IMG/VR virus record: IMGVR_UViG_3300032046_000015
Span: 1 to 64,000 of that record
Direction: 5' to 3' (one strand)
DNA length: 64,000 nucleotides
Source of the DNA: a virus
Shown: piece by piece, positions 1-64,000 of the stretch
How the letters are laid out: the number at the start of each line of letters is the position of its first letter
Numbering within the stretch: position 1 is the first letter of the stretch
Made by a program: the position numbers and the translations under genes
The notes under the pieces: generated by a model
The model's input: the letters and a program-made list of their open reading frames with translations, nothing else
Told to the model about the DNA's origin: nothing
Databases searched by the model: none

Positions 1-903
1 TGGATGCCATAGCACTCCCACTGTGTAATCGCTTGTGGTTAATGATGGAGTTGTTTGCCCCAACAGGGATGTTGTGATATAATTGGTTCCATCCCATTCA
101 CTGAGAACATCCTCATATGCGCCAGTTGTGTTTAGTGTAACACGCACTGTTGCGCCATGCCTATCTTGGTTCATTAGCAATGTGGTGATATCAAAGCGCA
201 ATTGAGTGCCTAAACTGGTAACATCATCCGGTTGCGCATCATCCCACAGTCCATCATAATACTCCCATGTACCATCCAATCCTGTGGCACCAGATAAGAT
301 AGTGAATTTCAATATGTCCCAAAGGATACTTTGGTGCGCTATGTAAAGCATGTCCCCAGGGGCTGGTGCCGCCCATGGGGTGAATGGATCAGCTGGTGTA
401 TATGCTTTGACTGTGTAGTCTGTGTAAACTCCTGCTTCCAAGGCAAATACTGCTGTTGCTCTGTCTGTTCTTTTGAGCGCCACATCACTCAAATTTTCAA
501 ACAAAACAGCAAGTGTATCACCTTCAGACCTTGTTGAAAATTCTGAACCTTCTGGTATGAATAAAGTATCCGTTGTGAATATTGTGGATATTTCAATCAA
601 CAAGTCAACAATGGATGGAGTGGCGTCAGACAATTCATATCCGATTAACTTCAAGATGTTTTTGACACTGCTGCGTAAACTGGCAGTGGGCAACAGGCTT
701 TCCTTTGCCACAAAATCCAACAGAACGTTGTTGAGATGTCCTACCAAGGCATAAGCACGCTCCAACTGAACAAAAGGTTCATAGTCATTTTCATCAGTAA
801 TTTCTGGGGCATAGACACGTCTGTAATTGATCAGTGCTGTTAAAATATCGTTGTAATAAAAAGCACTGAAATCAAAATCAGGAATTTCTATTGTTCTGGG
901 CAT
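1..903 (-). CDS. Baseplate wedge protein, J-like (partial)
   Basis: An open frame of 301 codons runs off the left edge without a stop. It begins with an ATG at 901-903 (MPRTIEIPDFDFSAFYYND), preceded by the SD GGAAGGTGA. The aromatic, acidic N-terminus and the helical stretch around residues 40-95 are what one sees at the start of large baseplate J or T4 gp6-like wedge proteins. Position supports this: in myovirus tail operons the J-like wedge gene follows directly after the gp25/GpW-like gene, and here only 3 nt separate the two. The family call rests mainly on synteny because the C-terminus is outside the window. It is expected to bridge hub and wedge in the baseplate. Confidence 0.6.
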   Translation of the reverse strand, partial: MPRTIEIPDFDFSAFYYNDILTALINYRRVYAPEITDENDYEPFVQLERAYALVGHLNNVLLDFVAKESLLPTASLRSSVKNILKLIGYELSDATPSIVDLLIEISTIFTTDTLFIPEGSEFSTRSEGDTLAVLFENLSDVALKRTDRATAVFALEAGVYTDYTVKAYTPADPFTPWAAPAPGDMLYIAHQSILWDILKFTILSGATGLDGTWEYYDGLWDDAQPDDVTSLGTQLRFDITTLLMNQDRHGATVRVTLNTTGAYEDVLSEWDGTNYITTSLLGQTTPSLTTSDYTVGVLWHP

Positions 904-906
904 TGC

Positions 907-1311
907 TCACCTTCCTGTGTTATCTACACGTGGTCTGACATCACCAGTCAATGGTAATATCAACGCAATTTCTTTGTCTTCTGTTGTCTCCAACTCTTGA
1001 TAGGATAAAAACACTTTCATTTCCTGTCTGTTAGAATCTGTGCTATATTTGATGCTGCGCAATTTAGCACGTCCTTGCCTTTGGAATGTAGCAAATATCC
1101 TATCTATGGCCAATCTCAATTTGCCTTGCAGAGGTGGACTATTAACTGAGAATATCAGCTTTTCATCCAAACCTAAATCCTGAAAAGGATTGTCGCTTGG
1201 ACATGGTTGTATGGCCACCATGAGTAATTTTCTCAACTGATCAGAACCAGATGTCACTCTGGCTTTGCCCAATTTATCCACACTCACTGGCACTGATAAT
1301 CCGCTTGACAT
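907..1311 (-). CDS. Baseplate wedge protein, GpW/gp25-like
   Basis: The protein has 134 residues, the usual size for the GpW/gp25 family that forms the inner wedge of contractile-tail baseplates. The frame stays open upstream, but the ATG at 1311 (MSSGLSVPVSVDKLGK) starts immediately after the stop of the spike gene and has a GGAG SD in that gene's last codons. A central segment with PFQDLGLDEKLIF, then a helix with IDRIFATFQRQGRAKL and a final beta strand, resembles gp25-like proteins, which place a short helical stretch before a beta sheet. The next gene downstream is the J-like wedge, as usual. Family assignment is by pattern and context. Confidence 0.7.
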   Translation of the reverse strand: MSSGLSVPVSVDKLGKARVTSGSDQLRKLLMVAIQPCPSDNPFQDLGLDEKLIFSVNSPPLQGKLRLAIDRIFATFQRQGRAKLRSIKYSTDSNRQEMKVFLSYQELETTEDKEIALILPLTGDVRPRVDNTGR

Positions 1312-1312
1312 A

Positions 1313-2098
1313 TCACTCTCCAAATATCTTTGTTGATACCAAAGCTGGCGGTGGAACAGGAAATGTGGACGCTGGTGGCCCAGATGATCCCAAACCAGGA
1401 GTGGTACCTGTATGCGTGTGTGTATCGAACATTGCCTTGACAGCACCTAAGAATGTCAACAACATAGTGCCAAGGACAAACGGTTGTACAGAGGATATGG
1501 AACCAAAATGAATCATGGGTGCTTCTATTGTGGCCAGAGTGTCTGACTTTAGGCTGGCCTGTAGCTTCCCACTTGCTTCTAATTTGTTGGTGGCAGAAGC
1601 CAAAATATCCCTGGCAGCGTCCACCATCATATCTCTCATCGCTTTCCAATTTACATCCCCATCCTTATTAAGTTCAAATCCATGTCCTTTACTGTGGAAT
1701 AACTGGACAAGGAATTTGCCTGGGGAATCATCAAACATAAATAACACAGACTTGAATTTGAATCCTTTGCGTTTGGGATAATTTGTTTTGAACTCCTCTG
1801 GGATATTATTGACATCAGAATAGAGTGAACACTTGTACACAAGGTATTCTTCATTGATATAATCTATGCCTTCAACAGACTCAACTTCAACTGTAGTATC
1901 AACATCAGGGACAAAGAACAGTCCATAACCATCTGGCCCTGCCAATGGAAATGATGGCCTGACAGGAATAGGATATTCATCATTTTCATTCCCAGTCAAC
2001 GTCAGGCATTTGATCATGATCTCTCCTTGTGTAAATGCCTGACCGTCTGGGCCTGTCTGATTATTGGATACAACTCCTATGTGTGTTTGCTTGGCCAT
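1313..2098 (-). CDS. Baseplate spike / central tip protein (gpV-like)
   Basis: A 261-residue protein with a beta-rich N-terminal part (about residues 1-130, probably an OB-fold), a short helix, and a C-terminal segment HTHTGTTPGLGSSGPP near residues 226-241. The HxH pair followed by a Gly/Ser/Pro turn is typical of gpV or gp5.4-like spike tips, where histidines bind a metal ion at the point. The gene lies between the late-control-D-like hub and the gp25-like wedge, the normal place for a spike. Probable role: membrane-piercing trimer at the tube end. No lysozyme domain is visible. Confidence 0.75.
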   Translation of the reverse strand: MAKQTHIGVVSNNQTGPDGQAFTQGEIMIKCLTLTGNENDEYPIPVRPSFPLAGPDGYGLFFVPDVDTTVEVESVEGIDYINEEYLVYKCSLYSDVNNIPEEFKTNYPKRKGFKFKSVLFMFDDSPGKFLVQLFHSKGHGFELNKDGDVNWKAMRDMMVDAARDILASATNKLEASGKLQASLKSDTLATIEAPMIHFGSISSVQPFVLGTMLLTFLGAVKAMFDTHTHTGTTPGLGSSGPPASTFPVPPPALVSTKIFGE

Positions 2099-2102
2099 TC
2101 AC

Positions 2103-3410
2103 TCAATCCCATGGATTCTTTTTTTTCTTTTTGCGCTTGCGTTTTGGTTTTACAGATAGTGCTTTTGACTTGGCACCCTCTTTTGGTATAGTTGTTGGCA
2201 CTAATGTCGCTGTGAAAGCAGTCGTGTATGCCTCTTTGGCTATTATGTGTCTAACAGCCCTGAAGTAATACTTGCCACTGAATCTGTTTCCAATACCTTT
2301 CAACTCATGTACCTGCATAGGCTTTATTGTTTCCACACCTATGGTTGAGCCTTTGGCTATTAAAAAAGCATCACGCTTCAATGCCAATATCCTATTGGCC
2401 ATTGCTCTGGCTTCTGGTTCTGAATTGACTGTGGACGATGCTGTGACATATATGTTTGTTCCAAACTGTCCCAGCGCAACAGAATCTCCATGGACTATCT
2501 GCTTGGTGATAGCGTTGCCTGCACCTGATCCACCTTCCCATTTATACTTTTCACCTGCCTGCGTTGTCATGATTCTAAACACAATAACACGGTTGTTCTT
2601 AGCATCCCAACCGTACACATTGAATTGAGCAGCTTGACCAGTCAAAGAAAATTCAGGTTCAAGACTGAATAAAGTTGTCTTGTCGCCATTGTCATAATAT
2701 AACACATAAGATGGCTTCTTGTTAGGTTGCGGTGGCCCCCAAAATAGCACATCTTTTTTCTTGTCTGGATCATATGTGACATAAAATTCATAAGCATTAA
2801 GTGAGGCCAATTCCTTTATGAAATCCCAATCACTGACATCTGGTTTTAATGTAATGCCCTTCTTGGGAGCAACTGTGCGTGGCGCTGCCACCATGCTTGT
2901 GTCGAAGCCATATTGTGAACCGATTGATTTAATGACATCTTGATAATTCTTATTGCGCCATTGGTTCTTGTCTCTCTTGGGTGGCACTGGATTCAACATC
3001 TCTTGGGCTGCTCCTAATGCCTGGACTTTCAACACAGCTGCGCCATCCTTTGGAAAATCAGGCAACCAATTTTGAATCTTGCCACGGCAAAGAAAAGCCA
3101 GGTTATCAGCATATCCTGCCATCACTTCTACCACGTTGCCTTCCGCAAACATAGTGAGATCAGATATGCGGTCAACTGGTGGTGGTGTTGAACCTTTGGG
3201 ATAGAATTGAGTTTTCAAGTTCAAGTTGGCTATATCAAACTTAATGCTATCCACCATGCCTATTTCTAACTCAACCTCAACATTGCTAATAAGTGCCAAC
3301 ATATCTTGCGATAATTCCTTGCCATTGATCTTGATCATAAAATTTGGAGCCAAATCATCGAATGAAAATGTTGGTTCCAACGGCTTGTTTTTTATCACAT
3401 CATTTGGCAT
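2103..3410 (-). CDS. Baseplate hub protein, late control D / gp27-like
   Basis: A 435-residue protein of the size and position of phage late control protein D (T4 gp27 equivalent). It is beta-rich, with a segment around residues 165-260 (KSIGSQYGFDTSMVA, DWDFIKELASLNAYEFYVT) that matches the hub pattern of a helix packed on a barrel: 'W.fi..LA...g..fyv'. The C-terminus is a lysine-rich tail (KPKRKRKKKKKNPWD), probably disordered. It follows the LysM protein and precedes the spike gene by 4 nt. It should form the trimeric hub between tube and spike. Confidence 0.75.
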   Translation of the reverse strand: MPNDVIKNKPLEPTFSFDDLAPNFMIKINGKELSQDMLALISNVEVELEIGMVDSIKFDIANLNLKTQFYPKGSTPPPVDRISDLTMFAEGNVVEVMAGYADNLAFLCRGKIQNWLPDFPKDGAAVLKVQALGAAQEMLNPVPPKRDKNQWRNKNYQDVIKSIGSQYGFDTSMVAAPRTVAPKKGITLKPDVSDWDFIKELASLNAYEFYVTYDPDKKKDVLFWGPPQPNKKPSYVLYYDNGDKTTLFSLEPEFSLTGQAAQFNVYGWDAKNNRVIVFRIMTTQAGEKYKWEGGSGAGNAITKQIVHGDSVALGQFGTNIYVTASSTVNSEPEARAMANRILALKRDAFLIAKGSTIGVETIKPMQVHELKGIGNRFSGKYYFRAVRHIIAKEAYTTAFTATLVPTTIPKEGAKSKALSVKPKRKRKKKKKNPWD

Positions 3411-3413
3411 AAC

Positions 3414-4244
3414 TTACCTGTATGAATAGTTGATTGCCTTTCCACCCCTGGTTTCAAACAATTTTTTAATAGGTGATGCTCCACCAGATATTTGTGCGGA
3501 CACTGGTGCTACTGCTTTGGCAATCTGGGAGTGTGTAGCTGGTAACAACTTCAACTCCTCTCCTGCTTCCAACTCCTCTCCAACTTTGAAAGTGTTAACA
3601 CTTCTGATGTGTATTCCTTTGAGTGGATCACCATACACATCTTTGGCTACACTTTCAAACGTGTCACCTTGTTTGGCTTTTCTGTACAGAGTGCTTTGTT
3701 CAGGGGTGCCTGGTCTGCTCTCTTGAATTCCTTCTATTGAAAATGGAATGTACTCTGTAAGAGACACAGCAAACTCAATTGATCTGAAGGTGCCATCATT
3801 GCGCACTTCAGATACCTTGACACCGCCAACAGAGTTTACAACACACTGCATTGATATTGGCCCTGCTTCAAAGAAACACACTGGTGGCCTTTTTAAGTCA
3901 TCATCCCTTTCAGTCAACGCCATCATAGCATAAAATCGTTCATTCAGGTCATCCAAGAAATGCCTGGCAAAGAGCAAGGCATTGAAAGAGATGGTTGTCA
4001 GTTTACCTGAAGAATATTGAAGAATTGGCTTGCCACGATTAAGTGTTGTATTCTCACCATACTCTGCTGACTTGTTGATGGTCATGCTTTCTGGAAAGAA
4101 ATCACCAAAAATGTTATAATCGTGATCTACATCGGTGATTGACCAAGGCCAAGTGCTGCCAAATATACCACCAATGATTGGTAAGTTAGGCAGTCTTGGT
4201 GTGCCTATTCTGAATGATCCTAGATTGGAGATTGGGCCAGCCAT
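3414..4244 (-). CDS. LysM-domain tail/baseplate protein
   Basis: A 276-residue protein with a LysM-like domain at about residues 182-235 (YRKAKQGDTFESVAKDVYGD, followed by the IRSVN and ELKLLP blocks). Small LysM proteins (gpX, T4 gp53-like) are found between the tape measure and hub genes in contractile tails and injection systems. There the domain binds other baseplate parts rather than cell wall. The N-terminal 150 residues are beta-rich and resemble a tail-tube initiator. It sits 11 nt after the tape measure stop. The LysM call is good; the exact baseplate position is inferred. Confidence 0.75.
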   Translation of the reverse strand: MAGPISNLGSFRIGTPRLPNLPIIGGIFGSTWPWSITDVDHDYNIFGDFFPESMTINKSAEYGENTTLNRGKPILQYSSGKLTTISFNALLFARHFLDDLNERFYAMMALTERDDDLKRPPVCFFEAGPISMQCVVNSVGGVKVSEVRNDGTFRSIEFAVSLTEYIPFSIEGIQESRPGTPEQSTLYRKAKQGDTFESVAKDVYGDPLKGIHIRSVNTFKVGEELEAGEELKLLPATHSQIAKAVAPVSAQISGGASPIKKLFETRGGKAINYSYR

Positions 4245-4255
4245 TGTTGTTTACC

Positions 4256-6802
4256 TCATGGAGCAGATGACAGTGTCACATACTCTCTTAACTCTCCTGG
4301 CGATACAGATGTTGAACGCATCTTGCGATCAGCCCTGAACCTTTCAACTGCTTGCGCAATCACACGTCCATCCACATGTAGATTGCTGTGTATTACTACA
4401 ACAGACTCAGAACCACCAACATTTATGGAAGGAACAACGGTTGGGGCTGCTGTGATCTTTGCTGGTGTTGGGCCTGGTGAAACAGGAAGTGGGCCCAACT
4501 GTCCGGCACCTGGTACTAGACTCATAATGGCTTTAGCATTTTCAGCAATCCATTGCAGCTTGTTTACTATCCATGTAACCTTGTCAGCCACAAATTGTAT
4601 AGGTGCTTTGATAGCGTTGATCACCCCTTCTATAATGGGGCCAGCAGTTTGCCATGCCGTTGTAAGCACTCCTGATACTGTACCAGCCAACTCTGTAACG
4701 AATCCAACAACACTTTGGATGCCACTACTGATAGCATTCCATACACCCGTTGCCACCCCTTTCACAGTGTTGAATGCTCCCACCAAGGCACCCCATATAG
4801 TGGTGGCAACGCTGGTTATGACTTGTCCCAACAACATCCAGCCTTGTATAACCATTTTAACTACACCAGCAACCACCACAAATCCCACAACAACTCTGGT
4901 GGTTAACCAAATGGCCAGTTGGGCTAAATTGGCTATGAGCCAAGCAACCACTTGGACAATTGCCCCAATAACTATCACAATACCTGCGCCCCATGATTTG
5001 GCACTGCCACCTGAGCCTTTGAAGAACACACCGAACACCTGTTTCAACATAGCCACGTTTTTCTTGAGTGTGTTCCATACAGGCAGGAATTGGCTGAGTA
5101 TTGGTTTCCATACCAAGCTGAATCCCTCAACCATGCCAGTGAAAAATCCTTTGAAGAAATTGTAAACACCTTTGGCAACCCTGATGATGGTACCAAAAGT
5201 GCTCTCACCCTCTTTTCTAAACAGCAATATAGCAACTGTCAATAAGCCAATAACTACCACAATAGGCCAGAACATTGCGCTCAACACAGTAAGTGCTCCA
5301 GCGACTATGTTGAACAGAGCAGTGGCAACCGTCACAATGAATGCGATGGCAGCACCGATTGGCACTATCACAGCAGTTGCTCCTGCCAAAACTCCTATGA
5401 TGATCGTGGCCCATTTGGCTATGCTTTGCATTGTGGTACCACCAGCATATTGACTAAGCATTTCACCAAAGGATTTCACAGCTGCTTTGGCACCTTCCCA
5501 TAATCCACTTAGAACACCGATGCCCTGCTTCATTCCCTTAGCCACAGCCTGGGCTGTTGGGCCAATCTTTGCCCAGCGTTCATCCAGTTTCCTTGACTCC
5601 TCTTCAGTGCGTTTAATCGGATAATTGAGAATCTGGAGTGCCACAGCTAGATCAGACATGAATTTGGCTGCTGCTCTGAATCCTGTTGATAATACTGGCA
5701 GCAATGTTGTACCCACTTCAAGTCCAAAAGCTGCCACACCGCTCTTGAACAACTTGATCGATGTGTTGAAAAGATTCATGCGTTCAGCAGACATCTTGGC
5801 CATGTTGCTTTCTGCGTCCTTATATTGCTGTATCAAGTCTGCTACATATTCTGCGCCAGCACTCTTCAACAATTCAAAACCCTTGATGCCTTGTTGTCCG
5901 AACAACTGAAGCATCATCATGTTTTTCTTTGTTGGATCTTTGATGGTGTCCAACGCCTTGCTAATATCTGATACAAGAGCAGGAAGTGGTTTCAATTGCG
6001 TTTGGCCATTGGCTCCCACTTCTGTCAGAGTGATGTTGAAATGCTTGAGGAATTGCTGCGACAATTTGGATGGCTGGGATAGTTTAGTCAACATGGTGTT
6101 CAACATTCTACCACCCATTGTTCCTTTGAAGCCAGCATTCGCAAACACAGTCAACACAGCAGCTGTCTCTTCCAAACTCATCTTCAAGGCTGTAGCCTCA
6201 AATGTACTGGCCTTGAATGCTTGAGTCATCTGCCGCATCTCCTCTGCGTTGGCATCTCCAGCCAATGTTAACACAGCAATAGCGTGACCTGCGTTCTGGG
6301 CATCTATGTCTAACACCTTGAGATAAGATGATATGACTTGGGCTGACTCTCCCACTTCCATGCCTGACAATGAAGCAGCTTTCATAACAGCAGGCATTAG
6401 TGCCATCGTTTGTGTGACGTCAAAACCTGCTCCAAGCAATTCTTGCATTCCTTGTGCTGCTTGTTCACCTGAAAATTTAGTTGTAGCACCAAACTCTCTG
6501 GCTTGTTGCTCCAACATGCGTAGCTGGGGTGCGGTGGCACCTATAGCCAACCCTCTCACTTTGGCCATCGCAGCTTCAAAATTACCTGCTTGATAAGCCA
6601 TGACACCCAAGCCAGCAGCGAACACACCGCCTATGGTTAGCAAAGACTTGAAACCAGTTGCCATCATAGACATGCCCTTACTGGCAGCATCAAATCTTCC
6701 ACTCATATATGTGGCCGCTGCGCTGGCCTTGTTCATGCCAGCAATAGCAGAGTCACCCGTGAATTTTAATACTGCGCCTAAACCAAGTGTTTGGAATGCC
6801 AT
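4256..6802 (-). CDS. Tail tape measure protein
   Basis: At 848 residues this is the longest tail protein. The N-terminal third carries the TP901-type pattern: Ala-rich helices with TKFSGEQAAQGMQELLGAGF near residues 110-130, then a long helical region. Hydrophobic Ala/Val/Ile segments (about residues 465-540 and 610-680) could insert in the host membrane during injection. At about 1.5 A per residue, the length suggests a tail of very roughly 125 nm. It lies directly downstream of the frameshifted chaperone pair, as tape measures do. The C-terminal tail is short and basic. Confidence 0.9.
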   Translation of the reverse strand: MAFQTLGLGAVLKFTGDSAIAGMNKASAAATYMSGRFDAASKGMSMMATGFKSLLTIGGVFAAGLGVMAYQAGNFEAAMAKVRGLAIGATAPQLRMLEQQAREFGATTKFSGEQAAQGMQELLGAGFDVTQTMALMPAVMKAASLSGMEVGESAQVISSYLKVLDIDAQNAGHAIAVLTLAGDANAEEMRQMTQAFKASTFEATALKMSLEETAAVLTVFANAGFKGTMGGRMLNTMLTKLSQPSKLSQQFLKHFNITLTEVGANGQTQLKPLPALVSDISKALDTIKDPTKKNMMMLQLFGQQGIKGFELLKSAGAEYVADLIQQYKDAESNMAKMSAERMNLFNTSIKLFKSGVAAFGLEVGTTLLPVLSTGFRAAAKFMSDLAVALQILNYPIKRTEEESRKLDERWAKIGPTAQAVAKGMKQGIGVLSGLWEGAKAAVKSFGEMLSQYAGGTTMQSIAKWATIIIGVLAGATAVIVPIGAAIAFIVTVATALFNIVAGALTVLSAMFWPIVVVIGLLTVAILLFRKEGESTFGTIIRVAKGVYNFFKGFFTGMVEGFSLVWKPILSQFLPVWNTLKKNVAMLKQVFGVFFKGSGGSAKSWGAGIVIVIGAIVQVVAWLIANLAQLAIWLTTRVVVGFVVVAGVVKMVIQGWMLLGQVITSVATTIWGALVGAFNTVKGVATGVWNAISSGIQSVVGFVTELAGTVSGVLTTAWQTAGPIIEGVINAIKAPIQFVADKVTWIVNKLQWIAENAKAIMSLVPGAGQLGPLPVSPGPTPAKITAAPTVVPSINVGGSESVVVIHSNLHVDGRVIAQAVERFRADRKMRSTSVSPGELREYVTLSSAP

Positions 6803-6811
6803 ATATTTACA

Positions 6812-6964
6812 TCACTTCCTGGTGGCAGCTTTGATAGCTTCAACCTCATCATTCTTTTGCTTGCTCACTCTTTGCATGAACCATTCTCTCTCTGATCTTG
6901 TTAACCTACACACATCGCTCCAAGACATTCGCAGATGGTACATCAAATGGAATGCTTGTTCCAT
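6812..6964 (-). CDS. Tail chaperone C-terminal extension (-1 frameshift partner)
   Basis: A 50-codon frame starting MEQAFHLMYHLRMSWSDVCR and ending KAATRK, with LTRSEREWFMQR in the middle. This resembles the short helical extensions encoded between a tail chaperone and its tape measure gene. Its ATG has no good SD. However, the same frame is open upstream back to the slippery heptamer at 7000-7006, so it is best read as the part added to the 6979-7794 product after a -1 shift. The frame ends 9 nt before the tape measure ATG. Independent translation cannot be excluded. Confidence 0.65.
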   Translation of the reverse strand: MEQAFHLMYHLRMSWSDVCRLTRSEREWFMQRVSKQKNDEVEAIKAATRK

Positions 6965-6989
6965 CAATTCCTTGTAGGTTAAGGAATTG
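6965..6989 (-). promoter_or_regulatory. Frameshift-stimulating hairpin
   Basis: On the minus strand a perfect 9-bp stem (CAATTCCTT pairing with AAGGAATTG) encloses a 7-nt loop containing the zero-frame stop codon. It begins 10 nt after the slippery heptamer, close to the spacing used by known -1 frameshift stimulators. A downstream pseudoknot was not worked out. Confidence 0.6.
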
Positions 6990-7794
6990 AGGAATGTGAG
7001 AAAAAATTGTCATAATTCCAATCCACTCCTTGCTCATACTTTCTGTTGCAATTCTCGCACTTGGTCTCAACAGACATATTGAGCCCACCGTTCATGTCGT
7101 TTATTGCCTTGGCAATCAGCTCAATGTCCACCTTGTACAGAGAATCCAGGATGTCGTCAGTGGCTATGAAGTGGTCACGCTGTAATCCTGTAACACCAAC
7201 AATGCTGTCTCTTAATATGTTTGTCTTGACAGCACCATCGTTGGACAGACTTTTAACAGTTGAACCTTCCATGGCCATCCAAGTGCTTGGCCTTATTGTG
7301 ATCTCTTCATGGGTTGTGCCACTCACAATTATACCTTTTTTCAAGATAATTGTTCTGTGTAAGTCCATGGGTGACTTGACTTCCTGGTCATTTGAGTCCA
7401 CTTCCAGTTCATCTAATGATATGACAATTTTGCTTTTATTGCCACACATAGGGCAGGTGGACTGTAAGGATACATCAGCCCCTAATGCCTCACGCCTCAG
7501 CCACACGTACATGTACATAACATCCGATATGAACATCTGGCTGACCATGAGTCTGCGTTGGGCTTGATTCTTATCTTGGAAGGACATACCACCTATAGAG
7601 ATGGTCATGGCACCTAACACTTCAGAAATGAATGGACAAATGAATTGGTAGTCACCCGTCTCACGGATTTTGCCAACCATTCTCTCCTCTTCCATGCGCC
7701 ATGGTTTGTGTGTGAATTGCTTATGTAGTGTGCCGTCAGGAGCAAATAGCCCAATAGGCAACACATTTTGTAAGTCTTTCAGCGTCTGTTTCAT
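6979..7794 (-). CDS. Tail assembly chaperone / T4 gp26-like baseplate protein
   Basis: The chosen ATG at 7794 (MKQTLKDLQNVLPIGLFAPD) has GGAGG 8 nt upstream; an ATG 15 nt earlier contains that SD and is less likely. The 271-residue product has two CxxC pairs (CPMCGNK and CENCNRK), probably one zinc site, and ends NYDNFFSHSSIP. It resembles the T4 gp26-type baseplate protein family. Its place between tube and tape measure is where tail chaperones lie. The codons AAT TTT TTC near the 3' end form the slippery site T_TTT_TTC at 7000-7006, from which a -1 shift enters the 6812-6964 frame. It probably acts as a cytoplasmic assembly factor loading the tape measure. Confidence 0.75.
   Translation of the reverse strand: MKQTLKDLQNVLPIGLFAPDGTLHKQFTHKPWRMEEERMVGKIRETGDYQFICPFISEVLGAMTISIGGMSFQDKNQAQRRLMVSQMFISDVMYMYVWLRREALGADVSLQSTCPMCGNKSKIVISLDELEVDSNDQEVKSPMDLHRTIILKKGIIVSGTTHEEITIRPSTWMAMEGSTVKSLSNDGAVKTNILRDSIVGVTGLQRDHFIATDDILDSLYKVDIELIAKAINDMNGGLNMSVETKCENCNRKYEQGVDWNYDNFFSHSSIP
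7000..7006 (-). promoter_or_regulatory. Programmed -1 frameshift slippery site
   Basis: On the minus strand the heptamer TTTTTTC is in the X_XXY_YYZ register of the 6979-7794 gene (AAT TTT TTC). A -1 slip continues as CTC ACA TTC and so on, without a stop, through the ATG of the downstream frame to the TGA at 6812. A perfect hairpin follows 10 nt later. Confidence 0.65.
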
Positions 7795-7841
7795 CCTGAA
7801 ATCCTCCAAATAATGTTTTGCTGTGTAGTTTCATGTCAAGA

Positions 7842-8282
7842 TCAGATTGGCAGTATCTGATCTGCCTTGAACGTCCATTCCACGACTGCCGGTTCACCTT
7901 CATTAGCCATCTCCAAGTCAGGCAATTTGCGCTTGGAAATGAACACACCGACAACAGTGAACGTTCTCAACGTGTTGCCTGTTAAACTTTTGTGGATAAG
8001 TGTACCCACCTTTTTGTATGTAGGGGACACAGGGTCTTGGCCTTCTTTGAACCATAACTCCAAAGCAACCTGCTCCAGCAGGTGGTGCATCATGGTCTCA
8101 GCTGTGAACTCTACAGGTGCGGTGTTACCACCACTTGCCACAGTCCGGTCTGGCAGACTTACTGATTGTAACTCCTCTTCAATGCCGCTCACCTTGGTGA
8201 ATTCGATGGGCGGCATGCCAGCCACAAATAGTGTGAACTTGTTGACCGGAATGTGATCCGCTTGTAAACGACCTTTCAGCAT
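7842..8282 (-). CDS. Tail tube protein (gp19-like)
   Basis: A 146-residue protein with the typical tube pattern: an N-terminal NKFTLFVAGMPPIEFTKVSG strand pair, a long loop, and a C-terminal VEWTFKADQI strand. Size and pattern match the T4 gp19 family, whose hexameric rings stack into the inner tail tube. It is placed between sheath and chaperone genes as in most contractile tails. An upstream SD lies in the 36-nt gap after the sheath stop. Confidence 0.88.
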   Translation of the reverse strand: MLKGRLQADHIPVNKFTLFVAGMPPIEFTKVSGIEEELQSVSLPDRTVASGGNTAPVEFTAETMMHHLLEQVALELWFKEGQDPVSPTYKKVGTLIHKSLTGNTLRTFTVVGVFISKRKLPDLEMANEGEPAVVEWTFKADQILPI

Positions 8283-8318
8283 ATGATTGTGCCTCCATTC
8301 ACTGTGTTATCGTTTGGA

Positions 8319-10634
8319 TCACTGAGTGGTCTCAAAGATTCCCAGTTTGTTCATGGTGATGATGAATCTCTCCACCGTGTCCGCAAGCTTGAGTCCAACT
8401 TGCGCATTGAGATTGCCTGCCGCACGCTCAATCGGTGTGTTGATTTCTTTGTCCAATTTGATTTGGAGTGCCGCATCCAATGAGACATTCCTATCCAGTG
8501 CGCCCTTTGCATATTCAGGCAGGAAGTAAGCACGCAAAGCATTGAACGCTATCTGCTGTGTAATCGGATCATTGATTGCGAAGATGATCCAATCAAAATT
8601 CTCACGCAGAACGTTCTCATAATAGGACATCAACTCACGATGGTGTTTGAATCTCCACGCAGGATCAGTGCTCAATGACCGATCACCCCAGATGATCACA
8701 TTGCCGGATTTGAACTTGATCACCTGTATGCCTTGTGGGTTGAGTATCTCTTCATTCAACGTTCTGTCCCCAGTGGGCAGTCTCAACACCGCTGGCAATG
8801 TGACGTCTGTACCTGCCGCTGCCTTGTGGTATCCGTCATAGTTGCGTGCGACAAGTGCTTCACGTCCATGGATAGCACCAGTCAGACTGATCTGCTTGAA
8901 GCCATATCCTGTTGGATTGGCAATGTCACCGTATGATGGAAAGGCACACACACCAAAGTCATTGCGTCCGATTGTGTCGTTGATGTACTCTTCTGCGGCT
9001 GTCTCATCCACGATGTTGGGTGGCACTTCCACTCTGAACTGGTAATTCTTGGCTTCAGCATAAGCCAAACCAGCCTTCTGGATTGCTGTGGCAGTTACAC
9101 CAGGAGTGGCTATCTTGACAAGCCCAACATTCTTTCCAAACAGACTGTTGATTGGACTATCAATTGGGCTGAGCAGATTGGTGTATCTGCTGTCTGTTAT
9201 CGCATCCAACCCGTCATAACCACCTTCCAACTCCTGCGGTGCTATGACTATGTAAGGATCACCCGCTGTGGCCCCTGATGTCATATCATCACTTGGCCTG
9301 ACGGTGAGGCTTGCTTCTGTGTTCTGCGTTATGGTGTACTTGACACGCCTGTTCGCTGTGTTAGGAACCACAACACCGTTGATCAAGGCATCTTGAACAA
9401 ACGGATACAGTTCAAGAGTGATTGTGTCTCCTACAGCCCAATTGGTTACTCCAGCTGTGATCGTGAAATCCAATCCCAAATCGTTGGGCCAGCTATACGC
9501 CACCGCTGTTGTGCCGTTTGGCAAATCGTTTTTGGGATTGATCGATGTTTTGACTGACCACACTTCTGAACCTGGCGTTGTTGTGTCTGTACACTCCAAC
9601 ACAACCTGCTGTGCCCGTATGTCGCTGCCAAGCACAAATGTTCCAATGTCTCCATCCGCTCCACCTGGAGAGTTGATGACATATTGGCCAGGTAAACATG
9701 TCAATACTGTGGCTGTCAGCGTCAATGATCTGCCACAATAGTTGGCTGGCCTGACGTCTGGAGTGATTGATCCACTCCATAAATCGGTCACCTTGATCTC
9801 TTCATTGTTGCCGTCATCATTGATGACACGCACAAAATACCTGGCAGCGTTTGGATCCATGGACAGGTCAGGATATTTCAGAGTGAGGTCACCGCTGACG
9901 TACACATTGAGTCCCCACTCATTGATTGGATCCAATTCGCCATCCACGACCTCAACAGCGATTGATCTGCCTTCATTCTTTAAGTCCACCTCAAACTTTA
10001 GGTTTGTTGGATCAGAACCACCGGCAAGATCACTCGACATGGTGCTGTCTGACGCCACAGTGAACACCAGGTTGGTGGTTGAGTTTGCTGCGTTGGAAGC
10101 AACCACTGTGTATTCTTTGCCTGGAACACCAGCCAAGCGCAATTTGGCGTCTTTCCACAGGTTTTCTGGTATGGCCACCGCTGGCTTGTATCCTGTGTCC
10201 AGCGTTGTTTCTGTTATGTCAACCAAAGCTCCTACAGAAGCTGCCATGATCCTCTTGCGTCCAGCCCACCTGCCTGGGCTTTTTGCCTCTATCTTCACAA
10301 CATCACCACGTGGTGTTCGTCTGTTTTTTAATGTGGTGCTTGCTGTGATCTCTTTTCCGTCTGTTACTCGCACTGCGAACAGTTGGCCTGATCCTTGCCC
10401 CATATCAAAAAAATCCTTGATGGAATCAGGCACCAAAGATTCAGGAATCAGACCACCCGTTTTGCGAATGGCTGATGTCTTGCTGGGGCAGGATATGAGT
10501 GATCCGATTGGGCCTTTTTCAAGAGCACCCAAATAGCAGACCACGCCCAACTGTCCAGGTTGTATTGTCTTTTCTGGCGTCTGTTCAATCACTACAACCC
10601 CAGGTGCGTTTGTTGGGCCAAATCTCCTCTGCAT
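8319..10634 (-). CDS. Tail sheath protein
   Basis: At 771 residues this is a long sheath protein. The N-terminus (PGVVVIEQTPEKTI, then GVVCYLGALEKGP) matches the conserved sheath opening. The C-terminal third has the conserved core, with GNVIIWGDRSLS, a block ending VLRENFDWIIFAIND, and the helical tail LADTVERFIITMNKLG. The central 350 residues are a beta-rich insertion, probably domains exposed on the outside. The start has the strong SD AAGGAGA. This highly expressed gene is followed directly by the tube gene. Confidence 0.92.
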   Translation of the reverse strand: MQRRFGPTNAPGVVVIEQTPEKTIQPGQLGVVCYLGALEKGPIGSLISCPSKTSAIRKTGGLIPESLVPDSIKDFFDMGQGSGQLFAVRVTDGKEITASTTLKNRRTPRGDVVKIEAKSPGRWAGRKRIMAASVGALVDITETTLDTGYKPAVAIPENLWKDAKLRLAGVPGKEYTVVASNAANSTTNLVFTVASDSTMSSDLAGGSDPTNLKFEVDLKNEGRSIAVEVVDGELDPINEWGLNVYVSGDLTLKYPDLSMDPNAARYFVRVINDDGNNEEIKVTDLWSGSITPDVRPANYCGRSLTLTATVLTCLPGQYVINSPGGADGDIGTFVLGSDIRAQQVVLECTDTTTPGSEVWSVKTSINPKNDLPNGTTAVAYSWPNDLGLDFTITAGVTNWAVGDTITLELYPFVQDALINGVVVPNTANRRVKYTITQNTEASLTVRPSDDMTSGATAGDPYIVIAPQELEGGYDGLDAITDSRYTNLLSPIDSPINSLFGKNVGLVKIATPGVTATAIQKAGLAYAEAKNYQFRVEVPPNIVDETAAEEYINDTIGRNDFGVCAFPSYGDIANPTGYGFKQISLTGAIHGREALVARNYDGYHKAAAGTDVTLPAVLRLPTGDRTLNEEILNPQGIQVIKFKSGNVIIWGDRSLSTDPAWRFKHHRELMSYYENVLRENFDWIIFAINDPITQQIAFNALRAYFLPEYAKGALDRNVSLDAALQIKLDKEINTPIERAAGNLNAQVGLKLADTVERFIITMNKLGIFETTQ

Positions 10635-10659
10635 AACCGTGTCTCCTTTCCTTGTGTAT

Positions 10660-11889
10660 TTAGTTGGTGCTCTCCAACGTCAGTACAAAATCCTTTACTA
10701 TCTTGTGTTCAGTTGGTGGCGCCAAGTAATAGGGAACATTTCTGATTTCTATCTCAAATGATCCGCTGTAAATGTCATCCAAGTTTGGCCTATATCCTGC
10801 CACATAAGGTGACACGATAACCAAATCAAGCATTTCATCCGTATCAAGCCAACGCAATTGCGGTATGGCTTTAACACCAGCATAGATTGCGTTGGCCAAA
10901 CGTTGTTGATCTACCAACAAATTAGTGAGAACAACGATGTTTGCCCTGAATGTTAAATTATCTGGGCCTGACATCTTATAACCTGAGCTGGCCCCAGGTG
11001 CGACAAACGTGTCCCCTTCAAATGACTGAGAACGTTCTACAACCAAAATGTCTTCCAAGGTGACAGCAGGAAGTGAAGCCAATTCTGTGTAATCCTGCTG
11101 TGTGGCTATTGCTCCAATGGGATTATATTCCACTATCACTTTCAACTGCTTGCCTGCTGGCACGCTGGTGGCAAGTGTTATGACTTTAGTGCCTGGATTG
11201 TAAGAGGATAAGATGTCTGTAAACTCCTCTGGATCATCCGATACATTGAACACTCCTCTTACATCTGTGATATTCAACTTGGCCATATCATAGTTGTTCA
11301 AGTCTATTGTAGTGGTTATGGCTGCTGTTTCCATGATGAAATCTGCTGGAGCAGTTATGCTTTGTAATGCTGGCATCAATGTTTTTATCAGCCAACTCTC
11401 TTGTGTATCTAAATACATATAAAGCAATATCTTAATTCCAGAAATGGATGGAGTGATTTGTGTATCGTTTGTTCTGAGATTGATGATGAATCCCAAAGCA
11501 TGTTCTGCCCCAACAGCACTCTTGAATGTATCAATGTGATCATTAATTTCAAAAACAGTGTTCCAATCATTTGCGCCAGCAACAACCCATTGTGTTCCGT
11601 TATGGAAATACTCTTGTACACCATCATACAACTTGTAGTATATGTATGTCCCAGTGGGCTCATCTGACAGTGGTTGAATTGCCAACCATTGCTTGTGAGC
11701 CTTGGGATTAGTCATAGGCACTTTTGCCCATATATTTGTGGCAACCGGAAACAATCCCAAATGATCTGCCTTCAACTTGATCGCTCCATCCTGCGGATCA
11801 AGCCTGATCTTTGTGTCGTCATTAAACACAATCTGTTCTCTCATAGTTTCAGGCCATGACAGAATCTTTATGTATCTTTGCCAGTCCAT
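10660..11889 (-). CDS. Neck / tail-end virion protein, unassigned
   Basis: A 409-residue protein not recognised with certainty. It is beta-rich, with Asn/Asp-rich strands in the N-terminal 200 residues and a C-terminal block (about residues 295-409) containing ANAIYAGVKAIPQLRWLDTD and EIEIRNVPYYLAPPTEH. The C-terminal half could be a tail-terminator-like fold, because the gene lies between the virion morphogenesis (gpG-like) gene and the sheath gene, where a terminator is expected. The N-terminal half could be an added domain. Its ATG overlaps the upstream stop (TAATG). Confidence 0.6.
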   Translation of the reverse strand: MDWQRYIKILSWPETMREQIVFNDDTKIRLDPQDGAIKLKADHLGLFPVATNIWAKVPMTNPKAHKQWLAIQPLSDEPTGTYIYYKLYDGVQEYFHNGTQWVVAGANDWNTVFEINDHIDTFKSAVGAEHALGFIINLRTNDTQITPSISGIKILLYMYLDTQESWLIKTLMPALQSITAPADFIMETAAITTTIDLNNYDMAKLNITDVRGVFNVSDDPEEFTDILSSYNPGTKVITLATSVPAGKQLKVIVEYNPIGAIATQQDYTELASLPAVTLEDILVVERSQSFEGDTFVAPGASSGYKMSGPDNLTFRANIVVLTNLLVDQQRLANAIYAGVKAIPQLRWLDTDEMLDLVIVSPYVAGYRPNLDDIYSGSFEIEIRNVPYYLAPPTEHKIVKDFVLTLESTN

Positions 11890-12470
11890 TATGGAGCAAC
11901 CTTGTACTTGGGTGATAAATCGTTGAATGCCGCATCAACAGCCATTCGCCAGTTATCCTCACAATCAGTCTGTATCTTTGGATCTTCAAATGGTTGTTTA
12001 ATAAATGGTCTGCCTCTGACTCTCAAAGCAGAAGTGCTTGGATTGATTGGGCTGAAAACATATTCTTTTGCTTTGTATTTGAACCACGTTCTCATCTTGG
12101 GTGTTATCTTAATCGTGAATCCTTCATGTAGCATCTCTCCTATATTGGCCATGGCCTTGCCACGCAACTTTGTAGCAGCCAACACTCCAACAAATCCGCT
12201 TGACCAATCTATCTGCCTGGTGCGGATGGAACGTCTCAAATCACCCCTGTCCACGAGTGGCAAGCTGCTTCCCTTCATAGCAATAGTTATTGGCCTGTTG
12301 GGCTCATACTTGCCTTGATCTATTCTGGTGATGATTTCTGTCCTGACAAGTAGTGTGTTAGCTGTTGTAGCCTTCTTGACTTCACTCTTCAGCTTGTTAG
12401 CAAAACGTGCTGATGACATGAGCTTCATGTACAACTTCCACTGTCCAACCTTTGTTATGCTGCCAGCCAT
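11889..12470 (-). CDS. Tail completion / virion morphogenesis protein (gpS/gpG-like)
   Basis: A 193-residue basic protein. The block SLPLVDRGDLRRSIRTRQID followed by a 'G.Vlaat' strand and the C-terminal RPFIKQPFEDPKIQTD resembles the phage virion morphogenesis family (Mu gpG, P2 gpS), where 'L..tG.L..Si' and 'RpFl' are conserved. These proteins finish the head-tail joint. Start and stop overlap neighbours by 1-4 nt (TAATG), consistent with translational coupling within the neck gene block. Confidence 0.7.
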   Translation of the reverse strand: MAGSITKVGQWKLYMKLMSSARFANKLKSEVKKATTANTLLVRTEIITRIDQGKYEPNRPITIAMKGSSLPLVDRGDLRRSIRTRQIDWSSGFVGVLAATKLRGKAMANIGEMLHEGFTIKITPKMRTWFKYKAKEYVFSPINPSTSALRVRGRPFIKQPFEDPKIQTDCEDNWRMAVDAAFNDLSPKYKVAP

Positions 12471-12862
12471 TATGTTGGATTCCTTGTAGCAAAAAAAGCC
12501 TTGATCATCGATGGCCCACCCTGATCAGGATAATGTCCGCATGGTTTCAGTTGTGTAATATACAGTTCATAAGTGGTACCAGCAATCTTTGTTATTCTAT
12601 CACCCCTTTGGAGTGTCACGCTGGCTGCTGCCAATTCCTTCAACTTGAATAAAAGGTATCCATCGCACTCCTCTGAGATGCCCTCATATGTTGCCGTTGG
12701 ATCATTTGTGTTGCGCCAGTTAACTTGTGCCCTTAAAGCCTTGTCTGCCTTCCGCACCATAGTCCGCACAGGTTCTCTGGCGTCACTCCTGAATGGAGTG
12801 TTGACAGCATCCTTCTGTTGAATAGTAACAGCAACTGGATGTATGAGTGTTGGTTCTACCAA
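12470..12862 (-). CDS. Head-tail connector (stopper-like), putative
   Basis: A 130-residue protein of unknown family, in the usual place for a head closure or stopper protein between the adaptor and gpS-like genes. It has beta strands and a C-terminal block TYELYITQLKPCGHYPDQGG. The only start giving a full-length product is a TTG (VEPTLIHPVAV), with AGGAG 10 nt upstream. It overlaps the end of the upstream gene by 7 nt. The function is inferred from position. Confidence 0.6.
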   Translation of the reverse strand: MVEPTLIHPVAVTIQQKDAVNTPFRSDAREPVRTMVRKADKALRAQVNWRNTNDPTATYEGISEECDGYLLFKLKELAAASVTLQRGDRITKIAGTTYELYITQLKPCGHYPDQGGPSMIKAFFATRNPT

Positions 12863-13578
12863 TCTCTTGGTGCTCCTAATGCCGTTGGCCTTCTGTACAG
12901 TCTGACTATGCGATCAGCTTCAGCATCACCGCTGCTTAAAAATGAAGTTGATCCTGGTGTGGCAACCGATGCCAGAGTGTAACTGTGGCTGTCAGTTGTC
13001 TCAGAAATCAATGGGCCAGCCTGACCTCCACCGCTGCTTCCAGAAGATGAACCGCCCAGACTGATCGTGGTAGCATCCCTCAATACCAGCCTTCTTAATG
13101 CTCGCAATATCAACAATGGTGGTGTTCCATCCGGTTCAAGAAAACCAAATACACCCTTGATTTCTATGTTGCGTTCACCTTTTGGAAAAGCTGGTTTGCC
13201 ATATTCATATTCATTGGATTCAACTTTGCTGAACAGAGATGGCCTGACAGCCTTCATGCCTATGTGTGGATTGAAACGATCATCATTGGGTTCTTGGCGT
13301 CCTGCATACACTTCGTACATGTATGGTTCCAGTGTGTATTCTACATCCAAAAACTTGATGTATTCAATAGACACAATAGATATTGGCAATTGCAACAGAT
13401 CATTCCCTGTGCCGTCAACACGAATAGTTGCGGCACGTGAATCAAAATATTGCCCAGTAGCACGTTCCAGCCACGCCTGCCACTCAGCGATCAGTGCTGT
13501 TATTTTGGCATCTGTAGGTGGATTGGCCGTGAAATTTTCATATGCTCTGAATTGCGCCACTGTCATCAAGGCTGCCAT
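12856..13578 (-). CDS. Head-tail adaptor protein (gp6-like), putative
   Basis: A 240-residue protein. The N-terminal helix pair (VAQFRAYENFTAN, DAKITALIAEWQAWLERATG) followed by 'R.dG.g...L.l' (RVDGTGNDLLQLP) is the pattern of gp6/gp15-like adaptors, which sit under the portal ring. A central Ser/Gly run (about residues 173-185) looks like a flexible linker. Its ATG lies just after the 52-aa gene stop. Confidence 0.65.
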   Translation of the reverse strand: MAALMTVAQFRAYENFTANPPTDAKITALIAEWQAWLERATGQYFDSRAATIRVDGTGNDLLQLPISIVSIEYIKFLDVEYTLEPYMYEVYAGRQEPNDDRFNPHIGMKAVRPSLFSKVESNEYEYGKPAFPKGERNIEIKGVFGFLEPDGTPPLLILRALRRLVLRDATTISLGGSSSGSSGGGQAGPLISETTDSHSYTLASVATPGSTSFLSSGDAEADRIVRLYRRPTALGAPRDW

Positions 13579-13581
13579 ATT

Positions 13582-13740
13582 TTACACCGTTCTTTCATCC
13601 TCAATGGTAAAGCTGCCAGATTCTATTGTGTGGGTACCACAACCATCAGGCACCCAATTTGGATCCAAAACCGTTTGCGTGGTGCGTTTGTATTCACCTT
13701 CAGTTTCACAACGCACACGCACGTCATATTCTGTTGGCAT
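13582..13740 (-). CDS. Small virion-region protein, unknown
   Basis: A 52-residue frame (MPTEYDVRVRCETEGEYKRT to IEDERTV). It fills the only space between two neck-region genes, its ATG overlaps the upstream stop (TAATG), and its stop lies 1 nt before the SD-start region of the adaptor gene. The composition is acidic with no membrane segment. Tight coupling on both sides makes it very likely a real gene. The function is unknown; it may be a small head or neck decoration. Confidence 0.65.
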   Translation of the reverse strand: MPTEYDVRVRCETEGEYKRTTQTVLDPNWVPDGCGTHTIESGSFTIEDERTV

Positions 13741-14099
13741 TATCCCACCTCCACTACTGCGCCAGTCACCTGGATTGTTCCGGTGCCATCAGTATAAATT
13801 TGCAACTCTATCAATGATACTCCTGACTCTGGCACGTTGGCAAGCTCTGCTGTGTACAATGTTGGATCAGAAGCATTCACAGTTATCAAGGCCAATTGTT
13901 GGGCCTTGGTATAATCCCATATTTTGATGTATCCTGAACCACCACTTTGTTTCCTTGCGTAGCAAGAAAATTTTGCAGCCATCGCTCTGGGATACCTATC
14001 AAAGTCAATCACAGCACGACCTTTAACAACAGGAATGCCAAGAGTTGTTGACTGTAAGTCTGTCGCCATAGTAACATGATCTGGAATTGAACTGCTCAT
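13740..14099 (-). CDS. Virion structural protein, unknown
   Basis: A 119-residue beta-rich protein starting MSSSIPDHVTMATDLQ. A longer in-frame extension exists but would overlap the upstream gene, whereas this ATG follows that gene's TGA by 1 nt. The last 60 residues (KIWDYTKAQQLALITVNASD, TGTIQVTGAVVEVG) look like a jelly-roll strand pattern. The gene lies in a run of small structural genes between capsid and neck, so a head fibre or decoration role is likely but inferred. Confidence 0.6.
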   Translation of the reverse strand: MSSSIPDHVTMATDLQSTTLGIPVVKGRAVIDFDRYPRAMAAKFSCYARKQSGGSGYIKIWDYTKAQQLALITVNASDPTLYTAELANVPESGVSLIELQIYTDGTGTIQVTGAVVEVG

Positions 14100-14100
14100 A

Positions 14101-14718
14101 TCATCCTGCCTCTTCAGCATAGATGGCCACACTCAAATACTTTGCGCCAGCGCCAGCCTGATCTATGTCTATTGTTATGAAATCTCCAGCAGCCAACGAT
14201 TGTATGTCAGGTTGTGTAGCTGTGATCACTTTGTAATCACCTTGTGCTGCTGTGATAGTTGGCCTGTTAGCTTGCGTTGTGTATAACGTCACTGGTGCTA
14301 CACCTGATGAACCTTTGTTGATGTCAATGATTGTGGAAGTGCCAACTGATCCTTTGGTTCCTCTATACACAAGAATTTTTTGTATGGCGCATGTGTAAGG
14401 AACAAGTGCTACAGCATCTAGTTCAGCACCTGGAGTCAGATTGCCTGATACTCTGAATTCAAATACAAAGTGTTTAAGGCCAACAGACTTTGGGTGCGTA
14501 TGATCATCACGACTGGCTTGTAAACTTTCACCAGATGAGCCTTCTGTTGTATCTTCCAAAGGTGTAACATCTGATGGCGTTGTAAAAGGATACTCATCAC
14601 TTGGATCAACCGCATTCCTGATTGCGTTGTATTGATTGACGTCAAGTGGCCTTGTCTCCTCTACAGAACCATCTGGTGTAGTGGTTAACTCTTTCAGACC
14701 TTTGATTTCATCTGCCAT
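14101..14718 (-). CDS. Head fibre / decoration-like protein
   Basis: A 205-residue protein with a short N-terminal helical segment, then SRDDHTHPKSVGLKHF near residues 69-84, followed by a beta-sandwich-like C-terminal half. The 'DDHTHP' pattern with a following beta domain is common in phage fibre proteins, where histidines may bind metal at trimer interfaces. Its ATG directly follows the upstream TAA. The exact virion location is inferred from the neighbours. Confidence 0.55.
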   Translation of the reverse strand: MADEIKGLKELTTTPDGSVEETRPLDVNQYNAIRNAVDPSDEYPFTTPSDVTPLEDTTEGSSGESLQASRDDHTHPKSVGLKHFVFEFRVSGNLTPGAELDAVALVPYTCAIQKILVYRGTKGSVGTSTIIDINKGSSGVAPVTLYTTQANRPTITAAQGDYKVITATQPDIQSLAAGDFITIDIDQAGAGAKYLSVAIYAEEAG

Positions 14719-16440
14719 TTATAACCTCACAGATGTTCCCACCAGGTACACAGATGAAGCATACTTGACATTACCTGGTGCTGGAGCGAATGTGTTCATC
14801 CTGGTGATAAGTAAAGTCATTAACAAGTCTGGAGCAATTTTAGTTACATCCAGTAAAATGACTATGTCTTGTCGTTTGTGTCCAACTAACAAAACATCCT
14901 GCCAAGTCACTGTTTCGCTAAACACAGGCTGTTCGCCTGCCAAAGCCTTGTCTATATCCACAGTGAATTTGACCTCTTCAATCCCTGTGCCGCCTGTGTT
15001 CAAGTGAATTATGTGTAACACCAAATAAGGACTGCGATTGCCTATGGCTGCTACTGGTGGCAGCTTAACAGGTATCCTGTATTGGTTATCTTGTGGCCCA
15101 GCCTTGAACTCTCTGGTCTCAAAATTATCTATGGATGCTGGTGGTGCCAGAATAGCTGGGACAATACCAATGTCGTTGCCTATTCCAACAGGTGAATAAG
15201 GATTGCGCAACTCAGCAAACACTTGATTGATTGCATCCTCAGCATTTCTACCTTCCCATGCTGGCCCCATGAAAGCATACTGATCTGCGAATTTAATCAC
15301 TCCAGCCGATGTGTAAGGTTCCATTCTACAACCAAAGTATGGACCATAATTAACTTTTTGCGGATTGTAGGAATTACCACCAGAAAACACAACGATATTG
15401 TTATGGTTGAACCTTATCTGAGTTGCTGGAGTTGGACCATAATCCGCAAACTCTGTGTTGAATAACACAACATTTTGAACACCAGCTGGAGATATGCCAT
15501 CATTGTATAAGTCCAACCCTATGTCGGTGCCTCTGAATTGGTTGTTGGTAATGTTGAGTGATCCACCAGCAAACCTTACACCTTTGGCAAGTCCATCAAT
15601 CCGAATGTTATTGAATGTTGTGGCTCCAAATGTAACATCATCATTCCTGATGCACCAATTAGTGTTACACCTACCACCAGAAATACAGAACACATCGTCC
15701 AACACTCGCAATTCTGCAAACTCTGCAACTTGTGTTACTGCACCAGAAGCTGGCCAGCCAAACAAGACATTGCCTGTTCCTGTTCCTGTCAATTCTAATT
15801 TGGGATCAGCTATGGTGTTTAATCCTCTTACACGTACACGCCCATATTGTGCTCCTGCCACCAAAGTTGGATCGCCAAGAGCCATAATCCTGGCAGCTAC
15901 AGCTGCGGCTGTTGTGTCACCTGCCGCCAGTGTTACAGTTATCTCTGGGCCATCTTCTACTTTGAAAACCAGAGTTTCACCGCCTACAACAGCGAATGGC
16001 TCTTTGAGTGGTGAGTGTAAGCTGGCTGTGTCCCTGATATGGACTAAGCAATCAAAACCTGGACCACCAAAAAGGCCAGCGATTACACCACAGTGTCTGA
16101 GTCCACCGTGTCCTATGGACAGTATATAATCGCCATCGTCTGTGTCTGATATCAGGTGTGTATTATCATGGCCTTTGCCATCTATCCAAACCCAATCTGG
16201 TATCCACCTGTTCTGTCCAAGTCTAAAACCTTGGCTCAGGTGTATCAGAAATTTGCGGAATTCATTTGGCTGTTGATCCGGTGGCAAAGCATTGAGATAA
16301 GCCAATGCCAGATCAAGATCAGTGAATGCGTTTTTGACGGATGTGAACCCTTCACCGACAAATAACTCATGATCAAAATTAGGGTAATATGCCGGTGGTA
16401 TTGGCCCACTGCCTCCACCACGTCTGCCTATGCCGCTCAT
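14719..16440 (-). CDS. Fibre/spike-like virion protein with beta-helix
   Basis: A 573-residue protein beginning MSGIGRRGGGSGPIPP. The ATG overlaps the upstream stop (ATGA) and has GGAGG upstream; an ATG 15 nt earlier is disfavoured. Residues about 240-370 have repeating short strands (FNNIRIDGLAKGVRFAGGSL, ITNNQFRGTDIGLDLYNDG) typical of parallel beta-helices in spikes. The C-terminal 120 residues resemble a trimeric beta tip. It may bind the host surface or decorate the head; its place between capsid and neck genes argues for a head or collar fibre. Confidence 0.6.
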   Translation of the reverse strand: MSGIGRRGGGSGPIPPAYYPNFDHELFVGEGFTSVKNAFTDLDLALAYLNALPPDQQPNEFRKFLIHLSQGFRLGQNRWIPDWVWIDGKGHDNTHLISDTDDGDYILSIGHGGLRHCGVIAGLFGGPGFDCLVHIRDTASLHSPLKEPFAVVGGETLVFKVEDGPEITVTLAAGDTTAAAVAARIMALGDPTLVAGAQYGRVRVRGLNTIADPKLELTGTGTGNVLFGWPASGAVTQVAEFAELRVLDDVFCISGGRCNTNWCIRNDDVTFGATTFNNIRIDGLAKGVRFAGGSLNITNNQFRGTDIGLDLYNDGISPAGVQNVVLFNTEFADYGPTPATQIRFNHNNIVVFSGGNSYNPQKVNYGPYFGCRMEPYTSAGVIKFADQYAFMGPAWEGRNAEDAINQVFAELRNPYSPVGIGNDIGIVPAILAPPASIDNFETREFKAGPQDNQYRIPVKLPPVAAIGNRSPYLVLHIIHLNTGGTGIEEVKFTVDIDKALAGEQPVFSETVTWQDVLLVGHKRQDIVILLDVTKIAPDLLMTLLITRMNTFAPAPGNVKYASSVYLVGTSVRL

Positions 16441-16712
16441 CCGCTGCGCCTCCACGCAAATAATCTGGCCACGTCACCTGGATTGGTTCCCTTCACAAAT
16501 ATGTGTGACTTACTGAGATCATCCATGGCCAAGAAAATATCTGCTGCTTTGACCACACCATCTATGCTTCCAGATGTTCCACTCCAACTGAAAACTAGAT
16601 CACCAGTACCATCCATGATTAGCAACACAGATGTTGAGTCAAAGCCAAAATCTGCTTTTTCATAGGCAGCTTGTAGCGTCACTTCTTTGTAAAAAAATTC
16701 TTTGTCACTCAT
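16437..16712 (-). CDS. Small virion protein, unknown
   Basis: A 91-residue protein (MSDKEFFYKEVTLQAAYEKA). It overlaps the upstream gene by 8 nt and the fibre gene by 4 nt (ATGA). Strand-rich, with GTGDLVFSWSGTSGSIDGVV, it could be a small beta-sandwich domain and possibly a chaperone or partner of the adjacent fibre. No family is recognised. Confidence 0.6.
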   Translation of the reverse strand: MSDKEFFYKEVTLQAAYEKADFGFDSTSVLLIMDGTGDLVFSWSGTSGSIDGVVKAADIFLAMDDLSKSHIFVKGTNPGDVARLFAWRRSG

Positions 16713-17085
16713 GCTTGTCTCCAGACTTAAACACCTGACGTCCTGTTCTCTTGACTATGGTGGATACCATCCTTGGTGAATTGCCATTTGGATAGTACAG
16801 GATCATCATGATGGAAATGTTGTCAGCTTGGCACCCAACTCTTAAAGATGCCAGCCGTTCTTGGCCATTCTTGCTATCCCAGTTCAGCCATGCCTTGTAT
16901 GTGACCTGCTTGAACTTTTTTGGAGTGGGCATTACATGCCACATACCTTGATGGAGAACACCCACTGCCCGTATGTCAGCCTGTGCTGTTGGATTTTGTT
17001 CCAGACTGCGCCAAGCTTGCTCTTGGTCAGCTTTACTCAAATCAAACGTGAGTGTATCACCATTGGCCATTTGTACTTTTAACAC
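16705..17085 (-). CDS. Hypothetical protein in structural operon
   Basis: A 126-residue protein with no family recognised. The first residues LKVQMANGDTLTFDL form an uninterrupted strand, which favours the GTG start at 17085 (SD GGAAGGG about 10 nt upstream) over the ATG five codons later. The C-terminal half contains GCQADNISIMMILYYPNGNS. It is between the capsid and fibre genes, so probably a virion or assembly protein. Confidence 0.55.
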   Translation of the reverse strand: MLKVQMANGDTLTFDLSKADQEQAWRSLEQNPTAQADIRAVGVLHQGMWHVMPTPKKFKQVTYKAWLNWDSKNGQERLASLRVGCQADNISIMMILYYPNGNSPRMVSTIVKRTGRQVFKSGDKHE

Positions 17086-17091
17086 GGCTGG

Positions 17092-17553
17092 TCACCCTTC
17101 CAAACGTTTCAACTCCTCTTTAATTTTGAGCACCACACTGTTACGTGGACTGTATGGATTGTGTTTGCCTGAATCCTCAGCCTCAAGTAGTTGTGTTAAG
17201 AATTGTGTGAACTCTGGAGTCTCCATCAGCACCCTTTTTTCATCTATTGCCTTGATGATTTGCTTTGTTCCTTTGGAAATTATCTCAACAATAAAGTTGG
17301 GCTGTATATCCTTATCACCTTCCACCTTTGTGGTACCTTCTGCTGGCACGCTGGTGGCAGAAAATGGTTGCGAATTCAGCACCACTATCTTATAATTGGG
17401 ATAATTCTTTTGGATGTAGCTTAACTCCTCTTGGGTGATAGTGCTTGGAGTATTAGGCAACAGGTGTATGTCTCCTTGCCTGCTCCTGGGTATGGACACA
17501 TCCTTAACAGCCAAGTGTATTGTGCCATTTTCTTTAGACATTATGAGTGCCAT
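17092..17553 (-). CDS. Hypothetical protein in structural operon
   Basis: A 153-residue protein starting MALIMSKENGTIHLAVKD, using the ATG at 17553 with GAAGGG upstream; a GTG two codons earlier is the alternative. The C-terminal third is helical and charged (EFTQFLTQLLEAEDSGKH, VVLKIKEELKRLEG). A possible assembly or neck factor by location. No known domain is recognised. Confidence 0.55.
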   Translation of the reverse strand: MALIMSKENGTIHLAVKDVSIPRSRQGDIHLLPNTPSTITQEELSYIQKNYPNYKIVVLNSQPFSATSVPAEGTTKVEGDKDIQPNFIVEIISKGTKQIIKAIDEKRVLMETPEFTQFLTQLLEAEDSGKHNPYSPRNSVVLKIKEELKRLEG

Positions 17554-17621
17554 GTTCACCCTTCACTTCCTGTTACGATTCAACAACATTTGCCCAAGTC
17601 CAAGTTGTGGCAATATGGTTG

Positions 17622-17888
17622 TTAATTCCTTGCGCCTTTGCGTTGAATCTTGTTTGTTGATGCCTGTGGCGATTGTGGCGCTTTTGTATCGCCATTCCCT
17701 TGTCCTTGTGTAACTGGAACATCCTCATATATCTCAATCACTTGAAACATCGATGAACTTTTGAAGTGAACGATGTCCTCAAGTTTGTGTACCTTTATGG
17801 GATGTCCTTTTATCAGTTTGTACCCTCTTGTGCTAATGGACAGGGAACTGTTCTGTGTAACTACCGCATATGCTATTTGTTTTGCCAT
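17622..17888 (-). CDS. Small protein downstream of capsid gene, unknown
   Basis: An 88-residue protein (MAKQIAYAVVTQNSSLSIST) with a beta-rich first 60 residues and a polar Gln/Gly/Pro tail. The ATG at 17888 has GAGG 9 nt upstream; a TTG two codons earlier is unlikely. It is the first gene after the capsid gene, a common place for decoration or head-completion proteins, but there is no direct evidence for that. Confidence 0.55.
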   Translation of the reverse strand: MAKQIAYAVVTQNSSLSISTRGYKLIKGHPIKVHKLEDIVHFKSSSMFQVIEIYEDVPVTQGQGNGDTKAPQSPQASTNKIQRKGARN

Positions 17889-17926
17889 CTCCAAATCCTC
17901 TTTTCAGTTGTGAATGGCTGGTAGCA

Positions 17927-19120
17927 TTATGCCAGACCGATGTTGACTATCTTGACAACGGCATCAACTTCTTCAATCTGCGTATCCGCTTTCACGGTGA
18001 TCGCATACTGATTGACGCCTTTGAAGATGTCTCTGTCCTTCTCAATCCTGATGTCTCTGCCTATGGCAAGGATCAGGTTTTGGAAGTGTGTCAAGAGCAC
18101 CTGTGGATGCGCCTGGTATGTGACTTTGACATTCACAGGATCAGGCAGACTGCCGGTGCCGATGCGAACGATTGTGCCATTCACATAGTCCATGGTGTAG
18201 TCCACGCCCTGGACGTATGGAGTGATGGGAGCATTGCCCAATGTTTGGAGTGCCACGATTTCACTGGCGCTGATGATCGGCTTGTAGGCCAGCGATGCCA
18301 CAGTGAGGCCAGTCAGCGTGATGTGTTCCACTATCTTCTGTGTCGCTCCCACAAGCGGAACTGGTACCAGTTCAATGCCGAATGGGGTGAGGTTCTGAGT
18401 TGTGGTCAACGCAGCATCACCACCCGCTGTGGCACGTGTGGATACCTTGTTCCTGAAGTTTTGCTCGATGTCGCTGTTGGACAGGAATCTCAACATTGTC
18501 CTGTCTCTCTTGAATTTGTCGGGCATCTTCTTGATGGCTTCACTGAAGATGGCACTCTCAATGTCGGTTCCAGCCGCATCGTACACATGGCCGCCATCAG
18601 CCAGTTTCCACCAACCGGAACACAGCGACAGATAACTGTCCTTGACGACCTTCACTGGATCACCGTCCACGTACAGATCAGCTTCAACCGCTGCTGGGCC
18701 AAGCAGATTGCCGTTGATGTACAAGTCTTCCAGATCATTGGCCAACTGTGTGGCCATCATCTTCACGATGGTATCCTGGACAGCATCCCCTTCAATGTTG
18801 ATTTCACTGAAGGTGTCGCTGATCTCGAATGGCACCATGATCTCCACAGGCTTCATGGAGATTTTTGACGTGGTGACTCTGCGCCTGACGTTGGGGTCAG
18901 ATGCCTCTGCCTTTGGAACAGCGACACGCTTGCCCACGCCTATTTTGTCGATGGTGGCTTCTTCATTTCTGAACTTGACCACCCGCACGTTGTTTTTGAG
19001 CGATGTCACATCGATGACGTACTGGATGAACTTGTCGCTCTGCATGGGATTGAGTTTGCCGCCAGCAGCCAATTGATCCGCTGCGATGACTGCCTTCTCA
19101 ACCAATTCCTTGTTTGTCAT
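17927..19120 (-). CDS. Major capsid protein
   Basis: A 397-residue protein in the usual size range of HK97-fold capsid proteins. The pattern 'vPfeIsDtfsEiNIEGD' followed by a long helix (VQDTIVKMMATQLANDLEDL) matches the spine helix and E-loop region of this fold. A strong SD (GAGGAG) precedes the ATG. It lies immediately downstream of protease and scaffold genes, and codon choice is richer in C/G at third positions than its neighbours, as expected for the most abundant virion protein. Assignment is from context and fold pattern. Confidence 0.85.
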   Translation of the reverse strand: MTNKELVEKAVIAADQLAAGGKLNPMQSDKFIQYVIDVTSLKNNVRVVKFRNEEATIDKIGVGKRVAVPKAEASDPNVRRRVTTSKISMKPVEIMVPFEISDTFSEINIEGDAVQDTIVKMMATQLANDLEDLYINGNLLGPAAVEADLYVDGDPVKVVKDSYLSLCSGWWKLADGGHVYDAAGTDIESAIFSEAIKKMPDKFKRDRTMLRFLSNSDIEQNFRNKVSTRATAGGDAALTTTQNLTPFGIELVPVPLVGATQKIVEHITLTGLTVASLAYKPIISASEIVALQTLGNAPITPYVQGVDYTMDYVNGTIVRIGTGSLPDPVNVKVTYQAHPQVLLTHFQNLILAIGRDIRIEKDRDIFKGVNQYAITVKADTQIEEVDAVVKIVNIGLA

Positions 19121-19159
19121 GATTCTGTGTCTCCTCTCTTGTGTTATTCTGGTTTGGGG

Positions 19160-19966
19160 TCAAACGACATTGCCCCAAAAACCTTTGTCACCTTTTTTGA
19201 CTTCTGTGGTTTGTCCATCCTGCCCTGGCTGTTTGCTCACTGCTACTGCACCCTCAATGGTTTCCAAACGTTTTACAACGTCTGAAATCTGAGTGCTGAA
19301 TTCACCGATTGCTTTTGCCAAGTCAGGTGACGTTGTGTCGGCCTTGGCAGTCGGTTGAGCCACAGGTGGCTGTGTTGCGACTGGTGCCGATGCGACTGGT
19401 GCCGATGCCGTTGGCAACGCATTGACATCCACTCCCAGATCATCCAGGATAGCCTTGAGGCTTTGGTATGCCGTCATGATCTTTTCCATGCGATGCTGGC
19501 TGATCTTGGCTCCAGCCTTCTCCACTGATTCTGTCGCCTTGGCTGCTGGTGCCGGATAACCTGCCCCCAGTTTGCCCATCGCTGCTTCCAGCTTTGACAT
19601 CAGACCTTCAAGCAACGGTTTCATGGCGCCAAGGGCATCCATTAACGGCTTGACATCTGCATATCCAGCCTTGGAAGCATCGGTTGGGACAGCATCAGGT
19701 GAAGTGGCCGCTGGCGCTGGTTGATCATCTGTCTTATGGACAGGTGCCGTGGGCTCACTGGTTGCTTCAGGCACAGGCTCATCGCCTGTTGTCTGTTTCA
19801 CCCGTTCAACTTCCATACTTTTGTCTCCTCTCTTTGATTGTTTTACCACCAAGAATTTATGGCGATTAGCAGCCCTGTCAACAAGGCTGACTTCATCCAC
19901 TGCTATATCCAACAACCTTGCTGGGCCTGTTGGTTGATTATCCTCTTTGGTTTTATCCTTGCTCAT
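19160..19966 (-). CDS. Scaffold-like protein with XkdF C-terminal motif
   Basis: A 268-residue protein. Residues 17-42 (LLDIAVDEVSLVDRAANRHK and following) match the segment that normally ends XkdF-type phage proteases, whose body is encoded by the gene just upstream. The rest is Ala/Pro/Thr-rich with predicted helices (KPLLEGLMSKLEAAMGKLG; EFSTQISDVVKRLETIEG), like a capsid scaffold. The ATG overlaps the protease stop (ATGA) with SD GAGAGGAG, so translation is coupled. It probably forms the prohead core and is removed by the protease. The split of the protease signature over two chains is unusual. Confidence 0.65.
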   Translation of the reverse strand: MSKDKTKEDNQPTGPARLLDIAVDEVSLVDRAANRHKFLVVKQSKRGDKSMEVERVKQTTGDEPVPEATSEPTAPVHKTDDQPAPAATSPDAVPTDASKAGYADVKPLMDALGAMKPLLEGLMSKLEAAMGKLGAGYPAPAAKATESVEKAGAKISQHRMEKIMTAYQSLKAILDDLGVDVNALPTASAPVASAPVATQPPVAQPTAKADTTSPDLAKAIGEFSTQISDVVKRLETIEGAVAVSKQPGQDGQTTEVKKGDKGFWGNVV

Positions 19967-22900
19967 GCCACACTCCTCTCTGGGCCAAGCCTTCTTGCCA
20001 CTGCCATACCTTTAATGCTGAAGCCAGTCAGTTGATTATTTTCAACTTGTTTCCAAGTCTCATTGTCTGTAACATGAACTGTCATGATCCATGTGCCTGG
20101 CTTGACTTGCTGATCACCAATCATCATGGTGATCGGTGCTATCCAACTTTCAACCACCTCAATTGGGCGTGAGTAATCTTCATGCATTACACCAGTCTTT
20201 GAACCCTTATTGTATTCAGCCAAGAAATCATGGGCAGCTTTTTCAATAACTGGTGCATCATAAATTTGATCTTGCGCATCGAATGTTTCAGGTTCCAACA
20301 CAATGCCTGTCACCAATCGTTTGACTGTGTCTATCTTGATGATAGTGGTGTTGTAAGCCTTTTGTGTAGGTGCTGTAGCAGGTGGTTTGGCTGTCTCAGG
20401 ATTGTTTGGAAATTCCTGATCGGCTGGTCTGGCAATCATCCATTCTCTCCTGCCTGGCCCAACAGGTACAAATTGAAATATCCAACGTCCTTTAAGTAAT
20501 TTGCCGTCAAACCAAAACTCTTTATAATGTGGATCTTGTGTGCCTGCCTTCCACTTGATCTTATCTATGATGGTAAGTCTTGACCAAGCATTAGTAGTGG
20601 AACCAACAGCACCTGGTGGAAAAGATTGAGGCTTGTTGGCCCCAACATTCATCCATGAGAGTGGGCCTTGTATTACTTGACCCGATGCTGCTCCACCTTC
20701 ATCTGATCTGGCTGTCTTGAAATTAGCCAGTATCTTGTGTGTTGGATCAAGTTCAATAAATTTGTTAATTTGGAATTGATTGCCTGGCGTGAATCCCTCT
20801 CCACCTTCCCAGTATGGCGCTGTGCCTGGCCGCATCCGTATGTCTGTATGAATGGAAACTGGTTCAACCAAAGCAAGTAATTTCAACTGATCTTTGTTCA
20901 ACGTGGTTTTGTCTATACCCTTAATCAAGGATGATAGCTGACTACTATCCCCATCGGCTGCGTTGGCAATGGCAGCTGTCCAGTTTCCTTTGGCAATCTG
21001 ATCCAGTTTAGTTATCTGTACTGGTGTCAGTTTAATAGGATCAACGCCAAAATGAAAAGTGCCACCCAACAGTTTCACTTGATCCTCTGTCAAACCACGT
21101 TCATGCGTCTGTAGGATTGCTGTGCCAGAGTCACCAGCCTTGAAATCCAATTGCCCTTCTGTCTGTTTCCTTATGGCCAATCTCTTTTCCACCTTGAAGC
21201 CAGATTCCAAAAGTGCTGCTCTGGTCTCAGGATCAGCTTGTAACACATTTCCTTCATCCGCACGCTGTACAATACTCTTGATGTTCTCTGCCTTGGTTGA
21301 TCCCACTTCCCTGTCCCTGACCTTGGGAACCACTGCTGTTATCTTCCACACATCGGCAACATTATCATATTCTGGAATAATCTCTTCAACTCCCAAAGTG
21401 ATAATGCTTCCATCTGGTGCGTCCAGATTAGTGTTGAATGTTTTGCCCAACGTAACAAGCTTGCCCTTATCATCCTCATAGGCAACTGTGTAATTCCATG
21501 TGCGGGGTGAACCTGATACTGTCTGCCTGCTTAACACTTGTACTTTTATCTCAACCAGATTCTTAATCTTTGACCACGCAGGAGTCTGTCCAGTTAGTGG
21601 ATAATCTGAATTCACTGCTTTGGCAACAGCCCCTTCTGAACCTGGTTGCTTAGAAACATCTGAGATTATTTTCAACAAAGCAGCTTTGTTATCAACAACA
21701 TGCTTTGGTGTTATTTTCATGAACTTGAAATCATACTTACCAAACAAATCCTCCAATATGCCACGTCTTTCTGTCCAAGGTTTGCTGTGTAAATCCTGTC
21801 CATCATAATACAATACATCGAACACATGTGCTATTATTGAAGCCTTGGAACCATCAGCCAGAGTCAATTGACCCGACACAGGCACAACTTGGTTACCTGC
21901 CCAAGCAGCCAAATCCTTCCTGGCGACTGGTCTTCCATTATCGTGAACTGCTCCAAGATCAGCATCCAAAATAACTCCTTGACCTATGGCCTTGAGATCA
22001 TCTACAAGAGATGGAAATTGCTTGGAACGATCATCCTTGGAATCTTCAAAGAAAATTAATGTCTTGTCTGCACTGTCTGCTTCCAACACAGTGCGCCAAC
22101 CGTTATATTTTTGCTCAACATCAATTCCTATCTTTTCTTTCAACAGTGCTTCAGCCCAACCAGTGTTAAACTCCTCTGGCGTGAAATACTCTTGCTGTGA
22201 ATATCCGCCAGCAGTCTTCAATGGTATGAAACGTTGTAATGGTTTCAATGTGTCCGCTTTTGACACATTGATCCTCTTGGCCTCAGGTCTCAGAACAGCC
22301 ACCAAATCATACAGAGGAATATGGTCATCATGTGGCCCAGATGCGTGGTACACATAATGAACAAGATGTCTCATACCTTCTGGGATTTGGTTTCGCACTT
22401 TCACTTCCAATGCCGAATCAGGATTGTCCTGCCTGATGAGCATGTCTATGTCATGAGGTTCTTGCTGCTTAATGGAACCACCAACCAAATTGATATAACC
22501 TGGACACAACACCATGTCGCCCAAACCGTTGAAAATCTGCGCTGGTGCTTCTGCTGTTTTATCAAACACCACAACAGCATTGTTATCCTCTGTTCTGAAT
22601 ATATACTTAGCAACTTCATATCCTGCCATACAACTACGCAAATCATCCATACTCTTGAATTCACGTTTATGTGTAAGATCAAGCCTTTTACCCAGTGGCA
22701 CCAAGTGGATGGCTCGCATCCTGGCAATGCGCAGACTTTCATCTATGGCCGCATTTGGATCAGATAGATGTTCCAGAGTGTGCATGCTTAGCACAGTGTC
22801 AAATGCCCCATCAGGATATGACAGCTTGTTGACATCCTCTTTTTTCACTTTGTGATTGTGTTGCCCGCACAGCTTCATAGCTGTTATGGAATTGTCCACG

Positions 22901-23319
22901 CCTTCCACATTGAACCCTGACTTGGATAGAACATCCAATTCACGTCCTGCTCCGCATCCCATCACTAACACATCCTGTCCTTGGATGTATGGACTGATGG
23001 CCGCAAAATCTCTTATGAATAAATCTGTAACATCAATCAGCCCAGGGCTGAAATAGTTTTCACCATACTCTTCATCTGTTGGCATTGATGTTGCCTTCCC
23101 AAGTTGCGTGTAGTTCAGACCACGCTTTATCATCTCATCTCTCAATATATTAAACTTGTTCAGAAGTGTAGCCACAGTCAATCCATCGGTGGACTTACCA
23201 TCGCCAGCCCCTCCTTCAGTTAACAGTGCATACAACTGGTGACAGCGCCAATGTAAGTTCAACAACTCCTGGTTGTCCACCGCTGCTAGACTGTCTTTTG
23301 TGATATCGTTTATTTTCAT
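19963..23319 (-). CDS. Fusion: methyltransferase-like, NTase-like, DNA ligase, LigD-PE-like, XkdF protease
   Basis: 1118 residues in one frame. Residues 115-190 look like a SAM methyltransferase (VLVMGCGAGRELDVL, GVDNS, FDTVLSMHTLEHL). Residues 275-345 have a nucleotidyltransferase pattern (NLVGGSIKQ then HDIDMLI). Residues 390-600 carry ATP-dependent ligase motifs: I EQKYNGWR (K403), III ILDADLG, IIIa AHVFDVLYYDG, IV SEGAVAK, V WSKIKN; an OB-like segment follows to about 670. Residues 735-965 resemble the LigD 3'-phosphoesterase (HTDIRMRPG, KLLKGRWIFQF, REWMIARP). Residues 990-1110 match XkdF proteases (GVMHEDYSRP with H1046; LTGFSIKG with S1101). It sits in the head protease position between MuF-like and scaffold-like genes. 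Motif I has Asn where KxDG has Asp. Domain calls are from motifs. Confidence 0.8.
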   Translation of the reverse strand: MKINDITKDSLAAVDNQELLNLHWRCHQLYALLTEGGAGDGKSTDGLTVATLLNKFNILRDEMIKRGLNYTQLGKATSMPTDEEYGENYFSPGLIDVTDLFIRDFAAISPYIQGQDVLVMGCGAGRELDVLSKSGFNVEGVDNSITAMKLCGQHNHKVKKEDVNKLSYPDGAFDTVLSMHTLEHLSDPNAAIDESLRIARMRAIHLVPLGKRLDLTHKREFKSMDDLRSCMAGYEVAKYIFRTEDNNAVVVFDKTAEAPAQIFNGLGDMVLCPGYINLVGGSIKQQEPHDIDMLIRQDNPDSALEVKVRNQIPEGMRHLVHYVYHASGPHDDHIPLYDLVAVLRPEAKRINVSKADTLKPLQRFIPLKTAGGYSQQEYFTPEEFNTGWAEALLKEKIGIDVEQKYNGWRTVLEADSADKTLIFFEDSKDDRSKQFPSLVDDLKAIGQGVILDADLGAVHDNGRPVARKDLAAWAGNQVVPVSGQLTLADGSKASIIAHVFDVLYYDGQDLHSKPWTERRGILEDLFGKYDFKFMKITPKHVVDNKAALLKIISDVSKQPGSEGAVAKAVNSDYPLTGQTPAWSKIKNLVEIKVQVLSRQTVSGSPRTWNYTVAYEDDKGKLVTLGKTFNTNLDAPDGSIITLGVEEIIPEYDNVADVWKITAVVPKVRDREVGSTKAENIKSIVQRADEGNVLQADPETRAALLESGFKVEKRLAIRKQTEGQLDFKAGDSGTAILQTHERGLTEDQVKLLGGTFHFGVDPIKLTPVQITKLDQIAKGNWTAAIANAADGDSSQLSSLIKGIDKTTLNKDQLKLLALVEPVSIHTDIRMRPGTAPYWEGGEGFTPGNQFQINKFIELDPTHKILANFKTARSDEGGAASGQVIQGPLSWMNVGANKPQSFPPGAVGSTTNAWSRLTIIDKIKWKAGTQDPHYKEFWFDGKLLKGRWIFQFVPVGPGRREWMIARPADQEFPNNPETAKPPATAPTQKAYNTTIIKIDTVKRLVTGIVLEPETFDAQDQIYDAPVIEKAAHDFLAEYNKGSKTGVMHEDYSRPIEVVESWIAPITMMIGDQQVKPGTWIMTVHVTDNETWKQVENNQLTGFSIKGMAVARRLGPERSVA

Positions 23320-23582
23320 ACCATTTCAATTGCTTGTGTTCTTGAGCCAGAAAAGTTCAGAAACAAAGCATGTAAAAATTCCTCACCATCATCCGGTGTG
23401 ACTAGCTTGTTGAATGAACCATCTTCATTGAAGACAGGCATTCCATTCTTGAACCTATCTTTGAGCATCTGATCATTGTAATCAGCAACCACCTTGTCTC
23501 CATCCAACTTGAAAGTTGCCAATACTTGATGGGTAGTTGGCATGTCGTTGAATATGACTTGTACTGCTTTCACGTTATCCAC
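23316..23582 (-). CDS. Small head-region protein, unknown
   Basis: An 88-residue acidic protein (MDNVKAVQVIFNDMPTTHQV) ending FSGSRTQAIEMV. It overlaps the MuF-like gene by 8 nt and the large fusion gene by 4 nt (ATGA), so it is part of the same translationally coupled head operon. The sequence looks like a small alpha/beta domain. No family is recognised. Confidence 0.6.
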   Translation of the reverse strand: MDNVKAVQVIFNDMPTTHQVLATFKLDGDKVVADYNDQMLKDRFKNGMPVFNEDGSFNKLVTPDDGEEFLHALFLNFSGSRTQAIEMV

Positions 23583-24828
23583 CGTCCATAGGTTTCACAA
23601 CGGCTTGGGAATCTCCAAACTCATAGAATTTGGTTTCATTAGCAGAATAATCCATTGCACTTGATCTGGGTAAAAGCCTTGGATCAGCTTCCAGCAATCT
23701 TGTCTCAATCGGATTGGCCCTGGGCGGTGGTGGCGCTGCTGGGCCAGTTGTTGGCACCTGCCAAGTCTTGTTAGTAGTCACAACAATAGTACGACAATGG
23801 AAATGATAAGGTGGAAAAGCCAAACCACCTTCTGCCATGGCAGTCGCTGTTGCTGTGGATGGAAGTGCTCCAGCACTTATTCCAAACTTTTGAGAAGCAT
23901 CTCCTGCTGACATCCAACCTGCTGCTGCCTTCACTCCACCTGGCGTGACAGAGTTCAAAACCTTATCACGTTGTTCCAATCCCAGTGGCACGCTGAATTC
24001 CTTGCCATTCATCAATCGGCATATTTCACTTGTGCGTTCATCCAGCACAGCGTCAATCCGATAAACTTCAACCCCTGCCGTGGCAAACGTTTCAAGGTTT
24101 GCCCACGTGGTTGCCCGTGTCGCAGCGTTGGCAGTGAGACCTTCAAAATATAAGTCTGTTGGCCCTCTCCATCCTGGTGGCGGAACACCAACAGCTGCTG
24201 GCAGCGTGCCATTTCTTATTTGGTTGGCTAGATTATGTTGTAACTCTCTCGCAGCTTCTTCACGGCTGAGACCTTGAGTCAACATCGTGTTGTTAACGTC
24301 CTCATGCACTAGTGTTTGTAAATTGTCGCCATAGAAATTACCAATCCAGTGCATGTTATCTTTTCTCATCCAATCAATGGCTTCAGAATCAACCAGATTG
24401 AAATTGGGAGCAACTTTCAATTTATCGGAAAAACCAGCACGCTGAAGATTGTACATTAAGCCTGTGGCCTTTAACACTTCATTCCTGACCTTCTCAGGAT
24501 ATGTGTCCAGAGTTGTGTCGAATATGCGGTTGAACAGTTTGGCATCATTTTGTGTGAGTGGCCCTTTGCGTCCTTTCAATTCACCCAGAGCACGTTGAAC
24601 TGCTTGTTGGACTGTGATATCAAACTTACCATTCAATAATTTATTCAAACTTGTCTCAATGGTTCCGACATTGGGTGCTGCCATGATTACCACATCAGTA
24701 ATCAAGTCATCCAGCATATGGACAACATGCTTGGCTTGGTGCTTATCCTTGAAGTGGATACCACCGACAACCAGTGGTTGATCATTTTCCGTTATCACGC
24801 ACACGCTTGAACCATCTCCATTTGCCAT
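23575..24828 (-). CDS. Minor head protein, MuF-like
   Basis: A protein of about 417 residues. The block YRIDAVLDERTSEICRLMNG (about residues 255-275) and the later FPPYHFHCRTIVV give the conserved 'D.rts..C....g' and 'pP.H..CR' signature of Mu gpF / SPP1 gp7 minor head proteins, which bind portal and DNA. The start is uncertain: the frame is open to a TTG at 24885, but the ATG at 24828 (MANGDGSSVCVITENDQ) gives less overlap with the upstream gene; neither has a convincing SD. A Pro-rich linker (APPPPRANP) precedes the C-terminus. Confidence 0.75.
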   Translation of the reverse strand: MANGDGSSVCVITENDQPLVVGGIHFKDKHQAKHVVHMLDDLITDVVIMAAPNVGTIETSLNKLLNGKFDITVQQAVQRALGELKGRKGPLTQNDAKLFNRIFDTTLDTYPEKVRNEVLKATGLMYNLQRAGFSDKLKVAPNFNLVDSEAIDWMRKDNMHWIGNFYGDNLQTLVHEDVNNTMLTQGLSREEAARELQHNLANQIRNGTLPAAVGVPPPGWRGPTDLYFEGLTANAATRATTWANLETFATAGVEVYRIDAVLDERTSEICRLMNGKEFSVPLGLEQRDKVLNSVTPGGVKAAAGWMSAGDASQKFGISAGALPSTATATAMAEGGLAFPPYHFHCRTIVVTTNKTWQVPTTGPAAPPPPRANPIETRLLEADPRLLPRSSAMDYSANETKFYEFGDSQAVVKPMDGG

Positions 24829-25003
24829 TGGACTTGGACTGTTCTTTTGTTGTGTTAGCTTCACAGCCTTCTTTGAAGCACGCAACTGGCTGTTTAACTA
24901 AACACTGATCTTTTGGAATGCCTATACTCGCACACAATTCATTGACTACCTGGCGTTGTGTGTTCACTAGACTTTCCAATTGATCGTGACCTTTTTTGCT
25001 CAC
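24782..25003 (-). CDS. Small protein in head operon, unknown
   Basis: A 73-residue basic protein (MSKKGHDQLESLVNTQRQVV) with three cysteines and a Lys/Arg-rich C-terminus. Its ATG overlaps the upstream stop (ATGA). Its 3' end overlaps the MuF-like gene by about 47 nt, which is long for this genome and leaves the MuF start uncertain. No known domain. Confidence 0.5.
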   Translation of the reverse strand: MSKKGHDQLESLVNTQRQVVNELCASIGIPKDQCLVKQPVACFKEGCEANTTKEQSKSNGKWRWFKRVRDNGK

Positions 25004-25203
25004 GTCACGTTGCCTCTTTTTGTTTCGATGTAAGTCTTCAACGCCACCAACGCTGATGTGTTATTTGTTACAGTTTCAATGAGACATGAAAGCAAATTCT
25101 CTTCACGTCTGCTCTGCTCTCTATATTGAAGATACCAGAATATCAACACAACGCCAGCTGGCCCACTGTATTGAAGTATCAACTTGAGGTATTCCAATAT
25201 CAT
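25000..25203 (-). CDS. Small membrane protein, holin/spanin-like candidate
   Basis: A 67-residue protein with one hydrophobic segment near residues 4-24 (LKLILQYSGPAGVVLIFWYL), a basic stop-transfer (QYREQSRREE) and a polar helical C-terminus. Small one-helix membrane proteins are often phage holins or Rz-like partners, but this one sits between portal and MuF genes, away from the endolysin. Start and stop both overlap neighbours by 4 nt (ATGA). Membrane location is well supported; function is open. Confidence 0.6.
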   Translation of the reverse strand: MILEYLKLILQYSGPAGVVLIFWYLQYREQSRREENLLSCLIETVTNNTSALVALKTYIETKRGNVT

Positions 25204-26900
25204 TTAATATCCTCTCCATCGATGATTGCTTGGGCAACCGCTGTGCGAAGTGCCATCAATGCTTGGACAACATCTCCACCATCGATGATTGCTTTTTGAA
25301 CTATTGATTTCATGGGTGCTATTGTGCCCATGTTAATTGGCCCAGTATTCTTGGCTGCTTCTGCCACTTGGATAGTGAATGGAACATCTGGATCAATCGC
25401 AGTCACTTTTCCAAGATTGGTACCAAAGATGTCTGACATGATATTCCTGGCAATCTGTGGCGTCAACCCGCCTGTACCTTCTGATGCTGCTAGCATCTTG
25501 GTCAGGCTTTCACTGTCTGTAACGTTTGGGCCATTGGAAATAAAACGGTGATACACGATGCCTAGCCTTGGCAGTATCTGGCTATTCATGAAAGCATCAA
25601 AAGCAGTGCGCTCAGGAGCAAACACCTGCTCATCAGCTAACTGTCGGCTGGCTTCTGCTGTTGCTCTGGAATAGTCTTCAGCCTTGCCAACAAATATCGG
25701 TGGCAGTCTAAAGGCACCACGCACCTTGTCACGATTGTTCGCATCATAAGATTGAAACATCGCATCTTTGATTTGTTGGTTAGTCAATGGCGTGATACTT
25801 ATCTTGATAGCATCCGACTGTCCAGGCATGGGCGCAACCTCAACTGGCTCAGCTTCCAGAATAAGGAATTTGCTATAATTGCTGCTGCCCTTAATATTGG
25901 ATTCAACAAACTGTTCGATGCGCTTGATCGTGCCAGTGGTCAACATACCACCACCGGACACAGTCACTACCATGGATGGCACGTTGTTGTTTTTTAACGT
26001 AGTGTAGTTGATCTCCTCTGCCGCACGACTGCCGAATATGCTGAACAGATTGCCAATAAACCTTGGCAACCCATATGGTGTTCTGGCCGATGGTATCCTG
26101 AAGTGATGCATGGAATTGGCTCTGTACTTGATCTCAATAGGATTGTTTGAATATTCACCCGTCTCACAGTTCAAATTTCTTGGATCACCCAGCTGCTTGA
26201 AATATACCTTCTGCCCCTCTCTGATCTGTATGAAACGTCTGAAGCGCACCATCCTCTTAACCTTCACCAAAACTGGCACGCCATTCTGATCCACTTCTAT
26301 CTGTGGCACTTCCACCATGACTGGAGTTGTGTCCAATGGTGTAAGTCTAACTGTCCAAGCTGGTGCCCACTCCAACCATCTGATCGCACCTTGAGTATCC
26401 TCAATAATTTCCCAGTATCCGTTGCCTGTGAGTTCCAAATCACGTCTGGTCAACCTGCGCAATGATATGAAATTACTGTTGAAGCAACAGTTGTTGAAAA
26501 AGTTGGCCAGCTTGATTCTTTCAACTTCCATTGTCTTTAGGATTTCAGGATTGGCCTCAATTGCTTGTGGCAGAGTAACAGGAACAATGCGATGGCCAAA
26601 ACCTTCTATGTTCACTTCCATGGCCTCAACTGTAGGTTGTAGCTCACTGTTATTCTCAATCAGCATTGACAATGGCAGTGGATCAAGTGGTGGCTCGACA
26701 ACAGTCTTGCTGTTTACCAAAGTTGCCCAAGGATCATCTTGAGATAGTTGCTTGCTGTAAGCAGATTCAGATTCAGCAACATCACCTATCTGTTTAGTGA
26801 TCCCAACAATCGTTGCCCTGACTGCTCTAGCATTTGGATTATCAACACCCGCTGTCACCACAGTTAGTCTGTTAACCTTTTGTCTTTGGACGTCACTCAT
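25200..26900 (-). CDS. Portal protein
   Basis: A 566-residue protein directly after the large terminase, the standard portal position. It shows SRATAEASRQLADEQVFAPE near residue 410, typical of portal clip/stem regions ('s.a..e.....f...v.p....fe'), and GNGYWEIIEDTQGAIRWLEW near residue 155, matching the 'G.ay..i.r...G.i..L..l' core. The C-terminus is helical. TAATG overlap with terL couples their translation. It forms the dodecameric DNA channel at the head vertex. Confidence 0.85.
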   Translation of the reverse strand: MSDVQRQKVNRLTVVTAGVDNPNARAVRATIVGITKQIGDVAESESAYSKQLSQDDPWATLVNSKTVVEPPLDPLPLSMLIENNSELQPTVEAMEVNIEGFGHRIVPVTLPQAIEANPEILKTMEVERIKLANFFNNCCFNSNFISLRRLTRRDLELTGNGYWEIIEDTQGAIRWLEWAPAWTVRLTPLDTTPVMVEVPQIEVDQNGVPVLVKVKRMVRFRRFIQIREGQKVYFKQLGDPRNLNCETGEYSNNPIEIKYRANSMHHFRIPSARTPYGLPRFIGNLFSIFGSRAAEEINYTTLKNNNVPSMVVTVSGGGMLTTGTIKRIEQFVESNIKGSSNYSKFLILEAEPVEVAPMPGQSDAIKISITPLTNQQIKDAMFQSYDANNRDKVRGAFRLPPIFVGKAEDYSRATAEASRQLADEQVFAPERTAFDAFMNSQILPRLGIVYHRFISNGPNVTDSESLTKMLAASEGTGGLTPQIARNIMSDIFGTNLGKVTAIDPDVPFTIQVAEAAKNTGPINMGTIAPMKSIVQKAIIDGGDVVQALMALRTAVAQAIIDGEDIK

Positions 26901-28312
26901 TATAGCAACCCTGGTTCCTCTCTTGTTTTCCTTACACGCCTCAGTGTAGCCATGCTGATAGCAAAATCAAGAGCATCAATAATATCGTCATGTTCTCCAT
27001 TTGGGAATGATAACAGTTCATCTTCCAACTCCGGCATATCACGTCCCATCAGTATTTCACCATTCTCAAATTTCTGTGCTAGCTTTGTCATTCTGGTCAG
27101 CTTGTCCAATGATGTGAATATCGGATGGGCACGAACAAACTTGTATTGCGGCTGACTTTTCAATTCCTGATAAACTGCCTTCTGATATGCGTTGGATTCT
27201 ATCCCAGCCCTGATGGGCTCATATTGTTTGAACATTTTAACAATCAATTTTATCTGTTCAGGAAATGGGGTATGAACACGCTGATATTCTACAAGATAAA
27301 ACTTGTTTGCCAGCCTGTCATAAGCAATTGTGAATATAACAAAGAAGTCATGGAATAGTTGCTGACCGATAGCCAAGTCAACTCCTTGATAGTATTCCAG
27401 CCCCTTTGGCACCTCATCATAATATTGAAAGTGTTCATCGTTAAACACGTTGCCCATCATGGCTTGCGTGTCCAACATGTACTGGCAGTTAAACACAATG
27501 CTGCCACTTGCTCTGCGCTTGCCTTCAAACCAGACTGGTGGATGACGCTCTGGCCATGGGCTGCGTCCTTGTGAATCTAGTGCTGGAATGACAAGATGGT
27601 TCTTGGCAAACTCATTCTTGATCAAGTGGCCATATAGATCATGGTAATGATAACGTGTTCCAATGATCCATTCCTTGCCACCCTCTTCCAACGTTGGCTC
27701 CAACTCAGTGTAGTACCATTCCTTAACCTTCTCACGTTGACCGTATGTCCTGCTGTTTTCTATTGACACCAAGTCATCCGCTATTATCATGTCAAAGTGC
27801 CGACTGACTACACCACCATCTATGCCAACTGTGGTTATGTTGCTCTCCATGGCAGATGTGGTACGATTGGCAACATTGATTTCACGTGTGTCCCACTTGT
27901 CCCCTACTTGGTTGCCAAATATCTCTGTCAACTGTCTCTCTTGTAGCCTGTTCTTGATACCACGCAAAAAGGTTTCAGCCTGTGTACATGTCCTTGAACT
28001 CAGCAATATCCTGATGTTTGGATCCACCAAGACTTGCAACACAGACTGACCAATGGTTAATGGCTGAGTTTTTCCTGCTCCACGATATGCCAGGATAACT
28101 CCACGTGGATGATTGCGTTGAAACTCCATCATCTGGTGGTGGAACGGCTTGATGATTAGTGCTGGGCTATCAAACACAAACTTGCAAAGCACATCCAATC
28201 GCTTGTCTTCTAACACAGCCTGACGGATGTACTCATTGCGCATTTCACGCTTGTGCTGCCACTGTTGGACTAGTGTGTCCCGTTCTGGCGTTGATATTTG
28301 TAAGCCTGGCAC
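26900..28312 (-). CDS. terL: Terminase large subunit
   Basis: 470 residues with a complete ATPase-nuclease layout. Walker A is AYRGAGKT (75-82) and Walker B is DMIIADDL (174-181). The RNase H-fold nuclease has acidic positions GVDLA (D312), GIESN (E372) and HDDIIDALDF (441-450). The start is a GTG with SD GAGGAA 8 nt upstream; no ATG fits. It drives ATP-dependent DNA packaging through the portal encoded next. A strong hairpin lies upstream of its SD. Confidence 0.93.
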   Translation of the reverse strand: MPGLQISTPERDTLVQQWQHKREMRNEYIRQAVLEDKRLDVLCKFVFDSPALIIKPFHHQMMEFQRNHPRGVILAYRGAGKTQPLTIGQSVLQVLVDPNIRILLSSRTCTQAETFLRGIKNRLQERQLTEIFGNQVGDKWDTREINVANRTTSAMESNITTVGIDGGVVSRHFDMIIADDLVSIENSRTYGQREKVKEWYYTELEPTLEEGGKEWIIGTRYHYHDLYGHLIKNEFAKNHLVIPALDSQGRSPWPERHPPVWFEGKRRASGSIVFNCQYMLDTQAMMGNVFNDEHFQYYDEVPKGLEYYQGVDLAIGQQLFHDFFVIFTIAYDRLANKFYLVEYQRVHTPFPEQIKLIVKMFKQYEPIRAGIESNAYQKAVYQELKSQPQYKFVRAHPIFTSLDKLTRMTKLAQKFENGEILMGRDMPELEDELLSFPNGEHDDIIDALDFAISMATLRRVRKTREEPGLL

Positions 28313-28334
28313 TGTGTAAATTCCTCAACAATCG

Positions 28335-28394
28335 TGGCCAGCTGCTGGCGGTGTGTGAGGCGGTGGACGGAATCACCGCCAGTCAGCTGGGCCA
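28335..28394. repeat. Strong hairpin upstream of terL
   Basis: In the 145-nt gap between the 28458-28784 gene and terL. CAGCTG at 28339-28344 plus CTGGCGGTG at 28345-28353 pairs with CACCGCCAG at 28374-28382 and CAGCTG at 28384-28389, a 15-bp GC-rich stem with one bulged T, flanked by further GGCC/GGGCC pairing. No T-run follows on either strand, so it is not a standard intrinsic terminator. It could limit terL expression, be an mRNA processing site, or lie near a packaging site. Confidence 0.6.
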
Positions 28395-28457
28395 TCCGGT
28401 TTGCTATGTTACCCTTGAGGGAAGTGGTGGATGCTCGCAAACCAGACCGTGTGTGTA

Positions 28458-28784
28458 TTATCCTTCCAGAGCGATGAATGTGTATTCATCGTTCAGCTTG
28501 TTCACTGTGACGTCTGTGCCCAAGCTGAATTTGAAGAAGTCAGCGACAGTCCCACGACCTGCCGCAACCTGCTCTGGGATGCTAATTCCTTCTGTGGCGA
28601 TCATGGCATCTCCTGTCGCATCGAAATGCACACCTGCCGGCATCTGATCGCTCTTGACCGACATGTTGGGCGTGGTCTTGTCGATGATCACGACTGCTTT
28701 GGGCGCAAACGGCAGCTTGACTTCCAAGGCTGCTCCTGTGCCTTTGTAATTTCCAGTTGCAACTTTTGCTACTCCACTTGACAT
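28458..28784 (-). CDS. Small structural protein, unknown
   Basis: A 108-residue beta-rich protein (MSSGVAKVATGNYKGTGAAL ending TFIALEG) with a strong SD (GAGAGGAG). The leader contains CTAAATACAAAC, similar to the leader of the sheath gene, which suggests late, high expression. Its codon choice is also C/G-rich at third positions, like the capsid gene. A decoration or cement protein is possible. No family is recognised. Confidence 0.6.
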   Translation of the reverse strand: MSSGVAKVATGNYKGTGAALEVKLPFAPKAVVIIDKTTPNMSVKSDQMPAGVHFDATGDAMIATEGISIPEQVAAGRGTVADFFKFSLGTDVTVNKLNDEYTFIALEG

Positions 28785-28821
28785 TTGAATGTCTCCTCTC
28801 TTTGTTTGTATTTAGCTTGAC

Positions 28822-29025
28822 TCAAGCCTTTTGCTTCTGCTTTTTTATCGGCATCTGCTTCATGCTGAGCAGTGCCTGACTGTGTTTTTCTGTTTGACTC
28901 TTCTGCTCTTTTAATAATCTAAAGATTATTAAAAGAGCAGAAGTCATGTTCCACACCGCAACAATCGGCCATGTAATAGTGGCAGCGACTGTTTTGGTTA
29001 ATTTGATCAATCGTGACTGCTCCAT
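28822..29025 (-). CDS. Small membrane protein carrying a 44-bp palindrome
   Basis: A 67-residue protein (MEQSRLIKLTKTVAATITWP) with one hydrophobic segment about residues 14-37 (ITWPIVAVWNMTSALLIIF) and a Lys/Gln-rich cytoplasmic-type tail. It overlaps the upstream HxH gene by 19 nt; a GTG five codons earlier is the alternative start. Its middle is a perfect 44-bp DNA palindrome (28900-28943), which is odd inside a coding region. If the palindrome is an assembly artefact, the real C-terminus could differ. Confidence 0.45.
   Translation of the reverse strand: MEQSRLIKLTKTVAATITWPIVAVWNMTSALLIIFRLLKEQKSQTEKHSQALLSMKQMPIKKQKQKA
28900..28943. repeat. Perfect 44-bp palindrome
   Basis: Two 21-nt arms (28900-28920 and 28923-28943) are exact reverse complements around a 2-nt AA centre. 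The arm reads CTTCTGCTCTTTTAATAATC plus T. The orientation (T-tract inside, GC part outside) is the reverse of a bidirectional terminator. Candidates are a cruciform-forming protein site, a recombination scar, or a fold-back artefact. Confidence 0.85.
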
Positions 29026-29534
29026 CCGCCCAACACGCACTTGTTGGTGAGATCAGGCGCAGGGCCATCCGATTTTTGAACCTGGTTCTTGTGCTCTTCC
29101 ACGATTGCCTTGAGCTCATCAAAGCCCAGCGTCTTATGGACAACGCCATCGGGCATTTGAATGGTGTGAACGTGAGCGCCACTGCGTACTGTTTCACCGT
29201 TGGGCAGAGTGATGTGCTGGTGATAACCGCCAACGCCTGGGTCAGCGCCATCCAGTGGCTGGGTCATTGCCTTGCGCCCATCCGGCATCACAATCTCATG
29301 AACGTGTGGGCCACCTGGCTGTAGCAGACCTTGGGTGTTTGGCAACACGTCCTTTTCCAAATCGTGACCGTGCGCTCCACCCTTCAGGATGGTCATCATA
29401 TCGTCAAGGATATGTGTGTGCTCTCCACCGATCAGTTTGCCTTCAGGCAACTCTTCATGCCAGTGTGCTCCTGCCTCATTATAATCCATCCACATCATAG
29501 GTTGACAACCACCCTTCTCAACTGCTGTTTCCAT
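29007..29534 (-). CDS. HxH-repeat (metal-binding) protein
   Basis: 175 residues with six HxH motifs, each after Gly or Ala: AGAHWHE, GGEHTHI, GGAHGHD, GGPHVHE, GGYHQHI and SGAHVHT, spaced about 16-30 residues apart. Between them are short strands of the type IxMPDG or ITLPNGE. HxH pairs bind Fe or Zn in trimeric phage fibres and spike tips, so this may be a metal-stabilised fibrous virion protein or a metal carrier. No enzyme motif is seen. It lies just upstream of the head genes. Confidence 0.65.
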   Translation of the reverse strand: METAVEKGGCQPMMWMDYNEAGAHWHEELPEGKLIGGEHTHILDDMMTILKGGAHGHDLEKDVLPNTQGLLQPGGPHVHEIVMPDGRKAMTQPLDGADPGVGGYHQHITLPNGETVRSGAHVHTIQMPDGVVHKTLGFDELKAIVEEHKNQVQKSDGPAPDLTNKCVLGGWSSHD

Positions 29535-29546
29535 TTGCTGTTTCCT

Positions 29547-29750
29547 TTATGGCCAGTGATTAGCTTCATCATCGTGGACAGAACACTCCACCACGATTAG
29601 CTTGCCATTGCCGTGCTTCATCTCTTTTATCGTTTGATTGATTGTTACCACCAGCGCACGCTTTGTCTCACACACAAAGCGCTTCATACATCGTTTACAA
29701 AGTGACGCTGCCTTCATGTGTATTCCTTTTTCATCCAATTCCCAGGCCAT
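29547..29750 (-). CDS. Zinc-finger-like small protein
   Basis: 67 residues from an ATG with SD GGAGG (MAWELDEKGIHMKAASLCKR). A CKRCMKRFVC cluster gives three cysteines. The same frame is open upstream of the ATG and encodes AIRCPGGRY, so with an earlier non-standard start it would have the 'RCp.gr.....g....k..C.rC' layout of Com-like zinc fingers. Alternatively the last ATG (MKAASLCKRC) is used: it overlaps by ATGA the stop of a 31-codon frame that itself begins by ATGA at the end of the 29806 gene. Confidence 0.5.
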   Translation of the reverse strand: MAWELDEKGIHMKAASLCKRCMKRFVCETKRALVVTINQTIKEMKHGNGKLIVVECSVHDDEANHWP

Positions 29751-29805
29751 GTAACGTCCTCCAGGACACCGAATGGCCGTGACACCTGCTGGCAGATTGC
29801 GTGGC

Positions 29806-30408
29806 TCATGAGTCCAAGACCTTCTGCCGCTGTATTACCAATCCGGCATCCTCTGGCGTGACATCGATGATCTGTCCACCTGTTAGCTGTTCCAGTTGTT
29901 TCAATTCTGTCCTGACACGGATTGCTATGTCAATGTTGGTCATGCCTCTTATGTCAATACCAGCAATGATCCTGCTGGACTTATCCTTGCGAAGCACGCC
30001 CAACTCCTCTCCTCTTTTAATTATCTTGTCAATGATGTCGCTCTTGGCTCGCACAGCCCCTACAATAGCATTGGACTGATTGTTTGTCTTGTATGTCCGT
30101 ATGATTTCTTCAAGGACACTCACGCACCCACGTTGCGCCACACAGTAATCAATGAACAACTCAATGTTGCTCTTGTCTGTTGTTTCCTTTGCCTCATACT
30201 CATACATCCATCTCTTGACTTCAGTCAACGCCTTGAGATCACGCAGGTTCATCTGTTCCATGATCTCTATTTCTTTGAGACCTTGCGCCAGGAATGCGAT
30301 GAATGTCGCCACCAGTATCCTTTTTTCATGCTCTGACTTCTTGCCAAAGAATACTGGCACATTGGGATTGGTTGCCTTCTGCCGATTCACTGCTGAACTC
30401 ACTGCCAT
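29806..30408 (-). CDS. Putative terminase small subunit
   Basis: 200 residues, mostly helical. Residues 28-65 (ILVATFIAFLAQGLKEIEIM then NLRDLKALTEVKRW) could be a helix-turn-helix; the middle is coiled-coil-like and the C-terminus (ELKQLEQLTGGQIIDVTPED) is a short beta-rich oligomer tail. This layout, helix-turn-helix then oligomerisation helices, and a place a few genes before terL fit TerS proteins. There is no diagnostic motif, so the call is by layout and context. SD GGGAG precedes the ATG. Confidence 0.4.
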   Translation of the reverse strand: MAVSSAVNRQKATNPNVPVFFGKKSEHEKRILVATFIAFLAQGLKEIEIMEQMNLRDLKALTEVKRWMYEYEAKETTDKSNIELFIDYCVAQRGCVSVLEEIIRTYKTNNQSNAIVGAVRAKSDIIDKIIKRGEELGVLRKDKSSRIIAGIDIRGMTNIDIAIRVRTELKQLEQLTGGQIIDVTPEDAGLVIQRQKVLDS

Positions 30409-30409
30409 C

Positions 30410-30724
30410 TCAAACTCCCATGAAACATATGGCCAGGAATGATATCACACAGGATGCTGACCATTTGTGGATTGGCATGTTTGGCAATTGAACCTTTAAC
30501 ACGTTATCAATGAAGTCATACACGCATTCCTCTATGGCAGTGCCAATTGCGCTGAGCTGTGCTGAGGGTTGGATGATCATTGGGCATTGGACTGACACAA
30601 CAATTAAATCATTCATAAAAAATGAAATGAAAAGTAATCCGTCAAATGGTCTTTGTGTACTCTGGAACAATGAACTGTCCTTGTGTATCTGTTGTGCGAT
30701 CTGTGCTTGTGTGCTTGGTGTCAT
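30410..30724 (-). CDS. Hypothetical protein with C-terminal hydrophobic segment
   Basis: A 104-residue frame starting MTPSTQAQIAQQIHKDSSLF; the ATG overlaps by ATGA the stop of the Cys/His-rich frame at 30721-32097. Its own stop lies 1 nt before the 30408 start. This double coupling, shared with many sure genes here, is the main support. Residues 90-104 (CVISFLAICFMGV) are hydrophobic and could anchor it in a membrane. No family is recognised. Confidence 0.45.
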   Translation of the reverse strand: MTPSTQAQIAQQIHKDSSLFQSTQRPFDGLLFISFFMNDLIVVSVQCPMIIQPSAQLSAIGTAIEECVYDFIDNVLKVQLPNMPIHKWSASCVISFLAICFMGV

Positions 30725-32097
30725 TGCATTGCCCTGTGTAACGATTGGGGTTTGGGTGTGGGTGCAAATTGCAGTGTTGCATCTGCATTGTGCTGGCCAA
30801 GCGTGCATGGCACGCACTGTGTAGAAAACACATGCCAGTGGGGTGTTGTGTCGGGTACACATGCGCTGAGGTGTCGTGGCGCCATGGCGCAGGATTTTTT
30901 ATTGCGCACACAACCACCAAGCACACAAGACACACTGGCGTCACTGCGCTCATCCGGTTCATCGATGGCGTCAATGGTTCCAGATGCTAGCAGACCTTGC
31001 ATATGGTCTGTAGCACTTGCATCTCTGAAAGCCTTCTGTCCCCATATGTTAAAAGGTATTGACATGTGTAAGCAGAACGTCCTTGGCCTGTCCATCCCTG
31101 TACTGGTCTGTACGCTATCCCCAGGTGTTAACTCCTCTGAACAGGTGGCATGGGTTCTGGTGCCAGGTGTTAACTCCTCTATGGATGTGTATGTAGAACG
31201 TCCTTGGTCTGTAGCCTTGTCCCCTGAAATAATTTTTTTCATCATGGTGTTTTTATTTATTGGCTCAGGCTGACATGTGTAAGCAGAACGTCCTTGGCCT
31301 TGCCGCCCAGGTGTTAACTCCTCTGTACAGATGAGCATTGGATCATTGGCCTTCACCCGATGATTGACACCCTCATTCCTGTAGCCATCTGGCGCACCTG
31401 AAAGCCTTATGGAATTGTCCATGTTCAAAATGTGGCCGTTTGATTTTGAATGGAATGTGTAAGCAACACACGCAGTACACGCAATTGTGTGTACTACATT
31501 TTTCTTATCGTGGTGCTTCTGTGCGTCATCTCCTCCATGCTTCATGTTGCGTGGGCGTGTGTATGTTACAGGATGGGGTTGTGGCTTTGGAATTACACAT
31601 TGAGTGCATGTTGAGAATGCAGTGCTTGTTGGTATTACACACTGTGCTTCTGTGCATAATGCGCACATAATGCGCTGTGTGTAATTTGTGTTGACCACCT
31701 GGTGGACACATAGACACATGGCACATATGTGTGGTGCTAGACAACTCAAGCACTTTGACTCAAGCACAGCAAGCACAGCAAGCACAGCAATCACACAATC
31801 AGCGCCAGCGTGCTTCTCTACCATGACAGGGACAAATTCAACTTCATTGTGTTCGGATACATCGCAACCAACAGACATCAGAACAAAGGCAGAGGATTGA
31901 GCAAGGACAAAAGAATTGCACAAGTCATCAACCAAACAACAGTGCGACCGCTCACTGTGTATATGTTTGGCGATGTTGTTAGCTTGGGATATGGGCTTGG
32001 GCGATTGGTAGGAACAGAAGATGTGGTTGTTCTCTCCTGTATGATTGGGATAGGATAAGAATGAGGATTGATCTTTGTTTCTGTTTACTGAGCTCAT
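30721..32097 (-). CDS. Cys/His-rich open frame with internal repeats, doubtful gene
   Basis: 458 codons without a stop, far longer than expected by chance at this base composition. It has an ATGA link to the next frame, which suggests real translation. Yet the product looks unlike a normal protein: many Cys and His, few hydrophobic core segments, and no recognisable domain. It contains three copies of EELTPG at about residues 260-330, a consequence of an 18-nt DNA repeat, and a VLAVLAVLE stretch from a 9-nt triplication. The start is uncertain (ATG at 32097 has only AAAGG very close). Alternatives: a repeat-built regulatory region, or a decayed gene. Confidence 0.35.
   Translation of the reverse strand: MSSVNRNKDQSSFLSYPNHTGENNHIFCSYQSPKPISQANNIAKHIHSERSHCCLVDDLCNSFVLAQSSAFVLMSVGCDVSEHNEVEFVPVMVEKHAGADCVIAVLAVLAVLESKCLSCLAPHICAMCLCVHQVVNTNYTQRIMCALCTEAQCVIPTSTAFSTCTQCVIPKPQPHPVTYTRPRNMKHGGDDAQKHHDKKNVVHTIACTACVAYTFHSKSNGHILNMDNSIRLSGAPDGYRNEGVNHRVKANDPMLICTEELTPGRQGQGRSAYTCQPEPINKNTMMKKIISGDKATDQGRSTYTSIEELTPGTRTHATCSEELTPGDSVQTSTGMDRPRTFCLHMSIPFNIWGQKAFRDASATDHMQGLLASGTIDAIDEPDERSDASVSCVLGGCVRNKKSCAMAPRHLSACVPDTTPHWHVFSTQCVPCTLGQHNADATLQFAPTPKPQSLHRAMQ
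31060..31324. repeat. Dispersed repeat cluster (two units, three copies each)
   Basis: Unit A (30 nt, beginning tgacatgtgtaagcagaacg) is identical at 31060-31089 and 31271-31300, with a diverged copy at 31191-31210. Unit B (ccaggtgttaactcctct) is identical at 31121-31138, 31163-31180 and 31307-31324. Unit B has a near-palindromic core around GTTAAC. The spacing is irregular, so this is not a CRISPR. They may be binding sites or duplicated coding segments. Confidence 0.7.
31761..31787. repeat. Short tandem repeat, 3 x 9 bp
   Basis: caagcacag occurs three times in a row. In the minus-strand frame it encodes a VLA-type repeat within the Cys/His-rich ORF. Such runs usually arise by slippage. Confidence 0.7.
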
Positions 32098-32362
32098 TAC
32101 CTTTACACTGTTGTTAATCCTTTGTGTGCTGCCTTCTCAAAGATGCAATTGGTGCTTTGGTATGTCTATGAAGATACTATACAGGAATCAATTGCGCTAT
32201 ACTTTATTTGGCTATTATGGTGGCTGGTTGAATGTGATTGTGTTGTGTTAGGAATTGTTCTGTTGTTGGTTGTGCTTACTGTAGGCAAAAATCTTTTGAT
32301 GGGTACTACAATTGATGGATGTGTACGATTATGTCAAGATGTAAGTGCGTGTGTAGGCAGAC

Positions 32363-32427
32363 AAGCAACGTGCGGCTTGATCTGAAGTTGAAAGGATGGC
32401 AAGACTTCAAATTGGCCGCACGTGCTT
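32363..32427. repeat. Long imperfect hairpin
   Basis: The arms 32363-32388 and 32404-32427 pair (aagcaacgtgcggc with gccgcacgtgctt, then ctgaagt with acttcaa) with small bulges, leaving a loop of about 15 nt. There is no T-run. It could be a structured RNA element or a protein-binding site. Confidence 0.55.
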
Positions 32428-32543
32428 CACGAGTATAGAATGACAACAAGGAGCAGGGAACATCGGTGTAACAGACTCAACACTAATGGAACCATGGCTG
32501 AAAATGTTCTTGGCTGTCTGTGACCTTGTGGAATCTGTTTCAT
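32427..32543 (-). CDS. Possible 38-aa membrane peptide
   Basis: A short frame MKQIPQGHRQPRTFSAMVPL that ends in a hydrophobic stretch (LVLSLL, then SLLLVVILYS). A weak GAG lies 5 nt upstream and AGGAG 14 nt upstream. It is in a region with strong secondary structure, so the frame may be fortuitous. Confidence 0.2.
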   Translation of the reverse strand: MKQIPQGHRQPRTFSAMVPLVLSLLHRCSLLLVVILYS

Positions 32544-32608
32544 GTCAGCTCAACCTGCTCCTTGTCTTATTATATGTGTTGTTCTCTCTTTGGGTGGCCT
32601 TCCACGGT

Positions 32609-32845
32609 TCAGATGGCTTGCTCTTGATATGATTTTGTTTTCTTATCAAAGAACATCTTGGACACTATGATCCCTTTGTCTTCAAGATAGATTGTGGCGC
32701 CTGTCCTCATAGCTTCCACTGCCTGTTCCAACTCAACACCGTCTCCAACTAGACATCTGCCGTATTCATCACGATCAAGCAATATTCCTTTTGAGTGTAG
32801 GATCAATTTGTTTCTATTGACTACTATCCTTGCTTTGTTACCCAT
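32609..32845 (-). CDS. Hypothetical small protein
   Basis: 78 residues (MGNKARIVVNRNKLILHSKG) with GGAG before the ATG. Charged alpha/beta composition, with ELEQAVEAMRTGATIYLEDK in the middle. It follows an intrinsic terminator by 28 nt, so it depends on read-through or on a promoter not recognised. No family recognised. Confidence 0.6.
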   Translation of the reverse strand: MGNKARIVVNRNKLILHSKGILLDRDEYGRCLVGDGVELEQAVEAMRTGATIYLEDKGIIVSKMFFDKKTKSYQEQAI

Positions 32846-32872
32846 GTGTTATCTCCAAGTGCAAATGAACTT

Positions 32873-32913
32873 GAAAAATATAGCGTTGATCAATTGGTGT
32901 TGATCAACGCTAT
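32873..32913 (-). terminator. Intrinsic terminator
   Basis: On the minus strand a perfect 14-bp stem (ATAGCGTTGATCAA pairing with TTGATCAACGCTAT, 32880-32893 with 32900-32913) with a 6-nt loop is followed by ATTTTTC. It lies just after the stop of the 32937-33209 gene and ends a leftward transcript. It is the clearest terminator in the window. Confidence 0.75.
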
Positions 32914-32936
32914 CAATCAATATGTTGCCGATTGAT

Positions 32937-33209
32937 TCAGTTCAAGTCTGCCAGGAAGCTGGCGACTGCCAGTGTCTTACCCAGCTGTTCAATCGTTGGT
33001 TTAATGTCTGGTGGAGTGGATGGCTGGCACGCTGCTAACTGGCCGATGTCTTCAATGACTGCGCCAAACTCCTGTTGGCACTTATCATGAAACTCCAGTT
33101 TGCGTCTGATCGCTTTTGCCTCAGCATGAAAGCCTTCTGCGTCTGCCTTTGCTGCCAGCTTTTCCAAATCCTCTTTGAGCTTGATCAATAAATCCCATCC
33201 GTTGCCCAT
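32937..33209 (-). CDS. Hypothetical helical protein
   Basis: 90 residues, almost all helical and charged (MGNGWDLLIKLKEDLEKLAA), probably a coiled coil. SD GTGAGGTGAAG precedes the ATG. It is the last gene before the terminator at 32873. The 70-nt leader contains AAATACACAA, resembling other leaders in this genome. Function unknown. Confidence 0.6.
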   Translation of the reverse strand: MGNGWDLLIKLKEDLEKLAAKADAEGFHAEAKAIRRKLEFHDKCQQEFGAVIEDIGQLAACQPSTPPDIKPTIEQLGKTLAVASFLADLN

Positions 33210-33279
33210 TCTTCTTCACCTCACTTTCATTGTGTATTTGTTTGTACAGTTGAACATGCTGTACTAACATTGTGTGTTA

Positions 33280-33973
33280 TCAATACCTTTTGAACTTGAG
33301 ACTTGGATTGAAGTGTTCGTGTACACATCCTTGATCGCAACAACCTTCTGTACACAGTGGAACATCCTCATCCTTGCCTTTAATCCCAAGCATTTCTTTG
33401 GCTATGGCCTTGATCTCATCGATGGTAAAGATGGTGAAGTGTTGCATCCCTGCTTCCTGTATTGCCATGTCGCCACCCTCTCCACGGTCAACTACAGATA
33501 GAACAGCGACAGGCTTGTTGCCTTCTGCGTGCTTCTTCAGTGCGTCTGCTGCTCGCAGGACAGATGAAGCTGTAGTTATCACATCTTCTACCAACACCAC
33601 ATTATCCTTGGGATAGACTGTACCTTCAATCAACTTGCCTGTGCCATGTTCCTTCTGTTGTTTCCGCACAATGAACCCACGCAAAGGATAACTGTAATGC
33701 CCAGCCAATTGTAGCAGAGCACCGATGATTGGATCAGCACCCAGTGTCAATCCGCCCACAGCTTCAACATGAAGTTGTCCTATCAACGGCATCATCATGA
33801 GTGCTATACAATGTGCCCCTTCTGATCGCAACGTGACCAAGCGCAAGTCAATGTAGTAATCGGATTCACGACCTGACGACAGAGTGAAACTTGCCTTCTC
33901 TGTAGGAATGGGCAACAATCAACTTGCCCAATTGCTGCTTGGCAAAGTTGTTATGGTTGATTTTGTTTGCCAT
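33280..33973 (-). CDS. pyrE: Orotate phosphoribosyltransferase, frameshifted
   Basis: The enzyme makes orotidine 5'-phosphate from orotate and PRPP in pyrimidine synthesis. Two overlapping frames make up the gene. Frame 1 starts at 33973, 1 nt after the previous stop, and encodes KQQLGKLIVAHSYREGKF, the usual PyrE N-terminus. Frame 2 continues TLSSGRESDYYIDLR and has the PRPP-binding motif VVLVEDVITTASSVLRAAD. Joining them needs removal of one T from the TTT at 33887-33889 and gives a product of about 230 residues, with a Cys-rich tail (CTEGCCDQGC). It is a sequencing indel, a decayed gene, or a +1 frameshift; the rest of the protein is intact. Confidence 0.75.
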
Positions 33974-33974
33974 G

Positions 33975-34181
33975 TTATTCCTTCTTATCTTCAAAAGCCA
34001 TATCAACTTCAAGCAACGATTGTATGGCAGTTAAGCACAATGCTGATGCCTCTTTTGTGGAATGTATTGCCCTCAAGAATAATTTAGCACACCATTCACG
34101 TATATCTTCTTGAGTAAAGTTGCCTATAGAGTGTGTAGCGTTTTTGGCTTCACCTGCTGCTATCTTTTCTACTTCATCCAT
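33975..34181 (-). CDS. Hypothetical small helical protein
   Basis: 68 residues (MDEVEKIAAGEAKNATHSIG) from the ATG after GGAGAGGGTG; a GTG one codon earlier is possible. Acidic and helical. Placed directly upstream of pyrE with 1 nt spacing. No domain recognised. Confidence 0.55.
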   Translation of the reverse strand: MDEVEKIAAGEAKNATHSIGNFTQEDIREWCAKLFLRAIHSTKEASALCLTAIQSLLEVDMAFEDKKE

Positions 34182-34193
34182 CACCCTCTCCTC

Positions 34194-34544
34194 TTATGCG
34201 AGTGGATCTGCCATCCCACGGCTCATGTTTTCACGCTCCACAATCAACGTGTGTAATATCAACAGATAGTTGACTGCGTCAGCTATGCGTGATTTGATTG
34301 GTTCAGACTTGACTGCTCTGTCGTTGAGCCATGTTTCTATGGCATCCATGTGCTTGCCAAAATAGATAGCCCAGACATCAATCTCATCAATGCCTCTCTT
34401 GTGTAATCGCTTGGCACCTGTTTTGAAGTTGGAGTTGGCATCATTGCTTCCCTGTGTATAGTCATGCCCCTTTGTATCCAGCAACGGCAAACACTCCTCT
34501 TCAAAAAATTTCTTGATCAACTCAATCCTTTTATTTGGTTCCAT
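34194..34544 (-). CDS. Nucleotide-modification-associated (Nmad1-like) domain protein
   Basis: 116 residues. LDTKGHDYTQGSNDANSNFK, then the YFGKHMDAIETWL helix and SRIADAVNYLLIL, resembles the small all-alpha family described as nucleotide modification associated domain 1 (pattern 'k..DY....d...NF......l..Kh..ai...l....i..rl.D..nY..ll'). Members occur in phages next to nucleotide enzymes. It overlaps the upstream gene by 28 nt. The call is from pattern only. Confidence 0.45.
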   Translation of the reverse strand: MEPNKRIELIKKFFEEECLPLLDTKGHDYTQGSNDANSNFKTGAKRLHKRGIDEIDVWAIYFGKHMDAIETWLNDRAVKSEPIKSRIADAVNYLLILHTLIVERENMSRGMADPLA

Positions 34545-35410
34545 CGTTGGGCCACTCCTCTCAATTGCTCTTTGCCTTTGTTTTCCAAGTCACGCACCTT
34601 TGTCCATATCTTTGTGTTGATCTGCGCTGTTATCTCTCTCTCAACTAGATCAACCAAGACATGTGGATCAAGTGCGTCCAACTCCCATGACTCTGTTCCA
34701 AACTGTTTAACGTATGTTTCAAACCTTGAATCGCTTGTTTTGGCAGGATTGGGTGGTGGACTGTATTGTAGTATCTGATCCCATGATAGTGCCAGCCTTC
34801 TGACTTCCACGTCAGCCCCAAACAAAGCAAATCTATCAGTGATGTCTCTGGTCATGTCCAAACCGGATGGATCATGGTCACCCAAGTAAAGCAATATCCC
34901 ATATTTGCCTTCAAGTGTAGTTGCCATGAATCGTTGTGCTGCCTGCCACATCTCTGATTGCGATACATAACCACGACAAGAAAAGTATGGGACATCGTAT
35001 TGGTTGCAAATTCCTTCTATCACTCCAATCAAGGCATCCTTCTCAATCCACACTTCCATGTGTACCATCTGTGTCTTCCACTTGTCCATTCTGAACTGTT
35101 CAGCGCACACATTAACTATGTCTTGTGGACTATCCCAATGAGATAGACTGCGGACAAATCTGCTTCTATCCTCAATGGCCAACCAGTCAATCTCTCCAGC
35201 TAGTCTGGCATCATTGATCACTCCACCCAGTCTGTTGTAATATATCTGTCTGTTTGGTATTAGACCACGTGCTACAAATTGATAATACAATTGTCTCAAA
35301 GTCAGAGTGAAGCCAGACTTGCTGTACTCATCGATGATATCATTGGCTGTTCTGATTATCGCAAGATTGTCTTTTGAGAAATTTCTTTCAATGTATTTTA
35401 GTCTGGGCAC
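34517..35410 (-). CDS. Topo VI subunit A / Spo11-like protein (mini-A type)
   Basis: 297 residues. A winged-helix part carries a tyrosine pair in LTLRQLYYQFVARG (Y42/Y43), where Spo11 and Topo VI-A have their DNA-cleaving Tyr. A Toprim part follows, with MEVWIEKDALIGVIE (E123) and LLYLGDHDPSGLDM (D178, D180) as metal ligands. It lacks the length of full Topo VI-A, as in the reduced mini-A proteins of viruses and plasmids. No B-type ATPase gene is seen in the window. The start is GTG with SD GAGGAGAGAGG. It may nick or break DNA in replication or recombination. Confidence 0.65.
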   Translation of the reverse strand: MPRLKYIERNFSKDNLAIIRTANDIIDEYSKSGFTLTLRQLYYQFVARGLIPNRQIYYNRLGGVINDARLAGEIDWLAIEDRSRFVRSLSHWDSPQDIVNVCAEQFRMDKWKTQMVHMEVWIEKDALIGVIEGICNQYDVPYFSCRGYVSQSEMWQAAQRFMATTLEGKYGILLYLGDHDPSGLDMTRDITDRFALFGADVEVRRLALSWDQILQYSPPPNPAKTSDSRFETYVKQFGTESWELDALDPHVLVDLVEREITAQINTKIWTKVRDLENKGKEQLRGVAQRWNQIKGLS

Positions 35411-35804
35411 CCTCTCTCCTCTCTTTCAGAAGCAATTGAAGTGCTTCGCAATTCTGTCTCAAGGCAGCATTCTCTTGTATGATATCAGCACTTGAGCACG
35501 CTGTCTCCAAGTCATGGATGTAGCTTCTGACTGGCTGTGGTAGGTTGTTGATGTTCTCTGCTGTTGGCCGCCACCACGTCCAATCACCCATACTATTCTT
35601 GCCCCAATACACCCAACCATATATGGCTGTAAGTATAAAGTAACAAAACAATGCCCCTTGCCAATAGTGTGTATAGTATATGTCAAAGATGATCCACAAG
35701 ATGTTAGCCAACAAGTATAACACAAAGCCTTGTCGCTTTTGGATTGATACCAAGTATGCTCCCACCACTGCCAATAGCGTTGCTGATAGCTCAATCATCC
35801 ACAT
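35388..35804 (-). CDS. PnuC-like membrane protein with coiled-coil tail
   Basis: About 138 residues. Three hydrophobic segments (IELSATLLAVVGAYLVS, GFVLYLLANILWIIFDIYY, LFCYFILTAIYGWVYWG) with the 'N..w..y' and 'yg...W' pattern of half-size PnuC-like transporters (nicotinamide riboside). The C-terminal 55 residues form a polar coiled coil, which PnuC lacks. The ATG at 35804 overlaps the upstream stop region (TGATATG); earlier ATGs are possible. Transport of a nucleoside-like compound is inferred from similarity only. Confidence 0.5.
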   Translation of the reverse strand: MWMIELSATLLAVVGAYLVSIQKRQGFVLYLLANILWIIFDIYYTHYWQGALFCYFILTAIYGWVYWGKNSMGDWTWWRPTAENINNLPQPVRSYIHDLETACSSADIIQENAALRQNCEALQLLLKERREGAQTKIH

Positions 35805-35805
35805 A

Positions 35806-36114
35806 TCAATCACCATCGTCTGCTATGTGACAGTGGAATTTGTCCCGATAATCCAACTCAGCTTCTGCTGCCTCAATCAACTCCTCATCTTTATCGCCAT
35901 CCAACTCCTCCACCATCCAACGCAGATAGCCAGATGGAATCTCTTCAATGGTTTTGTTCTTGTGTTTGCCGAATGGCATCACCAATTCTGGATTGGCCAT
36001 ATTGCCCACCTTTCCAACAGCATAACTGGTTAACACTTCACCATGTTCTATCCGTTGGGTGAACATGATGAACACATTCTTAGGTATTGCCGTTGTTGTG
36101 ATTAACTTGAACAT
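35806..36114 (-). CDS. DUF3820-like protein
   Basis: About 102 residues from MFKLITTTAIPKNVFIMFTQ; the frame is open to 36168 and the start is a choice among several ATGs, this one having AAAAGAT upstream. MPFGKHKNKTIEEIPSGYLR is the signature of the small DUF3820 domain, also found at the C-terminus of some exonucleases. A related motif occurs in the 54413-55519 gene. Function unknown; nucleic-acid binding is a guess. Confidence 0.55.
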   Translation of the reverse strand: MFKLITTTAIPKNVFIMFTQRIEHGEVLTSYAVGKVGNMANPELVMPFGKHKNKTIEEIPSGYLRWMVEELDGDKDEELIEAAEAELDYRDKFHCHIADDGD

Positions 36115-36338
36115 ATCTTTTTGGCCATTAAATCGCATCCAGGCCAAAATTCTAATCTGTGATACCATGGCATTTGAAATTTACCACGCATATACTTTAT
36201 CAATTCCGTTGCGTAATCATTTACACCATACTCATATCCATCAAAAATAAAAACACGCATTCCAGCAGATTCTGCTTGCTTGAATACTGTTTCAAATTCA
36301 TCCAATCTATCTCTAGTGAATGTAACAACTTCATACAT
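36102..36338 (-). CDS. Hypothetical protein next to tRNA
   Basis: 78 residues starting MYEVVTFTRDRLDEFETVFK, beginning 2 nt after the mature tRNA-Pro 3' end. An alpha/beta small protein with FIFDGYEYGVNDYATEL. No SD is present because the tRNA occupies the upstream sequence, so its translation may depend on tRNA processing. No family known. Confidence 0.55.
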   Translation of the reverse strand: MYEVVTFTRDRLDEFETVFKQAESAGMRVFIFDGYEYGVNDYATELIKYMRGKFQMPWYHRLEFWPGCDLMAKKICSS

Positions 36339-36340
36339 AA

Positions 36341-36414
36341 TCAGGGTGAGTGGATTTGAACCACCGACCACTTGCGCCCAAGGCAAGTGCGCTACCAGGC
36401 TGCGCCACACCCTG
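36341..36414 (-). tRNA. tRNA-Pro(TGG)
   Basis: A full cloverleaf on the minus strand: acceptor CAGGGTG/CACCCTG, D-stem GCGC/GCGC with loop AGCCTGGTA, anticodon stem CTTGC/GCAAG with loop CTTGGGC (anticodon TGG), and T-stem GGTGG/CCACT with loop TTCAAAT. The discriminator is A. No CCA is encoded. Elbow positions are canonical. It probably supplements host decoding of CCA/CCG proline codons. Confidence 0.92.
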
Positions 36415-36420
36415 ACACAC

Positions 36421-36867
36421 TCATATGCCTGTTAGCAACTCCAACATCTTCTTGTCATCTATCCTCTTTGTGTGTAATTCTCTGGCTAGACAACCATTGC
36501 TCTTACAAGCATACTTACTGGACACAATCTCCAGCTTGACTCTGACTCCACCCGCTTTGTGTTGAGTGATTGACCATAAGCTGTATGGCATCATGTCAAT
36601 ACACCTGCTTTTGGCTTGCGGCCCACGATCAAAGATAATGACAACAGTGCTTTGGCCATACTTGGGATGTTTAGGATTATTGTTGGTCACTCTGACGATG
36701 GTACCAAATGGCAGAGTCTTGTGCGCTGCTGTTGGATCGTGGCAGTTGACTACTATCCCACTTGCTCCTACACGGCCATTCCAACCGCAACCATAATGTG
36801 TCGCTATCCCACTCATTTGGTGTTGGACAAGCTTTGACATGAATAACAACAGTAATATGGTTTCCAT
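36421..36867 (-). CDS. RlpA-like double-psi beta-barrel protein
   Basis: 148 residues from the ATG that overlaps the upstream stop (TGATG). Residues 1-10 (METILLLLFM) are a short hydrophobic segment, possibly a signal anchor. The body shows GIATHYGCGWNGRVGASG, LPFGTIVRVTNNN and VVIIFDRGPQAKSRCIDM, the DPBB pattern of RlpA (G.As.Yg, lp.G..v.Vt, v.v.DrGp...r.iDls). RlpA proteins bind or cut stripped peptidoglycan. Likely a lysis or wall-degradation accessory to the endolysin encoded 3 kb upstream. Confidence 0.7.
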   Translation of the reverse strand: METILLLLFMSKLVQHQMSGIATHYGCGWNGRVGASGIVVNCHDPTAAHKTLPFGTIVRVTNNNPKHPKYGQSTVVIIFDRGPQAKSRCIDMMPYSLWSITQHKAGGVRVKLEIVSSKYACKSNGCLARELHTKRIDDKKMLELLTGI

Positions 36868-37094
36868 CAATACACTCCTGTTCTGGTACAGTTGTGGAAA
36901 TGGTCTGTCTTCACCCACTTGCGTCCAAGATATAATTCAAACTTACACAGTGCCATATCCTTCTTGACTGATATGATCCTGCCATAACTCCATTTAATGT
37001 GGTGGATTCTATCACCTGGAAAATTATCGCAAGGAATGAATGCCCTCAACAGAGTGTGTAGCTGTCTGAATAATCTGCGTAACATCCTTTTCAT
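36867..37094 (-). CDS. Hypothetical small basic protein
   Basis: 75 residues, strongly basic N-terminus (MKRMLRRLFRQLHTLLRAFI), then beta-rich. The start overlaps the previous stop (ATGA), the end overlaps the RlpA-like start (TGATG). The layout could be a small SH3/KOW-like barrel (IKWSYGRIISVKKDMALCKF). Function unknown. Confidence 0.55.
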   Translation of the reverse strand: MKRMLRRLFRQLHTLLRAFIPCDNFPGDRIHHIKWSYGRIISVKKDMALCKFELYLGRKWVKTDHFHNCTRTGVY

Positions 37095-37447
37095 GCTTGT
37101 TCTGGCTCCACGCCTTCCATTGATATCATTTCCATAGGCTGCTTGTCTGCTATGGTTGTTACTCCATCTTGCTGTGTAATAGTCAATCGCTTCAACAGTT
37201 CATGGCCTGTGAACAAATAGATGGCTTCCATATCGGACATACCAAAATCCTTGATGGCGTTGATAACATCGATGGCGTTGGCTGTACTCTCCTCTGTATT
37301 GAAAATACTCATCAAACCATCGGATGCTATTGGGCAAAAATTATCCTCTTTTAATGATGTGGCCAAACGTTGAACCAAAATCATGAACTGGCTCTTTTCC
37401 ATCGCTTTAAGGAATACACTTTCACCTTTGACCTTTTCATCTTCCAT
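37091..37447 (-). CDS. Hypothetical protein
   Basis: 118 residues (MEDEKVKGESVFLKAMEKSQ). The ATG at 37447 follows a GGGTGG SD; a GTG three codons earlier is possible. Acidic and helical, with AIDVINAIKDFGMSDMEAIY. No known family. Coupled on both sides. Confidence 0.55.
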   Translation of the reverse strand: MEDEKVKGESVFLKAMEKSQFMILVQRLATSLKEDNFCPIASDGLMSIFNTEESTANAIDVINAIKDFGMSDMEAIYLFTGHELLKRLTITQQDGVTTIADKQPMEMISMEGVEPEQA

Positions 37448-37448
37448 A

Positions 37449-37925
37449 TTAGCCACCCACCCTCTGGCGTTGTATTCCTGTGGTGGATAATCGGTCAGGT
37501 GGAATTACTTGCGGTGCTTCTGCTGGCATAGCTGTGGCAGATGGCCTTGTAGCAAGATGTACAGCTACCACAATATTGTGTAGCCTTAATTTGTCATGTA
37601 ATATGGATACAGGCAATGTGTCGTTGACGATGTGAAGCAATTTTCCATCTAGGATCAGCGCCACCTTCCCACGGTGATCCATTCCTATCTTATGGAATAA
37701 ATCACCTTCCAGCGTTGCCATAAGTTGCTTGGCTATCTTTGCCTTGATGCCAGCCTTTGTGGTTAAGGCCAAGGCAACTCTGGCTTGACCCAGATGTGAT
37801 AATCGGAGTTTGTCTGTATGAATATCGCAATCAATCAACAAGCCATCTGTGATTAGCTTGTACAACTGTGCTTCTGTTATTCCGCACTCACCGCAAAATG
37901 CTGTTTTGGTATATTTGCGTCCCAT
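37449..37925 (-). CDS. Putative helix-turn-helix DNA-binding protein
   Basis: 158 residues. The start with GAGG at 7 nt (MGRKYTKTAFCGECGITEAQ) is better than one five codons earlier. Residues about 5-30 (TAFCGECGITEAQLYKLITD) look like a MerR- or excisionase-like helix-turn-helix ('t..ea.ceGvs...ly.li..G.l'). The C-terminal 40 residues are Pro-rich. May be a phage regulator. Moderate support. Confidence 0.45.
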   Translation of the reverse strand: MGRKYTKTAFCGECGITEAQLYKLITDGLLIDCDIHTDKLRLSHLGQARVALALTTKAGIKAKIAKQLMATLEGDLFHKIGMDHRGKVALILDGKLLHIVNDTLPVSILHDKLRLHNIVVAVHLATRPSATAMPAEAPQVIPPDRLSTTGIQRQRVGG

Positions 37926-37970
37926 GTGTAACCTCAACAAGAAGGCATGTGCCCTTGATCCATGGGCACC

Positions 37971-38249
37971 TTAATGAATCATGATCTTGGGAGTGATCTT
38001 TTCAACCATTCCCTCAATCTCAGTCGTCAAACAGGCAGATACTGCCATACCAAATGACAGATACACTATTTGTTCTGGCGACATCTTGCACTGCTCTGTC
38101 AATTCCTTACACAACAAAAGCAGTTTGTTGCGTCTGTGTGGATCTGCCACATCCTTTGCTACCTTATTAAGTAGTGGCTCACCCTGTGTATTAGCCACCA
38201 TATCAACAAGGCAACGTTCAACTTCACTCTTTGCTTCATTATCATCCAT
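37971..38249 (-). CDS. Hypothetical small helical protein
   Basis: 92 residues from MDDNEAKSEVERCLVDMVAN, with GGAG upstream of this second ATG. All-helical, with RRNKLLLLCKELTEQCKMSP. No domain recognised. Located between the helix-turn-helix gene and the dCMP deaminase. Confidence 0.55.
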   Translation of the reverse strand: MDDNEAKSEVERCLVDMVANTQGEPLLNKVAKDVADPHRRNKLLLLCKELTEQCKMSPEQIVYLSFGMAVSACLTTEIEGMVEKITPKIMIH

Positions 38250-38299
38250 GATTCCATCTCCTCTCATAGTGTTGTGATTTGCCTTATTATATGTGGCAT

Positions 38300-38803
38300 T
38301 TAACTCTTGGCCAATCCTTCCAAGTCAAAAGACATTTGATCAGTTGCCTTGATACGCCAGTCAATAACATCCTCAGGTTCAAATATCAAATCATTCACCC
38401 TTAATTCCTTGGGTGTTGACTTGGTGCTTGCTTGTATGACGCACCTGATTATACCTGTGTTAATTATGATGCGGACGCACCACTCACATATGTGTGTGTA
38501 TCCGTACATATAAAGTGTAGCACCCATAGCACGTTCACGTCCTGCATGTAGACAAGCATTTGTCTCAGCATGAACTGAACGACATTTGAGATAATCGCTG
38601 CCGTGTGGTATGTTGTTATCCTCTCTGAAGCATTTGCCTATCTTCAAGCAATCCAACCGTTTGCGTGGAGCACCGTTGTAGCCAGTTGAAATGATCTGAT
38701 CATCCTTGACTACAACAGCACCCACTTGCCCTCTCAAGCACTTGGCATTTGAGCCCACTTCCCTGGCAATGCGCAAATAGTATTTGTCCTTGTCTGAAAT
38801 CAT
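38300..38803 (-). CDS. Deoxycytidylate (dCMP) deaminase
   Basis: 167 residues. Zinc-binding deaminase motif HAETNACLHAG (H78, E80) with ICEWCVRIIINTGI (C106, C109) and the typical N-terminal 'R..VGAVvV.d..iistGYNG'. Phage dCMP deaminases turn dCMP into dUMP to feed thymidylate synthesis; here they would serve the ThyX-like enzyme at 57 kb. The start overlaps the MazG-like stop (ATGA), so the two act as a pair on the dNTP pool. Confidence 0.88.
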   Translation of the reverse strand: MISDKDKYYLRIAREVGSNAKCLRGQVGAVVVKDDQIISTGYNGAPRKRLDCLKIGKCFREDNNIPHGSDYLKCRSVHAETNACLHAGRERAMGATLYMYGYTHICEWCVRIIINTGIIRCVIQASTKSTPKELRVNDLIFEPEDVIDWRIKATDQMSFDLEGLAKS

Positions 38804-39189
38804 GGTTTGCCATCCATCTGTTTATCACCTGGACGTTTGACAGGTCTGTGTTTATTGAACTCCAACTTGGACGCCACTGCTGTGGCCAAATCTATGTCCA
38901 AATGCGCTGATATGTCGCAAGTGCGAATGATCACGTTGGCTAACTTGGCCGCCAGTGCGTCCATATCGTTTATGTAGATGGCCTCAATCGCTTTGCCAAC
39001 TTCACTGGCCAACTTAGCCAGCCAACTCATGATCAACCGCATCTTGCCTTGGGTTATGTGTTGATACTCCACATCGGCTTGGTGCCAACCTTTGCCCTCT
39101 GAAGTTGCGTATGCTTCCTGGCAAACCTTTGATATGGTCAGATTGTGTGGAGTATCAACATCATCTGTCTTGAGGTAGTTGCGCTTCAC
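38800..39189 (-). CDS. MazG-like nucleotide pyrophosphohydrolase
   Basis: 129 residues. The C-terminal half matches MazG-like proteins: LASEVGKAIEAIYI, LAAKLANVIIRTCDISAHLD, IDLATAVASKLEFNKHRPV (pattern 'E..EaiEa......elaDviIR..d.a...giDl..a...K..yN..R'). Such proteins hydrolyse non-canonical or excess NTPs. The start is a GTG overlapping the endolysin stop (GTGA). Several conserved acidic residues in the metal site are partly replaced, so activity is uncertain. Confidence 0.6.
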   Translation of the reverse strand: MKRNYLKTDDVDTPHNLTISKVCQEAYATSEGKGWHQADVEYQHITQGKMRLIMSWLAKLASEVGKAIEAIYINDMDALAAKLANVIIRTCDISAHLDIDLATAVASKLEFNKHRPVKRPGDKQMDGKP

Positions 39190-40226
39190 CGTGTGTTTTC
39201 CTTATCTGTTCCTGTCGCTGCTTTGATGTCCCATCCTGTGAAGTCAGGATTATCAAGAAGTGATGGCGCCACTATGAACCACTTTATGGCACTTCCTGCC
39301 AATGGACGTTTGCGGTGGTCTAGTCTATTGCCCACATTCGCTTCACAGCAGATAACCGCAACTCCATGGCCTTCTTGGTCATAAATAGACTTGGACACAG
39401 AACCAGTATGGCCACGTGTCCCACCATAGTTCATAACCATGGCAGCGCCAGTGGGCAACTTAACCTTGCCGGATAACACAGCCCCAACAGGAATGACCCA
39501 ACCCATGTTTGGTATGTAGTAATCCTTGTGCTTATCTGGCACAGGTTGCTTCTTGGCCCATACCATGTTTCCGTAACACAATCCCATGCGCCCTTTACTG
39601 TTGACCCAACCTTCTTTGCCTGTCACAAGACCATAAGCCTCATGTTCCACTGAACATCTGGTCAAGCAACAATAAGCTGGGCCATCCCCTTTTTTCTCAG
39701 GTGGCATGCTCACCCAGAAATTGATACCACCGTGCGGTACACCGCTCCAAACTGGTGGAACGTATGGGCCACGGTTGGAGCCATTGGGAATCTCTTTGAT
39801 ACCAAGCTTGATGTAGTAATTAAACACAGTCACAATTTCAACACCCAATCCTGGTGTTAATACTTGTTTGGTTGCCACCACCAGTCCTTGTGTCGGTGAT
39901 TGATCCTTATCAAGCAACTCCAAAGCATCCCATGTTTTCTGATCACACACTCCTGCCATAATTTGCCCATCCAATGGCATCTTGTTGTCGCTATCTAGCA
40001 ACTGTAACTGCGCCATGCCGACTGCTTCTTCAGTCCATTGGCCATAATCGCCATCCAACCAAAAGCCTTTTGCTTCTGGTTGTGTAGGAGATGTTATGTT
40101 ATGGCTGTGTGCGATGTTGCTATCCCAGAATGGATTGTCTGGGCCAACAAAGCCATGATTCCACAACAACTCTTGTAGTTGTTTAACTTCTGTTCCTTTG
40201 TCACCACGTTTCAACACATTGTGCAT
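39186..40226 (-). CDS. Endolysin: peptidoglycan-binding plus CHAP-like cysteine peptidase
   Basis: 346 residues. The N-terminal 110 residues carry a PG_binding_1-type domain (LKRGDKGTEVKQLQELLWNH, GFWLDGDYGQWTEEAV). After a linker, residues about 140-320 look like a CHAP-type amidase/endopeptidase: LGIKEIPNGSNRGPYV, GPAYCCLTRCSVEHEAYG with the candidate nucleophile Cys, and MNYGGTRGHTGSVSK with the candidate His. There is no signal peptide, so it needs a holin. The start has GAGAGGAG. Good call; exact bond cut unknown. Confidence 0.75.
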   Translation of the reverse strand: MHNVLKRGDKGTEVKQLQELLWNHGFVGPDNPFWDSNIAHSHNITSPTQPEAKGFWLDGDYGQWTEEAVGMAQLQLLDSDNKMPLDGQIMAGVCDQKTWDALELLDKDQSPTQGLVVATKQVLTPGLGVEIVTVFNYYIKLGIKEIPNGSNRGPYVPPVWSGVPHGGINFWVSMPPEKKGDGPAYCCLTRCSVEHEAYGLVTGKEGWVNSKGRMGLCYGNMVWAKKQPVPDKHKDYYIPNMGWVIPVGAVLSGKVKLPTGAAMVMNYGGTRGHTGSVSKSIYDQEGHGVAVICCEANVGNRLDHRKRPLAGSAIKWFIVAPSLLDNPDFTGWDIKAATGTDKENTR

Positions 40227-40244
40227 TGAGTTGTCTCCTCTCTG

Positions 40245-41009
40245 TTATGGTCTTATAAATTTGCGTTGTTGGCTGTCCCAGAACCATTCACCTATGATTC
40301 TCTGTTCGTGTTTGATCAAAGACAGCGCCATCATTTTCTTAAACATGCGAAATAACTTGTACTCTGAAAATACCTTTTCAACCTTTGGATTGACTTTCAT
40401 GGCAGATAATAAGTTATTGCGCAAAAAGTGTAGTTTTCTACACACATATCTGAAATCGCATTTCAAACACCTATCCACTCTGTCTTCATACTCTTTTCCA
40501 AAGCATTCAACAGAACCACCCGTGGCCAGGAATAAAGCTGATTGAGTGGTAAATGTTTCACCAGTGTGTATTCTAAACAACCGTTTGTCCTCATGCGAAG
40601 TGATAAAATTATTGTATTCATTAAGACCAAAGAGGACACATGTATTCAACATGCTACTTGGATTGTACATGAATTCAAATGATATTTCTACACACTCTGC
40701 TTCTAATGGCATGCTCAAGTGTCCAAGTACAACATCGTTGTGGTATGCTTTAACAATCAACTGTGGTGTTGGTAAATCTTCCAATCTGGGATGAGGCCAA
40801 GGAATTTTCATCATGGTGGTGCGCCGTTTTGAAGCAACCAAATGATCTTCCAAATCTGCCAGAATCATCTTGGCACGTTCATCTAGTGGCCTTTCAATTT
40901 TGCTACCATCTGGCAAAGTTTCATATGTGTATTTGGGTATATTCTTGCCCATAATATACACAAGATAATTCACCAAATCCTGATTTGTGAATCTATCCAG
41001 CAGCCTCAT
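40245..41009 (-). CDS. Hypothetical protein with Cys cluster
   Basis: 254 residues from MRLLDRFTNQDLVNYLVYIM; the ATG lies 1 nt after the previous stop and has GAGGAG upstream, so a longer frame is rejected. A cysteine cluster CLKCDFRYVCRKL sits near residue 190, possibly a zinc or Fe-S site. The N-terminal half mentions no known fold. The C-terminus is basic. Not recognised. Confidence 0.6.
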   Translation of the reverse strand: MRLLDRFTNQDLVNYLVYIMGKNIPKYTYETLPDGSKIERPLDERAKMILADLEDHLVASKRRTTMMKIPWPHPRLEDLPTPQLIVKAYHNDVVLGHLSMPLEAECVEISFEFMYNPSSMLNTCVLFGLNEYNNFITSHEDKRLFRIHTGETFTTQSALFLATGGSVECFGKEYEDRVDRCLKCDFRYVCRKLHFLRNNLLSAMKVNPKVEKVFSEYKLFRMFKKMMALSLIKHEQRIIGEWFWDSQQRKFIRP

Positions 41010-41010
41010 G

Positions 41011-41502
41011 TCATGTCTCCTCTTGTGTAACTTCCTGTCTCTTGGCAAAGTCACATGCTTCCAGCTTGACCTCTTTTTTGAACAAAGCCTTCTCAATCAT
41101 CTCTTGCGGAAAGTCACGCAGTGTCAACCAGATTGCTATGGGGCATGTAAGGAATCCATCAGGCGATGTTCTTGCGCATGGCACACCTTTCACATCGGTT
41201 GCCAACTGTTCATGCCCCACTCCTCTCTGTAGCATCTTGCTGATTAACTTACAGGTCATTAGCAATCCACCAGAGCACAGTGCCCCTTCACGTTCCAGTG
41301 ATCCTGTGGCAGCGAACAATTCAACCATGCGTACACGTCCTTGAAATAATCCGATGGACACAGTGAGGTAGAAATTGCCGCATGGCGTCTTGATTTTTTG
41401 TGTGTAAGATGGTAACACGTCTGGCCTTCTGAAATCTTCACCTGTTAATTCTACAGGTGGTATCAAGCCCATGCCTTCAAATAATTTTTCATCCAATGGC
41501 AT
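41011..41502 (-). CDS. TSCPD-domain protein
   Basis: 163 residues. KTPCGNFYLTVSIGLFQGRV, VELFAATGSLEREGALCSGG and KGVPCARTSPDG follow the TSCPD domain pattern ('gC.n.yvti......~.Ei....g..G......~~l~rl.s~~lr.G...e.l...L.gi.C') found at the C-terminus of some ribonucleotide reductases and as a stand-alone protein. It may help a reductase encoded elsewhere. The start ATG has GAGAG upstream. Confidence 0.65.
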   Translation of the reverse strand: MPLDEKLFEGMGLIPPVELTGEDFRRPDVLPSYTQKIKTPCGNFYLTVSIGLFQGRVRMVELFAATGSLEREGALCSGGLLMTCKLISKMLQRGVGHEQLATDVKGVPCARTSPDGFLTCPIAIWLTLRDFPQEMIEKALFKKEVKLEACDFAKRQEVTQEET

Positions 41503-41504
41503 TG

Positions 41505-41765
41505 TCAAACTCTCTTTCTGGTCACCGTTTGTGTCGGTTGTTGTTCGTTTTGATATGATAACAGTTTGTTGTGTATCTTAACACGTATGAAACTATAATC
41601 ATTACAAATCAATTCCTTGATACCAAATTCAACTGGCATGCCATCCATACGGTGCGCCACAATGGCATCCTTATCCGATAATATGGTGAAACCAAATCCA
41701 TGATCAGATAGGATTTTCAGACTGGCCAGAAATGGTTGAGCTTCATGGCTTCCAATTGGTCTCAT
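41505..41765 (-). CDS. Hypothetical small protein
   Basis: 86 residues from MRPIGSHEAQPFLASLKILS. This ATG follows the upstream TAA by 1 nt with AAGGA 7 nt upstream; longer starts overlap the neighbour. Mixed alpha/beta, basic tail. Function unknown. Confidence 0.55.
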   Translation of the reverse strand: MRPIGSHEAQPFLASLKILSDHGFGFTILSDKDAIVAHRMDGMPVEFGIKELICNDYSFIRVKIHNKLLSYQNEQQPTQTVTRKRV

Positions 41766-41766
41766 G

Positions 41767-42015
41767 TTAATTCCTTGTTGGCCCATCATATCGCCAGAAT
41801 AATCTGGCTTGAACTGGACTAACATATTTACGCAAATCCCTCTTGTGTACTATCATGGGCAATTCCAGTTTACTCCAATCAACATCGTGAATCAAATACA
41901 CCTTATCACGACTGATCAACTTGGCAGGATTGCTTGATATTAACACAACATACTTGTTTGGTTTACCTTTAAGTTTGTGTTCTCTCATGAATGCTTTGAT
42001 CACTGTCACCGACAT
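41767..42015 (-). CDS. Hypothetical small protein
   Basis: 82 residues (MSVTVIKAFMREHKLKGKPN), basic, with strand segments YVVLISSNPAKLISRDKVYL. Overlaps the UDG gene by 10 nt. No known family. Confidence 0.55.
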   Translation of the reverse strand: MSVTVIKAFMREHKLKGKPNKYVVLISSNPAKLISRDKVYLIHDVDWSKLELPMIVHKRDLRKYVSPVQARLFWRYDGPTRN

Positions 42016-42596
42016 GGTACACCTGTCCTGGCTATTTCCAAAGCCTTTAACAGATCAACTACAAACTGCCCTTCATAAGTATCTGCCTCACGTCCTTGTT
42101 TCCTTAACAGATAAGCAGGATGCCATGTTGATACTGCTTTATATATGTGTCCAGTTATGGATACTGTACTCACCCTGCCCCTTATGACAGACATGTTATC
42201 ATCCACACCTAACACATAGAATGCCGATATGCGTCCAAGCGTCACTATGGCTTTAGGAGACACAGCATTGATCTGCCTTACCAAACGTTGACGGCATGAC
42301 GCACCCCAATTCAAATCTTGTATTTTGTTATCTGGTGGACGGCACATCAAAACGTTTGTTATGTAGGATTGTTCCAAGTCAACTCCTGCTGTATCTGCCA
42401 AACGTTCTAACATAGCACCAGCCCTGCCCACAAACGGAACACCCTGTCTGTCTTCATTTGCTCCTGGTGCCTCTCCTATAAACATGATCTCAGGATTGAT
42501 GCGCCCCTTCCCAAAAACAACATTCTGTCTAGTCTTATGTAACTCACACAGTGTACAAGACTTGTACTTCTCTTGTATCCTCAGTATGCTAGGCAT
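42006..42596 (-). CDS. Uracil-DNA glycosylase, family 4
   Basis: 196 residues from MPSILRIQEKYKSC, ATG with SD GGAGG 6 nt upstream. [4Fe-4S] cysteines are in CTLC, at MCRPPDN and at WGASCRQRL, as in family 4/5 UDGs. Motif A is GEAPGANEDRQGVPFVGRAG and motif B is TWHPAYLLR. It removes uracil from DNA. Its presence together with dCMP deaminase and ThyX suggests control of uracil in the phage genome, and argues against a dU-containing genome. Confidence 0.88.
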   Translation of the reverse strand: MPSILRIQEKYKSCTLCELHKTRQNVVFGKGRINPEIMFIGEAPGANEDRQGVPFVGRAGAMLERLADTAGVDLEQSYITNVLMCRPPDNKIQDLNWGASCRQRLVRQINAVSPKAIVTLGRISAFYVLGVDDNMSVIRGRVSTVSITGHIYKAVSTWHPAYLLRKQGREADTYEGQFVVDLLKALEIARTGVPCR

Positions 42597-43695
42597 GTGT
42601 TGCCTCCATACTGTTTTCATACTGTACCCTTATCCCAATAAGTTGTGGCGTTGGACAAGAATTATGGCAATATTCATTCCCCAGAACAGCACTGATGTCT
42701 CTGGTCAGATAATATGTACACATCTCCTGTATTTGATTTCTGGTGTAATGCTTAGCACCCCTTGGACACACAATCTCTCCATCTCTGGCAACTCCCAATG
42801 ATAACAACTTTTCAAAATTGGACGGTGATAGCATAGTCTTGAAGTCAAGCACTTGTAGCATTTCTTGGGATTTTTCCAGATCACGCACAGACACCATAAA
42901 TTTCATGTTGTCGTTACAATCAAATAATCGGATCAATTTGAGATTGCGCACCACTTGATCTTTGTGTTCTCTTATGGCCAATCTGAGTCTGCTGGCTATT
43001 CCATCCCATTGTGCGCTATCAACATCAAGACTATTAAGCACATTATTCAAATTGCCAAAAGCCTGTATAATCTTTGTTGCGTATGTCTTGCCTATTCCTG
43101 GCACGCCAGGCACATTATCGCTGGTACAACCACTCAAGCATTTGGCATCACTGAATTGACTTGGTGTTAATCCTTTCAAATCCATAAGCCTTTGTTCATT
43201 TACACACTCATCATCAGTCTTGCGTTTTGATAACACCACAGTCCTGTTTGGGCCAACAGCCTGTAACAAGTCTTCATCTCCTGTGTATATAACAACATTA
43301 AAGCCAACTTCAGAATAACGTTTGGCCAATGTATATAATACATCATCTGCTTCATATCCATCCGCTGATGCCTGTCTTATCCCCAAATAAGATAACAGCC
43401 TAATGGCAATTGGTTCCTGTTCGTGTACTGATGCTGTCAATTCATCGTACTGGGCAGATGGCTTGTGGCCTTTATATGTTGGCAGCGTCTGTCTCCTGAT
43501 GTTGTGAATACTATCCCATACCACAACCATGCTTCCACCATAAGTCTCATGTATTTTAAGAATTTGCCTCAAGAAGCCATACACTCCACCTGTTCTCACT
43601 GTTGATCCTTCCCACTCAGTGGTCAGACTATTGAAAGCATAAGCTGCCTTGAATAAAAGGAATTTGGCATCCAGCAATAGTAAATCACAATTCAT
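42589..43695 (-). CDS. 5'-3' exonuclease / flap endonuclease
   Basis: 368 residues; the ATG overlaps the previous stop (ATGA) and starts MNCDLLLLDAKFLLFKAAYA. Metal-site acids lie in SMVVVWDS, ADGYEADDVLYTLAKRYSEV and VIYTGDEDLLQAVG, and the helix-hairpin-helix is PGVPGIGKTYATKIIQAFG, all as in Pol I N-domain / T5 FEN enzymes. It probably removes RNA primers and flaps for the DnaE-type replicase, which has no such domain. Confidence 0.88.
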   Translation of the reverse strand: MNCDLLLLDAKFLLFKAAYAFNSLTTEWEGSTVRTGGVYGFLRQILKIHETYGGSMVVVWDSIHNIRRQTLPTYKGHKPSAQYDELTASVHEQEPIAIRLLSYLGIRQASADGYEADDVLYTLAKRYSEVGFNVVIYTGDEDLLQAVGPNRTVVLSKRKTDDECVNEQRLMDLKGLTPSQFSDAKCLSGCTSDNVPGVPGIGKTYATKIIQAFGNLNNVLNSLDVDSAQWDGIASRLRLAIREHKDQVVRNLKLIRLFDCNDNMKFMVSVRDLEKSQEMLQVLDFKTMLSPSNFEKLLSLGVARDGEIVCPRGAKHYTRNQIQEMCTYYLTRDISAVLGNEYCHNSCPTPQLIGIRVQYENSMEATHA

Positions 43696-44267
43696 GAAAA
43701 TATGCCCATCACACTGTACATGTTTTCCCAACAGCCAGGTGCGTGAAAGAATTTGAAGCCTTGTTCTTTGTATGCGTCTGCCACAGTGAGATCATCATCA
43801 ATCGCATACAAACTGCTGCCCATATCATGTGCTAGTTTAATGGATGATAACACTCCTCTCTTATAATCTTGATCGTGATCTGTGGTTGTTCTCATGTGTA
43901 AACTTATGGTCATCTTGACACCAAACACATCTTTCAACCATATTGTTGTAGCCTGTCGCACCTTCTCATTGCGTCCTGTAAGGAACACAATGTCATGGTA
44001 CATAACTGCAGTTGCCAATACTTCTTGGCTATATGGAATGATCCCATCCTGTAGTATCAATTCAGGATTGAGAAAATTATCCCATTGATCTTGGGTGATG
44101 TGTTTCTTATCACACGATGCTTGCTTCAAACAGAATGGTTCAAGCAAGTCTGGTTGTAGGTATGGACACTTGATCTGGCGACAAGCATCCAAGTCTAGCA
44201 CAGGCTTTAACAAGTGTTGTCGGTGCCTGTTGTCTGCTATGGTGCCATCAATATCAACAACTATCAT
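43692..44267 (-). CDS. HAD-family phosphatase (PNK C-terminal-like)
   Basis: 191 residues. Motif I is VVDIDGTIADNRHR (D5, D7), motif II is IVFLTGRNEKVRQ, and the late acidic motif is LYAIDDDLTVADAYKEQG. This layout matches the 3'-phosphatase domain of polynucleotide kinases and related nucleotidases. An internal Cys/His/Lys insert (IKCPYLQPDLLEPFCLKQAS) is unusual. It probably dephosphorylates DNA ends or nucleotides. Confidence 0.72.
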   Translation of the reverse strand: MIVVDIDGTIADNRHRQHLLKPVLDLDACRQIKCPYLQPDLLEPFCLKQASCDKKHITQDQWDNFLNPELILQDGIIPYSQEVLATAVMYHDIVFLTGRNEKVRQATTIWLKDVFGVKMTISLHMRTTTDHDQDYKRGVLSSIKLAHDMGSSLYAIDDDLTVADAYKEQGFKFFHAPGCWENMYSVMGIFS

Positions 44268-44830
44268 TTGCTGTCTCCTGTGTGCGATTTACAACGCTGT
44301 ATAGCCAATGGCTTTAGTGCTTCTTTGATTGCCCAAGGTGGTACCATCGCCAGAAAATCCTTGAGGATAAACACAACTATGGAGTATGGTTTGACCCAAC
44401 ATTCCATTCTGTTAGGATTGACTGGCTTCATGCTGGCTATAGCGTGCCATGTTTCCGCATCCATCAATAAGTAATCTGTCTCCATGTTCCTGCTCATGAT
44501 ATACCACAATCGCTTGTTACTATCCTTTGTCTCCAACCCGTCTTGCCACCATCTCATGACTACAGCATCTTTGATTATAAAAGACAGGTCAAACTCCTCT
44601 CTCTTGCGCAATTCAAAGTGTATTGGAAAATTGGGTTCAGGAGCAAGCAAATCGCCAGCAGCAAATCGTTTGTCCCAACCACCACTCATCACTGTTCTCT
44701 TAAACACCTTAGTTGACTTGGTTGATTTGCCATCAGTCCACCATAGTGATAGGATGTGTGCTATTCTGTTTTCATATGACGCACCCTTCTGCCTGGACAT
44801 CCTTCCAACTTGACTTGCTGTTCGTTTCAT
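44264..44830 (-). CDS. Holliday junction resolvase-like nuclease
   Basis: 188 residues. Residues about 12-75 have KGASYENRIAHIL, MSGGWDKRFAAGDLLAPEP and FPIHFELRKREEFDL, giving the E...GD...E.R/K layout of PD-(D/E)XK archaeal-type resolvases. The C-terminal half is unassigned. Start and stop overlap neighbours (ATGA). It follows SbcC, so a recombination role fits. It could instead be a general nuclease. Confidence 0.6.
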   Translation of the reverse strand: MKRTASQVGRMSRQKGASYENRIAHILSLWWTDGKSTKSTKVFKRTVMSGGWDKRFAAGDLLAPEPNFPIHFELRKREEFDLSFIIKDAVVMRWWQDGLETKDSNKRLWYIMSRNMETDYLLMDAETWHAIASMKPVNPNRMECWVKPYSIVVFILKDFLAMVPPWAIKEALKPLAIQRCKSHTGDSK

Positions 44831-46716
44831 TCCACCCATGATTTGCCTCCAGCACGTTTGATAAATATGGTATCATCAAAATATCCTCTTACATTGGGAT
44901 CATGTGTAATAACTGTGACGCAACCATATTGGCCTTTTAATGTGTTAAGTAGTGGGCCATAGAATCTCTCTTTGCCTGCTGTATCTAGCCCAACATCAGG
45001 TTCATCCAAGAATAAGTTGGCAATACTGGCGCCTGTTCTTGCTCTGACCAAAGACATCAAAGCCAACGATACAGCAAGTGAAATCCTCTTGGCCTGTCCA
45101 CCCGATGGCGTCACATCTCCCAAATTTTCTATGTTCAGTTTGAACCCAAGTTTATCTACAGCCTTGCCACTTTTGAGTTTGCTTCTTGTGTCTAATTCCA
45201 GTGTTATGCTGCCATCAGTTAACAGCCCCAGATATTGGTTGGCCGATGACTCCAACGTTGGCAGCACCTGTAGAATGGCCCAGTTAATCAGCCCTTCATT
45301 TCCATAAGCATCTACCCAAAATTCAGTCAACCTTAATCGGTCAGACAATTCCTTAATCTTGCTTTGAGCTTGAGACCTCAACCGTTTGTGCTCACGCAAT
45401 CGCTGTTCTAATTGTGTGGTGTTACCAGTATGTGGACACTTTTCTGCTCTGGTTTCATTTAGTTGCTTTTTTAACCTTACAATTTCAGATATCAATTGGT
45501 TGTTGACTTTTATGTCAGATTGATACTTGTGTAGTAAACCAATGGCCTTATTGTGTAATGCTTGGCAATCCTTGATGTCAGTATTGATAGAATCTAAAAC
45601 AACATTTGATGCTTCTATTTCTTGTCGTTTTACAACCATGTCATTATCTATGATTCTTAACACAGCACACTGTTCCTTGATCTGTTTGTACAACTGTTCT
45701 TTATAATCCTTGGCTTCACCAACAGAAAGTGGACTGTTACAAGTTGGACACCGCTCACCAGTCAGTTGGTGAAGTCTATCATTTAGTCCATGTAATTGTG
45801 TCTCTTTTGAAGCTTGGTCACGCACTAAAACGGTGTGTTCATCTCTCAACTGTTCGTGAACCTTCTTGGCTTCAAGCAATTGTTTGTTTGCTATTTCTAA
45901 CTGAGCAACAGACTTGGACACACTTGTTTGAGCACTTGTCGCTTTAACATCTATACTCAACGGTTCAACTGCTTGACTAGCCAATGTATCTAGTTGTGTA
46001 TTTATCTCATTTATGTGTAATTGATGTTTATATTCCCAATCCTTTACTTTGCCTTGTGATAAATCAATATCCAATTCCAATGTGGAAATGTTGGATGATA
46101 TGCCACTCATTTTAACGTTCCATTCAGCCAATTCTGTCTTGATGGATGATACCCTTTTTCTGGCTACAACAGCGCAATCAGACATTACATCCAAGTTGAG
46201 TATCCTTCTCAATATGGACTTGCGCTCAGCATCTGTTGTGTTAGGGTCAGCAAATCGTTTGTAATCACCTTGACAATACATGGTGGTATTCTTGAACGTT
46301 TGCCAATCCATTCCAAGCAACTTTTCAACTGCTTCTACAGTCTGCTTATGCCCTGTGACTTCATTAATTGTTGTGCCTTTGCTGTCCAATATCTGTAATG
46401 TAGCATCAGTCTGTCCCTTGCCTCTGGAACGTTCTATGTATATGTCATTGGTGTTGTCCTTAATGTGTAGCTTGACAACAGCCTGTTTTGAATGTTTATT
46501 TACAACATCATCTCCTGTATCTCCATCTGCTGTTTCACCGTATAAACACCAAGCCAAAGCCTTATACAATGAGCTTTTGCCCACTCCATTACTCTCTGCT
46601 GATGTAGCAGTTGTGTTATGTCCTAACACAAGCATTGATGGCTTGTTCAGAAATATAGTCTGGTGTTCTGTGAAAGGACAAAAGCCTTGAACATCCAATT
46701 GTTCAAATACTATCAT
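44827..46716 (-). CDS. SbcC/Rad50-like ATPase (T4 gp46-like)
   Basis: 629 residues from MIVFEQLDVQGFCPFTEHQT; ATGA overlap with SbcD fixes the start. Walker A is ESNGVGKSS (41-49), followed by two coiled-coil arms around a zinc hook CPTC (323-326), then a signature SGGQAKR and Walker B/D-loop region FLDEPDVGLD near the C-terminus. With SbcD it forms a DNA-end-processing complex that starts recombination-dependent replication. It is shorter than bacterial SbcC, as in T4-like phages. Confidence 0.92.
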   Translation of the reverse strand: MIVFEQLDVQGFCPFTEHQTIFLNKPSMLVLGHNTTATSAESNGVGKSSLYKALAWCLYGETADGDTGDDVVNKHSKQAVVKLHIKDNTNDIYIERSRGKGQTDATLQILDSKGTTINEVTGHKQTVEAVEKLLGMDWQTFKNTTMYCQGDYKRFADPNTTDAERKSILRRILNLDVMSDCAVVARKRVSSIKTELAEWNVKMSGISSNISTLELDIDLSQGKVKDWEYKHQLHINEINTQLDTLASQAVEPLSIDVKATSAQTSVSKSVAQLEIANKQLLEAKKVHEQLRDEHTVLVRDQASKETQLHGLNDRLHQLTGERCPTCNSPLSVGEAKDYKEQLYKQIKEQCAVLRIIDNDMVVKRQEIEASNVVLDSINTDIKDCQALHNKAIGLLHKYQSDIKVNNQLISEIVRLKKQLNETRAEKCPHTGNTTQLEQRLREHKRLRSQAQSKIKELSDRLRLTEFWVDAYGNEGLINWAILQVLPTLESSANQYLGLLTDGSITLELDTRSKLKSGKAVDKLGFKLNIENLGDVTPSGGQAKRISLAVSLALMSLVRARTGASIANLFLDEPDVGLDTAGKERFYGPLLNTLKGQYGCVTVITHDPNVRGYFDDTIFIKRAGGKSWVE

Positions 46717-47789
46717 GATCTTGCCTCTCCCAATATATCCATACCTATCTGCCAAGCCTGTTTCTTGTCCTCATCTGATAGGCCTGAAACTTCAACCATG
46801 TACTTATCCAACATGGATTCTATCGTTGGCAGAGCAGCCATTTCTGATGCCGTTGGAATGGCTTTCTGGGTATCTGCCTGTGTTATAGTCCAAGTCAACA
46901 TCCTCACATTTTCTGGTAATTTATCGGATACAGTGTTCAACGCTGCCTTTTGTGTGTTAACATCACCAGCATTGACAATGATATGTAGATGGACATATAC
47001 CTTATCCTTGGCCAATGCCTCCAACACTTCCAACAAACCTTTGGCATTGTGACAACCTTTAATTTCTGTTGTTCTGAATTCTGGTGATTTTATAGGCTGG
47101 AATTCTTTGTGTATTACTTGTCCATTATCAAAAGTGATAAGCCAATAACCTTTGTTGTTTGATTCCTGGAAGGATAGTGGCAACGGTGAGCCAACATACA
47201 TTCCTTTGTGAAACTCTTGACTTTCATGAAAGTGTCCTGATAGAACATAATTGAAGTGGTCATAATCTTTGACTTCAATACCAAACTTATTCACCCAACC
47301 ATTATTCCTACAGCCTACAAACGATTGGTGGCAGAGCAGCACATCCCCACGCAGCTGTTGGATAATTTCTTTGGCTTTGCGGTCAGGCAGATAAGGTAAT
47401 GCTATCAAAGTTGTATTGCTAAATTCCAAAGCATCACCTTCATTGAGAACGTTAATGTTGCGATTGTCCAAGTAATCCACATTATAATGCTGTCCAAAAG
47501 CATCATGGGCATCGTGATTGCCAGGTAATATGTATATGTTCTTGTCTCCGTGATCTTCAAATGTTCTGCCTATTTTCTTCAGTGTGGGGGCATCTAACAA
47601 TCTATTATGGTATAAATCTCCAAGAATTAACACATCAATAACACTCTTATCGCTTAACACAATATCTAACACATGATTGACATCCAACAACCTGTCTGTG
47701 TAACCTTCTGATGTCGGTTTGGCCAAGTACAGGTTGTTGGTAGCATGTAAATCAGCTGTCACGGCCACTGTGTATCCTTTGTTGCTCAC
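46713..47789 (-). CDS. SbcD/Mre11-like nuclease (T4 gp47-like)
   Basis: 358 residues. The five metallo-phosphoesterase motifs are present: ADLHA, ILGDLYHNR, LPGNHDAHD, LLCHQSF and LSGHFHE. The order and spacing match Mre11/SbcD. It overlaps both RecA and SbcC by 4 nt (ATGA), so the repair complex is translated in fixed ratio. It cuts DNA ends and hairpins; the 44-bp palindrome elsewhere would be a natural substrate. Confidence 0.92.
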   Translation of the reverse strand: MSNKGYTVAVTADLHATNNLYLAKPTSEGYTDRLLDVNHVLDIVLSDKSVIDVLILGDLYHNRLLDAPTLKKIGRTFEDHGDKNIYILPGNHDAHDAFGQHYNVDYLDNRNINVLNEGDALEFSNTTLIALPYLPDRKAKEIIQQLRGDVLLCHQSFVGCRNNGWVNKFGIEVKDYDHFNYVLSGHFHESQEFHKGMYVGSPLPLSFQESNNKGYWLITFDNGQVIHKEFQPIKSPEFRTTEIKGCHNAKGLLEVLEALAKDKVYVHLHIIVNAGDVNTQKAALNTVSDKLPENVRMLTWTITQADTQKAIPTASEMAALPTIESMLDKYMVEVSGLSDEDKKQAWQIGMDILGEARS

Positions 47790-48805
47790 AGCATCCTTCT
47801 TATCTTGTCAGCTATGTCCTTGTGTTCCTTCAGGTATTCTTTGGCATTCTCCAAGCCTTGTCCTATGCGTTCACCTTGAAATGAATACCACGCACCCGAT
47901 TGTTCGATGATTTTTGCTTCTACACCCAGAGCAACTATCTCATGGATGATGTCTATGCCTTTGCCAAATTCTATCACAAATTCACCCTTCTTGAAAGGGA
48001 CAGCAATCTGGTTTTTCCACACATATCCCTCACAAACGTGCGCTTTGTCGTTGTTGGCTAATGCCCCTTTGCGCTTGATGTTGATCCCAAGGCTGGCATA
48101 AAATCTTGGTGCTTTGCCACAAGTTGTATCATCCTTATTTCCAAACATCACTCCTATCTTTTCACGCAATTGACTTATAAACACAAGTGCCACACGCTCT
48201 GATGATACATCACGGATGATGTGTTTAAGCCCAGATGACATGACATTGGCTTGAGGAGCATAATGCTTGTCGCCAAGTTCACCTTCTATCTCACACTTGG
48301 CAGGACAAGCAGTCATGGAATCTAACACAACCAGAATGGGTATATCAATTTTTTGTTCTTTGCGCATCGCTGATATCCGCTTGACCGTTGACATGATAAT
48401 ACCCAATGCCTGCTCAAGATGTAGTGGCTGTGATATGATCATGTCTTGGATGTTGACTCCTATCTTTTGGGCATAGCCTGGATCCAATTTATATTCAGCA
48501 TCTATGTACAACACTATGCCATTAGTCCTTTGGCATTCTGCGCACAAGTGTAAGGCAACTGTGGTCTTACCACCACCCTCTGGCCCTGCCAATAAAGTCA
48601 AACGGCCATAGGGCACTCCATTGCGCCCTATGGCCTTGTCCAAGGCCAAACTTTGTGTAGAACAAACACCCTTTATGTCTATGGACAACTTGTTATCTCC
48701 AAGAAGCATGGCTGTGTCATTGCCATGCTCTTTGCGGATGGTGTTCACCACTTCCTGTGCCGTTTGTGCTGTAACTGGCTTTGATGTTGGCCTTTTGCGC
48801 TCCAT
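47786..48805 (-). CDS. RecA-like recombinase
   Basis: 339 residues from MERKRPTSKPVTAQTAQEVV; the ATG lies 1 nt after the SSB-like stop with AAGG upstream. Walker A is GPEGGGKT (74-81), Walker B is ILVVLDSM (157-164), and the L2-side block VALVFISQLREKIGVMFGNK is standard bacterial RecA. Closer to RecA than to UvsX. It performs strand exchange, with SSB and SbcCD encoded next to it. Confidence 0.92.
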   Translation of the reverse strand: MERKRPTSKPVTAQTAQEVVNTIRKEHGNDTAMLLGDNKLSIDIKGVCSTQSLALDKAIGRNGVPYGRLTLLAGPEGGGKTTVALHLCAECQRTNGIVLYIDAEYKLDPGYAQKIGVNIQDMIISQPLHLEQALGIIMSTVKRISAMRKEQKIDIPILVVLDSMTACPAKCEIEGELGDKHYAPQANVMSSGLKHIIRDVSSERVALVFISQLREKIGVMFGNKDDTTCGKAPRFYASLGINIKRKGALANNDKAHVCEGYVWKNQIAVPFKKGEFVIEFGKGIDIIHEIVALGVEAKIIEQSGAWYSFQGERIGQGLENAKEYLKEHKDIADKIRRML

Positions 48806-48806
48806 G

Positions 48807-49829
48807 TTATACCTTCTGTCTTGCGGCTGCGGCTGCTTTGCGTTTTTCCAACTCACGTTCCAGTGCTTCTAACTCTGGATCAGGAGCAGTTGCCTGTGTG
48901 GTTGGTGTGTTATTGGCTGATGCGGTTGTTGTAGCACCTGCTGGCGTTTTGGATCCACAGGCTTCAGCGCAACCTTTGGATTCATCGCACGATTGGCAAT
49001 CTGTGTCTTTCGCATCATAACCTTGGCCGTGGCATGGCTTCTGTTTGTTCTCTTCTGGCTTGGACTGATCCACTTGAATTCCTGTCATCAGAGCAATCAG
49101 TTCATCGTGTGTCCGTGCCAAGTCAACTGCTGCCATGTAAATATCCGCTTTGGCTCCTGGTTCGATGGATTGTTGGATCAAGAATGTGGTTGGTTTGGGA
49201 AGTGCGACAGGTGATATCAACGATTGTTTGTCCACTTCTATTGTGTATTTGGTGTCGTTTTTCTTGGTGCCAACTCTCTTGACCTTTAGGAACACAGCCC
49301 TTTTTGGATCACATGGATTGCCAATCTCTGCCAACTCATCTGCGATGCGTTCCCATTGTGTATAGGAACAGTTCCAATTGAGCACCTGTGGATCCAAGTC
49401 TTGAAAATCTTTGCCGTTTGGAATTTTGTACTTGATGGGCACCACAGCAAATACAAAACGTCTGCTGGCCTTGATGTCATCCAACTGTTCCTTGGTCATG
49501 TTTTCTGATCCAGCACCGCCCCACACAAGGTTACACACTGGGCACCCTTTACCACCTTCAGCCTTCAGATCAAAGCCTTTCATTTCTTGGGCCAAAGCAA
49601 TAATCCGTGGGTCGGACATAGCTGGATTGCGCTGTGTATCCAAACACATACCTGGTATGCGTCTTGGGCCAAGGCCATAATGGACTTGTAATTCCACATA
49701 GTTTGACATATCTTCTGGACGTGAACTGTCGCAAAAGAATAAAACTGTTTCACCTTCTTTGGGTGTAAAGGAATTGCCGCTTGACAATTCCTGCCTGCGT
49801 TTGCGCACGGCATCAGGATTAAATGGCAT
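48807..49829 (-). CDS. Single-stranded-DNA-binding protein, gp32-like
   Basis: 340 residues. The opening 'F.p...e...fFcdssR' and the Lys/aromatic-rich core (RRFVFAVVPIKYKIPNGKDF; ILNWN-type block near residue 160) are compatible with gp32-like OB-fold SSBs, and a CPVC pair may be part of a zinc site. The C-terminal region has CHGQGYDAKDTDCQSC (Cys-rich) and then a low-complexity Ala/Thr and acidic tail, as in SSBs that bind partners. Directly upstream of RecA. Confidence 0.65.
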   Translation of the reverse strand: MPFNPDAVRKRRQELSSGNSFTPKEGETVLFFCDSSRPEDMSNYVELQVHYGLGPRRIPGMCLDTQRNPAMSDPRIIALAQEMKGFDLKAEGGKGCPVCNLVWGGAGSENMTKEQLDDIKASRRFVFAVVPIKYKIPNGKDFQDLDPQVLNWNCSYTQWERIADELAEIGNPCDPKRAVFLKVKRVGTKKNDTKYTIEVDKQSLISPVALPKPTTFLIQQSIEPGAKADIYMAAVDLARTHDELIALMTGIQVDQSKPEENKQKPCHGQGYDAKDTDCQSCDESKGCAEACGSKTPAGATTTASANNTPTTQATAPDPELEALERELEKRKAAAAARQKV

Positions 49830-49844
49830 TTAATAACCTCACTT

Positions 49845-50327
49845 TCATTCCGGTTTTTCTTTGGTGGCCATGCCAGTGGCTGCTGCTTGTGTACGTTCTG
49901 TGGCACCCAAACTTCTGAGGCTTTCAGCTTTGTGTTTAAGTGCTTGACAAAGCCAATAAAGCCTTGAACATATGGATGAAAATTCTGCCGCTTGTTGTTT
50001 GAAAGCCTGAAACTGCGGATCAGCCTCAACCACAGCTTTGGCCTTCCATTCTGATAGTTTTGGATCACTGGTGGTAATGGACACAATTGATTGAGCCTTC
50101 CATGATCTGTATGCCGCATCAATTTTGTCTCTGGCCTTTTCAGCTGCACCCAACAGGCTACCATAGAATGCTATCTCACTAGCCACCTTGGACATACCTT
50201 CAGACAAATCGTTGATCTGACAAGCTGCCATTGGATTCACTGTGATATTCTGTCCATCGATGTTGATGTCAAAACATTCCATGTTTAACCTGGCTGGCAC
50301 CTGTGGTTGTTGTTTGTTCCGTTCCAT
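49845..50327 (-). CDS. Hypothetical helical protein in recombination operon
   Basis: 160 residues from MERNKQQPQVPARLNMECFD; its ATG overlaps the HU stop (TGATG), so the longer frame is rejected. Helical central part (DLSEGMSKVASEIAFYGSLL, AAEKARDKIDAAYRSWKAQS). Between HU and SSB genes, so perhaps a recombination mediator, but no motif supports this. Confidence 0.55.
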   Translation of the reverse strand: MERNKQQPQVPARLNMECFDINIDGQNITVNPMAACQINDLSEGMSKVASEIAFYGSLLGAAEKARDKIDAAYRSWKAQSIVSITTSDPKLSEWKAKAVVEADPQFQAFKQQAAEFSSICSRLYWLCQALKHKAESLRSLGATERTQAAATGMATKEKPE

Positions 50328-50584
50328 CACTTGCTCTTGCCCAACTCCAGGTTGGCCGATTGGTGGAATACCAACACATTCTTGGCTGGTACAGACACCT
50401 TCTGTTTGGGGTTTTGTGGGTTGAAGCATTCTCTGGCTGGACGTTCTTTGACCTTGAACGTTCCAAAGCCTTTGATCATGACTGTCCCACCCTTTATTGA
50501 GTTGCTCAGCACGCTATCAAACACTGCTTTGACAACGTCCTCACTCACACTCGCACCTTTTGCTACTTCTGGAATACCTGCCAT
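50327..50584 (-). CDS. HU-family DNA-binding protein
   Basis: 85 residues from MAGIPEVAKGASVSEDVVK with SD GGAGAGAG. The 'VMIKGFGTFKVKERPARECF' and 'NPQNPKQKVSVPAKNVLVF' blocks are the HU/IHF signature (G.GtF....R.aR...NP.t...i.ip.....F). A DNA-bending architectural protein, probably used at the phage origin or in genome compaction. Confidence 0.92.
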   Translation of the reverse strand: MAGIPEVAKGASVSEDVVKAVFDSVLSNSIKGGTVMIKGFGTFKVKERPARECFNPQNPKQKVSVPAKNVLVFHQSANLELGKSK

Positions 50585-50629
50585 TGTCTCTCTCCTATTC
50601 ATTTGGTTTGGAAATCACTACTGTGATTA

Positions 50630-53600
50630 TTATATGGCCTTGCGCCATGAATACTGTCTCAATATTTCTACATGCGACCTGTCTTCTAATACCAGGCCAC
50701 CCCTCTCATGCTTAATATCAAACACTGCCACATTGCCCAACACTATCTGTTCTTTGAACTTTAGATAACTGCTGGCAAAGCAAACAGCAGTAAACACACG
50801 GTCAATTGTATCAATGCTAAAGAATGCCATGCCACGTCCATTCTTGTCAATTGTGTGTCGGGCATCTAGGATTAAGCCAGTCATTTCAAATATGTCGTGG
50901 CCTTTTTTCTTCACAGACTTATTGGTACCAACAGCCTTGGACACAGGATGCTCAATGAAATACTGTTCCCAAAATGTCATTGGCTCACCTGTTATTATCT
51001 TGTGTCTTAATATGTCAAGATTGACAACCATATGAGCCTTCAAACTTTTCCATGTACCATGAGTGGATGCGTGTACCCTTAACACAACAGGAGTGCCCAC
51101 GCCATCATCAATGACCTCTCTGAAAATTGGAAATGCATCTATATCCAACTTCACTCTGTTCCATACTCCTGTGGCATCTTCCACATTGAAGTTAGAGTAT
51201 CTAGCACCCCATCTCATCTTTAATCGCTCTTGTTCTGATGGCAATTCTTTGGCACTATAAAAATCACCCACGCAATTATATCTGACATCAATGATTTGTC
51301 CATTCAGATACACAGCACGATTGGTCTTGAATAAATCTGGGTCATCCATGCTAATGAACTTAACATGCTTGCCCAAGCCTTTCAACACATCTCCATATGC
51401 CTCCATTGGGTGTTTACCTAATGGCAATGGACTGACTTCAGCTGCCAGCAGAGCAAAATCTGTTTGGTTATAATCTGGTTCCATTTTACTCTTGGTCAAG
51501 CACTCCTCTATGGCTGTCCAATTGCCCTTGTTAGCCATGGCAAATATGTCCTGTTCGTGCTCCAAGAAATACTTGACATTGGGCAATAGATCAGATAGAG
51601 CACCAGCCTTTGACAGTGCCAATAGTGTTGTTCTCTTTACAAGCCGTCTGTCAACCTTCTGTAACATATCAACCAGTGAAGTATATGGTTGATATTTCAC
51701 AATCTCTTTGATTGAACTTTCACCGACACCTTTTATATCCAATAAACTACATCTAATTTGATTGCCCACAATCGTGAAATTCACTCCTGAATGGTTGGTA
51801 TCTGGCCCAAGCACATCTATTCCTTTTGCTCTTGTCTCTTTTATGAACCTTGTGACCTCTTGTCTGTCTGGTTCATTCTTCAACACTGCCCACATGAACT
51901 CCATAGGATAATGTACCTTCAAAAACATTGTCCAATAAGCAATCACCCCATAAGCGCATGAGTGAGACTTGTTGAATGCGTATGATCCAAAGAATGTAAT
52001 GCCGTCCATTAGTTTATTGGCTTCACCTTCATCCATACCTTTGGACACAGCCCCCACAACAAACCTGTCACGCTCTTTTCCAAGCTTCTCATCACCGTGT
52101 TTCTTTGCCACTAGTTTGCGCAATGAGTCTGCTGTCTCAGGTTCATAGCCAGACAACTCAATAAATATCCTTGTCAGTTGTTCTTGATATACTAACACAC
52201 CGTATGTCTCTTCACATATCTTATCATATATGGGATGGATTGGCTTGATCTTTGTTGGATCATTTTTCCGGTCAATGTAAACGTTTGCCAAGCCACTTCT
52301 CATTGTGCCAGGCCTGTTCAACGCTGTCAATGCTGCCACGTCAGCAAATTGCGTGAATGTTATTTCTTCACACGTCTTGTACATTGATGTAGTGTCAAAT
52401 TGGAAAATGCCAGCAAAATCTAAGTCAGTGAAACCTTGTAACACCTTGGGATCATCCAATGGCAATCGCTCCATATCTATGTCCAGATGGTGTCTATCCT
52501 TGATTGCTGTCAAGGTATCTTTAATGACAGTGAGTGTTCTTAATCCAAGCACATCCAACTTCAACAATCCCATGTCTTCACAACCCCAGAAATTTATTGC
52601 CGCAACCCTAACACGTCTGCCACCTTCATCCTTGGTCTCAATTGGCACAACGTCACATATCGGCACAGGCGATGTCAACACGCCAGCGGCATGTATTCCT
52701 GTCTGTCTGACTTGTCCTTCCAATTCCTTGACAATAGGTAACACATAAGGATAATGGTCATTGAATTTTCTACAAACATCAAATTCCTTGAAACTGTCCT
52801 CAATAGTTTGACTGGCACGCTCATCACCTGAACTCCTCTCTACAATACTGCTGGTGACTGCGTTCACTTCAGTTAGTGGCACATCTAACACACGGCACAC
52901 ATCCTTCAAACATAACTTACCTTTCATAGTAACAGCTGTTCCTATCTGGGAGACATTGCCTATGCCATATTTATCACACAAATGTTGTAATATAAGACCA
53001 CGCTTGCTGTCTTCAAAATCCATATCAATATCCGGCATATCTATTCTGGCTGGAGACATGAACCTTTCAAACAATAATCCATGTTCTATCGGATCAAGTG
53101 ACGTTATGCCCAATAAGTAACACACAAGTGAACCAGCACTGGAACCACGTCCAGGCCCAACCATGATTCCTTCTTGTCTTGCCCAACCAAATAACTCATG
53201 AACCAGAATAAAATATCCACTGAATTTCTGTCTCTTCATGGCAGCTAACTCAAGCAATAAACGTTCTGTGTACGTTTTTCTGTGCTGGACTGGATCAATG
53301 CCTAATTTGGCAGCCTTTTGCTCTATCTGATAATCCATATCACGCCACGGCCAACCGTCCAAGCATAATTGGTGTAGATACACATCGTGTGCTTCTGAGT
53401 CTGATGACGTTGTGTCCTTAATGTTCTGAGGTATGACTACAGGTGGAAGCAAACATTTGAACTTATCCATTACAACTTTGGCCTTACATTTCTCAGCAAT
53501 CTCCATAGTATTACACATAGCATCAGTAATATCTGAACCACTAATGTCATGCTTGGACAGACTTTCCACCATTTCCTTGGGTGTCTTGAACCAAAACTCT

Positions 53601-54397
53601 TGAGTGTCGAATTTGAATCTGTTCGGATTTGTCATCCTATCGTTTGTCTGGATACATAACAAAATTTCTTGATGTTGAGCATTCTCCTGGCGTATATAGT
53701 GGCAATCATTGGTGGCCACCATCTTAATGTTTAGAGCATGGGCAATCTTGACTAAATGCGGTGTCACTCTTAATTGATCTGGAAAAGTGTGAGGCATTAT
53801 CTCTATGTAAAAATCATCCCCAAAATTATCCTTCCACCACATGGCCTCATCGATGGCATCTATTGAATGGCCTTCCAAAATCAGAGATGGTATGTGCCCA
53901 GCTACACAAGCACTGGTAACAACAATTCCATCCTTATATTCCAACAGTGACTGTTTGTCTATCCTTGGCCTGTGATAGAATCCATCCACCCAAGCCTTGC
54001 TTGATAACCTGAACAGATTCTTTAATCCATCATTATTCTTGGCAAACGCACACAAATGCCACCGTGGCCTTATCCCCAAACGTTTTTCCACTTCAAATAT
54101 AGCGTGCTTTTGCTGTGCTTTTGCTGTCTCATCTATGATTTTGGCTTTCATGTCATCAGGCAAACTTTTAACCTTCATGTCAGAGGACATGTAAAACTCT
54201 ATGCCGTATATGGGTGTCATTCCTTCAATACTTTTACAGGTGATTGCCAGATCATAAAATGATCGCATTGAACCATGCTCTGTAACAGCAAAATGTTTGA
54301 GTCCTATTTCTTTGGCATATTGGACATACTTGGACACACTTCCGCAACCATCCAATAAGCTGTATTCTGTGTGCGTATGTAGGTGTACAAAATCCAT
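50630..54397 (-). CDS. dnaE: DNA polymerase III alpha subunit (DnaE-type replicase)
   Basis: 1255 residues, slightly longer than typical bacterial DnaE. The N-terminal PHP domain opens FVHLHTHTEYSLLDG and has ATNDCHYI near residue 228. The palm has GPGRGSSAGSL (414-424) and catalytic PDIDMDF (D456, D458), and a third acid in LDVLGLRTL. The finger region shows SYAFNKSHSCAYGVIAYWT. An OB fold near the C-terminus includes a long variable part. It is the phage replicase. No sliding clamp or loader genes are visible in this window, so it may use host ones or others encoded outside. Confidence 0.95.
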   Translation of the reverse strand: MDFVHLHTHTEYSLLDGCGSVSKYVQYAKEIGLKHFAVTEHGSMRSFYDLAITCKSIEGMTPIYGIEFYMSSDMKVKSLPDDMKAKIIDETAKAQQKHAIFEVEKRLGIRPRWHLCAFAKNNDGLKNLFRLSSKAWVDGFYHRPRIDKQSLLEYKDGIVVTSACVAGHIPSLILEGHSIDAIDEAMWWKDNFGDDFYIEIMPHTFPDQLRVTPHLVKIAHALNIKMVATNDCHYIRQENAQHQEILLCIQTNDRMTNPNRFKFDTQEFWFKTPKEMVESLSKHDISGSDITDAMCNTMEIAEKCKAKVVMDKFKCLLPPVVIPQNIKDTTSSDSEAHDVYLHQLCLDGWPWRDMDYQIEQKAAKLGIDPVQHRKTYTERLLLELAAMKRQKFSGYFILVHELFGWARQEGIMVGPGRGSSAGSLVCYLLGITSLDPIEHGLLFERFMSPARIDMPDIDMDFEDSKRGLILQHLCDKYGIGNVSQIGTAVTMKGKLCLKDVCRVLDVPLTEVNAVTSSIVERSSGDERASQTIEDSFKEFDVCRKFNDHYPYVLPIVKELEGQVRQTGIHAAGVLTSPVPICDVVPIETKDEGGRRVRVAAINFWGCEDMGLLKLDVLGLRTLTVIKDTLTAIKDRHHLDIDMERLPLDDPKVLQGFTDLDFAGIFQFDTTSMYKTCEEITFTQFADVAALTALNRPGTMRSGLANVYIDRKNDPTKIKPIHPIYDKICEETYGVLVYQEQLTRIFIELSGYEPETADSLRKLVAKKHGDEKLGKERDRFVVGAVSKGMDEGEANKLMDGITFFGSYAFNKSHSCAYGVIAYWTMFLKVHYPMEFMWAVLKNEPDRQEVTRFIKETRAKGIDVLGPDTNHSGVNFTIVGNQIRCSLLDIKGVGESSIKEIVKYQPYTSLVDMLQKVDRRLVKRTTLLALSKAGALSDLLPNVKYFLEHEQDIFAMANKGNWTAIEECLTKSKMEPDYNQTDFALLAAEVSPLPLGKHPMEAYGDVLKGLGKHVKFISMDDPDLFKTNRAVYLNGQIIDVRYNCVGDFYSAKELPSEQERLKMRWGARYSNFNVEDATGVWNRVKLDIDAFPIFREVIDDGVGTPVVLRVHASTHGTWKSLKAHMVVNLDILRHKIITGEPMTFWEQYFIEHPVSKAVGTNKSVKKKGHDIFEMTGLILDARHTIDKNGRGMAFFSIDTIDRVFTAVCFASSYLKFKEQIVLGNVAVFDIKHERGGLVLEDRSHVEILRQYSWRKAI

Positions 54398-54412
54398 ATC
54401 AATCCTTATGTG

Positions 54413-55519
54413 TTAGAATGGTGGTGGAATATAGTTGTTGGCACTCTTCAATAATGATAGTTGGTGACTAACAACCCGCTTCAAGTATTCAGGCAGACTG
54501 GTAGTCAACATCCAGTCCATATATTGCTTGCCTCTATCTGACTTCACTATTTCAGATAATTTTTGACCTTTGAATTTTCCAAATTCCAAACGGGCATCCT
54601 TGCCGTCAGGATCAATGATGAAATTACTTTTGGCAGCTAACTTATCTGCTGCCACACGTGTATCAGTTTTGATTTTGTTTGCTGCTTGAGCAAATGTTCC
54701 TTTTGATTGCTTTTCACTCCTCTCATATACCCATATATCTACACAACCAGTTTGGAGTGAAGCCATTATTCTGATGGCTATCTTTTGGTTGCTCATATCA
54801 TAACACTTGGATACTTCCTGTAATACCACACCAAGAACATCTACATTTCTGTGGTGTAATAACACATCTTTATCAAGTCCAACTATTTTCTTCAAAGGCA
54901 TTCCAACAGATTTGCCAAATTCGTACACAAGCGGTTGGAATGATACATCATAAACATCTCTGGCCGCATCAAATTCAAATTTGATTTCACCATTCGCTAT
55001 TTGCGCTGTAGTGAACCCATGCGACATGATCTGTTCAACGATTATAGTCTCAAGATCATTCCTTGATTGTACAACTACCAGATTGGTAATAGTAAAGAAC
55101 ACAGGTTCAGCGGCCATGATTCTGTCCTTGACCTCTCCTCTGTGTTCAGGTTCAACATCAGGCGGCATGTTTACATATTCTCTTTTGAAGTCTATCCTTG
55201 CCGGATCAATGCCAAGATATTTTCCATCTCCAACGTACACACCATCATGATCTGCTGTAGGAGTTGTGTTGATTGGCTGGTTTGGTTCTTTGTGTGTTTC
55301 TTCAACAGGTATCTTGGACTTGTCTATCTGAAAGGATAGTCCGCACTCAGTACAGGTATAATTGGTGCTGCCCACTGAGCCATACACCCTTTGCATTGTT
55401 GCTCCACAAGCTGGACACTTGAAACGGTTTGAGTTGATCCATTCCACTTCCAGTTTATTGCCCTTCTTGACCAGACCTTCTAATTGCCATCGCTTTCTGG
55501 CTGATTCCAAGCTCACCAT
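54413..55519 (-). CDS. Zinc-ribbon protein with DUF3820-like C-terminus
   Basis: 368 residues from MVSLESARKRWQLEGLVKKG (ATG with AAGGA; a TTG seven codons earlier is less likely). A zinc ribbon FKCPACGATM ... YTCTECGLSF lies near residues 33-62. The last 60 residues (ARLEFGKFKGQKLSEIVKSD) resemble DUF3820. The middle is an alpha/beta region with RSEKQSKGTFAQAANKIKTD. Directly downstream of the kinase, upstream of dnaE. A nucleic-acid role is likely; specific function unknown. Confidence 0.55.
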   Translation of the reverse strand: MVSLESARKRWQLEGLVKKGNKLEVEWINSNRFKCPACGATMQRVYGSVGSTNYTCTECGLSFQIDKSKIPVEETHKEPNQPINTTPTADHDGVYVGDGKYLGIDPARIDFKREYVNMPPDVEPEHRGEVKDRIMAAEPVFFTITNLVVVQSRNDLETIIVEQIMSHGFTTAQIANGEIKFEFDAARDVYDVSFQPLVYEFGKSVGMPLKKIVGLDKDVLLHHRNVDVLGVVLQEVSKCYDMSNQKIAIRIMASLQTGCVDIWVYERSEKQSKGTFAQAANKIKTDTRVAADKLAAKSNFIIDPDGKDARLEFGKFKGQKLSEIVKSDRGKQYMDWMLTTSLPEYLKRVVSHQLSLLKSANNYIPPPF

Positions 55520-56076
55520 GTCCAATTCCTTTTGATCCAATGAAATACCTGCTTAAAGGTATCATCCTTGGTCGTGTGTGTAGTATCTATTCTCATTTTT
55601 GGAAATTGTATCCTTGTAAATATCTTATGTCCAAGCCTGGTCATCTTGTTATATTGTTGTAAATTGATTGGAATTGTTCCGTTGATTCTATCCTTGGCAG
55701 CTTGATATTCGCATTCCATCCATATTATCACAGCTTTTGCCTGTAACATATTAGAATGCCATAAATTAAACAGAAAATTCCAATCACATTTCAAATCCTG
55801 TATTGTACCATACATAATTCCAGATGGCAATGACCTGTCCAGTATAACATCGGTTGGAGCCATTCTCAAGAAATCACTAGCATACACATCTTCATGAAAA
55901 GTATTGATAGCAATTCCATTGGCTTGTAATTGTACAGGATCAACACAAAATTCTTTGCTCTGATCAGGTGATACTCTGAAAGCCTTGTAGATAGGAACAC
56001 ACAACTCTTGCGACAGTCTCAAGGCAACATGAGACTTACCAGCGCCATTCAAACCTTCCAGAATAATAACAGGCAT
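55513..56076 (-). CDS. P-loop nucleotide/nucleoside kinase
   Basis: 187 residues from MPVIILEGLNGAGKS; P-loop GLNGAGKS (8-15). The layout, with DVILDRSLPSGIMYG (DR motif) and VIIWMECEYQAAKDRI, is that of thymidylate/dNMP kinases. Phages with hypermodified thymine encode related P-loop kinases that phosphorylate 5-hydroxymethyl-uracil in DNA, and its place next to a PLP enzyme makes that worth testing. Start overlaps the aminotransferase stop. Confidence 0.7.
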   Translation of the reverse strand: MPVIILEGLNGAGKSHVALRLSQELCVPIYKAFRVSPDQSKEFCVDPVQLQANGIAINTFHEDVYASDFLRMAPTDVILDRSLPSGIMYGTIQDLKCDWNFLFNLWHSNMLQAKAVIIWMECEYQAAKDRINGTIPINLQQYNKMTRLGHKIFTRIQFPKMRIDTTHTTKDDTFKQVFHWIKRNWTW

Positions 56077-57266
56077 CACACCCTCATTGTCTCTGCCACA
56101 GCTTCTTTGAACCTTATTAAGCCTGTGTTAATACTTGACAAATCAACATCCAGGTGAGGATAGACACGCATGCGTGTTGATCTAAAACATCCGCATATGA
56201 GTCCATGACGCATAGCCACCTCACCAAATTTCTTAGCATCCAAACCTGGTGTGTCTAGGCACAGCATCAGACCAGTCCACCTGACCTCTCCTAAAACACC
56301 CTTGAACTCTCCTCTTGATAATTGCTCAAACTCTGCCGCCAAATAATCGCCCAACAAATTGATGCGTGTGAAAACATTTGGTTCAGACAACTCATCCAGT
56401 ACCTTGTGTGCTAGTAAACATGCTATGTTGTTACCACCAAATGTACTGAATTGGCTGCCAGGAGTAAGCACACAGAATGGTTCTATGGCTAGTGTGGCAC
56501 CTATGGGTAATCCTGCGGCCAGTCCTTTAGCAAAGCACATGATATCAGGTTGGACACCATATAAATGTGCCGCTGACCAATCGCCACAACGTCCATGTCC
56601 TGATTGAACTTCATCAAATATCAATGGAATGTTGTGTTTAGCACACATATACCTGATGTGCTTCAACTCCTGTACATCTGGCAAACGCACATCGCTGTTG
56701 TCGTATATGGGGGTGATCATGACTGCTTGAGCATTGTAAAACTCAATATCATTCACTGTGTCGAATGCCATGAATCCAGACAACTCAGGAGCAAAACCAT
56801 TGTGGTGATATGGTGTAATTTCTTGGTTGATTGATGCTGACAAGGCACCATATGTTCTGCCATGAAATGAATTCTTGCGCACCCATATCGTATCACGGCC
56901 AGGTGATCCTTTATCATGATTGTATTTTCTGGCTAGTTTTATGGCAGTCTCAACAGCCCCAGTCCCATCATTGCTGAAAAATACTTGGTCCATCTTGTGT
57001 ATGTTACACAAACGTTCAGCCAATGTCTCTCTTGGTTCAGAATAGAACACGTGGGGTATGTGTACAGGTGGTTGTTTGGTTGCCATGATATCGCACAACC
57101 ACTGAGTAGCCTTGCTAAAACTATTGACGCCTGTGTCGCAATACCAGTCAATCACGTTGTTGTATGTTACGTTTGTGACCATATCGTGCGCCACAGTTTT
57201 TGGATTGCGTGATATTATCTCAAAAGGATAATGGACAACTGTGTCCATGATTCTACTTGGTTTCAT
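56076..57266 (-). CDS. Class III PLP-dependent aminotransferase
   Basis: 396 residues. Signature positions of the acetylornithine/GABA aminotransferase class are all present: FFSNDGTGAVETAIKLAR (96-113, phosphate binding), NSFHGRTYGALS (132-143), LIFDEVQSGHGRCG (D218 to the PLP nitrogen), CFAKGLAAGLPIGA (K247, Schiff base), and FSTFGGN. This is a full enzyme, and it is unusual for a phage. In a nucleotide operon it may transfer or remove amino groups on a modified base or amino-acid adduct. The substrate is not predictable from sequence. Confidence 0.85.
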   Translation of the reverse strand: MKPSRIMDTVVHYPFEIISRNPKTVAHDMVTNVTYNNVIDWYCDTGVNSFSKATQWLCDIMATKQPPVHIPHVFYSEPRETLAERLCNIHKMDQVFFSNDGTGAVETAIKLARKYNHDKGSPGRDTIWVRKNSFHGRTYGALSASINQEITPYHHNGFAPELSGFMAFDTVNDIEFYNAQAVMITPIYDNSDVRLPDVQELKHIRYMCAKHNIPLIFDEVQSGHGRCGDWSAAHLYGVQPDIMCFAKGLAAGLPIGATLAIEPFCVLTPGSQFSTFGGNNIACLLAHKVLDELSEPNVFTRINLLGDYLAAEFEQLSRGEFKGVLGEVRWTGLMLCLDTPGLDAKKFGEVAMRHGLICGCFRSTRMRVYPHLDVDLSSINTGLIRFKEAVAETMRV

Positions 57267-58212
57267 TGTTGTTTATCCTCTTGCCTGTCCATACATCCCT
57301 GCCCCAGAATGATTGATAATCTTCATGGCGTTGAGTTGTGAAACTCCTATATGTTTCAACTGGTGGACGTTGTTGATACAGTTCATAATGTTGGAACAAT
57401 GGGCACATTGGCATGTTGTCCTCTCCTGATACACGCCTTTCATTCTCATGAATGAAGTGACAACCGTTATATGTGTCACCTTCCATACATGGTGGACTTG
57501 CCATTTCATAAAACACTGGATGGACTTTGGTGGCCGTTTCAGACACAATTCCTTGGATGATTGGCCCCCACAATCCCAACTGCAGTATCCAACATGATCT
57601 CTTGCCGATTATGTGGAGCATGCTGTTGATGTTCATCGTCCATGATATTCTGTGTTGCGCTCCAAGTGGCATCAAATCACGGGCATCTTCCATTGGCACT
57701 CCAGCATCAACCAAATCCTTGTACAGCTTTTGAATCTCTCTCATAGCAATGTGGTATGCGTTGTGTAGGATTGGGTTGCTATGTTGAAGTGCTTTGATTG
57801 TGTCGGCAACACGATATGCGCCATCATCAGCAAAGTGTTCCATGGATAGTATCCGCATAGATTGACTCCACCAGCTTGAATCTGCTTGGTTGGGCACTAT
57901 GTCCATTCCTATCCTATCATCATGTTTGTGGCCTATTCTGTGTCTGACTGCTTGTTCACGCCAGCTAACACTCACCCCTTCCATCATGAATGTGAAATAT
58001 ATGGATTCACTGACAGGTATCTTTTGCGCCACCACTTTTCTGAATAAGTCAATCAACCCACCGCTGCCCATGTGATCGTCAGGATCACGTGCGCCTTGAG
58101 CAACTTGCTCAGGAGTGATCAACTGGTTGTTGGTTTTGCTTGCCCACCATATGCTGTATAAGGTTTCAAGCGGCAACCTTGTCCATGATATTAGTGTCAC
58201 TTTTGGTTCCAT
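57253..58212 (-). CDS. ThyX-like flavin-dependent thymidylate synthase
   Basis: 319 residues. AVRHRIGHKHDDRIGM at about 89-104 matches the ThyX RHRxxS region, but the serine is replaced (RHRIGHK). The C-terminal block ARDLMPLGAQHRISWTMNIN (177-196), then HIIGKR, is the standard ThyX substrate/FAD motif. It is longer than usual (about 220-270) with a Cys-rich C-terminal extension (CMEGDTYNGCHF, CPLFQHY). It either makes dTMP or a 5-substituted dUMP; the altered signature allows a changed reaction. Overlaps the aminotransferase by 14 nt. Confidence 0.75.
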   Translation of the reverse strand: MEPKVTLISWTRLPLETLYSIWWASKTNNQLITPEQVAQGARDPDDHMGSGGLIDLFRKVVAQKIPVSESIYFTFMMEGVSVSWREQAVRHRIGHKHDDRIGMDIVPNQADSSWWSQSMRILSMEHFADDGAYRVADTIKALQHSNPILHNAYHIAMREIQKLYKDLVDAGVPMEDARDLMPLGAQHRISWTMNINSMLHIIGKRSCWILQLGLWGPIIQGIVSETATKVHPVFYEMASPPCMEGDTYNGCHFIHENERRVSGEDNMPMCPLFQHYELYQQRPPVETYRSFTTQRHEDYQSFWGRDVWTGKRINNNETK

Positions 58213-58225
58213 AGATTTTTGCGCC

Positions 58226-59119
58226 TCACTTTTCTTGTTTATTTATTGGCAGCAATTGTGCTATTGCTTTTAACACAGCTGGCCAATTATGTACAATCAC
58301 TACTTTGCCCATAAAAGGCTCAAAGGAATGGATGTTGGATTCACTACCATTGTACCATACCACACCCAAACCCATCTTGCTCAAATCATGAACATGCTTG
58401 AAGGAATTTTCAACCACGCACACTCTATCTAGCTTCAATCTGGACAATGCCTCACACTTGTCCCTCTCCCATAAAATGAAATCAACAACTATATTGTGTT
58501 GCTTCAACCACGTCAGTGTGTCTGTATATATTGTGTTAATTAAGTGTGCTGGTCTGGCTGTTAGTATCCCAACCTGATATCCCAATTCTCTTAAATGCTG
58601 TATTCCGTTGACAGCGCCATCAATAGTAGGCAACAAGCCATAACCACCTACCATCCTAAAGTCATGTTTGGCATCCTCATGATCTTTATGAGTGGGGTTG
58701 TCTATCCTTCTGGCTTGTAGCCACTGCGCTTCATAGGCAGCAAATCCGGTGGCATAATCAGCCACTACATCATCCATGTCTAGCACAATTATCTTATGTG
58801 GGCTTGTTATATCGGATAACCACCTGACGTCAACCAAATCAGACTTGGCATAAAATGCTTCAGCAAACTCCTCTGGTTCTATGCCTAAGCAAATCATTAA
58901 AGCCAGCAGGTGCTTGTAAACGTCCACGCACTCTATCAAAGCCTGTCTCCTATCTGCTTGGTTGTCCCGCACATTCTGTTTCAACAACCCCAAAGCCTTC
59001 TTGATCTCCACTGCCTCTTCATGCAATCCGTGTATGTGCTCCAAGAGTGCTTGAGATAAATCTACAACAGGCCAGTGTCGTTGTTGAATTTTCTGACGTT
59101 CCCACATTTCTTTAAGCAT
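58226..59119 (-). CDS. MazG/dUTPase-like domain fused to HAD nucleotidase
   Basis: 297 residues; ATG with GGAG 5 nt upstream. Residues 1-100 are an all-alpha NTP pyrophosphatase-like part (LHEEAVEIKKALG with acidic ligands; ECVDVYKHLLALMICLGIEP). Residues 108-290 are a HAD phosphatase: KIIVLDMDDVVADYATGF (D114, D116), GILTARPAHL, and the final VENSFKHVHDLSKMGLGVVW. A fusion of NTP hydrolysis and dNMP dephosphorylation would remove an unwanted dNTP, for example the unmodified form in a base-replacement pathway. The start lies inside the upstream gene (58-nt overlap). Confidence 0.7.
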   Translation of the reverse strand: MLKEMWERQKIQQRHWPVVDLSQALLEHIHGLHEEAVEIKKALGLLKQNVRDNQADRRQALIECVDVYKHLLALMICLGIEPEEFAEAFYAKSDLVDVRWLSDITSPHKIIVLDMDDVVADYATGFAAYEAQWLQARRIDNPTHKDHEDAKHDFRMVGGYGLLPTIDGAVNGIQHLRELGYQVGILTARPAHLINTIYTDTLTWLKQHNIVVDFILWERDKCEALSRLKLDRVCVVENSFKHVHDLSKMGLGVVWYNGSESNIHSFEPFMGKVVIVHNWPAVLKAIAQLLPINKQEK

Positions 59120-60087
59120 ACATGCTCCACAAAGTCAGATAGTTTGTCCATGATCTTGTCGACAGTTTCACGTGGATTCCAGGAAGCAAATCTGCCCACT
59201 GGTAACACATTAATAGGATAGTTCAATTTTTCAGTCAATGGATATATGTGTCCAGGCAATGTTGCTCTGACACGTCCCAATCTAGCATCCTTGATTGTTT
59301 TTTGGATGATTGTTATAGCCTTAATCCAATCTGGTTCTGTCACTCCAGTGATCTCAGCCATCCATACTTTCTGTTCGCAATCGCTGGTTGATATGCGATG
59401 TGGTCCACCATTCTCAGGAAAATACACATACTTATAGCGCCAGAACATTCTGGAGTGTGTGTGTGTATCTGCTATGTGTACTTTATTACACATAGTGTTA
59501 GGCATATGCCAAGCTGCCACTCTCCTAAACAACCAAAGTGGCAAACTGGTCACTACATAATCGAATGTGTCCACTGTATCATCATCCATATCTATGGACA
59601 CTCCTGTTTGTATCAAACTGAGTTCAACAACTTTGGCTAAATGAATGTTGATGTTTTTTCTGGCACGCTGTACAAAAGTATTAAAATCAATATCAATAAT
59701 TTTTTCCTGCCCTGAGGCAGCATTCATACAAGTATTTGCGTATCCATCCATGGTTCCTCTTGTTTTCAAAAAATGAGCTTGCTGAATCTTTTCTGTTACC
59801 TCACTCAATGGAATGATGTGCTCCTTCCACCATACTGCCCCTTCCACTTCATCAACAAAAAAAGGCACCTTCAATTGAGCCAAAAGTTGCTCCAATTGAG
59901 GGTGCCATTTCAATAATTTCAATCCACCTGATTGCCATGAACCGCCAATCTCTTCTGATATCAGCGTCACATCCAATCCTTGGTTGACTAAATAGTTTGC
60001 TGAAACAAGCCCAAGAATGCCACCACCTAACACAGCGACCTTGGCTGTGTTAGATGGTGTAGTTTGTGTGCGAGTATAGTGTATCAT
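59062..60087 (-). CDS. FAD-dependent oxidoreductase (amine-oxidase fold)
   Basis: 341 residues from MIHYTRTQTTPSNTAKVAVL; a TTG ten codons upstream lies in a hairpin and is rejected. Dinucleotide-binding GGGILGLVSAN (21-31) and VTLISEEIGGSWQSGG match the N-terminus of FAD amine-oxidase/protoporphyrinogen-oxidase-like proteins. A second FAD-contact-like block is DTFDYVVTSLPLWLFRRV. In thymine-hypermodifying phages a flavin enzyme processes amino-acid adducts on DNA; this protein starts the operon that also contains a PLP enzyme. Substrate unknown. Confidence 0.7.
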   Translation of the reverse strand: MIHYTRTQTTPSNTAKVAVLGGGILGLVSANYLVNQGLDVTLISEEIGGSWQSGGLKLLKWHPQLEQLLAQLKVPFFVDEVEGAVWWKEHIIPLSEVTEKIQQAHFLKTRGTMDGYANTCMNAASGQEKIIDIDFNTFVQRARKNINIHLAKVVELSLIQTGVSIDMDDDTVDTFDYVVTSLPLWLFRRVAAWHMPNTMCNKVHIADTHTHSRMFWRYKYVYFPENGGPHRISTSDCEQKVWMAEITGVTEPDWIKAITIIQKTIKDARLGRVRATLPGHIYPLTEKLNYPINVLPVGRFASWNPRETVDKIMDKLSDFVEHVCLKKCGNVRKFNNDTGLL

Positions 60088-60104
60088 CTGTGTTAGGATT
60101 ATAT

Positions 60105-60134
60105 GGGATGAGGCCAACTTGTGGCCTCATTCCC
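60105..60134 (-). promoter_or_regulatory. Hairpin in the 60.1-kb gap (no T-run)
   Basis: On the minus strand GGGAATGAGGCCA pairs with TGGCCTCATCCC (60105-60116 with 60122-60134, one bulge), 1 nt after the stop of the sigma-like gene. It is followed by ATATAATCC, not by a T-run, so it is not a classical terminator. TATAAT here is a possible -10 box for the FAD operon, but no good -35 is seen. Confidence 0.5.
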
Positions 60135-60135
60135 T

Positions 60136-61176
60136 TTACACGTGGATGACACCGTCTGTGTTCAGTTTCTGTATAGCCTTGACCACGCCATCGGTATTGG
60201 CCTCAACCACGCCCATGAGTCTGGCCTTGAACGCTCCATCAAACGCTGTGTCCTTGATGTCTGTCTTGAATGGTACAGCCTTTTGAGCGATATTTGTGTC
60301 TGGACATGGCAACCCCACATCGATGTTTCCGGTGCGTGGTTTGATATAAAGGATAGCCAGACCTTGCTCCCTGCCTGTAGTCTTATGGCAGTACATGGTC
60401 AGGTATCCAGAACCACCACCGCCCAATGGCGTCTTGTCGATGATGTAAAAATCGCCATCATTCTGTGCCGCTGCTTTGTCCATTAACGTCTTGCTGAACG
60501 CTGCCGCTATCTTGTGGGCCAGAGTCATGGCCAAGAGTCTGGACGGATTGTTAGGATCAAGCATGCCCGATATGACCTTGGGTTTTGGTTCTGCCTTGGC
60601 CTTGGGAGCAGCCTTCTTTGTCTCCTCTCCTGCTGGTTCTGTCGCTGGCTCAGAAGCATCCGCAGGGGCTGGTTTTTCTTTGGCCTTGGTATCCGATTGA
60701 GGCTTGGCTGTTGCTTTGGCAGCTTTGGGTTTTTCCTTGGCAGCTTTGGGCTTGCTTTTGTCCGGTTTGGCCTTGGCATCTGCTGTTTCCGCAGGAGTTT
60801 CAGTTGATGTGTCCGCTTTGGGTGCTTCCGCTGGCGCTGGCGTTGGTGTGTCCGCTTTGGGTGCTTCCTGTTTAGCCTTCTTGCCTTTGGACTTGCCACC
60901 CTTCTTCATCAACTCAGTTCCCTTCTGAAGCAGTGCGATGATTCCATCCTCTCCTGCTGTTGCGGCTGTTTTGACGATGTTAGTCCATTCGCCACCCTCA
61001 GCTTCTGCCACCGCTCTGGCGGCATCAGCTATAGGTTTGCACTCATCACGTTTGGCACATGGTTCCTTTTCCTTTTCCTGTTTGGCTGATGGGTTGCCAT
61101 CGCACTCTGCGAGTCCAACCTCATAAAAGCCAACGCATCCACCACTTCCCTGTTCATCCTTCTGTTCGTCTGACAT
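60136..61176 (-). CDS. Internal-start product: Cys-rich / Ala-Lys-rich protein
   Basis: 346 residues starting MSDEQKDEQGSGGC at the ATG 61174-61176, with GGAGGTGA 5-6 nt upstream, one of the best SDs in the window. It begins in the same frame as the sigma-like part, so the short form is a C-terminal segment of the long one. It has three Cys in the first 50 residues (CVGFYEVGLAECDG, PCAKRDECK), then more than 100 residues of Lys/Ala/Pro/Glu repeats, then a folded domain (MLDPNNPSRLLAMTLAHKIA, FYIIDKTPLGGGG). Unknown; the basic linker could bind DNA. Confidence 0.6.
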   Translation of the reverse strand: MSDEQKDEQGSGGCVGFYEVGLAECDGNPSAKQEKEKEPCAKRDECKPIADAARAVAEAEGGEWTNIVKTAATAGEDGIIALLQKGTELMKKGGKSKGKKAKQEAPKADTPTPAPAEAPKADTSTETPAETADAKAKPDKSKPKAAKEKPKAAKATAKPQSDTKAKEKPAPADASEPATEPAGEETKKAAPKAKAEPKPKVISGMLDPNNPSRLLAMTLAHKIAAAFSKTLMDKAAAQNDGDFYIIDKTPLGGGGSGYLTMYCHKTTGREQGLAILYIKPRTGNIDVGLPCPDTNIAQKAVPFKTDIKDTAFDGAFKARLMGVVEANTDGVVKAIQKLNTDGVIHV

Positions 61177-61965
61177 GTCGTCACCTCCAGTTAAAATTTG
61201 GCCAACCAAAGATTGGCTTGTCAATACACAAGATTTTTCGCCTGTGTCCTTATTATTTGATGTTGTAGCTAAAAGTATCATTTTGGCCTTGATCCTTTTT
61301 AAGCTGCTTTTAATTTGTCCAGTTGTTGCTCCTATCTTTTGAGATAGATAACTGATCACCTGAAAACTGCGAGTCAACACTTCTGCCAAATCCCGCAAGT
61401 CTTGTGGTGGATTCAGAACCATCTGTAGCACCTTCCTGTCTATAGGTTTGTCCAAAGATTCAAACAAACGTTGCCTATTCATTTTGGACACACGATTATG
61501 TTCCAAATCCATCAATATGGTTTCTGGTGTATTTCTGTGTACAAGCCAACAATCCTCTCTCTTATGGGCATGGTGGCCTAATGCCAATGGCTCCTCTGCC
61601 AACCATTGTTCTGGACTTGGATACACAGAATGTGGGCTCAATTGTACTTTGTTGGTTTCGCTGTCTATATAATGTGGATTGCGCTTTTGTGCGAAGTGAT
61701 ATGATATAATCATGGGCGCCACATTATTCAGAGATTGGTAGAAATATGTGCTAAATTTGACACCTTTGTTGGGATCAAATTTCACCATAGCAGCCATAAG
61801 AGTCATCCTGAACATCTGTTCAATATCTGCCACATCCTCTCCTATCTTGAATGATAGTTGTATGGCCTTCTTGTGTATGAGTGGTGCTACACCATTCAAC
61901 ACCGTCTCAAACTTTTTTCTCACTTCATCCGGACAAGTGAAATTGTCTGGTACCAATTTGATCAT
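60136..61965 (-). CDS. Sigma-70 region-2-like domain fused to Ala/Lys-rich protein
   Basis: About 609 residues from MIKLVPDNFTCPDEVRKK; MKGWQIMIKL six codons earlier is an alternative. Residues about 48-85 (ADIEQMFRMTLMAAMVKFDP, GVKFSTYFYQSLNNV) match sigma region 2.1-2.3 (DL.Q.g..gl..A...FDp..G.kFsTYa....r). A later helix pair (LTRSFQVISYLSQKIGATTG) could be region 4. From 61176 the frame continues, without a stop, into MSDEQKDEQGSGGC and an Ala/Lys/Pro low-complexity stretch, then a C-terminal domain. The internal ATG has a strong SD, so two products are likely. Sigma role, as for T4 gp55, is inferred. Confidence 0.65.
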   Translation of the reverse strand: MIKLVPDNFTCPDEVRKKFETVLNGVAPLIHKKAIQLSFKIGEDVADIEQMFRMTLMAAMVKFDPNKGVKFSTYFYQSLNNVAPMIISYHFAQKRNPHYIDSETNKVQLSPHSVYPSPEQWLAEEPLALGHHAHKREDCWLVHRNTPETILMDLEHNRVSKMNRQRLFESLDKPIDRKVLQMVLNPPQDLRDLAEVLTRSFQVISYLSQKIGATTGQIKSSLKRIKAKMILLATTSNNKDTGEKSCVLTSQSLVGQILTGGDDMSDEQKDEQGSGGCVGFYEVGLAECDGNPSAKQEKEKEPCAKRDECKPIADAARAVAEAEGGEWTNIVKTAATAGEDGIIALLQKGTELMKKGGKSKGKKAKQEAPKADTPTPAPAEAPKADTSTETPAETADAKAKPDKSKPKAAKEKPKAAKATAKPQSDTKAKEKPAPADASEPATEPAGEETKKAAPKAKAEPKPKVISGMLDPNNPSRLLAMTLAHKIAAAFSKTLMDKAAAQNDGDFYIIDKTPLGGGGSGYLTMYCHKTTGREQGLAILYIKPRTGNIDVGLPCPDTNIAQKAVPFKTDIKDTAFDGAFKARLMGVVEANTDGVVKAIQKLNTDGVIHV

Positions 61966-62043
61966 AATTTGCCATCCTTTCATAAGTGTGCTTGGCCCCA
62001 CCACTCCAAGCACGTGTCCCGTTGGACATGACCTTGTGTCCAA

Positions 62044-62180
62044 CTACCATTGGCTGGAAGACTTTGATCTGACTCTATCTCTGTCAGGCTGGAAGCAAGT
62101 CAACTTTCCAGCGACATCCGCTGTGTGTAGCGGATGTTTCGATTGTCTTGACCAAGCCTTCACGGTCATTAATATCTTTG
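62044..62180. other. Gap with conserved hairpin and possible short frame
   Basis: Contains the conserved hairpin at 62112-62141. A 41-codon minus-strand frame (62044-62169, MTVKAWSRQSKHPLHTADVA) spans it but lacks an SD. TTGACTTGC downstream of the hairpin could be a -35-like box, but no clear -10 is present. Confidence 0.4.
62112..62141. repeat. Conserved 30-nt hairpin, copy 1
   Basis: cgacatccgctgtgtgtagc followed by ggatgtttcg. Stem ACATCCGCT/AGCGGATGT, 9 bp perfect, 6-nt loop GTGTGT (plus strand). Identical to copy 2 at 63635-63664. In both cases it lies in the leader of a minus-strand gene. No T-run in the direction of transcription. Confidence 0.85.
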
Positions 62181-62765
62181 TCACTTCATCCGTTCAAGAT
62201 CATCCCTGCTCCAACTCCTCTGGTTGGTTATATACCTGGCATAATGCCTGTGTAAACGTTTCATGTCATCCAGATTATCACCGCAAATTTCATTCCAAAT
62301 ATCGTGCCAACCCCAATCAAATTTGCGGCCATCGGATAACGTTGGTTTGAATGTGTAGGCATCATGGCAAATGACATGTAACTTGTTTAAGTGTGTAAGG
62401 TGTGGCATTACCAAGTCTATGACTTCAGGTTGAATCTCTATTACCAAAACATATTCAACTTCATCCTTGCTGGCAACCGCACTGGCAATCACACCCAAAC
62501 CCAATCCTGATATGAAGACACGACCTTCTGCCTTGTGGTAGAAATGTTGGTGCATCCTCATCTCCATAGGAGTGTCGGTCATCACTATGCCGCCTTGATG
62601 TGTCAATCTTGTGTACTCTCCTGGATCAACCATAGTCTGTGGCCTTCTGTTGATGAGAGCACGCAAATTGGCAAACTCTGCTTGTTCTTTTGTGATTGTG
62701 AACTTATCTATAGCCCAATCACCCTTCTTGCCTTCTGGCACAATCGCTTTGCTTAACATGGTCAT
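62181..62765 (-). CDS. SAM-dependent methyltransferase-like protein
   Basis: 194 residues; ATG after GAGGAGAGA (MTMLSKAIVPEGKKGDWAID). RVFISGLGLGVIASAVASKD and EYVLVIEIQPEVIDLV give a Rossmann-type GxGxG and the acidic ribose-binding position, resembling spermidine-synthase-like or small phage methyltransferases. After FDWGWHDIWNEICGDNL the usual catalytic motif is not clear. Substrate unknown; it may act on nucleotides, protein or small molecules. Confidence 0.6.
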   Translation of the reverse strand: MTMLSKAIVPEGKKGDWAIDKFTITKEQAEFANLRALINRRPQTMVDPGEYTRLTHQGGIVMTDTPMEMRMHQHFYHKAEGRVFISGLGLGVIASAVASKDEVEYVLVIEIQPEVIDLVMPHLTHLNKLHVICHDAYTFKPTLSDGRKFDWGWHDIWNEICGDNLDDMKRLHRHYARYITNQRSWSRDDLERMK

Positions 62766-62774
62766 TCTCTCCTC

Positions 62775-63188
62775 TTAACTGAACTTGTATTCAGGTGGTT
62801 CATTAATGTTTTGGATTTCATGTTCCTGCTGGTCAACATCGCCAGTGGTGAAGATAGAGACAACATGGCAATATGAAGCATCTGCCAACACTTCCGCAAC
62901 TTCACTTGCGTAGTCAATCAGATCAGACACAAAGCTCAATACTATTTCACCGCCATCAGAAGTGCGGACAACATGCCAGTTATCCCTATCAAACATATAT
63001 GAATATTCATGTCCTCTTATCCGCACTGGTTGTTTACCTTCTTCATACAGGAGTGTGTAAAACTCCACAAATTGATCCTTCATATCGTTGATACTGGTTC
63101 TGTCATCTATGTCGGTGCCATATAATTTACACAACAGTATCAGATGTTTTGGATTGATGATATCCTTCTTGCCTGGAATGCTTTTCAT
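62775..63188 (-). CDS. Hypothetical protein
   Basis: 137 residues (MKSIPGKKDIINPKHLILLC), alpha/beta, acidic. SD GAGGAGAGGAT. No family recognised. Contains GHEYSYMFDRDNWHVVRTSD, suggesting a small barrel. Between two unknown genes in the right-end cluster. Confidence 0.55.
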   Translation of the reverse strand: MKSIPGKKDIINPKHLILLCKLYGTDIDDRTSINDMKDQFVEFYTLLYEEGKQPVRIRGHEYSYMFDRDNWHVVRTSDGGEIVLSFVSDLIDYASEVAEVLADASYCHVVSIFTTGDVDQQEHEIQNINEPPEYKFS

Positions 63189-63203
63189 TTCATCCTCTCC
63201 TCT

Positions 63204-63581
63204 TTACTTTCTGGCTGCGTTGACTATGTTGTTGATTGCTTCATTGATCTTGCTTACAGCAGATGATAAATCTTTGTATGTGGCGAATAGTGTGGCACGC
63301 TCTGGTGTAATGTCATGAACCTGATTCTTGGGTATGCGAACATAGTCACTTTTATCCACTAATTTCCACACGTCCGTGATCTTTGTTCCCTGTGTTGTTT
63401 CTATGTGTCCAATCAGACTGTATTTGTCCTCAAGTGTTTTTGGTCCAATTGCGAACACATACTCTGGTGTCTCTTTAACATACACCATCTCTATGATTGC
63501 CGGTTGCCAATCGCCATACCTTCTGTATGACACCCAATAAAATTTGTCTCCTCTGTTCATTTCCTTGTACCATCCTTTCAT
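63204..63581 (-). CDS. Hypothetical protein preceded by conserved hairpin
   Basis: 125 residues if the ATG at 63581 is used (MKGWYKEMNRGDKFYWVSYR); the ATG seven codons later is possible. Shares the leader word ATGAAAGGATGG with the sigma-like gene. Beta-rich first half (FYWVSYRRYGDWQPAIIEMV) then a helical tail. Unknown. The conserved 30-nt hairpin is about 55 nt upstream. Confidence 0.5.
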   Translation of the reverse strand: MKGWYKEMNRGDKFYWVSYRRYGDWQPAIIEMVYVKETPEYVFAIGPKTLEDKYSLIGHIETTQGTKITDVWKLVDKSDYVRIPKNQVHDITPERATLFATYKDLSSAVSKINEAINNIVNAARK

Positions 63582-63634
63582 GTGTTAAATTCTGGTGACT
63601 TGCCATCATCAGGCCAACGGTGGTCAACCATTGA

Positions 63635-63664
63635 CGACATCCGCTGTGTGTAGCGGATGTTTCG
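63635..63664. repeat. Conserved 30-nt hairpin, copy 2
   Basis: Identical over 30 nt to copy 1 (62112-62141), including the GTGTGT loop. Lies between the stop of the 63674 gene and the start of the 63204-63581 gene. Two exact copies in non-coding positions 1.5 kb apart indicate selection or recent duplication. Confidence 0.85.
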
Positions 63665-63673
63665 GCATGCTTG

Positions 63674-63877
63674 TTAACAAATTCCATTCACTTCACCATG
63701 CTCCATCTTGCGTTGGAATTTGATTTTGGGGTGATACCTTTTGGCTGTCTCTTTTATCCTCTTTAATCGTGTGTCCTTGAAACAGTCAATCAACTCCTCT
63801 CCATCAAACACTTCAACCCTGTATCCTTCCAACTCGCCTGTGTTCTGCCAAACCACTCTTACAATCACTGCTCTCAT
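63674..63877 (-). CDS. Hypothetical small protein
   Basis: 67 residues from MRAVIVRVVWQNTGELEGYR, with AAGGA 6 nt upstream; longer starts are disfavoured. A beta strand pair then a basic helix (LKRIKETAKRYHPKIKFQRK). Possible nucleic-acid binder by charge. No family. Confidence 0.5.
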   Translation of the reverse strand: MRAVIVRVVWQNTGELEGYRVEVFDGEELIDCFKDTRLKRIKETAKRYHPKIKFQRKMEHGEVNGIC

Positions 63878-63998
63878 TGGACATCCTTTCATATGTGATT
63901 TCAGAATACACTCTGATTGTTTCATATCTTGATGCGAATCCAAGTGGCCCTTTTTGTGGATAATTCACAGCCAAACCCCAGTGCCTTATTTTTGTCAC
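63813..63998 (-). CDS. Possible small or edge-truncated gene
   Basis: A 61-codon frame (GTG at 63998, MTKIRHWGLAVNYPQKGPLG) that may continue beyond the window. It overlaps the 63674 gene by 65 nt. The first half reads like a protein (FASRYETIRVYSEITYERM), the end does not. Doubtful without flanking sequence. Confidence 0.25.
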   Translation of the reverse strand: MTKIRHWGLAVNYPQKGPLGFASRYETIRVYSEITYERMSNESSDCKSGLAEHRRVGRIQG

Positions 63999-64000
63999 TT

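Follow-up and report, generated by a model that had tools for sequence, protein, structure and literature searches.

A 64,000-nucleotide stretch of viral DNA (positions 1-64,000 of IMG/VR record IMGVR_UViG_3300032046_000015; hereafter, the window) contains, within a cluster of head genes, a gene for an 1118-amino acid protein (hereafter, the fusion) that combines, in this order, a methyltransferase, a nucleotidyltransferase (NTase)-like domain, an ATP-dependent DNA ligase with an OB-type region, a LigD-type 3'-phosphoesterase (PE) and a C-terminal XkdF protease. We favor, with a probability of roughly 0.55, the interpretation that the fusion is a polyvalent head-locus protein, in which the XkdF protease is preceded by an NTase-ligase-PE core and by swappable DNA- or SAM-dependent enzymes, and which would be packaged via its protease to mend or protect the entering DNA.

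The fused gene and its genomic setting

The original prediction of one uninterrupted frame of 1118 codons was confirmed, on the minus strand (Table 1). The unusual size and domain number of the fusion might raise the suspicion that separate genes were merged by an artefact of assembly or frame. However, a homologous locus, L001, encodes the identical domain fusion with 46-49% identity from end to end, the same order recurs in many independent metagenomes, and the G+C content is even (0.43-0.45) along the gene and in the neighboring genes for the large terminase subunit (TerL) and the portal protein. A chimera or a frame error is therefore excluded, and the artefact explanation retains a negligible probability.

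Table 1 Features of the fused gene and its neighborhood (all on the minus strand; residues refer to the fusion)
Feature	Residues	Coordinates	Evidence
TerL		26900..28312	Pfam Terminase_6C, E 2.8e-12; phrog_38, E 2e-84
Portal protein		25200..26900	Pfam, E 4.7e-17; phrog_12, E 3e-37
MuF-type minor head protein		23575..24885	Pfam Phage_Mu_F, E 1.4e-4 (under its cut-off); several head PHROGs, to 1e-9
Small ORF without assigned role		23316..23582	Overlaps the start of the fusion gene by 4 bases
Whole fused gene	1-1118	19963..23319 (start 23319, stop 19963)	Single open frame
Helical 'LH' hairpin domain	12-73	23101..23286	Own profile, E 6e-22 (window in seed)
Class I SAM methyltransferase	93-256	22552..23043	Pfam Methyltransf_11 (residues 119-200), E 1.3e-14
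Minimal NTase-like domain	261-378	22186..22539	Motif GG..D290-x-D292 (GG..DID)
ATP-dependent ligase catalytic domain	390-586	21562..22152	Pfam DNA_ligase_A_M, E 4.1e-17
OB-type region after ligase core	~587-691	21247..21561	Alignments to archaeal ligases and LigD
LigD-type 3'-PE	732-971	20407..21126	Profiles, AlphaFold model, conserved residues
Helical insertion within PE (~80 aa)	743-822	20854..21093	Alignment; helices in model
XkdF head-maturation protease	987-1112	19984..20361	Pfam Peptidase_S78_2/XkdF (residues 992-1107), E 1.6e-26
Scaffold-like protein		19160..19966	Matches residues 257-387 of 402 (C-terminal part) of phrog_3017, a head-protease family, E 1.8e-13
Head structural protein (probable major capsid)		17927..19120	phrog_1623 (head and packaging), E 2.1e-75

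The proposed head setting is strongly supported: the genes are arranged in the order TerL-portal-MuF-fusion-scaffold-like-head protein, the scaffold-like gene overlaps the fusion gene by 4 bases, and the same slot is occupied in most relatives with enough flanking sequence. The record terminates in an exact 127-bp repeat and so is probably complete.

Domains of the fusion

The methyltransferase, the ligase and the protease that had been predicted from motifs were all recovered by Pfam with scores exceeding the curated cut-offs (63 bits against 26.2 for DNA_ligase_A_M and 93 bits against 24 for Peptidase_S78_2/XkdF). The XkdF domain also matches phrog_3017 (E 2.4e-32), and D1014, H1046, E1057 and S1101, which include the anticipated His and Ser, are invariant in 16 of 16 members. 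The XkdF part of the AlphaFold model of residues 725-1118 matched no PDB fold.

The seven PDB chains that best match this model (3p4h, two chains of 3n9b, 3p43, 3n9d, 2lj6 and 5dmp) all represent LigD phosphoesterases, with E-values from 9.6e-5 to 7.7e-3, which, together with the preserved metal-site residues, bears out the LigD-phosphoesterase-like region. When the PE family profile was compared with PDB, the three best matches were archaeal LigD phosphoesterases (E 0.003-0.25), and Pfam LigD_N matched four of nine relatives (best E 9e-4). Residues Q737, H739, H824, D826 and R828 of the fusion correspond to Gln40, His42, His48, Asp50 and Arg52 of the Pseudomonas aeruginosa LigD PE (PMC8656161), and the His and Asp residues are conserved in 30-31 of the 31 family members; the alignment of the family revealed no equivalents of His84 and Tyr88. 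The helical insertion sits between the QxHxRG and HxDxR motifs. A search of viral contigs with the PE alone returned the contig of L001 again and nothing further.

Within the family, the methyltransferase is common to the fusion and L001 only. The claim of a nucleotidyltransferase held as regards the GG..DID motif, which is conserved in the family: the domain is found in 28-29 relatives and, in the hG[GS]..DxD motif of the Pol-beta/MNT nucleotidyltransferase superfamily, G280 is present in 28/28, D290 in 28/29 and D292 in 29/29. The fold itself is weakly supported by modeling (AF2, pLDDT 81): Foldseek placed many MNT/TENT structures among the top matches, but with E-values of 0.65 or worse, which are not significant, and sequence profile searches gave no PDB match and no useful Pfam match. 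The LH domain is present in about 20 family members, mostly directly ahead of the NTase; 5 of the 12 members compared with Pfam Pyr_excise produced a match, albeit a weak one (best E 2.7e-5), and a PDB search did not recover kinship to T4 endonuclease V.

The ligase domain matches archaeal ligases in PDB (E 9e-9), to which the fusion aligns up to residue 628, and residues 356-713 align with Agrobacterium LigD. The adenylation lysine, originally assigned to K403, is K404 of motif I (KYNG), and this Lys is kept in 33 of 33 family members. Instead of the complete motif I KxDG combined with a motif III Glu, the fusion has Asn in place of the motif I Asp and Asp (D454) in place of the motif III Glu; in DNA ligases, the two canonical residues position metal-bound waters and make ribose contacts (PMC6698739). 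KYNG/KFGG is confined to the window and L001, which lie on a long branch, and is found there along with the motif III substitution, and L001 additionally lacks the motif V Trp; where the site is covered, all relatives outside this clade have KxDG and all except L044 have the motif III Glu. The doubt initially raised by the motif I Asn was thus justified, the loss of Asp being unique to this clade, where motif III is changed as well, and because of these two substitutions, sealing by the ligase of the window/L001 clade is uncertain. The same changes would fit an explanation under which the ligase of this clade is dead or repurposed as an adenylate- or end-binding module, the protein serving inside the head in a structural or DNA-binding role, with the protease, PE and methyltransferase as its active parts. 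However, Lys, Gly and Arg of motif I, Glu of motif IV and the Lys residues of motifs IV and V are all retained, and the general motif is KxxG, as seen in tRNA ligases (PMC3400036); we consider this explanation unlikely.

A family of related head-locus proteins

The NTase-ligase-(UDG)-PE core was detected, in the same order, at about 34 distinct loci, nearly all of them in viral contigs. The fusion that the original prediction proposed to seek in other phage genomes is present in L001, and XkdF is encoded in the same ORF as the core at 16 distinct loci, including the window; about half of the relatives have no XkdF in the same ORF, and some of those genes are incomplete. At 24 of the approximately 34 loci, a TerL or portal gene closely precedes the core, and many of the others begin near a contig end. 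A major head protein is encoded downstream in L006 and L012, and in L007, which has no fused XkdF, the next gene encodes a head maturation protease of a different family. The front ends of the family members vary (Dam/D12, C5 methylase, 2H phosphoesterase, TGT-like), and the accessory domains mostly act on DNA or nucleotides (Dam/D12, C5 methylase, UDG, 2H phosphoesterase). The reading that a MuF protein carries the NTase of L012 was rejected: PHROGs assign that protein as a queuine tRNA-ribosyltransferase relative. Among 50,697 phage records, the core was found only in the archaeal virus ANMV-1, without the protease. Searches of genome contigs gave no matches with the window ligase alone; with the family alignment, they recovered a single family member, on a MAG contig, and two ligases of Planctomycetota that are distant.

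The fusion ligase is the sole ligase in its record, as are its counterparts in ten related records, and the same genome encodes RecA, PolIII alpha, a separate UDG, a 5'-3' exonuclease and a PNKP-like phosphatase. These observations are compatible with a scenario in which the fusion represents late-operon expression of the only ligase/repair enzyme of the phage, which would be released by the protease and act on replicating or packaging DNA in the infected cell rather than in the virion. We consider this rather unlikely: phages normally encode their replication ligases as early genes of their own, attachment to a head protease would bring the ligase late and into the procapsid, and in most relatives the gene adjoins those for the portal or TerL.

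Comparison with known systems

The ANMV-1 protein (AJP62006.1, 'ATP-dependent DNA ligase'; archaeal host) shares the NTase-ligase-PE core with the fusion and is encoded between the portal and a MuF-like protein, with TerL on the other strand. Unlike the fusion, it is 866 aa long and has no XkdF match, no methyltransferase and a KFDG motif I. Conversely, the XkdF proteases found in isolates, for example Pseudomonas phage Boevelstad and Lactococcus phage 56701, share the protease domain and the slot between portal and scaffold/capsid, but are proteins of 150-349 aa (that of Boevelstad is a bare XkdF protein of 150 aa) with no ligase or PE match. These genes are often labelled 'DNA methyltransferase'; in three such records, the gene either lacks the length needed for a fusion of the present kind or gives no indication of one.

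The polyvalent proteins of phages and conjugative elements (Iyer et al. 2017, PMC5512222), for which entry together with the DNA has been proposed, likewise carry several disparate enzymatic domains per polypeptide and are encoded at virion loci. The themes shared with the fusion family are 2H and DNA methylase domains, MuF and portal fusions and Pol-beta NTases; a search of the main text of that paper by term turned up neither a DNA ligase nor a glycosylase nor XkdF, and MuF, portal or a zincin peptidase serves there as the anchor, in contrast to the capsid maturation protease of the fusion.

LigD of bacterial non-homologous end joining also combines an ATP-dependent ligase and a PE in a single chain. 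In the fusion, however, a small NTase-like domain precedes the ligase, and a protease is present without a Ku partner gene. No Ku was found in the record of the fusion or in ten related records (a host Ku is possible), and the fusion and the relatives scanned gave no Pfam match to the AEP-type POL domain, the LigD polymerase. Because both Ku and an AEP primase-type polymerase domain are missing, the fusion cannot be considered a LigD. Accordingly, the suggestion of a LigD-like end-joining unit stands only in part: it is strengthened by the conservation of NTase-ligase-PE as the core of some 34 loci, and it is weakened by the lack of Ku and of a LigD-type polymerase. A virion-borne, Ku-independent end-joining machine, in which an NTase-ligase-PE unit, made as a polyprotein with the capsid protease, would be released inside the head and then injected, so that it could mend the incoming genome or circularise it, is a tentative possibility that we rate as doubtful. 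Under such a reading, NTase-ligase-PE would be analogous to LigD but have a polymerase-like domain of another type.

Possible route of the fusion into the virion

If the fusion is a packaged polyvalent protein, as we favor, it would be made late, together with the head proteins, as its operon position and the 4-base overlaps on both sides suggest. By analogy with the way head proteases work, the protease domain would then co-assemble with the scaffold and carry the fusion into the procapsid. At maturation, the protease, the catalytic residues of which are kept, would cut itself and head proteins, leaving the repair domains in the head. The freed domains could exit with the DNA, clean 3' ends, fill or tag ends and methylate the incoming genome and, where the ligase is intact, seal its nicks or breaks. 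Judging from the motif substitutions, sealing may be weakened in the window and L001, and the selected functions there may therefore be those of the PE, the methyltransferase and end-binding.

Implications

The proteins that virions are known to deliver serve mostly in host takeover or in anti-restriction. The present findings suggest that this uncultured tailed phage and its relatives may pack a set of repair enzymes into the virion together with the DNA; in the literature searched, coverage of which was partial, we found no description of head protease-ligase-PE fusions. If this interpretation is correct, some phages would carry genome repair, namely a ligase, LigD-type end cleaning and, in some, a uracil glycosylase, inside the particle, and the capsid protease would double as a loading tag. 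The family would also be a source of minimal repair modules.

Domain architecture of the fusion protein

The minus-strand frame 23319-19963 encodes 1118 residues without an internal stop, and the original prediction that it joins a head maturation protease to a DNA ligase in a single gene proved correct: the same fusion is present, at 46-49% identity, in a related locus, L001, a contig from a viral collection, which differs in having a D12 adenine methylase between the ligase and the LigD-type 3'-phosphoesterase (PE). An artefactual origin of the fusion is ruled out by L001 and by the domain order kept across ~34 loci, an order based partly on profiles made from the same family. The methyltransferase, ligase and protease anticipated from the sequence all exceed the curated Pfam cut-offs in this protein. 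For the putative nucleotidyltransferase (NTase) fold, the support consists of the motif and recurring, non-significant MNT-type matches.

Features of the fusion protein, its genome and related loci (aa, residues; otherwise nucleotides)
Sequence	Position	Feature	Remark
Fusion	aa 12-73	LH helical hairpin domain	First from N terminus; window 23101-23286
Fusion	aa 119-200	Class I methyltransferase	Pfam, above curated cut-off
Fusion	aa 261-378	Nucleotidyltransferase-like domain	GG..DxD-type motif
Fusion	aa 390-586	Ligase	Pfam, above curated cut-off; OB-type region behind
Fusion	aa 732-971	LigD-type PE	Family alignment, profile, predicted structure
Fusion	aa 992-1107	XkdF protease	Pfam, above curated cut-off; C-terminal
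Window	42006-49829	UDG, 5'-3' exonuclease, PNKP-like phosphatase, SMC-like ATPase, metallophosphoesterase, RecA	Repair/recombination block; metallophosphoesterase SbcD-like by position
Window	56076-60117	Class III aminotransferase, Thy1, HAD-type hydrolase, FAD-binding protein	Consecutive
L002 (ANMV-1)	5868-9368	1166-aa Cys-rich protein	Directly 3' of ligase-PE gene; MuF-like C-terminal end (by eye)
L007	First ORF, aa 17-72 and 961-1011	LH domain	
L039, L041, L046		LH domain	
L013	138-755 and 1316-5221	TGT/DpdA-like domains in or beside fusion	By eye
L023, L039, L041		TGT/DpdA-like domains in or beside fusion	By eye
L013	Upstream	QueE-like ORF	By eye
L012	5937-7490	Queuine tRNA-ribosyltransferase	PHROG match
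L015	1012-4881	1289-aa ORF between portal and fusion	Far bigger than usual MuF protein
L052	2378-3427	XkdF protease	Isolate; labelled 'DNA methyltransferase'
L053	2911-3363	XkdF protease	Isolate; same label
L003	2989-3621	XkdF protease	Isolate; same label

No Pfam match to the PE was obtained with the window protein itself; the domain was recognised in the family alignment, LigD-PE structures were the top three PDB matches of the family profile, and Pfam LigD_N matched 4 of 9 relatives. A structure predicted for this segment of the window protein likewise had only LigD PE domains as its best seven PDB matches, and the predicted phosphoesterase-like region is thus supported. It is unusual in carrying an all-helical insert of ~80 residues between the QxHxRG and HxDxR motifs, with a shorter insert at the same position in relatives such as L005 and L010. 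The AF2 model of the PE-XkdF part has a moderate mean pLDDT of 69 and a low-confidence linker.

The LH domain follows the pattern ELxxxHxxxHxxx..EDxxxLHxxxxxEMxxRGxxH, sometimes in two copies per protein, and gave a weak match to Pfam Pyr_excise (pyrimidine dimer glycosylase) in 5 of 12 cases.

Conservation of active sites

The catalytic residues are conserved throughout the family: the ligase motif I Lys, motif IV Glu and motif V Lys (33/33 each), PE His739 (30/31), His824 and Asp826 (31/31 each) and Arg828 (30/31), the XkdF Asp, His, Glu and Ser (16/16 each), and the NTase DxD (28-29 of 29). By motif order, Q737, H739, H824, D826 and R828 would correspond to Gln40, His42, His48, Asp50 and Arg52 of the Pseudomonas aeruginosa LigD PE, the roles of which have been described (PMC8656161). 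The noted Asn in place of the motif I Asp was confirmed, and loss of this Asp is confined to the window and L001; both also have Asp for the motif III Glu, a change shared with L044. The two proteins form one clade with full support and a long branch. In DNA ligases, these two residues of motifs I and III keep metal-bound waters in place and contact the ribose (PMC6698739), so sealing in this clade is likely to be reduced or altered. The motif I consensus of tRNA ligases is merely KxxG (PMC3400036).

Distribution of the family

Scanning of viral contigs with family alignments yielded ~34 distinct loci, including the window and ANMV-1, with the kept order NTase, ligase, (UDG), PE; XkdF forms the C-terminal end in 16. 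The front-end or inserted domains vary, comprising a class I methyltransferase, one or two D12 methylases, a C5 methylase, a 2H phosphoesterase, a metallo-beta-lactamase fold, DUF6884 and, by eye, ASCH-like and TGT/DpdA-like domains. The TGT/DpdA-like, QueE-like and queuine tRNA-ribosyltransferase matches suggest 7-deazaguanine DNA modification. Of 50,697 phage records searched with five family proteins, ANMV-1, a virus of an uncultured archaeon, was the only one with the core; its protein has no XkdF match and lies between the portal and a MuF-like protein. In plasmid records, the best among the matches listed were LigD-type ligases (24% identity).

Head-gene setting and phage genome

The window gene order is TerL, portal, MuF, small ORF, fusion, scaffold-like ORF and head protein, the fusion overlapping its neighbour on each side by four bases. 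In 24 of the ~34 loci, a TerL or portal gene is found a short distance upstream, and many others start near a contig end; in ANMV-1, TerL is on the opposite strand. The L007 protein lacks XkdF and is followed by a head maturation protease of another family, and in the isolate Pseudomonas phage Boevelstad a bare 150-aa XkdF protein occupies the same slot. Given this setting, we read the window protein as the product of an ordinary protease gene extended at its N terminus by about 985 residues. The 'DNA methyltransferase' label on isolates' XkdF proteases is apparently a propagated annotation.

The whole record (83,016 bases) has an exact 127-base direct repeat at its ends (1-127, also window 1-127, and 82890-83016), so the genome is probably complete and was assembled as a circle; assemblers often use a word length of 127, however, and the repeat may not mark a physical end of the DNA. 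We infer a bacterial myovirus; the genome encodes a contractile tail (sheath), PolIII alpha, RecA, Thy1, a sigma-70 region 2 match, a separate UDG, a 5'-3' exonuclease, and PNKP-like phosphatase, SMC-like and metallophosphoesterase proteins. The genes at 56076-60117 possibly serve nucleotide or base modification. Neither this genome nor any of ten related records yielded an ATP- or NAD-dependent ligase other than the fused one, and Ku is absent from all of them.

Relation to known systems and possible role

The fusion resembles LigD by its parts, ligase and PE, but is not a LigD member. In mycobacteriophages Omega and Corndog, a phage Ku uses host LigD for infection, according to work cited in PMC7719229. 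Set against that account, the present family is the reverse, with ligase and PE but without Ku.

Head maturation proteases work inside the procapsid. Packaging and injection have been proposed for polyvalent phage proteins (PMC5512222). Alternatively, the fusion might act in the infected cell only. We infer instead that the protease-anchored extension of DNA-end and base-repair enzymes would be virion cargo.

Follow-up and report, generated by a model that had tools for sequence, protein, structure and literature searches.

What kind of thymine chemistry is encoded beside the dnaE gene of this phage, and would it act on DNA or on the nucleotide pool? The window analysed here, the 64,000-nucleotide stretch at positions 1 to 64,000 of IMG/VR record IMGVR_UViG_3300032046_000015, contains a group of genes that a preliminary description took for a thymidine-hypermodification operon, a different version of the pathway in phages ViI and M6. 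Phage DNA modifications guard against restriction and CRISPR nucleases. To our knowledge, the T-base pathways for which genes are known combine ThyA-type synthases with tailoring at the DNA level.

A conserved five-gene block

The block lies on the minus strand and consists of genes for a flavin enzyme, a MazG/NT5C fusion, a ThyX relative, a class III aminotransferase and a thymidylate-kinase-like enzyme. All open reading frames were confirmed on this strand at the positions first described, with the flavin gene starting at a TTG codon at 60,117 (an in-frame ATG gives the earlier 60,087). The junctions between the five genes measure -58, 13, -14 and -4 nt. At least 15 distinct lineages of uncultured IMG/VR phages share the block, at protein identities of 25–40% for most genes and 36–64% for the ThyX relative, the most strongly conserved gene of the set. 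The order of the ThyX and aminotransferase genes is swapped in some lineages. Since the five-gene set recurs in so many distinct lineages, its occurrence is beyond chance. The genes are genuine and form a unit, and the original picture of an operon of these enzyme types, separated by small gaps or overlaps, holds.

Downstream of the block in most lineages is dnaE (50,630–54,397, minus strand), which encodes a DnaE-type DNA polymerase III alpha with PHP, DNA_pol3_alpha, finger and HHH_6 domains and is 34–50% identical in relatives; one lineage has the block without an adjoining dnaE. The protein encoded between block and dnaE (54,413–55,540, minus strand) combines a Zn-ribbon (Zn_Ribbon_TF, 8e-4) with an ExoX-like C-terminal domain (ExoX-like_C, 2.9e-5). 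Its C-terminal piece alone recurs in relatives, and it is probably a replication protein outside the pathway. Two scans covering 84,980 genomes yielded no cellular relatives; the single candidate, from a MAG of Gemmatimonadota, proved to be a reading frame that arose by chance. Used alone as queries, neither the flavin protein nor the kinase matched isolated phages, and a single-sequence scan of viral contigs with the aminotransferase found no relative.

Predicted activities of the block's enzymes

The first gene (59,062–60,117, minus strand) encodes an FAD-dependent oxidoreductase of the amine-oxidase/UDP-galactopyranose-mutase/renalase fold type. Its Pfam matches (DAO, 8e-6; NAD_binding_8, 1e-4) are near or under the cut-off. 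The family alignment contains invariant GGLK, KTR and GR-x-A-x-W-x-x-R-x-T-x-D motifs, and the best Foldseek matches of the AF2 model (pLDDT 78) were PF1083, nicotine oxidoreductase, UGM, MAO and renalase (2e-13 to 1e-12). The fourth gene (56,076–57,266, minus strand) encodes a class III PLP aminotransferase of the acetylornithine/ornithine type (Aminotran_3, 1e-64; 4e-104 in a profile comparison with acetylornithine aminotransferase), in which D218, the PLP lysine K247 and G136-R137-T138 are invariant in 13 relatives. Because structural comparison places the flavin enzyme with amine oxidases and profile comparison groups the PLP enzyme with omega-aminotransferases, the pair points to amine chemistry.

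The fifth gene (55,513–56,079, minus strand) encodes a P-loop enzyme resembling thymidylate and deoxynucleotide kinases, which we propose to be a modified-dUMP kinase. It matches Thymidylate_kin (1.5e-5) and the phrog_761 thymidylate kinase (1e-13), its profile aligns with SPbeta YorR (3e-13) and with thymidylate kinases (2e-9), and the P-loop, D64, D81-R82 and R131 are invariant. By homology, it is thymidylate-kinase-like and not an hmdU-DNA kinase. This distinction bears on the ViI/M6 pathway, which acts on DNA through an hmdU-DNA kinase (HMUDK, PF18723), an amino-acid:DNA transferase (ADDT, PF18724) and a ThyA-type synthase (PF00303). A post-replicative pathway of the ViI/M6/PaMx11 type, in which a P-loop kinase phosphorylates hmdU in DNA and an amino acid is then added and trimmed back by PLP and flavin enzymes, would account for the clustering of similar enzyme classes (a thymidylate-synthase homologue, a P-loop kinase, a PLP enzyme and a flavin enzyme) beside a polymerase gene. 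We nevertheless consider it improbable. The preliminary description had proposed a profile search for an amino acid:DNA transferase and a hydroxymethylase elsewhere in the genome; ADDT, HMUDK and the ThyA-type synthase each gave no match in the 18 cassette phage records searched, while M6, the positive control, has all three (2.3e-48, 1.4e-57 and 5.5e-20, respectively). The cassette kinase aligns instead with dTMP kinases and deoxynucleoside kinases, and an enzyme of the pool-clearing type is fixed in the block. With its three key enzymes absent from these 18 records, membership in the ViI/M6 pathway was rejected; what survives of the preliminary description is a conserved phage operon that fits thymidine replacement.

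That pool-clearing candidate is the product of the second gene (58,226–59,119, minus strand), a fusion of an N-terminal MazG/dUTPase_2-like all-alpha dNTP pyrophosphatase and a C-terminal HAD domain, which is specifically a predicted deoxypyrimidine 5'-nucleotidase (NT5C-like). NT5C is matched by the HAD half of 12 of 13 relatives, at best with 3.7e-17, and this half also matches solved 5'(3')-deoxyribonucleotidases (3e-7); the N-terminal half is weak on Pfam, matching MazG (1.8e-4) and dUTPase_2 (1.1e-4) in some relatives. The conserved residues include E34, E35 and D66 in addition to D114-x-D116, TARP and K221, and the catalytic residues of both the pyrophosphatase and the nucleotidase halves are kept across relatives. 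The earlier suggestion that the fusion could remove a competing dNTP is thus borne out at the level of homology, and we propose that it clears dTTP and dTMP. The proven dTMP phosphatase of PBS1, a phage with dU-DNA, has been likened to mitochondrial deoxyribonucleotidase, and in PhiR1-37 a dTTP pyrophosphatase clears T from the pool (PMC12697855). The match of the nucleotidase half to the human 5'(3')-deoxyribonucleotidase family places it in the same structural family as that to which the PBS1 enzyme was likened, which supports T clearing.

Could the phage then simply carry dU in its DNA, as PBS1 does, with the fusion removing T nucleotides, the kinase acting as a dUMP kinase and the remaining genes unrelated? 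Domains of the dTMP-phosphatase and dTTP-pyrophosphatase types together with a deaminase do make up the known dU-DNA set. The deaminase candidate, a dCMP-deaminase-family enzyme encoded outside the cassette (38,300–38,803, minus strand; dCMP_cyt_deam_1, 2.5e-16; ComEB, 1.7e-13), has family members in 8 of 18 cassette records; more than half lack one, many of these records being fragments. We judge plain dU-DNA very unlikely. A gene of the uracil-DNA glycosylase superfamily (here 42,006–42,620, minus strand, outside the cassette; PF03167, 1e-27) is present in 15 of 22 cassette records, and its predicted activity could possibly remove plain U; moreover, the gene best conserved in the block is the ThyX relative.

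That gene, the third (57,253–58,212, minus strand), encodes the ThyX-like enzyme, a proposed 5-substituted dUMP synthase. It matches Pfam Thy1 (5e-19), and the top Foldseek matches of its AF2 model (pLDDT 76) are all ThyX (E 2e-7, TMt up to 0.64). Membership in ThyX was judged by the curated TIGR02170 equivalog cut-off of 87.9 bits. The enzyme reaches 61.2 bits, cassette members range from 38 to 61 and the homologue in Listeria phage LIS04 scores 25, all under the cut-off, with reference scores of 109.4 for the ordinary ThyX found in one cassette phage and 188.9 for a Bacillus phage. In the tree the cassette enzymes form a separate clade (support 100/99). The RHR motif had been described as altered; R90-H91-R92 (57,937–57,945) is in fact intact and invariant in 16 relatives. 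The differences lie in an insertion of 18–25 residues straight after RHR (here residues ~94–111, within a region, 89–120, modelled at pLDDT under 50) and in the downstream motif, which reads S-x-W-[ST]-Q-[ST]-x-R (here S113-W-W-S-Q-S-M-R120) where ordinary ThyX has S-x-N-E-x-S-x-R. The signature RHRxxSxNExSxR is accordingly interrupted by the insertion and has its N-E replaced, whereas RHR and S-x-R, the fold and an arginine aligned with the uracil-contacting one are kept. The C-terminal region, unlike that of ordinary ThyX, carries three invariant cysteines (C242, C251 and C270), which may form a metal site.

The retained fold and motifs, the dTMP-kinase homology of the fifth gene and the lack of another thymidylate synthase in most cassette records would all suit an ordinary supply of dTMP, in which a ThyX of divergent sequence would work with a dTMP kinase and housekeeping enzymes of nucleotide metabolism to raise dTTP for replication. 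There is little chance of this in our estimation: the fixed aminotransferase and amine-oxidase-type enzyme would be left unexplained, as would a nucleotidase/pyrophosphatase of the type that clears dTMP and dTTP, and the sub-cut-off score and changed motif also speak against it. In the cassette phage that has an ordinary ThyX besides (109.4 bits), the ThyX relative is therefore not simply the thymidylate synthase.

A candidate precursor-level route

We favour, with somewhat better than even confidence, a pathway that makes a modified dU at the precursor level, comparable to the replacement of T in phages SPO1 and PBS1. Synthesis as a nucleotide before replication is suggested because the kinase resembles dTMP kinases and a pool-clearing enzyme adjoins it. 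In the proposed scheme, a 5-substituted dUTP would take the place of dTTP in the precursor pool, and in the DNA the modified base would stand for some or all of the thymine. The dUMP would come from the dCMP deaminase, for which supply of this substrate is a possible role, and from host and phage turnover of dUTP and dTTP. The fusion would convert dTTP to dTMP and then thymidine, keeping ordinary T out of DNA, and the ThyX-fold enzyme would place a one-carbon or larger unit on C5 of dUMP, without ending as dTMP. The flavin enzyme and the PLP aminotransferase would convert the side chain to an amine, or supply the amine. The thymidylate-kinase-like enzyme would then form the diphosphate and a host kinase the triphosphate, for incorporation by the phage DnaE.

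The product is probably an amine-bearing 5-substituted dUMP. The substrates and products, the order of the ThyX step relative to the flavin and aminotransferase steps, and the incorporation of the base into DNA are all inferred. The simplest version would run from 5-hydroxymethyl-dUMP through 5-formyl-dUMP to 5-aminomethyl-dUMP. For the most part, enzymes with the amine-oxidase fold oxidise C-N bonds and not C-O bonds, which makes conversion of hydroxymethyl to formyl by the flavin enzyme a guess, and 5-aminomethyl-dU as the product is a somewhat doubtful candidate. The five-gene module was matched here to no described system. The complete reading, in which a portable module combines ThyX-fold chemistry diverged from methylation (with the insertion at the active-site motif and the possible metal site) with transamination and dTTP/dTMP destruction to yield a new 5-aminoalkyl-deoxyuridine triphosphate and a positively charged T substitute in DNA, is tentative, and we hold it at less than even confidence.

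One alternative keeps synthesis at the nucleotide level but gives the ThyX relative another reaction: joining dUMP by a C-C bond to a longer aldehyde or amine chain made by the flavin enzyme and the aminotransferase, which would yield a 5-aminoalkyl analogue of the dihydroxypentyl-dU of phage SP-15. The SP-15 base is likewise made as a nucleotide before replication, and the phage has two ThyX genes (PMC5977210). When 50,697 phage records were compared, LIS04, a phage assigned to the SP-15 genus, gave the best full-length match to the ThyX relative. Its gene is clearly related (1.5e-38), shares the variant motif as S-Y-W-T-Q-T-x-R and groups in the tree on the side of the cassette enzymes. For SP-15 gp130, however, no relationship was detected (HMM E 0.006, with an hhalign probability of 9%), so that the link through gp130 is not established and LIS04 alone is solid, and the aminotransferase is absent from LIS04, SP-15 and L044. 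This variant strikes us as unlikely.

Palindrome avoidance counts mildly against the favoured model, a reading confounded by host and phage methylases. Full restriction protection at T would make avoidance of T-containing palindromes unnecessary, and palindromes are still under-represented in the genome, including TGCA (156 against 908 expected), TTTAAA (0/28) and AGATCT (0/25). Avoidance extends to CGCG, a palindrome free of T (0/152), and M6, a phage with modified T, likewise avoids TGCA.

If the precursor-level pathway is correct, it would represent a new route with a divergent ThyX and a transaminase, possibly to a base of a new kind, and would define a ThyX subfamily whose chemistry is new. 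The cassette offers a gene signature for finding such phages, and may help to answer a question that has long been open: how enzymes of the ThyX type initiate the making of hypermodified bases like the one in SP-15.

Relation to known systems

The proposed logic is that of SPO1/SP8-type Bacillus phages, which make hmdU at the precursor level with a modified dUMP synthase, removal of dTTP and dTMP, and a modified-dUMP kinase. Those phages use a ThyA-type hydroxymethylase, whereas the cassette has an enzyme of the ThyX type, with no PF00303 match in the records searched, and they are not known to have an aminotransferase or amine-oxidase-type step. M6, ViI and PaMx11 resemble the cassette in the enzyme classes near the polymerase, but the PLP gene of M6 has a PALP fold and that of the cassette is class III. 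In the dU-DNA phages PBS1, DSS3_VP1 and PhiR1-37 (Dcd, Dtm, Dtt), a dTMP phosphatase and a dTTP pyrophosphatase deplete T nucleotides (PMC12697855); the cassette is predicted to have both activities, in this case apparently fused in one protein, and it adds the ThyX relative, aminotransferase and flavin enzyme, alongside a UDG-family gene. Finally, SP-15 and LIS04 share with the cassette a gene of the ThyX type presumed to initiate synthesis of the modified base, dihydroxypentyluracil in SP-15, to which SP-15 also adds sugars, and the ThyX of LIS04 is the closest to that of the cassette among isolated phages.

The five-gene block and its conservation

The full uncultured virus record comprises 83,016 bases, of which the window covers bases 1-64000, and derives from a phage with a contractile tail, with recognizable sheath, tape measure, portal and large terminase genes. 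The genes listed in the preliminary description were all recovered in place on the minus strand. The five enzyme genes, encoding an FAD enzyme, a MazG/HAD fusion, a ThyX relative, a class III aminotransferase and a kinase, are joined by junctions of -58, 13, -14 and -4 nt, and thus constitute an operon. A gene for a Zn-ribbon/ExoX-like protein follows, and then dnaE. Window 60136-62043 holds a single ORF that combines a sigma-70-region-2-like part with a CxxC Zn-type acidic part. These parts are two separate adjoining genes in relatives, such as contigs L013 and L016, and the ORF represents a gene fusion or a lost stop. Elsewhere in the window, a very long ORF of 1118 aa (19963-23319) encodes a single polypeptide with methyltransferase-like, possible ligase-like and head-maturation-protease-like parts, and a second HAD protein, of the PNKP-phosphatase type (43692-44267), adjoins a 5'-3' exonuclease.

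A first protein scan revealed one relative contig with identical gene order. Its ThyX and DnaE proteins are 64% and 45% identical to those of the window, and its FAD, MazG/HAD, aminotransferase and kinase proteins just 27-32%. The set grew to more than 20 contigs through two motif scans and an alignment scan. When those sharing a 100% identical ThyX are counted once, all five genes form a single block in at least 15 distinct lineages; one of these is read across L014 and L023, two fragments whose ThyX sequences are identical. The order of the ThyX and aminotransferase genes is swapped in L007, L011, L012 and L015, and in L018 ThyX is positioned after the kinase. The L034/L035 block has a replication-type ATPase on one side and a sulfotransferase on the other, and the fetched stretch contains no DnaE. 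Loss of any of the five genes was not found in contigs with enough flanking sequence; the L022 contig extends only some 1 kb beyond its ThyX on the upstream side. Since the gene order shuffles, yet all five genes are kept at 25-35% identity, this conservation is strong evidence that the five proteins function jointly. Matches to the dnaE genes of L009, L011, L012 and L018 split near query residue 804-811, with 816-879 nt extra, likely an intein or other insertion.

Enzyme families of the block

On the AF2 model (pLDDT 78), Foldseek (2e-13) assigns the FAD protein to the amine-oxidase/UGM/renalase fold. In 12 of the 13 fusion members, the C-terminal half is recognized as NT5C (deoxypyrimidine 5'-nucleotidase); it also matches 5'(3')-deoxyribonucleotidases of known structure. 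Scores are weaker for the N-terminal half, a pyrophosphatase of the MazG/dUTPase_2 type. The aminotransferase profile matches acetylornithine aminotransferase (4e-104), and the protein retains the PLP lysine K247, D218 and G136-R137-T138. The kinase is thymidylate-kinase-like.

The ThyX relative adopts the ThyX fold (Foldseek) and forms its own clade against ordinary phage ThyX, with support of 100/99. The cassette proteins score 38-61 bits, under the curated TIGR02170 equivalog threshold of 87.9 bits. The ordinary motif is RHR-x-x-S-x-x-x-x-S-x-R; in the ThyX relative, an insertion of 18-25 residues, in which G, D and P are conserved, separates RHR from a downstream S-x-W-S-Q-S-x-R. Short ThyX proteins lack the C-terminal region in which three cysteines (C242, C251 and C270) are invariant across 16 sequences; these cysteines possibly form a metal site. 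One cassette phage record, G012, also encodes a second, ordinary ThyX (L033:1111-1770; G012:C1, 70631-73786), scoring 109.4 bits, above the cut-off. Thus, the cassette ThyX protein is not needed there for dTMP.

Proposed pathway and genomic context

The co-occurrence of a dTMP-phosphatase-type nucleotidase, a pyrophosphatase, a dTMP-kinase-like enzyme and a diverged thymidylate synthase indicates that the cassette is most likely the set expected for T replacement in the precursor pool. The family assignments and gene linkage are observed; we infer the substrates, products and DNA incorporation. Both steps of T-nucleotide removal would apparently reside within the single fusion protein, and the additional flavin and PLP enzymes suggest that the side chain carries an amine. 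In the simplest case, the product would be 5-aminomethyl-dUMP, via hydroxymethyl, formyl and aminomethyl; a 5-aminomethyl base reportedly occurs in DNA, as indicated by the title of a work on 5-NmdU. In four lineages (L008:4454-5266; L014/L023, at L014:814-1617; L010:7121-7912; L017:1560-2327), the cassette contains or adjoins a gene of a methyltransferase-like family that has no Pfam name and carries a glycine-rich motif, ELFGGSGW. The sulfotransferase (L034:528-1301) directly follows the cassette kinase. Both proteins might further decorate the side chain in some lineages.

The preliminary description had viewed the operon as a different version of ViI/M6 thymidine hypermodification. The amino-acid:DNA transferase (ADDT), hmdU-DNA kinase (HMUDK) and ThyA-type genes were all recognized in phage M6, the positive control. 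A profile search beyond the operon, covering the window's record and 17 other cassette records, returned none of these families; several records are fragments, such that absence from any single one is weak, and the block itself never includes these genes. With the families absent from these 18 records and the control positive, we reject the ViI/M6 pathway for the cassette. The earlier observation is thus confirmed, and its interpretation holds in part, as a proposed replacement of thymine.

A dCMP-deaminase-family gene lies at window 38300-38803 (family present in 8 of 18 cassette records), and a UDG-family gene at 42006-42620 (15 of 22). A UDG would argue against plain dU-DNA, and would fit the clearing of unmodified uracil from DNA that is synthesized out of a dUMP-rich pool. 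Many palindromes, with and without T, are rarer than expected in the phage genome. Across the window and the rest of the record, CGCG occurs 0 times against 152 expected and TGCA 156 times against 908, and TTTAAA, AGATCT and CTTAAG are absent. A genome strongly protected at T would have no need of palindrome avoidance, which counts mildly against the model; M6 shows part of the same avoidance.

Comparison with known phage systems

The main alternative to an aminomethyl group is a longer side chain, as in SP-15. Among isolated phages, the ThyX-type gene of LIS04, a Listeria phage filed in the SP-15 genus, gives the best full-length match. This gene has the W-x-Q variant motif of the cassette ThyX relatives, falls on their side of the tree, and has a relative in contig L044. 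SP-15 gp130 is thought to start its dihydroxypentyluracil (PMC5977210). Homology of gp130 to the cassette ThyX relative was not detectable by HMM and profile comparison, and no cassette aminotransferase was found in LIS04, SP-15 or L044. Thus, the link to SP-15 is suggestive only.

Judged by the papers and libraries consulted, the conserved cassette appears to be an undescribed variant of thymine replacement in phages, which probably acts at the nucleotide level. SPO1-type hmdU phages follow the same logic of precursor-pool replacement. For phages with dU-DNA, biochemical work has shown a dTTP pyrophosphatase in PhiR1-37 and, in PBS1, a dTMP phosphatase that was compared to mitochondrial deoxyribonucleotidase (PMC12697855), whereas in the cassette these two activities seem to be fused.
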